Source: Dermatophagoides farinae (Eukaryota; Arthropoda; Arachnida; Sarcoptiformes; Pyroglyphidae). Taken from it: a DNA stretch of 64,000 nucleotides. Positions 1 to 64,000 of this stretch are shown piece by piece. Where the stretch lies: NCBI RefSeq assembly GCF_024713945.1, contig NC_134677.1:620001-684000 (forward strand), in the 5' to 3' direction. Position 1 is the stretch's first letter; each line of letters opens with the position of its first letter. The position numbers were made by a program, and so were the translations under genes. The notes below the pieces were generated by a model. That model saw nothing but the letters and a program-made list of their open reading frames with translations, was not told the DNA's origin and searched no databases.

Positions 1-1639
1 TTTTTCCTCCTCTCTTTCCTTTCGGTTATTATCATCATTACCGCAGCAAAATAATGACAATGACAATGACAAGCCAGGAAAACCGGGAAAGAGAGAGAGA
101 GAAAGAAAACGGGACATAATGATGGTGGTAGATAATTATTAATTAACTATGGTTCAACTAGCCATTATCATCATCATCATTTGACCAAACTATGGTCATC
201 ATTAATGGTGTAGTGACCAATCAACAATAACAACAACGACAACGAAAAAAAAAAATCGAACGGAATTCACTATTTAGACACATATCAGTTCCAAATAGTC
301 GATATAGATGATGTCGAATGAATCGATATTCGTCGTCGTCGTCATTGAGAATTTCCAATTTTCTTCTTTGGTTGCCACACACATACCCAATATTTCATTT
401 CATTCATTTTCAAATGTCCATTAATTAGCTTTTTTTCCAAATAATCTATTTTTCGAATGTCAAAATACGAATTTTTTTATGCTGCTGCTGCTGCTGCTGT
501 TTGGTTCATTGGTTCATTGGTACACAGCAATGATGATGAAAGAAAATCGAAAATGTTTGGCCCAAATTCAATGTGTAAATATTTAATTTGTCCATCACCA
601 TCACCAATGCCACCAATGCCATCACTATTCAATTTTCATCAATTCACGCTAGCTAACAACATTTTCGATTGGCTTTTGACGTGTTTGTATAAGTTTAGCT
701 ATGTTTTTTTCTTTTCTCTTGGTGACATTTACACACACACATTAGATGATGATATACGATGAATTTCTGGCTTTTTATCATTCGAAAAATATCGATGAAA
801 TCCATCCATCACGATTGAATGAATTTAGCGAATTTTTTTTTTCCTTACACAAAATATCTGGAACTTTGGTTTTTTTTCCTCTTTCACAAATTGAATCAAC
901 CAGATGAAATGTGTCTGAAACAGAGAGAGAACGAGAGAAACCGGAATAAATAAATGCAAAAATGTCGTCATCATAATGGATTGAAACGGAAATAGAAGCG
1001 AGATATTTTAGAAAAACAAACGGAAGTGAATCGTGTGTGTGTGTGTCACACAGTGTCATTTTGAATGATTCGAAATAAAAAATCAATTTCGGCTATTTCT
1101 ACATTTTGTACCCTTTTTTTCGGTTGTTTTATTGAAAAATTGATTTATTAAAAACAAAAAACAAAAACAAAATCAATGTGACCAAATTATAATGATGACC
1201 AATGAAGTATAGAAATAGAGAGTTGTAGTAGTAGTAGTAGTAGGAGGACAATCCACATATATGAATCTGGCTACACACGCGCATCCTGAAATGAATTGAT
1301 GGACGAAAAATAGAAAAAATTGTCATTTTTATCAAACTTTTTTTTTCTGGCCACTTCCTATGATGTGGCCGTTGGTTTGTTTTTTTTTTCGTTTCTGTTG
1401 TATTCGCCTCAATGAATTTGTATTTCTGATTTTTTTTTCTATATTTCTGGCTAATAATAATAACTGGTTGTATGTGTCACCGTATGGAACATCAAACATC
1501 AAACATCATCATCATCATCATCATCGTCATCGTCATCAACCGAAATGGATTCCACCCAAAACAAAACAAAAACAACGATGATGATGATGATGGCAATTAT
1601 ATGATTTTTTTTCTGGTGGCCAATCCATCATCAACCAGA

Positions 1640-1642
<3 letters not shown>

Positions 1643-1676
<34 letters not shown>
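1643..1676. repeat. (GA)17 microsatellite
   Basis: An uninterrupted GA dinucleotide run, followed about 25 bases later by a long A homopolymer. It is one of many microsatellites in this region. Confidence 0.95.
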
Positions 1677-1680
<4 letters not shown>

Positions 1681-3005
1681 AAATACCCAGCCCAAAGATC
1701 AAAAAAAAAAAAAAAAAAAAATGCTGAACAAAATGAAACAAAACAAGTGAATTAGACACACACACATATACACATCGTACACAGACAAACGAACAAACAA
1801 AAACACACAACAGTGGCTATTTTAACATAAAAGTCATTTTTATATACCTGATTTCATTGAATGAAATGAATAAATGTTTGATTGATTGATGAATGAGTTG
1901 AAATTAATCAAAAAAAAAAAAAAAAAAAAACGAAACAAAACGAAACATTTTATCCATCGTGGTTGATAATGATGATGATTTCCATCACCATCACCATCAA
2001 ATGGCACACGAACACTTATGTACACTGTATATTATGGTATTGGTGGTGGTGGTGGTCATTGTCATTGTTTTGTCAGATGATGTTATGACGACAAATTTTT
2101 TTTTATCCAACATCAACCATTGATGATGGATAGAATGAAATTATCATCAATTGAAAAGAATGATAAGGGATTCATTTCGTTTTGTTTCGTCAATGATGAT
2201 GGAAATGTTGGAATGTCACGTTTTTTTTTCTATTTATTTCATTCACTCTTTTTCATCAAATCTAATATGGATGGAGATGGATATCCACTGGACTATGTCA
2301 GGTGAGCAGCTCTAGTGTCCTGAAAAAAAAAAATCTTGATGGATTTTCTTTTCATTTTTCATTTATATACTGGACATTTTGTTTTCACACACACACATGC
2401 CGGCCAGTTATTGTTTTGGTCAAAAATTTTTGTGTGTGTGTAAAAAAAGAAACCAGAATAAAATATAACGAACATGTCTATCATATCCAATCAATCCATT
2501 TTGGTTTCATTTCAAATTCTCATTGATGATGATGATGATGGCTTCATTTTCGCCATTATTTGACACATTATTTTAAAAAGGCCAAAAAAGAAAAAAGTTT
2601 TGAAATTTCATCCATTCACTTTTGTTACTGCGTTTGTGTGTGTGTAATAGTCATTTTTTTTTAAAAAATTTTCATCGTCATCAACACACTTGTTCGTTGT
2701 TGAATGGAATTGAAAAAAAAAGACAATCACACACACACATACACAATACATTCAAACTATTGATCCAAATTTTTACCACAACTTTGTCTGTTTGTGTGTT
2801 TGGTTTCTGCAGTTGGCACGTTTATTTTGTTTTCGTTTTATCTTCAGGCCACAATGCGTGCATATGATGTGATGTGATGATAATGATTCCAATTTTTTTT
2901 TTTTTTTTTTTTGGTATTTGATAATCCAGAGTTTTTTTTCTTTTTTTTTGCTGGAAAAAAAACACATAACAAGCCTGAAGACATTTTGAGATTTTGTGAC
3001 GATTC

Positions 3006-3030
3006 CACACACACACACACACACACACAC
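3006..3030. repeat. (CA)n microsatellite
   Basis: An uninterrupted CA run of about 12 units. Similar CA/TG runs recur near 8755-8780, 9200-9220, 50261-50285 and 53490-53510. Confidence 0.95.
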
Positions 3031-4261
3031 TAACCACTAACCACAATGTCAAACGTAGGGCTGAGAATTTTTTTTTTTTCGTTTTCGTTTTCGAATCGTA
3101 TTTTATGGCTTTTGACCCATGGGGAATGACACTACAAAGGTGGTGATTAATACAACACTTCTGTTTATGATAGTTAATTAGACAAAAATGCAAAAAAAAT
3201 TTGTTATCTTTTCGGCCATAATTCCAATGGGAATTTTCAAATCACAATTCGATCCTATTATCATCCTATATGTCATTATGAAATGGCAATGACACCACCA
3301 CATGTTGGATTACAGCCACTTTACACATACACTTTATACAGTGGTGGTGGATCAAAAAAAAAACAAAAAAAAATTCAAATTTTAACAACACTAAAACAAG
3401 ACAAAAAAAATGACCACAGAAAAATGAAAATTAGATTCAAATTTGACCTTTTAATAATCAAAAAAAAAAAAAAAAATTTTTCATTGTATGGTCAGTGATG
3501 CAAAACAAAACAAAAAAAACAAAATATGAAATGAAAAATTCATTCGATTTTCAATTGGTCAAAATCGTTTTATAATAATTGTTTCATTTCTGTTAATCCT
3601 CATACATTATTATGTTTGGTTATGGTTCATTTGGCAAACATTTATCATTATTAACCCCCCACCAAAGACCAATTCACCCCACCCCCACCATCAATGAATG
3701 AATAATGAATAGATTTAAATGATTGAACAAAAAAAAAGTGTCGATCATGATGATGATGATTATGGCGTTATGATTTTGTAGTTAATTTGATATAATTTAA
3801 ACAAAACAAAACAAAAGTTAATTATGATTATCGAATCGAATTGAATAAATGGATGAATGGATGGTTTTTCTTTGCTCAAACAAAAAACCGAAAAGACGAT
3901 TATCGGTGATGATTATCGATGATGATGATGATGACGATGAAAAACTTTGAAGAAATCTGTTTTGTTTCGATTTTGAACAAAAAAAAAAAATTGGAACAAG
4001 AAAAAGGTTTTTCTCTCTGTCTCTGTCTGATGATCACATACTGTGAATTTGGCAAAAAATTTTTTTTCCCTTGATTATTACAGATGATGATGATGATGAT
4101 GTCATTACGATTGGTTTTTAAAGATTTTGATTCGATTCGAGCGTATACAGCCTACAGCCATGTGTTCTATATGCCATCAATGTAATCATCATCATCATCA
4201 TCATTATCATCAGCGACAACAACAACCGACCATGATTTTCTAACAGTTTTTTTTCTCAGTT

Positions 4262-4302
4262 CAACAACAACAACAACAACAACGACGACGACGACGACGA
4301 CG
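4262..4302. repeat. Compound (CAA)n-(CGA)n triplet repeat
   Basis: A run of CAA units passes directly into a run of CGA/ACG units. A second pure ACG run lies at about 14240-14262. These CpG-bearing triplets stand out in otherwise AT-rich DNA. Confidence 0.9.
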
Positions 4303-7300
4303 ATCAATCCTGAGAGTTTTATGAATTCTTGGGACCTTGGTATATTGCTTGGCTTGCTTGATAATGTGACAAGTTACAAGATTGATGAGTATTTTTTCAT
4401 CATCATCATCACCATCAAGTCAATTTACCGAATTCATTCTTGTTCTCTCTACATTCGACATTTTTATTCATTCATTCTTATCCACAGCCAAAACAAAATA
4501 AAAATAACGAATGAAATTCGAATAAGATGATGATGATGATGACTTGTATCCACTTTTTATTTCTGGAACATGAAAAATTTCATCGATCGATCAATCGATC
4601 AATCAATCAATCAATCGATAATTTTGGTTGTCTTTTAAAAGAATTTTTTTTTTGTTTTCTTTCTTTGAAAATCAATTGTTGGTGATGACGATGATGATGA
4701 AAAATTCATTTTGTTGTTGTTGTTGTTGTTGTTTGGATAAATTCTGCCAAGATCAAGAAAAAAAAATTGGTTTTTTTTTCATCCATTCGGGTCGAGAATT
4801 AATTACCTTTTAGAGAGAAATTATTTAATTAACACCAGGACAAAAAAAAATATTTTCACACCTTAGAATTGGAAAAAAAACAACTACAATATGGACAAGC
4901 CATACATATCCTTGGTGTCCAGCAAAAAAAAAAAAATAAAATAAAGGGATCGTCCATTAACAGCTGATATTTCAGCTGTTTTTGGTATACCAATCAATTC
5001 TATAATAACCCAAGTGTCAAAATAGCGAACCATCATTTGTAATAATTAAATTTTCGAAACCATAAGTTATATATTATTATTATTATTACTACACACTAAT
5101 TTGATTTGATTTGACTTTGATTTGATTTGATTTGAATTCCGTATTGCCGGTTTTTTTTCCACATTATTAGATTATGTTTTCACACACACACACACACACG
5201 CGCGCGCACATCGAATAATGTTGTTGCTGCCTGTGAACAAACAATTTGTCTATCTGTTTTTTTTTTTCGTTCACGATTTTCATTTGTTCCGTTCTGTTTT
5301 TTTTTTGTGCGGTCTCGATGATAATAAAATGTTATATCATCACAAGAGGAAAAAAAACCCGACGAAAAAAACAACAACACAACACAACTGGTTGGCTGTC
5401 CAGCCCAAACGATTTAGATTATCGTCACGGGATTTTTTTTAAATTTTTTTTCTTTCTTAATATTCGTCATCATCATCATCATTCTGTCAATCAACTAATG
5501 ATATATATCGTCGTTGATTCTACGTCATCATCGTGGCGGTGGTGGACACAACATGACAGAATATCGATATTGTACACACACACACACAACGAAACAAAAT
5601 TCATGAACAAATTTTCAATCATCATCATCATTGATGATGATGATGAATATCGTGCACGGATTTTTTTTTTTTTATTTCATTCTCATATTTTTACCATCAC
5701 CATTGCTTCCTTACCTCATCCCTCCTTCCTCCAGCCCCCGACCGCCCCGCCATCCAGAAAAATCTTGACAAAACAATAATCTTTCAAGATGATGATGATG
5801 ATGGCTTTGATCATTTGTCCAGTTGTGTTTGTGTATGAATGTGTGTGGATAATAATGGCCAATATGAAATAAAAATTATTATTATGGTGAAATTGCAAGT
5901 TTTTCATCAGATTTTTTTTTGCAGTTTTCTTCTTGGTTGATGATTAGAAGGAAAGGCCGCATCGAATACGATGGATAACATGGATTTTTTTTTTTCGTTG
6001 ATGATGAATGTTTAAATCTCTCTCGCTCGCTCTCTATCGCGTTGCCGTAATAATGATATAGGAGATGACGATGATGATGAGATTTGTGTGCAAAAAGCCG
6101 TAGCAAATAAACATGTTTTCATCTGGCGTCCATTTTCCATCATTTTATCCTATCCTATTCGTATTCATCCGCTTCAAATCTTGTTTTTTTTTCTTGGTTG
6201 CCGCGTCTTTGTATTGGTCATCATCATCATCATCATAATGGACAACAACAACAATATTCGTATGATGATGATGAATGGCAATGATGATGTGGATGAACAA
6301 CGAATGAATGAATGAAATGTAATGAATGAATCAAACGAATATGGCCGAATGTAGCTAGATGATGAAAAAGAAGCAGATATGGTCAGATAAAGCAACAAAT
6401 GGATTGAAATGACGAGCTTTACTATTCTAATCTCTCCAAAAGATTTCAAGATTCATAACTAATAAATTGATCAAATTAATCGAATCAAATTAATTGGAAA
6501 ATTAAATAGTTTGTGTCCAGCAAATGAATTCATGATTATCTTGATGATGATTAAATCAAATCAAATTTTGGCGCCCAGATAATAATGAAAACTAATCTAA
6601 ATGTCGATTGTTTATAATGAATTTGATTAGATCCTTGATGATGATGATGATGATGATCAATCCATCTAATGGCGCTCGGACTTGGACACACACAGTAGTT
6701 TTCCATATACAAAAAAAATACTGATCATGATCATTATAAAAATGAATGATGATGATGAAAAATTCATTGCGTGCAAAATTTTTCATTGCAACATAAAAAA
6801 AAATTATTCAAAAATCATCATCATCATCATCATAATCATCATGATTGCCACCGCCACCACTATCACCATCATGATCATCATCAAATATTGAAATCATGAC
6901 TTGATTTTTAAACTTGAAAAATGATGAATTTTACTCTCTCTCTCTCTCTTCATCGCTTGTCACAAATTGAGACATTGTTTTTTTTTCTTTGATCATAATT
7001 GACCAACTGGTGAAAAAAAAAATTTACAAATTTTCAGCCAAACGAAAAAACAAAACAAAATTGATTTTCCGGATCATCATCATCATCATGGGATGATAAT
7101 TTGCCAATGATGATGATCACCATCACCATCATCATTGATCATAATCATCGTGATTGCAACAATACAAAAAAAAGGTGTTTGTTTTGTGTTGTGTGCATTG
7201 TGTGATTAGATCATCATCATCATCATCATCATCGTCATCATCGGGAAAAAAAACGGGTTCTCTAATTAAAATTAAACCACAATAAAGTCATCCGTCATCT

Positions 7301-8754
7301 TAAGACGACGACATAATCAAAATGATGATGATGATGATCATCATCATCAAGATCATAATCAAGATGTAAAAACCAAGAAAAGATTCGCCTAAAACACACA
7401 CATTTTCTTCGATAGAAGGACGAGAGAGAGAGAGAAAAAAATTCTAATTACAATTGACTTGAATCGATGACGATGATGATGATTATAATGATGATGTTCG
7501 CATTCGATTAGATTTGTGTGTGTGGTTTTTTTTTCTTTTTTTTTTTGCTCGAATAAATATTATACGAATCAAAAATGAAAAAAAAAATGAAAAATTCCTC
7601 CACCCCGCAACAATGGATGAGTAAGCCGAGAAAAAAGGTCCAGTGTACGATGTTTTGCTCTACTGGACAATAATGTGGAGAAAACAAAAATTTGTCTGTT
7701 TGTTTGTTTGTTTGGTTTGGTTTGGTTTGGTTTTGTGTTGTCCAAGATCTACACAGATCTTGAGATTGTGAAAGATGAAGATCATCATCATATGATCACA
7801 TGGATCAATAAAATGATTTTTCATCATCATCATCATCATCATTGTGTGTGATGGTCGATCATTTTTAAAAGTTTGATTCGGTTCTGGTTGGCCAGAAATA
7901 ATAAAAAAAAAACGAAATGTCAGGTGTACACTGGCTGGCTGACTGAAATTTGACTTTATTCATCTTCACCGAAAAAAAAACTATTAGAATGATTACTATC
8001 ATTACAATTTTTCGTTTTTTTTTTCGTTCAGATTTGAATGATGGATAAAAATTGTTTTTGGTGGTGGTGGTGGCGATGGTGGTTATTCGTCAAAATTGGC
8101 CATATGGATTCACGATATACACATGATGATCGGATGAATTTTTTTTTTTTTCGTTCTTTTCCATATTCGTGGCAATGGTGAGTGAAAAATTTTCATTGTG
8201 GTGGCGTCAGTCGTCGTCATCGCCATCGTCATCGTCCAAGACGATGATGATGATGATGATGGCCACACGAAAACAACATGTAATTTTATTGTGATGCAAA
8301 TTTTTAATTTATTTAAAAAAAAATTCCGAAAAAATAAAGTTTTGTCGTGTGTGTATGTTGAATTGAGATTCTTAGTTTCGGTTTCGAGGTTTTTCATGGG
8401 CATTTTTTTTCTGGCTGGCTGAATGGGATAAATTTTTTTTTTTGTTACACACGACTATCATCATCACATTTTTTTTTCGTATTTATTGATTGAATAAAAA
8501 TCATGATTATTGATCATCATCGTCAACATCATAGATAGATAGATCGATCGATCGATTGATCATCCATAAGAAGGATTTTTTCTTTTTGTCTGATCAAGAT
8601 TGATTCACACAGCACAACATTGATTGAATGTGAATAAATAAATTGAAAAAAAGAGGTTTTTTTTATCTAGAAGAGAGAGAGAGAGAGAGAGACTTGATGT
8701 TGTTGTTGTTGTTGTCCATTTTCACGAACATTTTCTATTCTCACACACGCACAG

Positions 8755-8780
8755 ACACACACACACACACACACACACAC
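8755..8780. repeat. (AC)13 microsatellite
   Basis: An uninterrupted AC run in the gene-poor region, preceded by a GTT run near 8700 and followed by a CAA run near 8815-8840. Confidence 0.95.
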
Positions 8781-9471
8781 ATCAGTTTGTAAAAGTTTTT
8801 CCACAATTCTTTCAACAACAACAACAACAACAACAACAAAAATTAAATTATATCCAACCAGAGAAAAACATTGTGTGTGTGTGATTGCATTTTTCCGGAT
8901 TCTCTATAATTCCGATGTTGAACCGGTTTCAGTGTGTGTGTGTGTGTGCAAAGAATTTCTTCTACATATTGATTGAATTATTTCGTAATCAATATATATA
9001 TATATTCAATTATTGTTTTCAAAAATTTCTACAATTTCAATGTGACAAAAAAAAATTTTCTTTTTTTTTCTAATCACAAACAACCAATCAAACAAACCGG
9101 TGATGGTGTTTGAGAAAATTTTTCCATTGAAAAAGTACCGTTTCATTTTGTTTTGTTTCGTTTCGTTTGGTTATGTTCAACAGAAATTTTTCTCTCTCTG
9201 TGTGTGTGTGTGTGTGTGTTTTTTTTTTCTGTAATGTAAACACATCTATTACACACAAGGTGTAATATATGGAGCCAGTGAGAGGCAGAAAGATATATCA
9301 CCGATACACTTTAGGGACTTCGACTTGTCATCATCATCATCATCATCATCATCCGTACAAACATTGTTGTTGAACTGTGTACACTGCACTACACTACACT
9401 ACACTACTATGGCTTTTGTCTGTGTGTGTGTATGTCTTATTATTTGCTTTGGGCGACAATCTATATACGGT

Positions 9472-9503
<32 letters not shown>

Positions 9504-12500
9504 CCGTATATTATGTTTGTCGAAAAAAAAGAAAGAAAAATAAATAAACTCCTGGAGCGAATTTCGATGATCATGATGATCATGGTGAAGACTACCGAAT
9601 TCGGTGTGTTGGTTGTTTTTTTCTCTCTTCATGTTCATGTCAAAAAAGATATTTATATCTATCGAATCGATTGGATAGATAGGCAAGATACAAACAGACA
9701 CACACACACACACACACAAGTTGTCTATAATTTGGATTATACTAATTTTTTATTTTACACATTCAAGTACACCCACAAAACGATAATTTTGTTTGATCGA
9801 TAGCCATTGATTGATTGACTATTTTTTTTCCATGATACATGTGATCATCATCATTGCATTTAATGTGATAAAATAACTGTACATTTACCATCATCATCAT
9901 CATCACACACAGATTGTCAACATGAAAAAATTTTTTCAAACTTTTTTTCTTTACTGTTCTATTTGACAGACCACACATATGAATGGAGAAAATGACAAAA
10001 TGGAATTGAAAAAAAAATTCGCCAAACTTGAATTTGTTTGCCATACGTATGGCGTGTGTGTGTGTGTGTGTGTATGAAGGATGTTTACCTTGGTGTAGAA
10101 GTTTGAATGAACGAAAAAAGATTATTTCTTGTTTCGTGTATTTTTTTTTTTTTTTGATCATCATCAAAGCCAAATAATGACGATGATGATGATGATGAGC
10201 ACTCAAGCAAATCTTGATTACCATTGTTGTTGTTGTTGTTGTTGTTGTTGCTGAATTGCATATACCGCACATACATTTTACCAGAATAAATGAATTTGAA
10301 GATGATGACGATGATCAGCAGTAGTTTGTTCGAGTTTTTCTTCTCTATATAAATTTTTCTCTCTTGAATTTTAGTTTGTCGAATCGGTCTATCGTCACCT
10401 GGTTCAATGATTTCGATGATGATGATGATGAGTTGTTGTCATCATTATCATCATCATCATCATCGTCATTGAATGGCACGCGTATGAATCGAATCGAATC
10501 GAATGTGGAATTTGAATTTTTTCTGCATTTTCGTTGTTGTTTGTTGTTTTCCTACCGAATGAATGAATGAATGAGTTGACAAACGCAATTTATAGCCAGG
10601 AAAAAAAATTTTTTTTTCTCCCATTTTCGTTTCGCTATTTACTGCAAAATCGATGAATTTTATTTTTCCATCCATTCATCCATTCAATCGACCAAATATA
10701 AAACAAAAAAAAAACGAAAAAAAAATTCATATCCTGGTCGCTTTGCTATTTAGAAATATGGCGCGCGAAAAAAAATGAATTCATTTCGCGCCATACCTAG
10801 GCAACAAAGGAGTGGTTGCTTGCTTGCTTGCTTTCGTCTTTTTTTCTCAATTTCGTTACCTTGAAACAATTTAATGGGCAAGCCTTTTTGTTCATTTGAT
10901 TTTTTTTGTTTGATGCACCTATGGACCTTTACAACAACACATTTTTTTCCGCCGCTCTAAAATCGTGACCATAATTAAGAACTGCAATGTGAGAGAGAGA
11001 GAGAGAATGAGAGTCTAATTAATTACACAATTAACACACACTATAAATTGAGTGAAAAAAAATGAACGAGAAAAAATATTGATTATGAAACAAAACAAAA
11101 AACAAAACACAAACAGAAGAATAAATCAAAAAAATCTATCATTCCTTCATTTCATTTGCACACTTCATACAAATATTATGACATTTGACCTTCGCTATTA
11201 AACGTCTATGTTTGTCTGTTTGTTTGTTATTTGTTATTCATGAGAATTGAATGGCGTGATGCCACGGTACCACCACACGGTGTTCATTATTATATCGATC
11301 GGGATTAGTCAGTATATATATATCGATAATGATGATTCTACAGAATCAAAAAACATCTATCCATAGTTGTCGTAGTGGTTGGGCAGCAGCAGCAGCAAAA
11401 AAAAATTATCATTTTTTTTTTTTTGGACAAATTTCAATCTAAAACCAGCTATTATCGTCATAATCATCATCATCATCATTAGTAGAATGATGAATATTGT
11501 GATGAAGAAAACACGTTTCACTTATTCTTACCCTCCCCCCCCCAAAAAAAAAATGGCCAATCAAAGAGCAGTAGTAATAGGAAAAAAATGGTTAATCGGA
11601 AATTCTGTGATTCTACATTCTCATTTTAAATATAATTGTAATATACTTCATTTATGATGAAGAAGAAGAAAAAAATAAAAATCATAATCATCATTTGAAT
11701 GGAAAAAAATTTTTCTTTTCTTTTCTTTGCAATTTTTTTTTATTGTTGAATCAAATGAAAAAAAAGAAAAAAAAACAGGTCGCCGCCCGAACATTAATGA
11801 GTTTGATTATGTCTGTGTGTGTGTTGTGGATGGATGGATGGATGGTTGGATAGTCTGAATAGATATTTTTGGATTCTCTCTTTCTGTTTATTCGTTCTTC
11901 GTGGTGGTGGTGGTGGTGGTGCCGGTGATGATGGTTAGATGATGATCATCGATGATGATTATCAACCAACCGACCAACAACAAACGAAAAAATCGTTTTA
12001 TTTTGAACACACACACACATACACACAATTGATCGTTGATGATCATCATCGATGATGATGATGATTATTCATTGATGGCCAATGTCCGATTGTCATGATT
12101 ATCATCATCATCATCATCATCATCACTATATGGATTTGATTTTAAATCAAAAAAAAAAAAAATTCGACAAATCGAAATCGACCAATCATCATCATCATCA
12201 TCATCAATCGATTGAAATGAATATTTTATGCAAGCAAAAATTTTCTTCTTGTTGTTGTTGATGATGATGATGATGAATATATAGAAATGGATAATTTTAA
12301 AAATGTTTAGATTTGATTCAAGATGAATTTCATTCATTCATTCATTCATTCATTTCATTTACCCATTATATAATGGTCACCATTCAAATTCAAATTGATA
12401 TGAATGTTGATTGATCAGTCATCAATCACCATTTTGACGATGATAATGATCATTTTCATCATTTCATTTCATTTGAATTCGATTATTCCGGCCATTAAAA

Positions 12501-14786
12501 TGTGCCAAAAAAAAAATAAAAATATTTGGCACTGGAGAAAAAAATTTTTTTTTTCTTGAAAATGCTCAAAAACAAAACGAACGTGATGAGATGACCAAAT
12601 GTTTCTTTTTTTTTCAATCACTGATCAACATTTTTTGTCAACGATATGAAACGGGGAAAAAAACACTGAAAAAAAAATAAATTCAATTTGTGAATGATTG
12701 AATTTTATATTTTTTTCAGTGTTGTTGTTGTTGTTGTTGTTCTTGTTCACACTACTAGATTATCAATTGTTAGGTGGTAATCAATATTCTATCCGTGAAA
12801 CTTGTGTGTATCAAGTTTGTCGAATTTGTCGAGTGTGTGTGTGTGTATGTTACGTACGTTTTCATCATCCATTCAATCAGGCTAATTGAATCTTTGTCGT
12901 CGTTGTCGTTGTCATTGTCGTTGTTGTTGTTGTTGTTGTTGTCTCGGAGCCAATAACCATATGTCTAATAGCTTCATAGTGTGTGTGTTGAAAGCAAATT
13001 TTTATCCAAGTGCAAGTTGTTAGTTGTTAGTTGAGTGAAGAGAAAAAAAACTAATTATAAAATTGGTAGCTTCAAAAAAAAAAAAAATTTGGAACAAATA
13101 CAAGAAAAATTTGTTCGTTCAACAGCCAAACAGCCAAACAAACAGACAAATTGATTAGTAGATAGATAGATGATGATAATGTGACAAACGAATGAATGAA
13201 TAAACAGAAGAAAAAAAATGATGTAAATTTTTGAATATTTGCCAAAATGAAATTTTTTTTTTATTGTACCAACAAACAGAAAAAACAAACCACCACCAGA
13301 ATCAGCAATAAATATAGATGAATGAACTTGAAATTTAGAATGTGTCTAATTGATTGTCTACTACGACGACGACGACGACAACGTTGGTTGTCTAAACGAG
13401 AGATAGCAAGTCAATTAGCGGATGAATTTTTGTTGTTATTATTGTAATTTATTGTAATCATGATCGATTATAATCACCGGGGCGACGATAGTCTCTCTCT
13501 CTCTCTCTTTCACTGGTCATATAAGAAATTTGACCCTTTGGATCTCTTTTTTTTTTGGTCAACCGATGGTTATCTGTCTCGCTTGTGTGTGTGTGTCCAT
13601 TTACTGTTGTCGTATTGTATATTGTATTGAATTACATAATTTCCAAATCGAACAGAACAGAAAAAAAATGTTTTTGTAACATTTTGTAATCAAAAAAAAA
13701 AAAAAAAAAAAAACTAAATCAAATCAAAAACTTTCAACCAAAATGAATGGCACACACACACACATCATCATCATCATTCATCAATAAATTTTCTCATAAA
13801 AAAAAGTTGAATTTTCTGACAAGCATCCTCATCATCACCATCATCAGCTGAAAGCTGAAATTTTGATTGCTGATGTCGTTCGTTTATTCAACAAATCTTC
13901 GGTTATTGTTTTATATTGATATGAAATGAAATTTTCATTTCATTTTTTTTTTTTTTCATTAATTTAAATTCCATAGCTGGAAAACAAAACAAAACAAAAC
14001 GAAACGAAACGAAAAAAAATCCAACTTGATTTGAACTCGATGAAATTTTTTTTTCTTTTTTTCTGTTTTGTTTTGTTTTTGATGTGTCTCATTATTGTTC
14101 TGAATTCCATTGCTGATTTGATGATGATGATTGCGATGAATCAAAAAATCAATCAGACAAAAATTTTTTCTCTTCCATTTTTTTTTCGCACTCATTATTG
14201 CCTACAAACAAACAAATTCAATTGATTTTGATAAGACGATGACGACGACGACGACGACGACGATGAAATTCCTCAATTCCGTATGTTCATTTTCCCACAT
14301 GATGTGTTGCTGTTGCTGTTGCTGTTTTTTTTTCATTTCATATCCATGCAGGTGATTTATTAATTTTTTTTTTGTTCCTCATCATCATCATCATCATTTC
14401 CACAATTTTCATTATCAAACCGAACAACAACAACGGCGAATGAAAATTAGATCGATTTGAATTGCAGCGAGAAGACAACCAGAAACGAAATAAAACTAAA
14501 AAAAAAAAATCTTAGATAACAGCTGATTGCCTGGTTGACTGTGTGTATAGCCTGTCATCACATTCAATGATTGATTATTGATAAATGGCCAATTTTTTTC
14601 TTTTCGTCCACATAACATCAAGTCCAAGTGAAATTCACAAGCGGATGAACAGAAAAAAAATTGAAATGAAAATTTCAATTTTTTTTTCTTCTTCTCATCA
14701 TCATCATCATCAAAAACGGAATAAATGAGAAATAATTATCACATTATCATTTGCCACTTAATAACATCCAAAAATTGATCAATAGA

Positions 14787-14813
14787 CATTCTCATTGTGG
14801 TACAATGAGAATG
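14787..14813. repeat. Perfect 12-bp stem, 3-base loop hairpin
   Basis: The left arm CATTCTCATTGT (14787-14798) is the exact reverse complement of ACAATGAGAATG (14802-14813), separated by GGT. It is not built from the local simple repeats. No gene or terminator role is evident. Confidence 0.9.
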
Positions 14814-15271
14814 AGACAATGGAAAGAAAAAGAAGAAAAAAATTGATTTTCATTTGTTTTCCATCCATTTTTTTTTTGGCTTTTTGGGCCCCTGAACAAA
14901 AGAATAATTGGGTGTAAAATCACGAAAAAGGAAACAAAAAAATGATGAAATTTCAATTTAAAATTTCCGCCATTTTTTTTCTTCATTCATTTACATATTT
15001 GAATGTCATCATCATTATCATCATCGGCAAAACAATTATATAATGGTAATAATCATAATTTTTACAAATGATAAACGGAAATGGAGACTTGTTCAAGATC
15101 ATTTTTTTTTTTGTATTTTGAATGAGAAAAATTATTTTTGTTTTTTTTCGTTTCATTTCTTTTGTTCGTCTTTTTCTTTTTCTTCCATCATAATCATCAT
15201 CGATGATGATGATAATGATGATGATAGAACAATTGAAAATTGATGATGATTTTTATTACCGTTCAACTACT

Positions 15272-15280
15272 GCCATCTAT
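15272..15280 (+). promoter_or_regulatory. GCCATCTAT promoter-like word upstream of NBAS
   Basis: This 9-mer lies about 154 bases upstream of the NBAS start codon. The same word occurs at 32049-32057 (upstream of BRPF), 58576-58584 and 63413-63421 (Rab7 5-prime region). It contains GCCAT, the core recognised by YY1/Pho proteins. A regulatory role is inferred. Confidence 0.4.
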
Positions 15281-15433
15281 TGAGTTTTAATTAAAAAAAT
15301 TTTTACAGACAATTTTATCATTAGTGTGCCCATATGGGTGTAAATAGTGATTTGTTTTTGTTTTTTTTTTTTAAATATACTCGTGTCAATCTCGGTTGAA
15401 TTTTGTGATAATTCATTTGACCAAGAAAAAAAA

Positions 15434-18180
15434 ATGGATCCAACAAGATCGACCAATATTTTTTCCCACGCGTTTGGTCAGATTTATTTTGCCTTCATGT
15501 TTTACATTAGTTATTTTATTCATCTATTAAAATTACCATTCATTCGTCGTGATAATGATGGACGTTTTATTGATCCAATACGGCCACCAAAAGCAATTAT
15601 TGATGGATTGATGGAAAATTTCGACGATAGCCGATTAATCAATGCAAATGAAACCGTTGAGGATACTTATATTCGTATGATTAAATCAAAACAATATGAA
15701 ACAGCAATGAGATTGGCAAAAAAATTTGATCTCGAAATTGATTTAATCTATAAAAATATGTGGCAACATAATGAGAAAAGTATTCATTTGATTGATGAAT
15801 GTCTAGCTAAAATTAATGATCAAATGTGGATCATAAATCAATGTATTGATTGTATACCGAGACAATTGCCCGTACAACGGTATCTATTACAATTTGGTAT
15901 CAATTTAATTGCCCACCATCAACAACAACAACGACAACAACAATCTGAAGATTCGAATGTTTTCAATGAAATACGAACCAAATTATCGATTCATTTAAAT
16001 CGATTAGATTTATATGAAAAAATATTGAAATCAAAATTTGGTAACGATAACGATGATTTCGTTGATAATTTTGATCAAGAATTTTTTCGCCAATTTCGCC
16101 AAAAAAATCCATTTCAATTGGCAATCGAACATGCACATCAAGCTGATATTGAAACATTGTCTGTATTATTTGCTCATGAACACCGAAAATTGGCATCACA
16201 TTTTTTTGTCATTCTTTCAAATCTACCAGAAACATTACCACCATCAAATTATAAAGATCTGATTGAATTGGCTATTTCAACATTATCCAATGCTACAGAT
16301 GATGATTTTTTATCCATCACAAACATCGACGATGATGATGATTATGAAAATAAATTCTATGCAAATAATAGTGATCAATTAAAATTTAAAAGTGATAAAC
16401 CTGTTGATGAAAAATATCTAACCGAATGGTTTGAATATCGTGCCCAGATTATCCTCGATCTTACCATGTTGATTGATTATTCATTAGAACTGTTACGTAT
16501 TGGTATCGATGGTCAACTTTCACGATTGGAAGATTTATATTCTGAACTTGATCTTTATTCATTGTTTGTTTACGAGAATTTCACCCTGACAATAACGTTT
16601 GAAAAATTTCGTAATTTATCCATCGATGAAAAAATGAATTTATTATTCAATGGCGAGAAAAATGACAATATTCTATTCATTAGAAATTTATTTGAAAAAT
16701 TTTTCGAAAAAATCACCGTCTATTGTCAACGTAAACAATTGGTGAATGTGAGTAGAAAAGAATTACTTCGGAATTTTTTTCTCAACATTTCCCGGATGGA
16801 TTTTGGACAATGTTTGAAAATTTTTGAAATCTATACCATAGTCAATCGAACCACAGAAGAAATACGTCATTTGAAAATTATTGATGATCCATGTGATCTT
16901 ATTGAATTGGCATTAGAATGTATTCGATCATATGATCGTGTTAGTGATCTTGATTTGGCATTCAAATTAATGGAATGTCTACCGGAACGTGATCAAGCAC
17001 ACTTGTTGAATGTTGAACAAAATAATGATGATGATGATCAATGGTTAGATCGATTCAATAGAATCAATGATGAAGCCGATGAAATTGCTTTTCATTTATC
17101 AATGGTGGAATTTTTATGTGAAAATAATACACCCATTACGGTTAAAGAATTGATTCAAATTTCGGCTACAACGACCACGACGACGGAAAAACAATTATCG
17201 TTTGTGAAAAAAGTGTTGAATAATTTTTGTAAACAACGAACCACTATCGATTCATTGGAATGGAAACAATTTTTTTTGAATCTTAAAGATTTAATTAAAA
17301 AATATCTCACATCTATTAGTGATGAAGAATTGATTGAAACCACTGTCCGTTGTTTATTGTGGTCAAATAATGAATATTTCATTCAAATGGCATTCAATCA
17401 TATCGATATGATGGAATCCATCCGTGGAAACAGGAGTAAAAAATTAAATACAGAAAAAGGAATTCAAATTCTACGACAGGTTGCTAAAGATTATCTGAAA
17501 TATGCTGGTTCACAACCCGATGATGTGATGATCAAATATGCTCGAATGTGTTTGGATTTCATTCACACCATTGATCCAAATGATTTTGATACAAATGATG
17601 AATTGAATTTTATTCAAGCATTACAATTGTTGAATCAAGAATTCCCGGTAAAGAATGGCTACCCATACGAATCAAAAATATTGGCCAACAAGATTTATTG
17701 GAAATGATTTTATCATCGGCTCGAAATGCACATACAAAAATTGATGAAATTTTAAAAATTATTCATCTTCTCAATTTGTTCAAATCATCCGATGATAATG
17801 ATGACGAGGAACAAGAAGCTCGATTATTGAACATAATCGGTGAAAAGGCAATTGAAAATGGTGATTATAAAACAGCAAATGATTTATCAATACAAATTAT
17901 GGATCGTAATCTTGGACATGGAAAATCTGGTTGGAAATTATGTTATCAAATTTGTTGCATGATGAATAAAGAATTGGAATTTGAATCATTATTGACCATT
18001 GATCAACGATTACGGATATTATCGTTTGTACTGGCACATTGTCCCGATACTGATGTCAATATGCATTATGATTTATTGAATCAATTGAAAAATCTTAAAC
18101 AGCTACATGTTAATTATTTGATTGAACCAAAAATTTACATCAATTTTCATAATGGTCAATCAACAACATTGGTACAATAA
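15434..18180 (+). CDS. NBAS: NBAS-like Sec39-domain protein, short form, with frame break
   Basis: NBAS (Sec39 in yeast) is a subunit of the NRZ/Dsl1 tethering complex that captures Golgi-to-ER vesicles at the ER. Family recognition comes from Sec39 segments such as QYETAMRLAKKFDLEIDLIY, DQEFFRQFRQKN and ILSNLPETLPPSNYKDL. The ATG at 15434 has good context (AAAATGG) and an in-frame stop lies upstream at 15341. The product is about 913 residues against more than 2300 in vertebrate NBAS. The N-terminal beta-propeller and everything after the Sec39 domain are absent. Residues of about 10-30 are strongly hydrophobic and could be a membrane segment. The frame breaks near 17690: protein similarity continues in the next frame (LLEMILSSARNAHTKIDEIL) up to the stop at 18178-18180. 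No GT-AG intron restores the frame, so a one-base indel is likeliest. The stop lies 5 bases from the convergent RNASEH2B stop. Confidence 0.9.
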
Positions 18181-18185
18181 TTGTT

Positions 18186-21100
18186 TCAACAATGTTTCTT
18201 GAAATAGCTTGAAATATCTTTGATACCAGATTTGTCCACTTTATTCAACATTCGTTGTGTATGTGTTAATTTTGGTTTCTTTTCCAATGATGACGATTTA
18301 ATATATGAACGTGCGTGTGTGATAAATGAAGAAAAGAAAAAAAAAATTTTCTTTAAAACAATTTACAGCAACCACATTTGCAATTATTACCTTGTTTTTA
18401 TCATTCATTTTTCGTTGCTCATGTTGTTTCGATTTTTTCTTTGCCGGTGATGAATCAAGTTTTCGCTTATTTTTTTTTGGAATTTAAAAAATTTAAAAAA
18501 ATAAAAATTTTTTTCTCTCTAAAAAAACACCAAACCTTTTTATCATTATTTTCGTCCTTGATATCTTCGTCTTGTTGTTGTTGTTGCTGCTGCTGTTGCT
18601 GATGTTTAATGTCGGGGATTCTAAACGAATGAAAAATGAATGCAACAAATCAGCCGAACATGATATCATCATGTAAAATAATTATTACCCAAGTATAGTA
18701 CGTAATTCACGTTCATAATCATCGCCAATGTAATCCGATAAAATCTGCAAAGCCATCGAATTGTATTGAGCTGTGAATGTAAAAATGAATGGAAAAAAAC
18801 AGAAAAGTAAAAAAAAAATTCAATTGATAACGTTATCAGCAAAACAAAAAATAAAAAACAAGTTTAACAGATGCTGATTTTTTCTCCATAAAAAAACCTT
18901 CAATGTCGAATCTTTAAAATCGTTCATTCATTCATTCATTCACTCAATCACTGGACGCAAAAAAAAATCCAAATGGATCAATTTTCACTTGAATGTCTTC
19001 GCCATGGAATACCGATTGATCCATTGCCTGAATATGATGGTAAACGTAATGTGAATATTGTACATGCACCAAATCGTTTACATAATCTAAATAATTATCA
19101 TGATAAACAATTGGCCATTGATAATGCATTAAGATATTTTCCATGTCATTTACATTCATTGCTTTCCGTTGAATTCCGAAATGAATTGGATCAATATGGA
19201 CATATTTATATGTATCGATTCATTCCAAAATTCCCGATCCGAGCATATCCAATTGATTTATATCCGGCTAAATGCCAAGAAGCAGCTGCTATAATGTTGA
19301 TGATTATGAATAATCTAGATAATGATGTGGCCCAATTTCCACAGGAATTGGTCTGTTATGGTGGCAATGGTCAAGTTTTTTCCAATTGGTATGTCGTTTT
19401 TTTTGTTTTGATTAAAAGAAATTCAAATTAATCTTGTTTCTTAAAATTCAGGGCCCAGTTTTGGTTGACAATGAAATTTCTAAGCAGTTTGGAATGTAAT
19501 CAAACCATGGTACTAAGTTCTGGCCATCCATTGGGCGTGTTTCCCAGTTTATCATCAAGTGCACGATTACTTATTTCCAATGGAAATATGGTGGCTAATT
19601 ATTCTAGTAAAGAACTTTATAATCGTTATTTTGCTCTTGGTGTCACTATGTATGGACAAATGACAGCTGGAAGTTTTTGTTATATTGGACCACAAGGTAT
19701 TGTTCATGGTACAACGATTACAATTTTGAATGCAGCACGTAATCAATTGGGCACGGATCAACTTTCGGGAAAAGTATTTGTATCATCTGGTTTAGGTGGA
19801 ATGAGTGGTGCACAACCAAAAGCCGGTGTTATTGCTGGATGTATTAGTGTTATTGCCGAAGTTTCATTGGAAGCATTAATGAAACGTAAAAGACAAGGAT
19901 GGCTAATGGAAGTGGAAAACGATTTGAATAATTTGATCAAACGAATTGAAAAAGCAAGAAACGACAATGAAATTGTCAGTATTGGTTATCATGGAAATGT
20001 TGTTGATTTATGGGAAAAATTTGCTGATTATCATCGAAAAACGGGAAAATTATTGATTGAATTAGGTTCAGATCAAACATCATGTCATTGTCCATTTACC
20101 GGAGGATATTATCCAGCTGGTATTGGATATGAACAGGCGAAACAAATGCTTGAAAATGATTCCGAAGAATTCCGTAAATTATGCCAGAAAAGTCTTGTAC
20201 GTCAAGTGGCTGCTATCAATTATTTGGCTGAACAAGGAATGTATTTCTGGGATTATGGTAATGCATTTCTATTGGAAGCATATAGAGCAGGTGCTGATTT
20301 AAATCCAACCGAAACATCATATGGAATTAAATTCAAATATCCATCATATGTCCAGGATATTATGGGTGATGTCTTTTCACTAGGTTTCGGTCCATTTCGT
20401 TGGATTTGTACTTCAGGTAACGCTAAAGATCTTCAAATTAGCGACCGTATTGCATTGGATATAATGACAAAATTATCAATGGATCCTGATCTGGACAAAG
20501 AATCGAAAAGACATTATCAAGATAATATTAAATGGATTGAAAATGCTGATAAACATCAATTGGTGGTAGGATCACAGGCACGAATTTTGTATTCGAATCA
20601 TGATGGTAGAGTAGCGATTGCTCGAGCATTTAATCAAGCAATTCGTGATGGAAAAATTACACGGCCTATTGTCATTTCACGTGATCATCATGATGTTAGT
20701 GGAGCAGATAGTCCATATCGAGAAACATCGAACATTTATGATGGATCAGCATATACAGCTGATATGGCCATATTGACAGCCATGGGTAATGCAACACGTG
20801 GTGCAACATGGATTGCTTTACATAACGGTGGAGGAGTTGGTTTTGGTGAAGCACAAAATTGTGGTTTTGGTTTAGTATTGGATGGCCGATCAGAGACCGA
20901 AGAAAAAGCGGCCAACATTTTGTTTTGGGATGTAACAAACGGTGTAGCAAGACGTAGTTGGAGTGGAAATTCGAATGCATTGAAAACGATTGAAAAAATT
21001 CAAACAAAAAACACTAATATTCAAGTGGCAAAAAATCACTTACATTGATCAATGATGTCGGTTGACACCAAATTACTAGCGGCCACATAATTGTTGATTG

Positions 21101-21611
21101 TAAATCCTCCTGTAGTGTTCGATTTGAAACCATGTTTGGCTAATGATTTTTTAATTTGTTCAAATTTCAAACACAACCATTTCATTGTCCTTTCTCGGTT
21201 AAATCGTATGAAAAGTTCAGATTCGAATGATTTTACATCGGCTATACATTTCAATAGTTTATCATTAAAAATTTTATTAATCAAATCAATTGATGTCGAA
21301 TCTAAATTTTGATCGGCCATAATGTCCATTAATGAACAATAATTGTTGGATGATTGTTGTTTGTCCATTGATCCAATGATTGGAATCATCAAGAATAAAG
21401 GATCAATCGGTGTGATAATATAAACGTTTCCATCTTGAATTAGACAATCATTCATAAACCATGAATGATAAGAATTTTTTCTCATATTAAGCTCATAAAA
21501 TTGTTCATTATCACAATAATAATCACATTCTATTTGATGATTTTTCGGATGTTTTAATCGTATACGATTCAATTCAATTGATGTTTTTGGTAAAATGAAA
21601 ATTTTCGACAT
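18186..21611 (-). CDS. RNASEH2B: Ribonuclease H2 subunit B
   Basis: Non-catalytic subunit of nuclear RNase H2, which removes ribonucleotides and RNA:DNA hybrids from DNA. I read five exons on the minus strand: 21611-21044, 18770-18689, 18620-18536, a short lysine-rich exon near 18445-18370 (boundaries uncertain), and 18278-18186. Exon 1 carries the family core: NSYHSWFMNDC, ITPIDPLFLMIP and the RFNRERTMKWLCLKFEQ helix. Exon 2 gives MALQILSDYIGDDYERELRTI, exon 3 adds a poly-Gln tract, and the last exon gives the conserved tail LNKVDKSGIKDISSYFKK. Exon phases agree across the clear junctions. Intron 1 is about 2.27 kb, far larger than the other introns here, and contains the whole UROC1 gene on the opposite strand. 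An E2F-like site lies upstream in the promoter shared with DCAF1. Confidence 0.92.
18973..21048 (+). CDS. UROC1: Urocanate hydratase (urocanase)
   Basis: Cytosolic NAD-dependent enzyme of histidine breakdown, converting urocanate plus water to 4-imidazolone-5-propionate. Two exons, 18973-19388 and 19452-21048, join in phase at the tryptophan codon of GQVFSNWAQF and give 670 residues, the usual animal length. Diagnostic segments are YGGNGQVFSNW, VTMYGQMTAGSFCYIGPQG, SGLGGMSGAQPKA (NAD binding), LGSDQTSCHCPFTGGYYP (region of the catalytic cysteine), ISRDHHDVSGADSPYRETSN and LHNGGGVGFGEAQNCGFG. The entire coding region sits in intron 1 of RNASEH2B, antisense to it. Its last five bases overlap RNASEH2B exon 1, so any 3-prime UTR must run antisense through that exon. 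No further histidine-pathway gene is visible nearby. Confidence 0.97.
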
Positions 21612-21998
21612 TTTTTTTTCTTTGGCCCGTGATCAGATTTGTTTACATTCACGAAAAATTTTTTTTTTTTTTTTTGGCGCGCTCCAAATCAACATGTTCA
21701 TAAATGACGTTTTCAGTGGCATAGTTTTCATGAATGGCTTTGAGAGAGAAAAAAAAAAAAAAAAAATTTTCTCGAACAATTTCCATGTGTCCACAATAGA
21801 TCCACAATTCGTTTGCAATTCTCTGTAATTTTTCGTTAGTTTATTGAAATTTTAACAAAATATACAAAAATGTTCAACTAAATTTCACGCTTGATTTCAT
21901 TTGTTTAATTAAACAGAAACTTTTTTTCATAAACAACAATTCACCAAATCTTATATCATCTTTCATATATAAATAGTGTAGTAAAAATAGAAAGAAAA
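21612..21998. promoter_or_regulatory. Bidirectional promoter region, RNASEH2B / DCAF1
   Basis: This 387-base gap separates the divergent start codons of RNASEH2B (minus) and DCAF1 (plus). It holds a CpG-bearing TTTGGCGCGC at 21673-21682, which fits the E2F consensus TTTSSCGC, plus A/T homopolymers. No TATA box was convincing. Promoter function is inferred from position. Confidence 0.6.
21673..21682 (+). promoter_or_regulatory. E2F-like site TTTGGCGCGC
   Basis: The site matches the E2F/DP consensus TTTSSCGC and lies about 62 bases upstream of the RNASEH2B start codon. Replication and repair genes are classic E2F targets, so the placement makes functional sense. Binding is not shown by sequence. 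Confidence 0.5.
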
Positions 21999-24900
21999 AT
22001 GTTGGAAACCACCGAAACTATGACGCAATATCTTGAACAATGGGCTCAAGATGATTCAATCGACAATGTCATTGAACAATTGTCCAAGTAAATAAATGTT
22101 TTGGATTTAAAAATTGTGAATTTTAATTGTTTTTTCATATGTAGAATATGCGAATTATTGGAAAAAGAAACAGAAATCTATCTTAAAATGGATCCCGATC
22201 CATTGGATGATAGACATCCAAGTCGTACGAAACCAACATGTAGTTTGGGACCATTATTGAAATATCTATTTAAAAATGATAATTTTATGGATAAAGTAAG
22301 ATTCATTTTTTTCATGGTTTTTGTTTTAAAACAAATTTCATTTCAGCTTGTCACTTCATATTTGTTGAATCGAGATAATCGTGATTTACAAATTGTTGCT
22401 TGCCGGTTAACCATCGATATTCTACCCGGTCTTGAGACATCAGTTGTTTTCAACATGGATTCTGTATGTGTATTTTGTTTATAATTTGAAGATAGAAAAA
22501 AAATGTTTTATCATCATTTTTTTTATAGACTGGATTAATTGATCGACTTTTCATATGGGCACGAGATGAAGATGAACCATTGCAATCTTATGCTACAGGT
22601 CTTTTGGCTGCAGCCATTGAACAAGCAGATATCGGTGTATATTGTAAATCGGAAAATGCAGAATTGATTCCAATAATGTTGAAAAAACTTAAAACATTGA
22701 TGGAAGAAAGAAAGAAATCTAATGAAAATGTCAACACAATTAGTAATGATTGTCGTCTTTTATCGCCAAATCATCATCATAATCATCTTGAACCAGCCAC
22801 CAAAAGACGTCGAATTTCAAGTCCATTAAATGATTGTTCCAATAGTAGTTGGGCTGAAATGGAAACCTATGTGATTGGTTCATCAAAAGTATATCCATTA
22901 ACTAATGAAATAAGTCAACGTTTCATTTTTCAATATCTTTCTTCCATTGGTGGTTATCAAGAATTTTTGAGCAATGTTTACGAACATAATGCACTTTCAT
23001 TGATATTGGAAAATATTGATCTTGATACAAATCCAGATGTACGGCTTGCTTTCGAATCATTAAAGGTAATGCATTTTTTTTACGAAAGAATTTTGCCACT
23101 AATTTCCTATTTTGTTTTCCAGTATTTATCATCATTAATATGTCATAAAAAATTTGCCCTTGAATTTGTCAATAATGATGGTATTCAAGCTCTGTTGAAA
23201 GTTTATAAACAATCATTAGCTGCTTGTGGTGTTTCCATCTGTCTTAGTAACATTGGATATCATGAGGATGTTATGGAAAAGGTAAATTTGTTTATGAAAT
23301 TAAAATTGAAATTTCATTTTCATTTGTTTTTGAATTTTTTAGATCTGTTCACTGCCATATGAGATCCGTTATGAACTTGTTTCCTATTCATTATATCTGA
23401 TTGAAAGATCACATGATTCAAGTCGTACAAATTCGATGGTTTTTCTAAGTTTAGCATTCTCGTATCAAGAAATTGTTGAACTTTTTGATAAACAAGATGG
23501 TTTACGGAAAAATTATCAATGAAGTATGTATTGTGTATATATGTTATTGTTTTTCCCAAATAATTTTTTTTTATTCTAGATTTCAATGATTGATCTATTC
23601 TCGAAAGATATTACATATTCTGATGAAGAAATATTCACTAAACGTCAATATGCCAAACATATTTGTGTGGCCTTGAAACGTTATTTTGAAACACATTTAA
23701 TACTAAAAGCACAATCATTGATACAAACATGTTTCAAACAAAATATCAACAATGAAAATTATCAGAATTATTCACGATTAATGAATATAAATTTTCCAGC
23801 AAAAAAACCAATCAATTATGATTATGATTTAATCATGGAATATGTTGATGCCATGTTACATCTAATATCATTACGTTGTCAATGGGAACCGGTGGATAAA
23901 TTGATCAAATACGGTGGTGCTAAATTATTGATGCAATACATTAGTATGTCGTATGATTGTAATTTTACTGGAAAGTAAGTCTTTTTTTTATTGATTAATT
24001 ACAATTCTAATTGTTTTGTTTATTGAATAGATCTGATGCTGTTCGTAGTGCTCTCGATGTTCTTGTCGTATGTACGGTGATGCCTAAATTTCAATTGAAT
24101 CTTACCGAATCAATTCCATTCGATGATGATCATCCTATTGTTAGTATGAGAATAATTTTATCGGCAGCTTCCGGTGAACTTATCAATGATCCAGAATGTC
24201 AACGTTCAGCATTGAATATAATTATTAATTGTGTTTGTGGTCCTATGAGTCGTATGATGACAGATTTGACCATGTCGAAAACATCAATGGGTAATGCAAG
24301 CAAGAAAAAATTAATACGTTATGGTGAAGATGTTCTTAATAAACTTTGGAATTGTGTTCGTTTCAATAATGGTATCATGTTGTTGATTACATTACTTATG
24401 ACAAAAACACCGATCACCGATGCTGATTCGATTCGTAAATTGAGTTGTAAAGCATTGTGTGGATTAGCACGAAGCGAAAATGTACGTCAAGTCATTTGTA
24501 AATTACCATTGTTCACTAATGGACAGATTCAAAGTATGTTGTTTTGGAAATTAACAAAAAAAAATTTTTTTATCATCCTTAATTGTTTTTTTATTACAAT
24601 TTCAGCCTTAATGAAAGAACCAATTCTACAAGACAAACGTGCTGAACATTTAAAATTTTGCAAATTTTGTATTGAATTGATTGAAAGAATCACTGGTACA
24701 CCGGTTACGAATACATTGGAAACATCCATTGGAAATCTTAATAAAGCCGAAGTGATTACCCAAACAAGAATTGTTTACAATGAAAAAGAGCTTTTGAAAT
24801 TGATTCATAATCACTTGATTGCCAAAGGTTTAAGTAAAACGGCACAAATATTGTCTAATGAAGCAGATTTATCCGATTCGGCCATCAATAATCAAATAAA

Positions 24901-27066
24901 AAATACATTGAAATTTTTGACACCAACAAAAACATTTACACCTAGAGTGGTTTGTTTGATTTTTTTTAAATTTATTCCATCTGATGATCATTTTTTTCTG
25001 TTTTCTAGTCACGACAAATATCGGCAGTTACATCAACATCAGCATCGACAATGAATTCATCACCAACTTCTATAAAACAGTCTTCAGATGATATACTTGA
25101 AACATCAACCAATACCGGTATACCAATTAGAATTAATCGTACGAATAGAAATCGATTAAACAACAGTAATCAAGTTGTTCATCGACGAAATTCTCTAAAT
25201 TCGCCAATTAAAAAGGAAAAAATGACCATTCAACCACAATTACAGCAAACACAACCTCAACAACAACAACAGTCATTATCACAACAATCAAATACAATAT
25301 CATTAGATTCAATTGTCATCGAATATCTTCGTAAACAACATGCATTATGTAAGAATCCAGTGTTGACATGTCCACCATTTGATCTGTTCAAACCACATCG
25401 TTGTCCTGAACCACGTGAACGTAATGTTGCTCCATTCAATATTGCTGCACGTTTGATTGGTCGACAATATTATCCACCATATGGTGGTTGTTATGGATCA
25501 AAAATGAATCGTAAATACATTTATAGTCGTTTTCGTTCATGTCGTTATATTCGTTGTATAGAACCAGCGGTATTTTTAGATTGTGCTTTCGCTGTAAGTA
25601 GATTTGTCTGTTTTTTTTGAAACTGAACTCATCATGATGATTTATCCATATCCATATACACACACATACATAGCACAATTCTGATTTGATTTATGCCGGA
25701 AACGACAATGGCGATTTACATGTGTTCAATTATAATGGTACTATTGAGAATACTTACGGATGTTATGAAACACCTATAACTCATGTCGAACCTTCACTGG
25801 TAAGTTTCTTTTGGTTTGATTTATTGGATAATGTAATTGATATTTTGCCTCAAAATAGGATAATAGATTAATATTAACCACTACCTTATGGGAACAACAA
25901 AACTCTATACTATGGTCGATTAACGAAAATAATTTTGATGAAAAGTAAGTGAATTTTTTTTTTGATTATTGAATTCTTAATTATTTTGATGATCAATTGA
26001 TTTGAATACAGAATGTCATTTCCTAATGATACTCATGTAGAGTTTGGTAAATCATCACAGGACAAAGTTTTGGGAACACATCATTATGCAGCACATGTAA
26101 GTGTTTTGATATTTTTCATATGAAAGAAACAATATTCTAACAACAACAACAATAGTTATATGATTTGAATAGTTCACAATTGGTACGAACATTTGAAGAT
26201 GATAATTATTCCAACAAATATAATCAAAATATTGGCACATTTCATCCGGATGATTATCTTATACTGAATGATGGTGTTCTCTGGGATGTACGTAAAGAAT
26301 CACCTGTACATAAATTTGATAAATTCAACGATTCAATCAATGGTGTATTTCATCCAAGTGGACAGGAAATTATCTCTAGTTCAGAGATTGTAAGTATAGA
26401 AAATTTATTTGTTTTATCCTCTTAGTTTTATTATTTTGTTTTGTTTCGTTTAAAAAAAAGTGGGATATAAAAACATTCAAATTACTCAAAACGGTAACGG
26501 CATTATCGGATAGTCATGTTCGATTTAGTAAACGTGGTGATGTTATATTCGCTTTGTATGATGAAGATGAAGATAAACATTTTCATGAAATATCACATCA
26601 ATCATCATTTCGAACATTCGATGGTTACGATTATTCACCGATTGCTACAATCGATGTGAAACGTTCAATAAATTCATTGGCAATAGATTCAAAGGATCGT
26701 ATGATTGCATTAATTGAAAATATTAATGAAACATACTTTTCCGATAGTGTTATTAGATTATATGAAATTGGCCGTAAACGTGATGAAGATGATGAAGAAA
26801 GAACCGATGATGAAGATGAAGATGATGATGATGCTAGCGATGATGAAGATAGCGATGATGATGATGACGACGATGATGATGATAATGATAATGATTTGGA
26901 TGAAGAAGATTCCTGTAGTGATTCTGATGATACTTTATTCCATTCTGGTAGTTATCGTAGTGGCTATGGTTCAAGCGATTATGATACAACAACCAGTGAT
27001 GGATTAAACAATAATTTCGATGACGATGAAGATGAAGATGGCGTTTTCTATCAACTTTCAATGTGA
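21999..27066 (+). CDS. DCAF1: DCAF1 (VprBP/Mahjong), CRL4 substrate receptor
   Basis: Substrate receptor of the CUL4-DDB1 ubiquitin ligase, also linked to cell competition in flies. I read 15 exons: 21999-22087, 22145-22295, 22347-22463, 22529-23065, 23123-23281, 23343-23523, 23580-23974, 24031-24533, 24606-24946, 25009-25593, 25674-25799, 25859-25944, 26012-26096, 26156-26389 and 26461-27066. This gives about 1397 residues. All junctions are GT-AG and phases agree except at exon 6, which carries one extra A in the A5 run just before its end (near 23517-23521). Landmarks are DPDPLDDRHPSR, an armadillo-like N-terminal half, a LisH motif at about residues 765-800 (ELLKLIHNHLIAKGLSKTAQ), a WD40 half containing LNDGVLWDVRKES and HKFDKFN, and an acidic Asp/Glu tail from about residue 1300. 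It shares a promoter with RNASEH2B and converges on ING3. Confidence 0.96.
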
Positions 27067-27419
27067 TTTGTCAAATGTTTAATTTTTTTTTTATTCAAAA
27101 ATCATAATAACCATGATGATGATGATGATGTTATATGAATGTCACATGTACAATCAAAATTGATTTTTTTTTATTAATTAAAATTATGATCATTATGGTA
27201 AAGCATATACATTGTTTATTTTCAAATAACAAAAAAAATGAAATGAAAAAATGTATCAATCAAACAAACTCTATATGCGGCTGAATGTTTTCTTGTTGAC
27301 ATATACACTCATCATACAATTGAATGATTAACTTTTTTTTGGATCAATTATGAGAAAAAAAAATGAAAAGTCAAATGATGATGATGATGATGATGGAAAT
27401 GGACATCAATATAATATAA
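27067..27419. other. Convergent gap between DCAF1 and ING3
   Basis: This 353-base gap holds the 3-prime ends of two convergent genes. It contains ATG triplet runs near 27113-27130 and 27376-27394 and A/T-rich sequence. Nothing else was recognised. Confidence 0.7.
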
Positions 27420-28966
27420 TCAATTGGCAATAGTATCTTTTCTGTATCGTTCTTTAACATCTTTTAAACATGTTGGACAGAACCAGCTACCATCCGGTGG
27501 TACTTTGATGCCAACACATTCATAATGGAACCATTGATATGGACACTGTAAATTTAAAAAAAAATGTAAGATTTATTCATATAATCAATGATAATAATGG
27601 ATGTTACCTCTTTGTTTTCACAGAAAATCATTTCACCATATGAAACGGAATCACAATAACAATATCGTGGTTCATTCATATTGTTGTAATCAGCATTGGC
27701 TGCATCGGATGATCCAGGATCTGAGCTATTATTGGATGCATCTAAATTATTATTATTGAATTGATTACTAGTACGATTTCGTTTAATACGTGATCTTTTC
27801 AATCGATCTATTGGTCCAGATTGATCACCCATACCACCACCACCACCACCATTACGTTCTTCATCATTCGAACGATTCGCATTGAATTGATAGAAATTGG
27901 ATAATCCTGTATTCGAATTGATTGCTTCATAGCTAGCTTTCAAGCTGGCAGTTTTTCTTCCAACAGTATTGGATTGTGATGTTTGCACAATAGCTTGTGA
28001 TGCAATTGCAGCAATGGCACTAGGTCCGGATAGATTTATTTTCGTATTGAAATTATTACCCGACGATTTATCCGATGATTTTGTCGTATTCCAATTGGAA
28101 AGACAATTATTATCAAAGGATGATTGTTGTGTTGTTGACACATTTGCCATTGTATTTCTATTCTGTTTTGCAACATTATATCCATTCAATGAACGTTGAT
28201 CATTCATCGTGGTTTTATCATTGTTATTATTATATTTTCCACATCCAGTATTTAATGTCATTAATGATGCATGTTTACGTTTCTCTCCACGGCTATAATT
28301 TGTCGATACGACATTATCCGATTCAGAGATACCTTTTTTTGTTAGAAAAATCAACAACATTAAATATTTATTATCGATGATAAATAGCAAAAAAAAAAAA
28401 TTTCAATTACGTTTCTCAAGTCTTTCGGTTATTCCGGCATTATCGGCTTCTAATTCAAGTTTGAATTTTTGTAGATCCATTTCTAATCGTCGATAATATT
28501 TATCAATAAGTTCACCAAGTTGGATGGCAATGGAAAATTTTTCAAATGAATATTCGATAATTTTTTCAAAATCCTAAACAAATATACATTAGTATAATAG
28601 TGTTAAAACAGAAAAAAAACATACCTGTCTCAGTTGCAAATATTCCTGTCGCTGAATGTCTTCCGGTAAATCGGCAGTACGTTGACTGAAAAAAAGTTGT
28701 TGCCGTTCTTCATGTTTATCTTTTTCATCTGGAAATCATCATATTTTTTACAAATTTATTTTATGAAAAAAAAATACAAACACTTACTGTTGACTAGAAG
28801 ATCCAATTCTCTCATTTCGGTAAATCTATCTCGTAATTCTTGAGGTAGATTTTCAATGACTAATAATAATGGATTTTTTTTCGTATGTAATTAGAAAAAA
28901 ATTTATTTATATCAAAAAAAAAATTAATCAAAACATACTTTCAAGATAATCTTCAAGGTAGAGCAT
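27420..28966 (-). CDS. ING3: Inhibitor of growth protein 3 (ING/PHD)
   Basis: ING3 is the histone-reader subunit of the NuA4/Tip60 acetyltransferase complex and binds H3K4me3. Six minus-strand exons, 28966-28939, 28859-28788, 28728-28625, 28573-28411, 28332-27608 and 27545-27420, join in phase to 405 residues; vertebrate ING3 is about 418. The start MLYLEDYLE and LPQELRDRFTEMRELD form the ING coiled domain, ending in KFKLELEADNAGITERLEK. The ING3-specific middle motif is RKTASLKASYEAINS. The C-terminal PHD (about residues 346-390) has all zinc ligands in CYCDSVSYGEMIFCENKECP, WFHYECVG and SWFCPTC. The Met and Trp expected to line the methyl-lysine cage are present. A Gly/Asn/Ser-rich linker lies between the two domains. 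Confidence 0.96.
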
Positions 28967-29872
28967 TTTTTTTTGTAAATTGAATTTGAAAAAAACAATG
29001 AGTGCTTTAGTTACAAACGAATATACTGGAGGGCGTTGTGGTAAGTTTTTTTTTTAATGAGCAGCACTGTCGCAAAAAAAAATTATACCAAACAAATTCA
29101 ATTTAGCAAATTTTCCAACGATTATTCGTTGGAACAATTGGAAAAAAATTATAAAATGAATGTCGAAAAATGAATATTTTTAATTTTAATTTTTTTTTTA
29201 ATTTTAAAATTAAAATAATTTCTCTTGATTAGAATGAAAATTGGAATGAAAAAAATGAATTTGAGGTAAATCGAAATTTGATTAACAAAAAAAAAAAAAC
29301 AGAAAAAATCAAAACACGCTGTTATGTCAGTGTGTGTGTGTGAGCAAGCCGAGCTCAGTGTGTTTATTATGATTGAAACACCCTCAAAACTGAGAAGTAA
29401 AGAAGCATAGAAAATAGTTACAAAAAAAAATGGGAGAAAATTTGTACAGCCAAAGTAACAATGTTGGAAGCATAGAAATGAACCATACTCTATACGCTAT
29501 AACAAAAATCAGGTGGTGAACGACTTATCCGATAGTATCCCGATTTTTTTTTGATTGTTTCATTAAACGATTGTTTTATTGATTTCCGGAATAAATCCGG
29601 AAATTAAAAAAATTATTATAAGATAAAATAAAAAATACAAATTCAAATTAAAAGCCACAAATTGATAAAACGGACGAATTTTCGATATTATAAAATGAAG
29701 ATATGAATAAATCAACGAATCTCAATAAACAAAAAACTTTTATTTATCAAAATTATAAGTATGAAGATCAATATATAACAATGAAACAAAAATGAATCAT
29801 ATTGAATAGAAACAATATGACGATTCCATATCCAAATTTTGTGATGAAGTAACAAGATTGACATATGGTCGA
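28967..29872. other. Intergenic region between ING3 and an orphan gene
   Basis: About 0.9 kb of sequence less repetitive than the deserts. It holds the ING3 upstream region and the 3-prime side of the minus-strand orphan gene. Two compact inverted repeats are visible (near 29122-29143 and 29582-29604) plus a TG run near 29330. A 29-codon open frame at 29430-29518 has no recognised relatives and is not called. Confidence 0.6.
29739..29744 (-). terminator. Poly(A) signal for the orphan gene
   Basis: On the minus strand this reads AATAAA, about 130 bases beyond the orphan stop codon. The position fits a polyadenylation signal and supports transcription of the gene. Confidence 0.5.
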
Positions 29873-30997
29873 TCATTCGGTGGATTCATATTCCTCAGGT
29901 TGGATGCAGTTGGGATTCATCATAGCAAATTTATCTTGCAAGTATGATGAATTAGACATCCGATCAATATAATCCTTGAGATTATTACTAGCCGATGGGA
30001 TAGATCTAATCAAGCCGGGAAAAGTGTTTCGAATGAGCGCTCTACTAAAATTAAAAAAAAGTCGGCCTTCAATCATCTTTTTCACCCAAAATTCAAAGGT
30101 GGAATATTCCGAGTCTGACAAAGAATTTTTCACCTCAATCAAAAATTCGATTGGATCGCCTTCAAATTGTTCTTCTTCAAATGATTCTTCTTCAAATGGT
30201 TCTTCTTCGTCGAGATAAATCATATCTACATCGTCGTAATTTTCGGATTCATCATCATCATCATCCGAATGAATGGATTGTTCATCCGAAGAAATTGATT
30301 GTTCATCCAAAGGAATGGATTGTTCATCCAAAGAAGCGTACGAGTGTTCCAAAGAAATAGGTGGTTCGATTTCATTCAACATTTGAATGTCCCGAGAGCG
30401 TGTTGATTGATCCACCATCGGATAATTCCGGGAAGTGCCTTGAATCTGTGATAAATCGGATGATTCATTCTGAGGAATACTGTCGTCGACATATAAATTC
30501 GCATGATCAGCAACGATATGTCGATATAATGGCATGTAATCGCGAAATTCATTGCTGCAGCAATATGCCGAAGAGATTTCGCCTCTTTGGATGGCATGCA
30601 ATGATTTCACAATGTAATTATTCTCGTCAAGTTTTCTTCTTGATTTTGACTAAGTAAAAAAAATTATAAGCAGTGACATATGATTAAAACTTGAAGCATT
30701 TACCTCTGAAAAATCCGCAGCAAGTTCATTCGCACGATCAAATTTGGATCTTAACGATTCTTTGATCAGTGACGGAATTTCTGGTGAGTTTATCAAAGCT
30801 TCCACCTTTTTTTGCACGGCCTTGAACTTGTCGTGTTCCGTTGCGTAAGACGTTCCATACATCTCCACAAATTTTACAAGTTTATCGACATATTCTTTGT
30901 AGTCCCGGATGAAATGCAAATCGTATCCTGCGTCGATCGATGCGAACAAATGCAATAAATGGCGTCGCAACCAATGGATTTGGTTTTTCTTGGTCAT
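29873..30997 (-). CDS. Unrecognised acidic repeat-bearing protein (two exons)
   Basis: I do not recognise this family. Two minus-strand exons, 30997-30704 and 30649-29873, join in phase 0 across a 54-base intron with GGTAAAT donor and TTACTTAG acceptor, giving 356 residues. The N-terminal third is helical and basic (IHWLRRHLLHLFASIDAGY). The middle holds a degenerate 7-residue repeat with core DEQSI (three copies), then an Asp/Glu block and Glu-Phe repeats such as EEESFEEEQFEGD. The C-terminal part looks folded (FEFWVKKMIEGRLFFNFS). No signal peptide, membrane segment or zinc motif is seen. Codon choice appears somewhat less A/T-biased than in its neighbours (many cgatcg, gcg and tcg codons). 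It could be a lineage-specific gene, a fast-evolving family member or a domesticated element gene. Confidence 0.75.
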
Positions 30998-32230
30998 CTT
31001 TGAAAAATGGAAAAAAATAGAAAAAATAGAAATAATTAAGAAATTATGAGTTATGAAAATTTAAGTTATGGCTGCGAAATTTGGTTGATTCAAAATTTAA
31101 TAAAATGTGGATGATAATGATGGTGGTGAATAATAATGACCAGCAAGCAAAAATGATATCGAGTGCTTGTTTGGCATGGAATTTTATATGATTTTGTGGA
31201 CCATACAACTGCCAACCGGTTGACCATGACACTTGTTGATAACCAGCTATCTGCCAGTAAATCCAAGCGTATTATAAAAATTACTTTGGTCCAGTAGTAA
31301 TATAATATACAACGACAAAATCATATATATGAATTGTAAAATAGAATACTACTTAAATATAGTAGAAAAATTAATCCGATTAAATAGAATGTTGACGAGT
31401 ATAAACAAAACTTCGGCAACAACGCTACAATGTTTTTTTTTGACAATCTAGTGTCCAGGTGATCATTTCGATATTCATATGATAATCTTCACAAGAACAA
31501 TTCACACAGAACAAGCACACACCAATTTCATTACACTATTGTAAACGAATTTACAACCACCTAAAGGTAAACTAACCATATAATTATAAATTGTTTTTAT
31601 CTTCTTTTCGTTTTTAAATTTCAAATAAATATATCTTTTTACAGATATATGATCATTAATATAAAAAAATAAAATAAAGCAAAAGCATAGATTGCAAGTT
31701 CGTTGATTTATTTTTGAAGTACAAATCGAAAAAAGTCTCGCAATGCAACATCATCACCAGAATTGATAGCGGCATTGCCATTTTTTTTTTTTTTTTTTGC
31801 ATGTGCTTTTTCATCGTAAAAAAGCTGACATTACCGTGGTCGATAATCGAGAGTGTTAAAAAAATTATTATATAGTCACAATTGAAAAATGAAAAATTAT
31901 GTTCACTAGTAGAAGCATGTATTATAATGCAAAGAATGTACACAGTTGAAACATTAGCCGACCACATACATTATTGTGACTATCCTAGCTTAAACTGCCG
32001 TATAAAATAACATAATGATAACTCGATTCTGCTGTTGCTGCTGCTGCTGCCATCTATAGAATCGATAGTCGATATTGATACCGTGTCAATCAACTCAACA
32101 AACACACACAAATGGGAATTTACTTATTGTTGATCGATCTGGATCTGAATAAAAAATCCATTCACATTCATTCATTCATTCATTGATTATCATCCATTTT
32201 TTTTTATTTACGATACGATTCATCATCATT
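30998..32230. other. Divergent intergenic region between the orphan gene and BRPF
   Basis: About 1.2 kb. Minus-strand open frames near 31044-31232 and 31656-31967 show no family resemblance and no splice support, so they are not called. On the BRPF side there is a GCCATCTAT word at 32049-32057, followed by ATCGATAG-like sequence near 32060-32080 resembling the fly DRE. A GCT run lies at 32033-32050. Confidence 0.6.
32049..32057 (+). promoter_or_regulatory. GCCATCTAT promoter-like word upstream of BRPF
   Basis: Lies about 174 bases before the BRPF start codon, close to the spacing of the same word before NBAS. ATCGATAG follows within a few bases. A regulatory role is inferred from recurrence and position. 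Confidence 0.4.
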
Positions 32231-34536
32231 ATGCCATCGACGAATATATCACTTTATCTGGAAAGTATACGTTCATCAAAAGCTCCATATTATTGTCCAT
32301 TTCAGAATTGTGGTAAAAGTTTTCGAAAAATTGATGCCATAAAAATGCATCTGAATAATATTGATCATGCAGAAATTTCACCAACATTTTCATCGACCGG
32401 TCGACGAATAATGCCAACAACAGCAGCAGCGATGAATACGAATGAAAAACGATCTACGACGACAAGAGATTTGAAAAATAATGACCATGAGAAAAGGATT
32501 CGAATGATTCAATTTAAATATAAATGTCAATTGGTAACAATACCAGCTGAAACTAATATGAAAATGAGATTTATATCGATGCCTAAAGTTGATAATGCTG
32601 ATACTAATAATTCGGCAGCAGTTGATGAGAAAAAGCCCAAGAATCGTAAATCGAAAAATAAATCAATAAGCAAAGCTTCGGCAACAACAACAACGACGAC
32701 GACGATAACAAATCTAAAACTACCTGAACCATCATATCGATTGTTGAATTCAGCTGATAATGATTATAAAGAGCCATCTGATTCATTGGCTGCTTATTAT
32801 CGATTTCTAGATGATTCTATCGAAGAAGAAGACCAAATGAAAGTCGAATATGATATGGATGAAGAGGACGCAGTTTGGTTAGAAATGATCAATAAAAAAC
32901 GACGTGAAGATCGTCTACTCGATGTAAATGTTGAAACATTTGAATTGATAATGGATCGATTTGAGAAGGAATCATTTTTTCAAAGTCAAAATTGTGGTGC
33001 CGATATTAGTTCAGCCATAGATGAGGATGCCGTCTGTTCAATATGTTTTGATGGTGAATGTCATAATTCGAATGCTATACTATTTTGTGATATGTGTAAC
33101 ATTGCTGTCCATCAAGAATGTTATGGTGTACCATATATACCGGAAGGTTTATGGCTATGTCGACGTTGTCTTCGGTCACCATCGACAGCTGTTGATTGTG
33201 TTCTATGCCCGAATAAAGGTGGTGCATTCAAACATACCGATGATAATCGTTGGGCACATGTTATATGTGCACTTTGGATTCCTGAAGTTGGATTCGCTAA
33301 TAACGTATTTCTTGAGCCAGTCGACAGTATTAATGCTATACCAGCGGCACGTTGGAAATTATTTTGTTCAATTTGTCATCAAAGAAATGTTGGTGCCTGT
33401 ATTCAATGTTATAAAAGTAATTGTTATGTTGCTTTTCATGTTACCTGTGCGGTACAAGCCGGTCTTTATATGAAAATCATTCCGGTCAATGAAATAACAC
33501 GTCAAGGAAATGCTGTTGTCACGATCAAAAAATTTGCCTATTGCCTTAATCATGCACCAGTTACAAAGAATGGCTGTTCCAATGGTCTTTATCTAAGCGG
33601 TGATGAAGATAGCCGTAGTGAACCAATCAATAACAAAAATAATAAAAAAAGTAAATCAAAAAATTCTCGTAAAATAATTAATGATAAACGTACGTCCACA
33701 TCTATAATATCGATTCCAACCATACCGAATGAACGTTTATCGAAAATATCTGAATTGGTTTCATTTCCACGAAGAAATGAATTTATGCAACGATTATATG
33801 CATATTGGAAATTGAAACGACAATCACGTAATGGAATGTCATTATTACGACGATTACAATATACAAATTCTACAATGAGAATCGATATGAATAAAGAAAA
33901 ATCATCAAAACGTGATTATATAAAAATGAAAAATCAATATAAAAAATTATTACAACTAAGACGTGATTTAGAACGTTCACGTTTATTATTGGAATTGGTA
34001 AGAAAACGTGAACGAATCAAATGGAAAATTATACGTGAAACACGATCATTTTATACTTATAAATTGATTCCATATAAAATGTTTCTAATTCATCTGTTGG
34101 ATAAAGTTGTCGAAAAAGATATGAATCAATTCTTCATTGAACCGGTCAATGTGGAAGAAGTTCCTGATTATCGTGATTTTATTAAAAATCCAATGGATTT
34201 GGGTACAATGCGTAAAAAAGTCGATGAAAATCAATATATATCGTTTGATCAATTTGAAAATGATTTAAATTTAATTATCGATAATTGTACATTCTATAAT
34301 GAAAAAGATACTATATGGCATAAAGCAGCTTTAAAATTGAAGATACATATCGATAATATTATCGAAGAGAATCGTAAATATTTATCCAACTATGATACGA
34401 ATACTGGATTACATTCATCGTCTGATAATCAAGAGGTGAGCCACATATATTAATTTAAATGAAATGAAATTTTAATTTTTTTTTTTGTATTTGATCTATT
34501 TACAAGATTTTGTTCGCTGGTGATGCTGAATCATGA
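32231..34536 (+). CDS. BRPF1: BRPF/peregrin-type bromodomain-PHD protein, short form
   Basis: Scaffold of the MOZ/MORF-type histone H3 acetyltransferase complex (fly Br140). One large exon, 32231-34435, is followed by a ten-codon last exon, 34507-34536, giving 744 residues. In order: an N-terminal C2H2 finger (YYCPFQNCGKSF, about residues 18-43), an EPC-like segment (VEYDMDEEDAVWLEMINKKR), PHD1 (AVCSICFDGECHNSNAILFC, from about 266), a zinc knuckle (VDCVLCPNKGGAFKHTDDNR), an extended PHD2, and a bromodomain at about residues 616-715 (EVPDYRDFIKNPMDLGTM). The C-terminal PWWP domain of animal BRPFs is missing. The ATG at 32231 starts the conserved N-terminus. The last codons, TCA TGA, are shared palindromically with MPHOSPH6 on the other strand. 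BRPF1 versus BRPF3 cannot be separated; a single Br140-like gene is likely. Confidence 0.95.
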
Positions 34537-34947
34537 TGAATGTCTTTTCTTTTTTCTTCTCGTCAAAACATTGGTCATCTCATCATCGGATACATCGGCT
34601 TCATCTTTGGCTGTCTTTTTTGTTTCCATGGTCGATTCATTGCCATCATCATTTTCATGTTGACTATGTTTTATACGCATCAATTGTTCAATTTCAGGAT
34701 TCATACCTTTAAATGACATACGACCGTATTTAAGATTTTCACAAAAAATAAAACTATTTGTTGCCAGAAATTTATCACCTTCTTTTTGACATAATTCCAA
34801 TAGTTCTTGTTGTCTTGATGATGATTGTTGTTGTTCATGACGACGTTGTTGTTCAGCTTTCTCGGCATTCTCATAATTTTCTTTACTCCTTTGCATGAAT
34901 TTCATTTGGAGTAAATTTTTCGATAATCCAGAGCTATTTCGTTTCAT
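34531..34947 (-). CDS. MPHOSPH6: M-phase phosphoprotein 6 (exosome cofactor)
   Basis: MPHOSPH6 is a small nucleolar protein that docks the MTR4 helicase on the nuclear RNA exosome and helps 5.8S rRNA 3-prime maturation. A single exon encodes 138 residues (about 160 in human). The conserved blocks are all present: LSKNLLQMKFMQRSKE at the N-terminus, SFIFCENLKYGRMSFKGMNPEIEQLM in the middle (positions about 63-90), and an acidic VSDDEM motif near the end. The tail is basic (RRKKKRHSS). Its stop overlaps the last six bases of BRPF in a TCATGA palindrome. A CACGTG box lies 79 bases upstream of the start codon. Confidence 0.93.
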   Translation of the reverse strand: MKRNSSGLSKNLLQMKFMQRSKENYENAEKAEQQRRHEQQQSSSRQQELLELCQKEGDKFLATNSFIFCENLKYGRMSFKGMNPEIEQLMRIKHSQHENDDGNESTMETKKTAKDEADVSDDEMTNVLTRRKKKRHSS

Positions 34948-35025
34948 TTTTTTTAAATTTAATGTTTATTTGTTTCAATTATTGATTATTATCATCTATC
35001 AGATTTTTTTTTGGAAAGAAAATCT

Positions 35026-35031
35026 CACGTG
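35026..35031. promoter_or_regulatory. CACGTG E-box upstream of MPHOSPH6
   Basis: Palindromic CACGTG within TCTCACGTG, 79 bases from the MPHOSPH6 start. The same TCTCACGTG lies 84 bases upstream of RPC2. Myc/Max-type factors bind CACGTG at ribosome-biogenesis genes in animals; use here is inferred. Confidence 0.5.
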
Positions 35032-35181
35032 CACTTGGCTATTTGAACCTGGCGAACGGTAATGGGTAAAAATAGAAAATTTAAATTTGAAAAAATTTTT
35101 TATTTTCAAAAAATTAAAGTGAAAAACAAATTAACATCAGTGTGGAGGATTCTGTTAACACCATACTACTACTAGTCTCAT

Positions 35182-36493
35182 TTAAATATTATCAGGATCG
35201 GAATCATTTTCATTGACAATTGTAATCAATTCTTTTAATTCGTTGTGTTTTTTCAAATCTTCAGGTAATTTATTTAGCTTGCTAATAATGATGGCAATAA
35301 AATTATCCAATGTTTTAATCTCATCCAATGATCTTCGATGATTCTCTTCCAATACGGCACGATTACGAGCAAATTTTTCTTTCAATTTTTCCAATGTTTC
35401 TTCTTTCAGTCGCAATTTTTCGGACAATTCAGTATTTTCTAATTTTAAATTGATCTGTTCCAAAGACATACCATTGTTGATCAGTAAATTTTTCAATTCA
35501 GCTATCTCAGTTTTTAAACATTGAATATTCTCTTTTTGTTGGTCGGAAATTTTCAATTTTGAATCTAATTTGTTATTGTTATTATTATCATTATTATTGA
35601 CAATATCACTATGTTGTTTTGGCAATGATTTGAGAAATTTTTCGGCAATTTCCAATTTCTTATCAAAAGATTCATTATTGATTGAACATTTTCGAAAATC
35701 TTCAATCAATAATGATAAATCATTATCATTGGAACATTGGATGAATGTATCATGAATACAATTGAGAAATTTATCCATTTGTTGGCCATATTTTTCATTT
35801 TGTGCTCTGAAAACAAAAAAAATTGATTTAAAAAACAAACAATCAAAATATTCATGTTTGCGTTTCACTTACAATGTTGTCTTGTATTTATCATTCAAAT
35901 GTTTGGACCAAACGACTACTTCTTCGAATTTTTTTTTCTCTTCTATCCATTCACGTTTTTCATTGAAAGCACGTTCTTCCAAATCTTTGAATACAGTATT
36001 TTCGGATGTTACAAAATCCAGTGTTTCTCGTAATTCTTTGTTTTCATTTTCCAATTCTTTAATACGAGAATCTATCAACAAAAAAAAACAAACAAACAAT
36101 CATAAAATTATCATCACGATGAGGAAGAATTTAGAAAAACAAACCTTGTTTATTGTCTTTATTAAAAATGGCCAAAAATTCTTTATGTCTAGTTTCAAGT
36201 GTTTTCATATTATCAACAATTTGTGCCATTTCAGTATTTAATGATTTATTTATCATTTTTTCTTGTTCCAATTCTTGTCGTAATTCATCATCGGTTTTTG
36301 TATCATTATGATGATGATGAGGATTATTGGAATGATGGCCACCTGTTTGTTTTGATGATTTGATTTGTAATTCACGATATGATTGCCATAAACGTCCATG
36401 TTGTAGTTGTAAATGTTGTAAATCACAAAAATATTTTTGTATATACATCCCATAAACATTCATTTGTTCATTATTTTCTTGTTTATTATCCAT
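35182..36493 (-). CDS. Coiled-coil protein of unknown family
   Basis: Three minus-strand exons, 36493-36145, 36071-35873 and 35806-35182, join in phase to 390 residues. The start is the ATG at 36493 (MDNKQENNEQMNVYGMYIQK). Most of the chain is predicted coiled coil with heptad-like Leu/Ile/Glu/Lys patterns, for example ELRQELEQEKMINKSLNTEM, SRIKELENENKELRETLDFV and EKLRLKEETLEKLKEKFARN. The C-terminal part (IKTLDNFIAIIISKLNKLPEDL) is the least repetitive. There is a His-rich stretch near residue 60 and an Asn run near 270. No motor, zinc or membrane motif is visible. It may be a centrosomal, cytoskeletal or kinetochore coiled-coil protein, but I cannot name the family. It is transcribed divergently from E(z), with 231 bases between start codons. 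Confidence 0.82.
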
Positions 36494-36724
36494 TTTTTTC
36501 AATAAAAATCATTAGAAATTAAAAATTGGATGGAATGTTTTTGTGTGTTGTCTTGTGTTGTTGAAATTATGATCAGACAAAACGCGCGGTCATCGACTCA
36601 ATTGAATCATGTTTATATGTTGAAAGTAGTATCCATTGTGTGTTTCAAATTCTGATTGTTCGTTGGTTTTTGTTTTGTTTTGTTAAAGAAACAAAAAAAA
36701 AACCAACGAAATTATAGAAAAAAA
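36494..36724. promoter_or_regulatory. Bidirectional promoter and E(z) 5-prime leader
   Basis: A 231-base interval between divergent start codons. It includes a CpG cluster (AACGCGCGGTC near 36580) and a long hairpin at 36659-36710. Both genes must be driven from here unless an upstream leader exon exists. Confidence 0.6.
36659..36710 (+). repeat. 22-bp stem hairpin in the E(z) leader
   Basis: The arms 36659-36680 and 36689-36710 are reverse complements over 22 bases with one mismatch, around an 8-base loop (TGTTAAAG). Each outer arm end is TTCGTTGG or CCAACGAA and the inner parts are T/A-rich. The hairpin ends 14 bases before the E(z) start codon. Confidence 0.85.
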
Positions 36725-39080
36725 ATGACCACGTTACAAAATTGGAAAAATCAAGTGGAAAAACTTTATAAAGAAATTTTAAGAAAAAAACATGATAATC
36801 ATATCAAAACGGTTGAGGTAAGTTTTTTTTTTTTTTTTTGGTTTCGTAAATTAATCTGCATCTGATTTGTAATTAGGATTTGGCAAAGAATAATCTGCAA
36901 CGATTATTGAAGAATAAATTGTTTAAAGCTGTTCAAAAATCAAGCCTGGATGGAGAAAAGATTCCACCACCTATCGAATTTGATGATGTTCATCCAAGAA
37001 TCGAGGTATCAAAAATAATTTTCTTGATTTTTTTTATTCATCAAAATGATGTACTTTTGTTGATAGCATACAATCGTCGATAGTTTCGAGCCATCACGAT
37101 CATTTGTTATACCTAAATATTATCTCAAAGATGTTCCAAAAACACCATTAATGTAATGTACCAAATACATCTTTTTTTTTTGGTGATAATTAATAATAAT
37201 CCTAATCAAGGCATGTTTGGGCACCAGTAATGAAAAATGTTCATATCGATGATGAAACAACTTTACATCATATACCATATCTTGGTGATTATGTTTATGA
37301 AAATGAAGATAATTTTATTGAAGAATTATTAACAAATTATGATGGAAAAATTCATTGTGAAAAAGAAAATTTTACTGATGATATTCTTGTGGAATTAATT
37401 GATAAACTTAATCCATTGGTTCTGGTGGCTAATGATGATGATGATGATGATAAAGATGGTTCGGAAAATGTATTTGAAATCATATCGAATGTTTTTGCTG
37501 ATAAAGGATCAGCTGAAAATTTAAAACAACGTTATGATGATTATAAAATCAAAAAACTCGATCCAATGGAAACACCACCAAATATTGATGGTGATCTAGG
37601 AAAAGTTTATTCATTCGATAAAATAATGCATTCATATACGAATCTATATTGTCGCCGTTGTCATACATATGATTGTACGGATCATAGTAAGTTGAATGAA
37701 AAAAAAATGTCGAAAATCTTTTGACAAAAAACCTATCCCATTTTATTTACAGCATTTTATAATGTAAAATTTCGTAGCAAAAATGAAGGCCGTAATAAAA
37801 AACAAAATCCATGCGGTAAAGAATGTTATTTAAACATGGTAAGTTTGGCTAATTTATAATTAATGTTTGAATAAAAAACAACACTTAAACATGTGAATTT
37901 ATGTAAAGGAAAATCTATCAACCGATTCTAGTGATGAAGATCCACGAATAAAATCAGCCATTTTGGAAAAAATAAAATTCGATTCCTGGAACAATTTGGA
38001 TCGTACATTATTCAATGTGGCCATGAAATCGTATTATAACAATTTTTGTAATATTGCAACATTGATTTCTAAACCATGTATCGAAGTGTTTGCCTATTCC
38101 GAACACATTAAAGATGATGTTGACAGCGATGACACCAATAATGCATATGAAGATATGCGTAATAAAAAGAAAAAAAAGAAACCAAATAAATGGTCAGCAC
38201 ATTGTAAAAAATTACAACTGAAAGATTCATCATCGAAAATATTGATTAATTATACACCATGTGAACATTTGGATTCAAAATGTGATCAATCCTGTTCATG
38301 TGTACGTAATAAATTGATTTGTGAAAAATATTGTGCCTGTAGTAAAGATTGTCCTGAACGTTTTCCTGGCTGTCGATGTAAAGCACAATGTAATACAAAA
38401 CAATGTCCATGCTATTCAGCTGTACGTGAATGTGATCCAGATATTTGTGGTACATGTGGAGCTGGTAAGTTTTGGAATGTTTTTTTTTCATTTTTTTGGT
38501 TCTTCAATCGATATAATGATGATTTGTCTTGCCAATAGATCAATCGGACTTGCAAAATGTTCGATGTAAAAATATTGCTATTCAACGTGGCCTAAAAAAG
38601 AAATTAATTCTTGGTGTATCCGATATTGCTGGCTGGGGCATATTTTTAAATGATGTTGCCGAAAAAAATGATTTCATATCTGAATATTGTGGTGAAATGA
38701 TCTCACAAGATGAAGCGGATAGAAGAGGCAAAATATATGACAATAATGGCTCTAGTTTTCTATTCAATCTCAATAATGGTATTCTGTTGTTTTTTATTTA
38801 CAAAAAAAAAAAAAAATAACTTGACGTTTTTGTTCATTCATACAACTCTATAGATTATGTAATCGATGCAAAACGTAAAGGAAACAAAATTCGTTTCGCA
38901 AATCATTCAATCAATCCAAATTGTTATGCTAAAGTAATGATGGTCAATGGTGAACATCGGATCGGTATATTTGCTAAACGTAAAATTAAAAAATTTGAAG
39001 AATTATTTTTCGATTATCGTTATGGACCAAATGATCAGCTGAAATTTGTACGAATCGAACGTGATCAACAATTGAATTGA
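36725..39080 (+). CDS. E(z): Enhancer of zeste, PRC2 H3K27 methyltransferase
   Basis: Catalytic subunit of Polycomb repressive complex 2, which methylates histone H3 Lys27 in the nucleus. Eight exons: 36725-36817, 36877-37005, 37067-37152, 37211-37686, 37753-37838, 37909-38464, 38539-38778 and 38854-39080. All are GT-AG, in phase, and encode 630 residues, shorter than the roughly 746 of human EZH2. Landmarks are [34 protein letters not shown], a DKGSAENLK segment, a SANT-like region from about residue 313, the cysteine-rich CXC domain (about 414-476, [18 protein letters not shown]), and the SET domain (about 495-615) with [33 protein letters not shown] and ELFFDYRYG. The catalytic NHS motif and the terminal tyrosine are intact. 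AATAAA lies at 39142-39147. A strong hairpin sits in the leader. Confidence 0.98.
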
Positions 39081-39236
39081 ATTTTTTTTCAATTAATTAT
39101 TATTTTCAGTTTTAAAATTTTTATACTTAATGATATGGATTAATAAAATTTTCAAAAATTCAAAAAACAAAAAAAAAACAAAATGGATTTATTCATAGAT
39201 AAAGTGACAACATGCAAAACATCGTGATCATCAAAC

Positions 39237-39725
39237 ATGGCCAAACAACAACAACAATCGAGCAATAGAGATTTAATTTTATGTGAAAATAAATTCTTCG
39301 TGGATAAAAGTAAACCGGAGAATTTATTCAATTTTAAATCAGCCGAAAAAAGGGGTGATGATAAACAATCTACTGGAAATGACTCGTCATTCAAAACGGA
39401 AAAATTAACATCAAATGGTTTGTTCGAATGATTCTCTTTGATATTTCTGTCAATTTCAAATTTTTTCCTTTTCAAAATACTAGTTCTTCCTCGAATAAAG
39501 GATTTTATGGATGCATTGAAATCAAAAAATCCTTTGGATGAATGTTATAATATCGAAAAAGATGATGATGATGATGATGAAGAATCCAACGTAGATGATA
39601 CGAATTTGGAACCAAAGAAAAAATTGCAATTGGATATATTATTGTTTGAAAATGAAAATGATTCCGATGATTCTAGTGATGATGATGACGATGATGATGA
39701 TGATGATGATGGAGAAGATACTTAA
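39237..39725 (+). CDS. NOPCHAP1: NOPCHAP1-like (C12orf45/DUF4598) small acidic protein
   Basis: Two exons, 39237-39417 and 39484-39725, join in phase to 140 residues. The N-terminal part is polar and Lys/Gln-rich. The second exon gives VLPRIKDFMDALKS, then YNIE, then KKLQLDILLFENENDSDDSS, and ends in an Asp run. This order (helix, YNIE/FNIE, then a hydrophobic D-x-LLFE segment and an acidic tail) matches my memory of the NOP58 chaperone NOPCHAP1, which helps box C/D snoRNP assembly. The similarity is short and the acidic tail is uninformative, so the name is tentative. It lies 156 bases after E(z) and 203 before RPC2. AATAAA at 39743-39748 follows the stop closely. Confidence 0.62.
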
Positions 39726-39839
39726 TTAGAAATGAAACAAAAAATAAACTTTAAATGTTTTTCACTTTAATTTTTTTTAAATAAATAAATTCCATGTCTA
39801 TTTATACCTAAACGTTTCGTCTTTGTTAAAATAGTATCT

Positions 39840-39845
39840 CACGTG
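39840..39845. promoter_or_regulatory. CACGTG E-box upstream of RPC2
   Basis: CACGTG within TCTCACGTG, 84 bases before the RPC2 start codon and beyond the poly(A) signal of the preceding gene. The same 9-mer and nearly the same distance occur at MPHOSPH6. Confidence 0.5.
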
Positions 39846-39928
39846 TTCGGTTTTTACGATTCGATTTTTTTTTCTTTTGATTTTCATTCGTTTGTTTGCT
39901 TGTTTGTTTAAAAAATTTCCACAACAAA

Positions 39929-42900
39929 ATGGGTAAACTATGGAAGATTGTTGAAAATTATTTCAAAGTTCATGATATTGCCGAACATCATATCAATTCA
40001 TACAATAGTTTCATTGAGAAAGGTATGAAAGATATTGTTGCCGCCAATGATCGTATTACATCCGAAGTTGATCCAGATTGGTATGTGAAATATTTAAATA
40101 TTCATGTCGGCATGCCAGAATTACGTGATGGCCACAATAAACATTCATTGACACCGCAAGAATGTCGATTACGTGATCTAACATATTCGGCACCAATCTA
40201 TGTTGATATTGAATATACATATGGTCAAGATGTTTTAACACAAAAAAATCTATTGATTGGACGTATGCCAATAATGCTTCGTAGTAATAATTGTGTGTTG
40301 AATCAAAAAAATCGTGATGAATATTTCCAATTACAAGAATGTCCACTAGATCCAGGCGGTTATTTCATTATTAATGGTAGTGAAAAAGTGATTTTGATGC
40401 AAGAACAACAATCAAAAAATCGTATTTTTACATTTAAAAATGATGATGAAGTTATTTGCGAAGTAACAAGTATTGCTACGGAGAAAAAATCTCGTCTTAC
40501 ATTACAGATGAATAAAAAAAGACAGGTAAGTTTTTGGTTTTTCTTTGCAAAAAAAACTGATTATTTTATCTCCTCCTTGTAGATAATGGTCAAACACGGT
40601 GTTTTCAAAGACGGTGTACCTGTTATCATCATGATGAAAGCAATGTCCGGACTTAGTGATCGAGAAATTACGAGCCTGATTCTTCGTGATTGTAAACGTA
40701 ATATGGAAATGTTTAAGCTGCTATTGCCATCGCTTGAACAATGTATTGAATCGAAAATTTATTCAGAAATCAATGCATTGGAATTTATTGGCAAAAAAAT
40801 TAGCCTATCAAAAGAAAGTAGTCGTCATCCAGCTATGATTGCATATGATATAATCTATAATTCAGTATTGACGCATATACCCGTTGTGAATGATTCATTT
40901 TATCCGAAATTTTTCTATTTAGCATTCATGGTACGGAGACTTTTGTTGGCACATATTGATCCAGAAAATCATATTGATAATCGTGATTTTTATGGCAATA
41001 AACGTCTAGAATTGGCTGGAACGTTGATTGGTTTTTTATTTGAAGATGCATTTAAACGTTATAATCTAACGATAATGAGTACGGCAAATAAAATGATACC
41101 AAAAGTTAAAGTTTGTCAATTCGATGTAACAAAACATATGACCAGTAATCTTATAACACATGCATTGAATAATGCAATCGCAACCGGTAATTGGTCCATA
41201 CGACGTTTTCGTATCAATCGTATTGGTGTATCACAAGTATTGTCACGATTAAGTCATTTGGCCAGTCTGGGAATGTTGACTAGAATTAATTCACAATTTG
41301 AAAAAACACGTAAAACAACCGGTCCACGATCATTACAATCATCATATTGGGGTATTGTTTGTCCAAGCGATACACCTGAAGGTGAAAGTTGTGGCCTAGT
41401 GAAAAATATTGCACTAATGTGTCAGATATCCACTGAAGATTCGGACGACGATATTGTACAAATTTGTTCTGAATCAAATTTCGTTCTTGCATATGGTTGT
41501 GTTGATCTAGATCAAATTGATTTGAATCTTTATTATCTATTCATAAATGGTGTTATTGTTGGTTATGTTACCGATCCAAAACCATTCACTACATTTATGC
41601 GCCAAAAACGAAGACAAAGCCAGATACCAAAATTTACAACAATATTCACAAATAATTATCATCAATCTGTTTATATTTGTTCAGATGCAGGAAGATTATG
41701 TCGTCCATATATAATTGTCAATGAAAATGGTGAACATCGTCTTACGCAGGAATTATGTCAATTAATTGAACGTAATGTCATGAATTTTAATGATCTTATT
41801 GATTTGGGTATAATTGAATATCTGGATATGAATGAATTGAATGATTGTTTTATTGCATTAAATGATGATGGTATTGTGGCTGGCCATACAACACATATGG
41901 AAATTGAAGTATTCACCATTTTAGGTATTTGTGCATCAATTGTTCCGTTTCCACATTGTAATCAATCACCACGTAATACATATCAATGTGCTATGGGTAA
42001 ACAAGCAATGGGTGTGATTGCATTGAATCAAAATCTTCGTAATGATTCATTGCTATACACTATACAACATCCACAATATCCATTGGTGCAAACAAAACCA
42101 ATGAAAATGTTTGGCTGGATTCCGGCCGGACAGAATCCTACCGTTGCCGTTATGTCATATAGTGCATATGATCTTGAAGATGCTACCGTATTGAATAAAT
42201 CCAGTATACAATTAGGTTATGCACGTTGTTTTGTGTATAAAAATGCAAAAATTGATCTGAAAACTTATCCAAATCGTAGTTGTCGTGATACACTGTATTA
42301 TCCTCGTACGACGAATGAATTAACTAGAACACAGAATAAATATCTGACATTGGATTCGGATGGTATAGCATCACCGGAAAGTTTTGTACATTCTGGACAT
42401 ATACTGGTGAATAAACAATCACCTGATGTAATGAATAATAAAAATCTGCTAGCACAACAACAACAAACCAAATATTATGATAATGGTCTTGTTTATCGTT
42501 CGGAAAATAGCTCCGTTATCGACAAGGTTACTATTTCTAATAATGATGATGAATTAGTCATAAAAGTTTTATATCGTCAAATGCGTGCACCAATTGTTGG
42601 CGATAAATTTAGTTCAAGACATGGTCAAAAAGGTGTTATTGGTGCCATATTCAATAAATCCATTTTGCCATTCACAAGTTGTGGCATTAGTCCAGATACA
42701 ATAATGAATCCACATGGTTTTCCATCACGTATGACTGTAGGAAAATTGAAAGAAATGACAGCATCAAAAGCAGCTTCGTTGAAAGGAACAATACATGATG
42801 CGACAGTTTTTAATGGAACACCGATGGATGATTGTTTTGATATTATGCATCAACATCATCGTCTGTTTTCTGGTAAAGAATTACTTTGTTCTGGCATAAC

Positions 42901-43324
42901 TGGTGAATTATTACCAAATGAAGTTTATATTGGTCCTATTTATTATCAACGTTTGAAACATATGGTCATGGATAAAGTCCATTCACGATCGATTGGTCCA
43001 ACCATATCGTTGACTAGGCAACCAACTGAAGGTCGTTCACGGAATGGTGGCCTACGAGTTGGTGAAATGGAACGTGATTGTCTTATTGGCCATGGTACTT
43101 CGAATTCATTATTAGAACGTTTTATGTTCTCAACGGATGTTTATGAAGTAGAAATTTGTCATAATTGTAATTTTTTAGTTGCATCAAGATTCTGTATGCT
43201 TTGTAATTCTTCGGACAATGTGACTAAAGTACGTATACCATATGCATTCAAGCTATTGGTACAGGAATTGTTTGCAATGGGCATACATCCGGCTATGGGT
43301 TTTTGTTTAAGTAAAAAACTTTGA
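39929..43324 (+). CDS. POLR3B: RNA polymerase III second-largest subunit RPC2
   Basis: Forms half of the Pol III active-site cleft, which transcribes tRNA, 5S and other small RNAs. Two exons, 39929-40525 and 40583-43324, join in phase to 1112 residues (human about 1133). The start ATG at 39929 (AAAATGG) precedes the conserved KVHDIAEHHINSYNSFI. Landmarks are DADP-like VDPDWYVKYLNI, LRDLTYSAPIYVDIEYTYG, GRMPIMLRSNNC, CPLDPGGYFIINGSEKVIL, CPSDTPEGESCGLVKN (about residue 462), GDKFSSRHGQKGVIGA, NPHGFPSRMTVGKLKE, LTRQPTEGRSRNGGLRVGEM and the zinc site CHNCNFLVASRFCMLC (about 1057-1072). Length and class-specific segments fit Pol III rather than Pol I or II. The frame is intact across 2.7 kb, in contrast to three other genes in this window. 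Confidence 0.98.
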
Positions 43325-45464
43325 AAATTTCTCATTTACATTAATTATCGCCTTTTTGTTTCACTAACTAAAAAAAAAAAAAAAAAATGGAAAAATCCAT
43401 TGACAAAAAAAAAAGCCAATGAAAAGATGACAACAAAATATTGTTCAAGCGTGGCCAAAACAAAAAATATTTTGTCATATGACACATGGCCACACACATA
43501 CACACATATAATTCAAATTAGTGTCCAAATTCATCATCATCATCATCATCATCATCATTGGCAAATGTCGCCAAAAGTTCAAAGATTTTTTTTTTAATAT
43601 GAATAGATAGCATCGATTGTTTGTTGCCGCCAATTGTCTATGTTTTGTGATTATTATTACATCATTCACTATTTTTGTAATATTTGTGTAGTGAAATAAA
43701 AAAAATCATATTTTTAAAAACAAGAAAAGCGTTTTTTGTTGTTGTTGTCGTTGTTGTTGCCGAAATAAAAGTCGGCAAATTACAAAAACAGAATTTTTCG
43801 TTTCTTTTTTTTTTACAGAATTTGTGGTTTCAAATGGAATGAATGGAAAGCATTGTTTTGTTTCTGGTTTTTTTCTTTTGAAACGATTTTGTCAATCTGT
43901 TTTTTGGTGGATAAAAAAGAAAATTTTTTTTTGAATTTCGGACAGAAAAGAAAAAAATTGACATTTGTCATCATCATCAATGAATGAATGAATGAATGAT
44001 TCTTGTAATTTTTATTTTTTTTTTTTTTGGTAGCAAAAAAAAAAAAGATTCAATTAAAGAATCGTTCAGTAAATGAATGAGGAATGAACAAAAAAAAAAT
44101 CTGATTTATCATTCTGCTGTGTAATGATGGGGATGGGGGCAAATAAGGATAAATGACGTTTTTTTATTTTCATCATTCGTTTGCCAAATTGCCAAATTGG
44201 CTCATTGTAATCAAATTCAATACCAAAAGAAAATGATTATTCAAATGACTGATTTATATATATTTTCAATGTGCGTTTTTCATTTTTAACATTTCTCGTT
44301 GTAATTTAGCTACTGTAATAATTTAAATTGATGAACATGAACAATGAATTCTTATTTCGTCGTCATCATCATCATTATCCATTTCGGTGTTCACCGTGAT
44401 TATTTACACGAGAAAAAAAGAAGAAGAAAAGATGACATTTATAATTGGATCATAATCATTCCATTCAGACTAATGAATGAAAATGTTTTTCCGCTAAATT
44501 AATTTTTTTTTTCATTTTCTATTTTGATGAATAAATGAATGAAAAAAAAAACACAAGATGTTTACCACCACATGTTGTGTTGATAATTTGAATTTTAAAC
44601 TGTGAAAATTATTTTTTTTTCAAATTCTGATTCTGATTTATACCTAATAATTATCGATTCATTCATTGATATTTGGAATAATAAATCGATCAAAGTTGAT
44701 CCATTCACCTTTGTTCAAATCCGGATGCCGGCCTATGAACAACAACAACAACAACAAACCAGAAAAAAAAATCAAACAATCAACCAACCAACCAACCAAC
44801 CAGAAAAGAAAAAAAAATGGGCGAAACATACAACAGACAGCAGAAAACAAACCAACAAGCAACACACATATACACACACACACACACAACCAATTTTTTT
44901 ATTATAAATCAGCCAACCATTTTTGTTTGGCATTATACTAAACACAACATATTTCTCCTCCTTTTTCGATCTATCTATTTTGCTATTTTTATATATATAT
45001 AAAATGTAGCAACCATCAATAGACACAAAGTGGTTTTTTTTTCCTGAATATAGATGTGTGTGTGTGTGTGTGTATGTCATGCCTTTTAGCAGAAAAAAAG
45101 CCACAACTCACTATATATATAACTCTGGTAATGATGATTTAAATACATCAGACACACATACACACAGACTGGATTTTCTTTTGGAACTGCAAAAGTTTTT
45201 TTTTGTTTGTTGCTGAAAAAAAAAATGAAACAGAAAAATTTCGCGCGCACACACACACACACATCATTTGATTGTCGTTTTATTATTATCATCATTATTA
45301 TAGTTTGTGATTTGGATGCTACGATCATGATGATGGAAATCATTTCACCACCGATACCACCACAAGAACAACTACAATAACTGTAAATAAGTTGATTTGA
45401 TTGATTCAAATTCATTAACCCATTTGTGTTTGTGTGTGTGTGTCTGTGCGTGTTTTGGAAAAAA
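43325..45464. other. Intergenic region between RPC2 and slouch
   Basis: About 2.1 kb of A/T homopolymers, CAT runs (43520-43558), an AACC run near 44783-44801 and several CA/TG runs. Open frames here encode only low-complexity peptides. AATAAA at 43695-43700 could serve RPC2. It presumably also holds the slouch promoter, but no specific element was identified. Confidence 0.65.
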
Positions 45465-47811
<2,347 letters not shown>

Positions 47812-47905
47812 AATTGGGCAATATTTTTATTTTGACAAATTCAAAATTCATTATTCATTGTCATTGTTTTTTTTTCACTCATTATTTCCTATTTTCTTGT
47901 TATCT

Positions 47906-47911
47906 AATAAA
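47906..47911 (+). terminator. Poly(A) signal for slouch
   Basis: AATAAA, 95 bases beyond the slouch stop codon. It is the first canonical signal downstream. Confidence 0.5.
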
Positions 47912-50260
47912 TCTTATTTCAACCTAAAAACAAAAAAAATTATAATTGACCAAATCAACAAGCAAAAAAAAATTCCTTTCTCTCATCTGAATAATAAAAA
48001 TGATGCGAAATAACAAAAAAAAATCAATCATTTTGCAAAGAAAAAAAAATTAGATTTGATTTCCGTAAATAATCATTCGATTTTGGATCTATTGATTCAT
48101 TCTATCATCATCATTGAGTTGAAATTGATTTTAAATCTTTCTCTCTAACTTTTGCATTTGGTTCGAATTCAATTGAACAGAAATTGATCATGTTTTCCGC
48201 ATCATTTTATTATTCAAGGGCAATTGAATTCAATTTCAATTTCAACTATTTATTGCTCAATAATAATAACGATCAAAAAGTCAAAATGAATATATTCACA
48301 ATTCAAGTGTGTGTATAATGAAATTCACAGCAACAGAATAAAGAATAAAGAAAATGAACCAATGACATTTATAAAATAATCATTGTCGTTTATAGCCAAC
48401 AACAACAACAACAACAAAAAAGACATGGCAGAAATTCTAGTGAATTAAGTGATCCTTCAACGGCCAAAAAAAATAACCAAATTTCAGAAAAAAAAGGGAG
48501 CCAAAGAGATTTTGACTTTGGAACATTTTTTGGAACTCTAATAAAATGATCATCATCATCATCATAGACCATTGAACGTAAATAGATGTATAATTTAATA
48601 TATATATATATATATCTGTGTGCGTAAATATAGTATATATTCAACTGACCGTATTATTAAGTGATTGAGATTTGATTACATCACATACAAACAACATACA
48701 CACACACGGAAAAACAGCTTTTTTGAAAGCTGACTATTATATAATCGGGATTGAAACGATGTGATTGAGATAGATAGAGACGGAGAAAATTCAAGAAGCA
48801 TTTAGGATGAATAAAATGATGATGATGATGATGGATTCGCGAGAGTAAATGGCAATTATTTAGCATGAAATTCAATGATGATGACCGTCATCGTCGTCAT
48901 TGGAAATTTTTTTTTCCGGTTGAATGAATGAATAAAATATCTATAATGTGTGTGTGTGTGACAAATAATTCCTTAATAACCATATCCAGAAACGTGAAAA
49001 ATCAACGAGGAAAATTTGTCTGATGTTTTTTTTTTTTTTTTTTTGGTGGGGGGAGAGGGAAAAATGAATGAATGGAAAAAAAACTTGACACACTGTTTTT
49101 TTTTCATAGAAGAAAAAAAAACACTGGGAAGAATGGGTGGTGATGGTGGTGGTGGTGGTGTAGTTGATTCTATCGAAAATTCTGTCAACCAATAATAGCA
49201 ATGTCGTTATTATTATTAGTCATCGGATTCTTTATTCTGAATGAAGAGAAAGAGAATTATGATGATATAATAATAACAAGAATGAGATATATAAGATGAT
49301 GATGATAATAATAATTTGCATTTGATCATCATCATCACCATCAACAATCATTGAGATAAAGTTGACAATATTCTCTTCGTTTTCTTTTCTTTTCTGGCCA
49401 AAAAAAAAGGAAAAAAAAATATTCACCCAAACATTATTATTATCCATTACAAAGAATAATAATATTTAATAGCTGGGCTATTTTCTGAATCTTTTGAATC
49501 GTTACAATTTTCTTTTTTTTTTTTGGCTACTTAGATTTTGTTCTTGTTATGTTATCGTATAATATTACACATCAGCAACAGCAAAAGAAAAATGAATGAA
49601 ATGAAACATGGCCATTATCTTTCAAATATGTCATCATGGTATATATATGTGTGTGTTGTTGTTGTTGTTGTTGTTGTTGCATCGTTTCTTATTTCTCATT
49701 CATAAATGTATACAACGACGATGAATTTGAATAGAAAATTTTTTTTGGTAATCAAATCAAATAAATATTATGTTTAGTACATTTAGTCTTATTGGGGCGG
49801 TGATTATATTCTTGAGTTGTTGTTGTTGTTGTTGTCGTTTGAAATGGAATTTCTTACAAATTGAATCTTTTAGTAGTGGTGAGATTTATAGGCTGAATCA
49901 ATTGATTTCAAAAAAAAAAAAAAAAATTTCACAAACAATTTAACGAAATTTGCCAAATTTGATGACAACTTATCGTATAAATGGCCTGTATTCAATTCAA
50001 TATTTGAAAGTTAGCTAATGATGTGATCAGAAAAGAAAAAAATGCAAAAGGAATCGGAATATACATCATCATCATCATCACGATCATTTTCATGGTAAAT
50101 GAATTTATATTTTGAAATGATGGTGGTAGTATTCACACAATAAAAACTGATTCTTTGATTTTTCTTCAAAATTGCAAATTATGTACATATCACATCATCA
50201 ATATTCGCAAGTTTTTTGTTTCTTTTTGGTTTGTGTGTGTGTGACAATTTTCAAAGACCA

Positions 50261-50285
50261 ACACACACACACACACACACACACA
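50261..50285. repeat. (AC)n microsatellite
   Basis: An uninterrupted AC run in the second gene-poor region, preceded about 40 bases earlier by a TG run. Confidence 0.9.
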
Positions 50286-53200
50286 ATCCACAATAGACCC
50301 TAGATTCTCTATTTCAATAAACGACAACAACGACGATTGGAATCGATTGATGATGATGATGATGATGTCATTGTATCGCGATTAAGTTACAAAAAAAAAA
50401 CACACACACACACTGACTAACTAGGTTCAATTTTCGAGACAAATTTTTTTTCTATGATATGCCACCATATTATTAATATATGTGTGTGTGTGTCTGTGTC
50501 CACCCTCTCTCTAAAATCACCCAACCACCACCATCATTATCATCATCACAATGATGATCGACTGGAACATAATGATAACATAGCATAGCATTATCATTAT
50601 TATTGAATCAAGTTAAACACGTCAAGTAATTCTACACACACATAAACGCATTGATTCATTCATTCATTTTCGATCATTTTTCATTCAATCGATGATGATG
50701 ATGATGGCTAAAGCAACGAAAAAAAAAATTGATCATCATCTGATGTGTATATTAATTCAGATTATTTTCTTTTTGCTAAATTGTAAATCATCATTATTAT
50801 TATTTGGTGGATTCTCTGGTTACTTTGTGTGTATGCGTGCATTCGATTAGGAATCATTATTCAAAATGGCCAAAAAAAAAAACGCTAATGAAACAAACAA
50901 ACAAAACAAAACAAAACGAATGAATAAACGATAAAATTGAAAAATCAACAAACAAACAATGTGATTATAAAAAACAACGAATCAAGTCAATAATAATTTG
51001 TTGATGATGCTAATAATAGACATTAAAGACAGACAGAATTGGAATGTTTGACAAATTTTTTGCTTTCTCCCCAAGAAAAAAAAATAAACGCTTGTCACAC
51101 AAAGAAAAATTCATTCATTTGGTTATTCGAATCAAATACATCAATTTGATCAAACAAGAAGTGAAGAGAAGCAGAATGACAACAAGAATCTCTAATGAAC
51201 ATATATACACCACTAACTAACTAGATGGATGGATGGATGGATGACAAGAATTTTTTTTTATTATTATCATACATCTGTAATTAATTATTGTTGTTGTACA
51301 TAAAAATCAAGAATCATCACCATCATCAACTAAATTCTATGGCATTGGCTTTGCTATTCAAACAAACAATAATTAATTTGAGTAAGTAAAAAAAAATGGA
51401 ATCAGATCATCATCTGATCATTTTTGTTGTTGTTGCTGTTGAAAATCGATTAACATTATCATCAAAAATCATTCAATTTGAGACAGGGATTTTCTTCTTT
51501 TTTTTTGGCCATTTGCCAATATATATCAATTTATTCAGGCTATTTATTTAGGTTGTAATCTTGTGAATGAACGCACACACACACGCATCACCATCGAAAG
51601 AAGGGGAAACTGTAAATTTTGCTTGTAAGGGCAGCCTCGAGTATCAAACACAATCAAGCAATTCAATTATAGTAATTGGATTACAACATTTCACACCAAT
51701 AGACACACACACACACACACAATTCATACATAGAGAGATGGAAAGAATGAGATAGGACAGGATATCTTTTGTTCAGAAAAGAATTAAAAGTGAAAAAGTT
51801 GAATGAACAAAAAAAAAGAAAGAAATTTGATCCAGAATAGAGAGAGAAAATTGCTTTTGTTATGTGGATAATTGATCATGGAGAAACTCTATTTATTTAC
51901 ACAAATTAGAAAAATAATAATCAATCAATCGATTAATTTGATTCGAATACAAAAATGAATCGATTACTTACGAGGAAAAAACAAAAATGATCAAAAAGCG
52001 GAAATTTTTTTTTTCAGTGGTCAAAAAAAAACACAATCATCATTGGATATCCGGTCAAATTAACTTAGTAAATTTACTTGATTTTAATTCAAGAAAAAAA
52101 AACACAACCAGAACATGAACCAGATGTAAAATTTCCCATTTCAGCAGCCAATAAAATGAATGGTGAAATCATCAAAAATCTTAATTATAATCATCATCAG
52201 CAGCCAGTGTAAGGAAAGAGAATCGCATCATTGAAAAATAAGAATTAATAAAGAATTTTTAATCGAAAAAATTTCAAAGATTAATGCTTGATTACCCATC
52301 ACTAGGAATTTAATTGATTTGATTCATTCATTCATTCATTCATTGTATGAAGTAATGTTAATCGGATCACACATTCTAGCTAGAGCACTCAATCATGGTG
52401 ATGATTGATAATGATGATTAGTGATTAGTTAGTCAGTAGTAGTAGTAGCACATTAAATAGTACTTGGTTTATTATATTTGATTGAATGATTTCCATTTTC
52501 GTATGGATAATGAATTCTTTGGTCCAAAATTCAATTAACTTATTATTATTATTATCATTATCAATACACCAACCATACATACACACACACGAATCATACT
52601 AGCTAACTAATTTCTTAGAATAAATAGACAATATGTGAATGAATGAATGAATTAATTGATGAGAGATGTAAAAAAAAATAGATAAATAGATTCGATTAGA
52701 ATTTTTTCTATGGAAATGAATCACCATCATCATCCATTATATAATAGGCATGCTTGATGATGATGATGATGATAATAATAACAATCTGATAAGTGATACG
52801 CACACATACATACATACATAATGATTGTATGTAAATTGAGACCAATTAATATTGTGTGTGTGTGCGTGTGTGTGATATGATTATATTGCTTGTTTTTGTC
52901 GATATTCAGCAAAAAAAAAAAAAAAAAAAATAACAAAGATCAACAACAACAACAACAAATGACATCTAATTAATTTGTGCATCAAACAAAACAAAAAAAA
53001 TTCAAATACAATTACATCAAAGACATTGAACAATTTCCAACTAAAAAAAAAATTGTCTCACACACACACAATTACCAGAATGAAAAGCAAAATGTCAAAC
53101 GAGATAGATATAAACTTTATTGAATAATGGAAAAAAAAGCTAGACAAATGACAAATGAAGTGAGTGTGGTAATTAGCATGAATCACTTGCACCAGCACCA

Positions 53201-55476
53201 GCAGTAACAACAAATATCGATGTCAATATTCCAATTATATTCAGGGTGTGTATGTGTGTGTGTGTGTGAGAGAAAGAGGCATCTTTTTATATTTTCTGTA
53301 GTGTTGGTGGTGGTGGTAGTGGTGGGGGAGAAACTGTGATTCACTATTACGATGATGATCATGATGATGATCATCATCATCATCATTATGAGGAGTGAGC
53401 AAGAGAGATTCTTTCTCTATATCCAATATTGGGTAATATGGCCTGGTGAATTGAATGAATAAATTAGATCCATGAATAATCTCTTTTCATACACACACAC
53501 ACACACACACACATAGTGCCATATAAAACCGGGTTTAGTTTTTCGTTTTTTTTTTTGATGTTTGGTGTGTGTGTGTATGCTTTCCATACACGAAATACTA
53601 AATTAAAGGGGCACACACATACATATCATACATACAAACATCACATCTGGATGGGTCTATGATCCAGAAAAGAAAAAAGGAAAAAAAATATAAAGCAAAT
53701 TGGCCGACGCGTGTCACACTTATACTGAATGTTTTTTTTTCTCGTTGGCCAAATCCAACGAAAGGGGGACCAGCATCACCACCACCACCACCACCCCCAA
53801 ATAAGTTTTTCGTGTGTGTGTGTGTGTTTGTGCAAGAAATGAAGAAAATTCATTCGAAAGAATATCATTACTAGCAACACATCACTAAATAGAGAGGAAT
53901 ATTATGAATCAAGTTAAGTTGAATGAATGAGTGAATGGGAGACTATATTGTGTTATGCTTCAATAATAATTGAAAGAAAATTGTCTCTTTAAGGTTATTA
54001 TGTGTGTGTGTAATGTAATAGTATATTTATGAAGCGTTAAATGAGTCAATTTGTGGCTTAACTTTCATATATACATTATACACATACACACACACACACA
54101 AAATGTGACAATCAATTCATTCACATTCACTGTATCATATTCAATGGATATATGATTCGATTCAATTGGATTGGATTCGATTTTTACTTTTTCTTTTTTT
54201 TTTTTTTTTTTTGCTTCAGACAATAAATTGTTGTTGCCCTCTTTCATTCTATTCAATTCATTCATTTGAATGTAACAACAACAACAACAACAACAACGAT
54301 GACTATTGAAAATGAAACAGAATATATTTCGGGGTAACACGAACCACGAATTCATTCATTTCATTCATTGTCAAAAATAGTTAGTGAATAAATAAATAAT
54401 AGTGAAACGAGAAAAAAAAGATTTAGTTTTTCAAAAGTTTGTCGCGCGCTTTTAAATTTTTTTTTTTTAAATTTTCGTTTTTCTTGTTACAATAATCTGT
54501 GTGTGTGTATGGCACCAGTAACCAACTAAATGAATGAATTACTTGATCGACGAGAAGCTAATAGATTTTATGTGGTGGTGGCGGTGGTGGTAATGGAAAA
54601 AGAAGAAAAATTCAAAAAAAAAATCTGTCTCAATTTTTTTTTCTTTTTTAATGAAATGGTCACACTTCAAGTAACTCACACAAATGAATGTCAAAATTGA
54701 ATTGAATTTTGTTATTTTTTCCGTTTCATTTCGTTTATTTTTACGATAAATAAGTGTGTGTGTATGTTGGTCTGTTTTAATTGGAGCTAATAGAGCTATT
54801 AGTTGTTGGTATAAGAATGATTTTTGTATGTAACAAATTGATTGTCTAACAAACTATTAATCGATGATTCCTGATTGAATTAAAACAACAGCAAAGAAAC
54901 AGTGGTGACCGAAATTTTCAGATTGGTGTGTGTGTGGCCAGAAAAAAAAGAAATTAGCAACGCACACACACACAACTATAGTCGTATTCCATAAGGATCA
55001 AAAGTTGGAAGAGAAAGGTAAAGAGATAAAAAAAATACATCATTTATCTTGTATCCCCCCAACACACACACACACAATAGTCATCCTCTATTGTTATGAT
55101 GACGATGTTTGATCCACCACCACCAGCAACAGAATGATCACAATGAATCTTTTTTTTTCCCGTCACGCCTCAACAATATTGAACTAATATAACCAATAAT
55201 AATAATAACCAGTGAATAATAAGAGATTTGGCTAAATAAGCATCAATTTGAATGATGGACAAATGAAAAAGAATAAAATCTATTATGCGAATTAGTACTA
55301 CTTGATTCTCTCTTTTTATTTCGATATAATATTTATATATGGAAAATGGAATATTCCCCAGAAAACAAAAACAGAAATCTCAAGAGAATATTCCATCAAT
55401 GAGGTTAATAATAATAATAATGAAAACACACACACACACACGGATGACAATTACAATTATTATTATTATTGTCATT

Positions 55477-55519
55477 TCTCTCTATCTCTCTCTCTCTCTC
55501 TCTCTCACTCTCTCTCTCT
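55477..55519. repeat. (TC)n microsatellite with interruptions
   Basis: A CT/TC run broken at two points (TCTATC and TCACTC). It follows an ATT run on the same strand. Confidence 0.9.
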
Positions 55520-57450
55520 AGTGTATCATACACAATGGATTATTAATCAGAATCAGGAAAAAAATCAATAATAAATAAATCAATTTGATTGGATTGGATT
55601 TGATCATCATCATCATCATTATTGACAATTGATCAAATCAATCAAAACACACACACAGACAGGAAGAAGAAAAACTTACAACGAAAATAAAAAATGTTCT
55701 GGCCATCATCATCAATAATCATTGTCCAAAACAAACAAACAATGAAAATTTACGCTGATAAAATTCTCGTAATCATCATCATCATCATCCCTATTATTAA
55801 ATATTGGATTATTTTTTGTTTGGACTTGTTATTCTTTTTTTTTGTAAAAAAAGAGATTTTTTTTTCGTTGTTGTTGTTGTTGAAATGATCATGTTATATG
55901 GAAGATGGGGGAGATGGGGCGTGGTAGTGGTGGATCGATGATGATTACCCTTGAGGAAAAGAATTCTGTGGACATTCATTTATTGAATGGCGTGATTATC
56001 TAACAATATTGTCAATATATGGATATTTTATATCACAAAACATTGACTGATTGTGTGTGTGTGTGTGTTGTAATCAAATATTTTTGTTTTGTTTGCTTTA
56101 TACTTTTTTTTCATTTTGCCAATCATCATCAGACAAGATGCTTGTGTTCTCTTCATATAACAAACAAACAAAAAAACACAAAATGATTATTTCGATTACA
56201 TTGAATTGATTATATGATACCAACAATAAAATAATGAAAATAATAATTTTCAACACAAGAATTTTCGATTATTATTCGATACAGTCATAGAATCCAAGTA
56301 CTACAAATTTATACCAACAACACATACAACTGATCAAAACATCTGATAATTACTTTTTATTGATGATCTATTAATCGAAGAATCGATGATGATGACAGCC
56401 ATCAATTTAAATCCAATCAATCAAAAAAATTTAAAAAATAAAACACACGTTTACTCTCAAACAAAATGAATGAAATTTATCATCTGGATGGAAAAAATTC
56501 ATTTCATTCAAATATAAAACAAACAAACATGAAAAAAAACACTGACATGAGAAATTCTTACATTTCAATTATTACATAGTATTATTTGTGCAGATTCAAA
56601 TCAAACACAAGAATAATAAAAGAAAAAAACATTCGATGCCCTTATTTGCATAAAATCTAATTTAAATTTTTTTTCTTATGTATTGTAGAAATGGAAAAAA
56701 AATTAGAATAAATGAAACAAAATAATTACCTGATGGTGGTGGTGGTGAGTTCTGTGTCTGTACACGTAAACACAGATGCTTTTAAATGATGTTCAATCAG
56801 AAAAAAAATTGGCCCTTTGTTTATATATTGGCCATATCAATTCACAATCAAATCGATGATGATGATGATGATGAGATGTATGGTCAGAATTCATTTCATT
56901 TCATTTTATTTTATTGTGTGTGTGTGTGTGGGTGGTACAATTCTCTTGTGAATTTGATGATGATGATGATGGTGATTCGTATTTTTATAAAACTTGTGGT
57001 ATTAAATACACTGGATAAAAATTGATGATGATGATGATGATGATAAAAATGAATCATTTATAAATCTGTTGTATCAAAAAAAAGTGTGATTTTTAAATTA
57101 TTAATTCATTATTTATCCACCACTGCTTGTTTGGTGGTTTTTTTTCAGTTGCTGAATGAAGAAAAAGAAGAAAATTTTTGTGTAATGGTGGTGGTTATCC
57201 TTCATTGACTCTTTTTTTATGATATGGGATGAAATGAAATGATGGCACTGAAAAACAGATGTTTGTAATTTACATTTATTATCGTTATAATAGATTCGAT
57301 TTTGATTATCACACACACAAACACACACGAGGATAACTTTTGTAAATGGGATTCTGGGATACAACCGTACGAAAAAAAAAACATTTAAAAATTAAGAATT
57401 GATGATGATGATGAAGACTGTCTTCTTTTTTTTTTGCTGAAAAAAATTAC

Positions 57451-57575
57451 CACTAAAAACAATATTCGTTAGCCGTTCAATTTGTGTCAGTTGTTGATTG
57501 TATATAATTTCTTGGTGAATTTCAATTTCTTCATCATCCAGAATGAAATGTTTATTTGATGATGATGTTGATTCA
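57451..57575 (-). CDS. Possible isolated coding exon of an unknown gene
   Basis: On the minus strand a 125-base segment has an AG acceptor (TTGTGATAG) and a GT donor (AGTGGTAATT). It is open in the frame reading NKHFILDDEEIEIHQEIIYN then QQLTQIERLTNIVF. This is amphipathic, complex and unlike the triplet-repeat peptides around it. A second weak exon-like segment with matching phase, 56757-56730, lies downstream. No family was recognised and no start or stop was located. It may be a chance open segment. Confidence 0.3.
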
Positions 57576-58476
57576 CTATCACAACGAAAAAAAGTGTTAA
57601 TAAGATTTTTTTTGTGTTTTCTTCCACTGTTTATTAAATTAAATTATTCTTTTGGCTTTTATTTTATTATGTGGTCGCAGTTCATTTGGTTGGTTTGGTC
57701 GATTTAATTTGCTGTTGTTGTTGTTGTTGTTACTGCTGCTGCAATGATGATGGTGGTGGTGGTGGTTTATTTTTTTTTCATTTCAGTTGTTGAGTGGTTA
57801 TTTTTGTTTTGAATAATTTAACTTGATTGTTTGGTTTGGTTTGGCTAGGTTGTTTTCAAATCCATAATTGATGATATAAAATGTTGTTATTTGTTGATGA
57901 TTATGGTCCAGCAATGGCAATTGTTCAACATGGGAGTAATTCACAAAGGACGAACAACAACAATAATAACAACAAAAAACAGCTTAAATGAAACCAATTT
58001 ATTTTAGGACCACCACAAAGATTTTTCATTTTCATTTTATTCATTGGATTTTTTCCCTTGTTGTTGTTGATGATGATGATCACATTTTATGTGTGTGTGT
58101 CTGTGTGTGTGTGTGAGAAACGAGAAATCTCTTAGTCTCAAATGTTATTAAATATTGAATAAAAAATACACCAAAAACACATTCACTTCATTGTAAGCCC
58201 AATTAATATTAACACACACACACACACACATAGACAAAATCTTCGTGGACCAAAGGGACATGGATTTTTATTTTGCTGTTAAATCTTGATTCAACTTTTT
58301 TTTGTTGTTGTTCAGCCACATCATAATGATGATGATGTTGAAGCGTTCGTTGTTGTTGTTGTGATTATGGGCCAACTTTAAATTAATGGTTAAATTGGAT
58401 GATTTTTTTTTCTTTCTTTCTTGGTTTTTAATAATTTACAAATTAGTATCATCAACATTAAAAGAAGAGAATCTCT

Positions 58477-58494
58477 ATTTGGTATATACCAAAT
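58477..58494. repeat. 18-bp perfect palindrome
   Basis: ATTTGGTATATACCAAAT is its own reverse complement. A related palindrome, TTGGTATACCAA, occurs at 4982-4993. Function unknown. Confidence 0.85.
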
Positions 58495-58575
58495 GTGAAT
58501 AAAAATAAAATTCAATCTACCCATTTTTACAATCATTAGAATCTTTTTTCGAATCCTAATTTTTTTTTCACAAAC

Positions 58576-58584
58576 GCCATCTAT
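58576..58584. promoter_or_regulatory. GCCATCTAT word downstream of ITFG1
   Basis: Third copy of the 9-mer seen near other gene starts, here about 190 bases beyond the ITFG1 stop. If it marks promoters, it would point to an unannotated transcript starting here and running away from ITFG1. Confidence 0.3.
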
Positions 58585-58775
58585 CAACCATCAAATTAAT
58601 TAACACAATGTTCGAAACAAAATTTTTTGTTTTGTTTTGTTTTGTAAATCAATCAATCAATAATTTTAATAAATTGTGTAAAATAAAATATAAAAAAAAA
58701 TCAATACAAAAAAAATACTAATTACATACAGAATGACAACAATAATCGTATGTATAGCCAAATTCGAAAATGTTT

Positions 58776-61017
58776 TTATAACCAAGCATTACGATATTGT
58801 TGATTATCGATACGATCTTCAACTTTTTCACGAAAATGTAATATCGATATGGCACATGTTAATATTAGACCAAGTATCAATAGAAATGATAATGAGACCA
58901 ATGAATATATGCTCATGTTGATGAACACACGTAATTCCCAATTTTTCATTTGATCCGGTTCATATGGCACTATAACCAAATTTGATCCAGGTATTATTTC
59001 ATTCCATTTACGTGTACGTGATGGATTTTTACCATTTGCAATCGATATGGATAAATCATTTATAACGTTCAAAACATCACCTAAACCAAATATAATATAT
59101 GGTGGCTGTAAAGCAAAATGAGCCGTTTGACTCATCTGCACTGAACAACAATGATCATCAGTATATGGGCCAGCAAAACAAACCATTGCACCAGGTGGTG
59201 TACCACCATACGCTAAATGATTTGGACATTTATGATCTTCAGTTTTATCCGAACATAGTCCAGAAATAACGTTAACACGAAGAAAACTAAAATATAATGA
59301 TTTTTCTCCATAATAATCATATGATTGTAATGTCAACTGATTCGTATGGGCATTTTCCGTCGTTATCAATAAATTTAATCTTCCATTATTGAATATATCG
59401 AATAAGCTGACCATACGAACATTTTCCGTATATTCACCGATCCAATCTAATTGAAATATACGATTCCATGTATTTTTTTCACCATCAATCATTTTATTTA
59501 AAAAAATCGCCGCAACAGTTTGTTCAGTTTGTTGATCGAATAATATTGTTGCAAAATCTGGATAACCATCATAATCAATATCACCAATATGTAATGTAAC
59601 AGGAATTTCAATATAATCACAGAAACGAGAATCGATAAATGTTAATGTACGATTAAATTCTGTACCCAATGGTTCAGTTGTATTCAATATTGAAAACCAA
59701 TCACCGGTATCCATGTCGAAAACCATTAAATTTGGCTGTTTACATTGTGCAAATGATTTGGCATCCGAATCCAAACAAACTGGAATCAGATGTTCTAATT
59801 TTCCATCATAATTTCAGATCAACAAATGATGATTGGCCACGTATACTGGCAATAGTTGGAAATGAATAAAGATTTTCACCATTTTGATTCGGTTGAAAAC
59901 CTTCTTGTGGTATATTATAAATATATTCAAATTCATTTTGGCCATTTATGAACAGATCCGAAGTCATATCAATCAAATACGAATTGAGATTAAGAAAACC
60001 ACTTGCATGTGGATGTGCTAAATGTTTGATTTTTGTTAAATTCGACAGACAAACATATCGATTCTTTAGTTCGTGTTTTGAATCGATTGTTAAATTATTA
60101 TAAAGATCGATTGTATCGATAGTAGTATCGGTCACGCCACCAAGTACAAGTTGTAATGAACAATCATCGGTTTCAACAATAAAATCAGAGATCATATCAC
60201 CATTGTAATCTAAATGTTTTCAAATGGAAACGAAAAATTTTTATGAAAAACTTTTGGAACAATATATTGAACACCCACACTTACCCAAAATGAATGGTTC
60301 ACTTTTTGCATTATTGATTAGAATTTTTTTTCGTTCATTACAATTAAATTCTTCAGCTGTTGTATTACCATTGACTAGTATGATATCATAACGTGATTTA
60401 AATTTCGTTGATTTCACCGTTATCAATAAATCTTGATGCATATGGCCAGTAAAATCAGATGCAATTAAATTGTAAACATTATTTGATAAATGACAATGAA
60501 AATCGTGGACAATCGATAAACAACGACGTGAACCAAAAAATGTTAACACCGTTTTACCATCAACACATGAATGTCCTTTCAATAGATAAATGCTGGTACC
60601 ATTATTGCCAAGCATAAAAATATCCGTAAATTTATCTGAATCAAAATCACCATATGCTAATGGTATGGCCGATATATTTTCAATCATTGATTGTGGATTG
60701 AATGGTGAATATATTGCTTCCGGTGCAAGAAATTTTGTTGTACCATATGATAATCTGGATTGTGACTGTGATGATGATGATGACGATGATGATGATGGAA
60801 GGAAAAAATTTTCAAAATTAAAATTTGACAATTTATCCGTCAAATTGATTAAATTATAATTATCATCCACATGATCATCATCGATTATGGATCGATTTGC
60901 GGAATTATTATTCACTATTTGTTGTGATAATGATTGTAGTATGGTTATCAAAGAAAAAACTATAAAAACACTGGTTATTAAATAATGAAAATGATGAAAA
61001 CAATTTTGTAATGGCAT
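58776..61017 (-). CDS. ITFG1: ITFG1/TIP (linkin) membrane protein, with frame break
   Basis: A type I membrane glycoprotein with FG-GAP repeats, implicated in cell adhesion and signalling. Two minus-strand exons, 61017-60285 and 60209-58776, encode about 721 residues. A hydrophobic signal segment follows the start (LITSVFIVFSLITILQ). FG-GAP-like repeats include YGDFDSDKFTDIFML, DYNGDMISDFIVETDD and HIGDIDYDGYPDFATILF. The family block QTAHFALQPPYIIFGLGDVLN precedes a C-terminal membrane helix (SLSFLLILGLILTCAISILHF) and a short cytoplasmic tail. The frame breaks near 59812-59814, where a three-base T run (AAA on the coding strand) has one base too many for FVDL to read on into YDGKLEHLIP. A one-base indel, probably in the assembly, explains it. 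The first exon also carries a Ser run. Confidence 0.92.
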
Positions 61018-62129
61018 GGCTGTTGTTGTTTGTTGTCAAAAAACTTTTAATTTTAAAAAAAAAATCACAACAACAACAACAACAATGATGGTTGATGACA
61101 GTTAATTTTTTTTCCAAAAAAAAAAATTCACAAATTCATGATGTTTATTGATGTATACACTATGCTCAACTCATGACAAAATCCAACGATGATGATCATC
61201 AACCAATGTAAATGTGTATTTCCAGAAGAAAAACACGACGTAGCAACAAACAACAACCACGAGCCTCAACAACAATATTGATCATCATCATTCATTTCAG
61301 TGCAAAATGTATGTTTCCACAGACACACACACACACAAACACACACAAACACAAAACAGTTATCAAATGATGAAATACACACACAAACAAACAAAAAACA
61401 CTTGATAGAATGATGATTCAATTAATAAAAAAAGTGGTTGTTTGATCGCTGTAGTAGTGGCGTGGCTTTTTGATGATGATGATAATTTTGTCTGATTGAG
61501 AATGATGATTTTATCGATTTTTTTTACTTGATTCCGCCACTTGTTGTTGTTGTGGTTGTTGTTGTTGTTGTTGATGTTGTTGATGATGCACAATGAGGAA
61601 ACCAAAAAAAAAAAATTCAGGTCAAAATTGACAGTACGATCTGAAACTTTTCTGAAAAACTTTTTATTTTTATTTTTCCAACATTTTAAAAATTATTAAT
61701 GATCGTTTTTTTTACAAAATCGTCGTTTGTTTATTTATGTGTATGTGTGTGTTAAATCGAAATTGAATATGAAAATCAATCAATAATCAATAATCATCAT
61801 TTTTATTTTATTTTTGTTTTTTTTTCTGAGTAGTAATAATAATATTAATAAGTAATAATACGAATATATAAATGGGGTTGAGGGGGGTGGTTTTGTTGGT
61901 TTTGAAGATAAAAATTAATGGGCGATTCATTGATTGATTGTGTAGAGCTGTCTTCTACTATTATAGTGTGTGTATGTGTGTTGGCTGAATCGTATAGAAT
62001 CAAATTTTTTTTTTCTCACAACACAGATCGATTTTGAGTGTGTGGGTGTGTGAAAATTATTTTTTTCGAATCCAATTATTAGGTTGATTATTTTTGTTTT
62101 CATTTACAAAAAAGACAAAGAAAAAAAAT
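61018..62129. other. Intergenic region between ITFG1 and Rab7
   Basis: About 1.1 kb holding the ITFG1 upstream side and the Rab7 3-prime side. Contains GTT/CAA runs, a CA run near 61322-61352, and T homopolymers. No coding sequence or RNA gene was recognised. Confidence 0.65.
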
Positions 62130-63021
62130 TTAACAAGCACAATTATCATTTCGTTGTTGATTTTGATCCTGTGAAAGATTAATTTTATCAGGAAATTCAG
62201 AATTATACAATTCAACTTCAGTTTCTTGGGCTAAACCATTTTTGGCTACAGTTGAAAATGCTTGATCAACATTAATGGCTTCTTTTGCGCTTGTTTCAAA
62301 GTATGGAATGTTATTCTTACTTTGACACCATCCTTGTGCACGTTTAGCTGAAACCTTATTATTATATGGGGTGGAAAAAAAAATTCAATTAAAATGTCAA
62401 TTTCAAATCAAACAACTAAACTTACGGCACGATTATCCAGATCAACTTTATTACCAATAACAACGAATGGAAAATTTTCCGGATCACGTGGTGATGCTTG
62501 AATCAAAAATTCATCACGCCATGAATCCAATGATTTAAATGAACCAGGTGATGTTACATCATATACAAGTACACAACAATCGGCACCACGATAGAATGCA
62601 ACACCCAATGATTGAAATCGTTCCTGTCCTGCTGTATCCCAAATCTAATAGAACAGAAAAAAAATTTGTAACATCAACCAAATTGAATTGAAAAAAACCA
62701 GTAAAAACAAACCTGCATAGTAACAAGACGATCATCAACAATAATTTCTTTGGTGAGAAAATCTGCACCAATAGTCGCTTTATATTGATTGGAAAATTTA
62801 TGATTTACATATTGATTCATTAACGATGTTTTCCCCACACTATAGCAATCAATGATGATGAAATCATCAATTTAAAAAAAAGGAAAAAGAAAAAACAACA
62901 ACCAGGAAATTCGTCAATTAAAAAAAAAAATAAACGGCAATAAAAAAAATTACACGATTATAACATACCCACTATCACCAAGAATGATTACTTTTAACAA
63001 TGCCTTTTTACGTGATGCCAT
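62130..63021 (-). CDS. Rab7: Rab7 small GTPase
   Basis: Rab7 directs late endosome and lysosome traffic, cycling between GTP and GDP forms on membranes. Four minus-strand exons, 63021-62969, 62839-62713, 62644-62426 and 62354-62130, join in phase to 207 residues, the same as human RAB7A. All GTPase motifs are present: P-loop GDSGVGKTS (split by intron 1 within the glycine codon), switch I ATIGADF, switch [16 protein letters not shown] and ETSAK. The Rab7-specific QETEVELYN is followed by a variable tail ending CAC, the double-geranylgeranylation motif. A 5-prime UTR intron at about 63188-63610 is plausible: donor CAGGTAAAT and a pyrimidine-rich acceptor ending TTTTAG. No reading-frame problem was seen. 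Confidence 0.99.
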
Positions 63022-64000
63022 AATGATGATGATTTATTTGTTTATTTATTTTTATTACGATGAAATAGCCAGGAAAAAAACAGAGAAAATGAATTCAATT
63101 ATTTAATTATCGATTTGATGATTGATGAAGAATAAATCCAATATAATGATTATCGATGATTGACCAGAGAATTTTTTTAAAATTTATCTAAAATAACGAA
63201 GAAAAAGAATAATTAGTCAATCAATGTGTTTATGTAAATACAGAAATGAATGTTTGTTGCTCTCATTCAAATGTGTATATGGTAAAGTCACATACAACAC
63301 ACACACACCAGAAACATTTTCAAAAAAAAAAAAAAATTGATAACCATCCACATCAAATATGTACACTATCGACTAAAAAAAAAATCAATCAAATGAAATG
63401 AAAAAAAAATCAGCCATCTATAAACTATATATCAATGGAAGTAGAAGAGAAAAAAAGATATGAAACAAAAAAAAAATTTTTTGTGGGTGGTTCATTCATC
63501 CATTCGAATCATCCGAGCACCAGATTTTTTCTTCGTTTTTTTTGCAATGATTTCACACAAACCAATCGGTTCATTTTAATCAATATTGAAATGAGGAAAA
63601 AAAAATTTACCTGAAAAGGAATTTGATGAACAAAAAAAAAACAAAAAGGCAACAATAATGACACTAACACAAACACACAGAGAGAGAAACAATTAATTCA
63701 ATGGCAGATTTGATGATGATGATGTTGTTGTTGATGACTAATGGAATCAAAATTACCCACAATCAATCAACCAAAACAAATAGACGATGAAATATGATGG
63801 TGATGATGATGATTCAATTTTTATTGTATTTGAATGATTTTTTTCTGTTTTGTTTTGTTTTTTTGTTCCGTTCAATCAAAATTCATTAATTTGTCAATAA
63901 TTGGGGCCAGCAAATAATAATAATAAAAAAAAATAAATAAATCACTACGAAGATGAAAATAAATGATGATGATATCTTTCACTTTGAAATAGGATCAGTA
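63022..64000. other. Rab7 5-prime region to the window edge
   Basis: Contains the proposed Rab7 leader intron (about 63188-63610) and its upstream non-coding exon and promoter. A GCCATCTAT word at 63413-63421 lies within it. Remaining sequence is CAT/ATG triplets and homopolymers. No further coding sequence was recognised. Confidence 0.55.
63413..63421. promoter_or_regulatory. GCCATCTAT word in the Rab7 5-prime region
   Basis: Fourth copy of the recurrent 9-mer, 392 bases upstream of the Rab7 start codon. It lies in the proposed leader intron or, if that intron is not real, in the promoter. Confidence 0.35.

Follow-up and report, generated by a model that had tools for sequence, protein, structure and literature searches.

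Two genes on opposite strands of one locus

Within a window of 64,000 nucleotides (the whole stretch of mite DNA described here), two genes of different function share one locus on opposite strands. The window spans 620001-684000 of contig C1, and the mite is very probably Dermatophagoides farinae: a group 2 allergen gene on C1 has a 120-aa exon that is one residue away from a solved Der f 2 sequence and further from Der p 2. The plus-strand gene, UROC1 (urocanate hydratase), lies at 18973-21048 and encodes 670 aa in two exons, as supported by Pfam, PDB and the gene finder. Exon 1 (18973-19388) opens with the ATG at 18973, exon 2 (19452-21048) closes with the TGA at 21046-21048, and the GT-AG intron between them measures 63 bp (19389-19451). 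Two further GT-AG choices would keep the frame open; the gene finder picked the 63-bp intron in every run. All three urocanase Pfam domains (N-terminal, Rossmann-like and C-terminal) were found far above cut-off, identifying the product as a urocanate hydratase, and the best PDB match was 6uek (E 7.5e-246, residues 8-650). UROC1 matched a single locus in the whole genome (62,435,336 bases in 22 contigs), and a search of viral contigs with exon 2 found no relative (two pattern matches, none confirmed). Gene families of the HAL type (histidine ammonia-lyase) and FTCD type (formiminotransferase) are also present in the genome, so histidine breakdown is probably intact and UROC1 probably has a pathway in which to work.

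The minus-strand gene, RNASEH2B (18186-21611), is predicted to encode about 300 aa in five coding exons on the basis of Pfam and PDB matches and a masked run of the gene finder. Exon 1 (21611-21044, 568 nt) starts with the ATG at 21611 and comprises 189 codons plus one nucleotide, covering the triple barrel and the start of the wHTH domain. Intron 1 (18771-21043) is a phase 1 intron of 2,273 bp running from GTAAGT to CACAG. Its donor, GTAAGT at 21043, follows AAT, and exon 2 begins at 18770 after TTTTTACATTCACAG. Exon 2 (18689-18770, SQYNSMALQILSDYIGDDYERELRTILG) extends the wHTH profile match, and exon 3 (18536-18620), called by the gene finder, carries a poly-Gln stretch. Exon 4 (18391-18465) is weakly defined, with a 3' end that fell at 18391 or 18367 depending on the run. 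The last exon (18186-18278) encodes KVDKSGIKDISSYF and closes with the TGA at 18188-18186, and its acceptor is weakly defined. UROC1 functions in histidine breakdown and RNASEH2B in the removal of ribonucleotides from DNA; the two functions are unrelated.

Homology evidence for RNASEH2B spans the junction between its first two exons. Pfam matches to Ydr279_N (8.7e-10) and RNase_H2-Ydr279 (1.8e-7) identify the triple barrel and wHTH of an RNase H2 subunit B, at 39.2 and 32.2 bits against cut-offs of 25.2. Exon 1 alone matches positions 1-98 of the wHTH profile with 27.8 bits, and addition of the peptide beginning at 18770 extends the match to positions 1-162 of 163 with 31-32 bits. The PDB match to RNase H2 subunit B (E 1.9e-13) likewise crosses the junction, with SDYI shared on its far side.

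RNase H2 subunit B has a C-terminal PCNA-binding tail (PIP box). We searched with a query of 120 residues from the exon 1/exon 2 junction onward, using the longer version of exon 4, and three RNase H2B chains came first (E 0.26-0.4), followed by an unrelated chain (0.59). The last-exon peptide KVDKSGIKDISSYF aligns with the C-terminus of human and mouse RNASEH2B in an alignment that includes KVDKSG and the final aromatic pair, and the last-exon peptide KPKLTHTQRMLNKVDKSGIKDISSYF aligns with the RNase H2 subunit B chain 8yjz_G. With E-values of this size and an unrelated chain close behind, the match is suggestive by motif and not significant by itself.

RNASEH2B exon 1 also matched only one locus in the genome. 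Its protein found no relative in a set of genome contigs that lacked relatives of this mite (nine pattern matches, none confirmed) or among viral contigs (four pattern matches, none confirmed). RNase HII matches were present at two loci (C4:2897186-2897713 and C11:606321-607097). No Pfam match to RNASEH2C was found in a genome search in which the controls likewise gave no signal.

Architecture of the nested pair

By coordinates and gene models, the UROC1 coding sequence (18973-21048, plus strand) falls inside the bounds of RNASEH2B (18186-21611, minus strand). A nested gene is described as one whose entire coding sequence lies within the bounds of another gene (PMC3786989), and UROC1 is thus an antisense nested gene. 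It does not belong to the purely intronic subtype, in which the coding sequence lies wholly in one host intron. Because its coding sequence runs five bases into RNASEH2B exon 1, where it ends with the stop codon, we file it as nested with slight exon overlap. The two coding sequences share 21044-21048 (5 bp, both strands), where the UROC1 stop codon and the two preceding bases face the five bases that close RNASEH2B exon 1. Within the final UROC1 codons, CAC TTA CAT TGA, the host donor GTAAGT appears as its reverse complement. With the UROC1 stop codon placed in host exon 1, any 3'UTR that UROC1 has must run antisense to coding bases of RNASEH2B. At the other end, 202 bp separate RNASEH2B exon 2 from the UROC1 ATG (18771-18972, plus strand), which is about all that remains of intron 1 once UROC1 is subtracted. 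The UROC1 5'UTR, and perhaps the promoter as well, would be expected in this gap.

An initial annotation, made from the sequence of this stretch, had proposed much of this arrangement. Its gene identities are supported by the Pfam and PDB matches for both genes, and its exon 1 end at 21044 with a GTAAGT donor, followed by an exon 2 resuming in phase at 18770, is borne out by coordinates and splice scores. It described an intron of roughly 2.27 kb containing the whole UROC1 coding region on the other strand; size, strand and nesting hold, and the word "whole" does not, the last five bases being exonic. The claimed 5-base coding overlap was recovered as well, with the correction that it takes in the UROC1 stop codon entirely, plus two bases of the final His codon, rather than part of the stop region. 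Provided that the donor at 21043 is used, the coordinates also bear out its statement that RNASEH2B coding sequence must lie opposite the UROC1 3'UTR.

Evidence that the host gene crosses the insert

Homology and the masked gene model both indicate that the host is one spliced gene across the insert; without masking, the model disagrees. The gene finder combined hexamer coding scores, splice and start matrices and an intron length model, parsed the strands separately, and was trained on 264 kb, made up of the window and the 200 kb on its right. With opposite-strand coding masked, it returned RNASEH2B as 21611-21044, 18770-18689, 18620-18536, 18465-18391 and 18278-18186. Another masked run, with parameters derived from 64 gene models lying outside the window, returned exons 1-3 and the last exon unchanged and put the end of exon 4 at 18367; since the window had contributed to the parameters by which those 64 models were initially predicted, this run is not fully independent. 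Masking of the UROC1 exons alone left exons 1 and 2 joined as before, and the 3' part of the model ran into the antisense of the NBAS-like gene downstream. In runs with no masking, exon 1 stopped at 21036 and exons were placed opposite the UROC1 gene. Because the finder agrees with the nested structure only after correction for this shadow coding, homology is the stronger evidence for nesting. The same behavior is a warning for annotation, as a gene finder without shadow correction breaks RNASEH2B at UROC1.

Splice signals at intron 1 are strong, with donor and acceptor scores of 6.84 and 5.76 against medians of 5.64 and 4.28 for predicted introns in the 264 kb. We counted 81 AG positions on the host strand from 21043 to 18170 and scored five of them against Pfam: 18770 and the alternatives 19161, 20422, 19834 and 18911. 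Two of the four alternatives open longer extensions and two open similar ones; none extended the wHTH match, all remaining at 27.3-27.8 bits over profile positions 1-98, as for exon 1 alone. With the donor at 21043 disabled, the best model ended exon 1 at 21077, scored 4.4 nats lower and still crossed UROC1 to 18770. An exon 1 ending there would, on this model, abolish the coding overlap yet keep the nesting.

Two other readings would do away with a host gene that spans UROC1. RNASEH2B might normally be short, through read-through to the stop at 21036 or polyadenylation in intron 1, with the exons at 18186-18770 being relics or parts of another transcript. The exon 1 frame does stay open for two codons past the donor, and a transcript ending in intron 1 would encode a truncated product of 191 aa; the unmasked gene finder prefers the read-through form, and the host strand of intron 1 carries ATTAAA among several weaker poly(A)-like hexamers. 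Against these points stand the strong donor and acceptor, the completion of the wHTH profile by exon 2 and the resemblance of the last exon to the RNASEH2B C-terminus (E 0.26-0.4). The same two matches contradict assignment of these exons to a different transcript, which the initial annotation had named as the outcome that would overturn its model. Host-strand AATAAA is also absent from intron 1, although a count of zero is not unusual for UROC1 codons (P 0.18). We regard a normally short RNASEH2B as very improbable. Misplacement of UROC1 into RNASEH2B during assembly is more improbable still, to the point that we give it almost no weight: the structure was read from one assembly only, but UROC1 matched nowhere else in the genome, and a random join is unlikely because a good host donor sits in the last UROC1 codons and both frames are intact through the junction. 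We are highly confident in the antisense nested gene pair, predicted from sequence and homology, and consider it an arrangement of an ordinary sort in a compact genome.

Genomic context

Introns in this part of the genome are short. After 12 of 91 models with a total score below 30 were dropped, the 79 kept models in the 264 kb contained 216 introns with a median of 70 bp; 187 were at most 100 bp, in agreement with the initial annotation that other introns here are mostly under 100 bases, while 19 exceeded 250 bp and four exceeded 1 kb. RNASEH2B intron 1 is the second longest predicted intron in the sample and, among the 30 longest, the only one that holds a predicted gene. Nested models thus number about one in 79, a rough figure drawn from 0.4% of the genome. 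Gene counts are approximate, the finder having split the gene at 21999-27066 in two in one run and joined it in a later one, and nested genes that have no coding sequence escape it. Published frequencies of nested genes are about 6% in Drosophila (including some that are non-coding), 2.1% in C. elegans and 0.5% in human, and nested genes are described as mostly intronic and frequently antisense (PMC3786989). As a genome arrangement, the nesting of UROC1 in RNASEH2B is not surprising.

Coding sequences overlapped in two pairs among the kept models: UROC1 and RNASEH2B share 5 bp, and two genes arranged tail to tail share 6 bp at 34531-34536. The second pair joins a plus-strand gene at 32231-34536, which by sequence reading begins with a zinc-finger-like motif, and a minus-strand gene at 34531-34947 that encodes M-phase phosphoprotein 6 (Pfam MPP6, 1.8e-23).

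RNASEH2B is closely flanked on both sides. Its stop (18186) lies 5 bp from that of a convergent plus-strand gene (15434-18180), which we take to be NBAS and for which Pfam gives only a KNTC1-type ARM domain. Because the stops are so near, each 3'UTR would overlap the coding sequence of its partner. The first sense AATAAA after the RNASEH2B stop, a candidate poly(A) signal at 18072-18077 (minus strand), is inside the NBAS-like coding sequence. The RNASEH2B mRNA could accordingly be covered by antisense mRNA at both ends. Among 20 convergent neighbor pairs in the 264 kb, three had gaps of at most 28 bp. On its other side RNASEH2B is arranged head to head with a plus-strand gene at 21999-27066, presumably DCAF1-like, across 387 bp (21612-21998) that may form a shared promoter region; the first 410 aa of this neighbor had no Pfam match.

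Elsewhere in the window, about 14.7 kb at 763-15433 contained no predicted coding gene and many short tandem repeats, and 47812-58775 held a single 18-aa model of negligible score. An EZH2-type gene occupies 36725-39080, with SET, Ezh2_MCSS and CXC domains above cut-off.

Poly(A) signals and codon usage

The first AATAAA after the UROC1 stop, at 21394-21399 on the plus strand, is a candidate poly(A) signal for UROC1. It lies antisense to the P-L-F codons of a DPLFL segment of RNASEH2B that is common to the mouse protein. Under synonymous shuffling, the chance of at least one antisense AATAAA in RNASEH2B exon 1 is 0.62, and an antisense copy occurs within the first 568 bp in 45 of the 92 exons that are 450 bp or longer. 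Because shuffled sequences yield such a hexamer 62% of the time, we do not count it as evidence. Hexamers following stop codons showed no strong enrichment, and the species' poly(A) signal was thus not learned from them.

Codon tuning was assessed with 1,000 synonymous shuffles of UROC1 and 40 of each other gene of at least 900 nt (60 genes including UROC1). Antisense AATAAA was observed zero times in UROC1 against 1.31 expected (P 0.18), and antisense AATAAA or ATTAAA once against 2.36 expected (P 0.24). Decoy acceptors numbered 12 against 9.35 expected and decoy donors two against 0.73, with 97% of shuffles having that many donors or fewer. The strongest decoy acceptor (4.60) scores below the true acceptor (5.76) and is not unusually low relative to the shuffles. 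In this synonymous-codon test, UROC1 codons gave no sign of tuning to protect host splicing or to avoid premature polyadenylation. Since decoy sites are if anything more numerous rather than fewer, host selection on UROC1 codons finds no support.

Proposed mechanism and possible regulation

We propose that RNASEH2B is transcribed leftwards through UROC1 and that removal of intron 1 would discard nearly all antisense UROC1 sequence, as sequence and homology suggest. For UROC1, transcription would run rightwards, probably starting between 18771 and 18972, and the mRNA 3' end would form in RNASEH2B exon 1 or past it. If both genes are expressed, as we infer, their primary transcripts would be complementary over all of UROC1, and their mature mRNAs only over the UROC1 3' end, a stretch of about 360-380 nt should the AATAAA at 21394 serve as the signal. 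Tolerance by splicing, rather than regulation of either gene, is the most likely reason that the arrangement persists.

Nested transcription may still have consequences. In human, a nested gene may provoke intron retention, exonization and cryptic polyadenylation in its host (PMC3192792), and expression divergence of Drosophila nested genes has been attributed to interference, as recounted in PMC8467205. Dicer products dominate the small RNAs of the house dust mite, and small-RNA coverage of mRNAs is greater at 3' ends, which the authors considered suggestive of cis-NAT siRNAs; the Dicer genes in that paper bear the prefix Dfa, and dust mites were given dsRNA there by feeding and by soaking (PMC5805368). 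The initial annotation suggested duplexes or interference at this locus, which the sequence itself does not demonstrate; these published data make the idea more plausible, and duplex-derived siRNAs would be a fair hypothesis here. Where the two genes are co-expressed, a measurable degree of transcriptional interference, or of Dicer siRNAs from the 3' overlap, is possible, if on balance doubtful.

The pair could instead be a regulatory cis-NAT pair, in which RNASEH2B exon 1 base-pairs with the UROC1 3'UTR and Dicer siRNAs made from the duplex tune UROC1, RNASEH2B or both. Any UROC1 3'UTR would overlap by geometry, and Dicer-dominated small RNAs that are richer at mRNA 3' ends (PMC5805368) fit such a role; the synonymous codons, however, show no unusual tuning, and an antisense AATAAA in exon 1 is what chance would give (P 0.62). 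Taken together, we judge regulation of this kind unlikely. A stronger form, in which siRNAs from the UROC1 3'UTR/RNASEH2B exon 1 overlap would couple histidine breakdown and RNase H2 levels in cis and would be kept by selection in related mites, appears distinctly improbable. Tolerance through splicing is the reading we prefer.

The interest of the locus lies mainly in the biology of this mite, which draws heavily on small RNAs processed from double-stranded RNA and has reportedly lost piRNAs. A locus in which an mRNA 3' end is forced to overlap a coding exon of a conserved gene offers a good test of siRNA output and of its importance.

Comparison with known nested genes

The kind of arrangement, an antisense nested gene with slight exon overlap, is already known, and the UROC1/RNASEH2B pair is a new case of it. 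A limited literature search on nested genes, mites and urocanase found no published mention of this pair in mites. Drosophila 2mit, in intron 11 of timeless2, is like UROC1 a two-exon protein-coding gene antisense in a host intron; it is described as intronic, whereas the UROC1 coding sequence enters a host exon by five bases, and conservation of 2mit/timeless2 across species is reported (PMC3786989). Drosophila Pcp lies on the complement strand of intron 1 of gart/ade3 and thus, like UROC1, is antisense in the first intron of an enzyme gene, although the genes are different ones and the passage on them states no coding overlap (PMC3160391). The tick papilin gene and its nested helicase provide another acarine case with exon overlap; there the genes share a strand and have exon regions of 102 and 86 bp in common (PMC3160391), whereas the mite genes lie on opposite strands and share five bases. 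Positionally overlapping genes of mosquitoes include opposite-strand pairs, as in the mite; they come from a survey (about 10% of predicted genes, PMC3689595), while the mite pair is a single case predicted from sequence. The small RNAs at house dust mite mRNA 3' ends (PMC5805368) resemble what we propose for UROC1, in that mRNA 3' ends come under antisense transcription. Unlike the 3' overlaps suggested there, the 3' end of UROC1 would meet the first coding exon of its partner.
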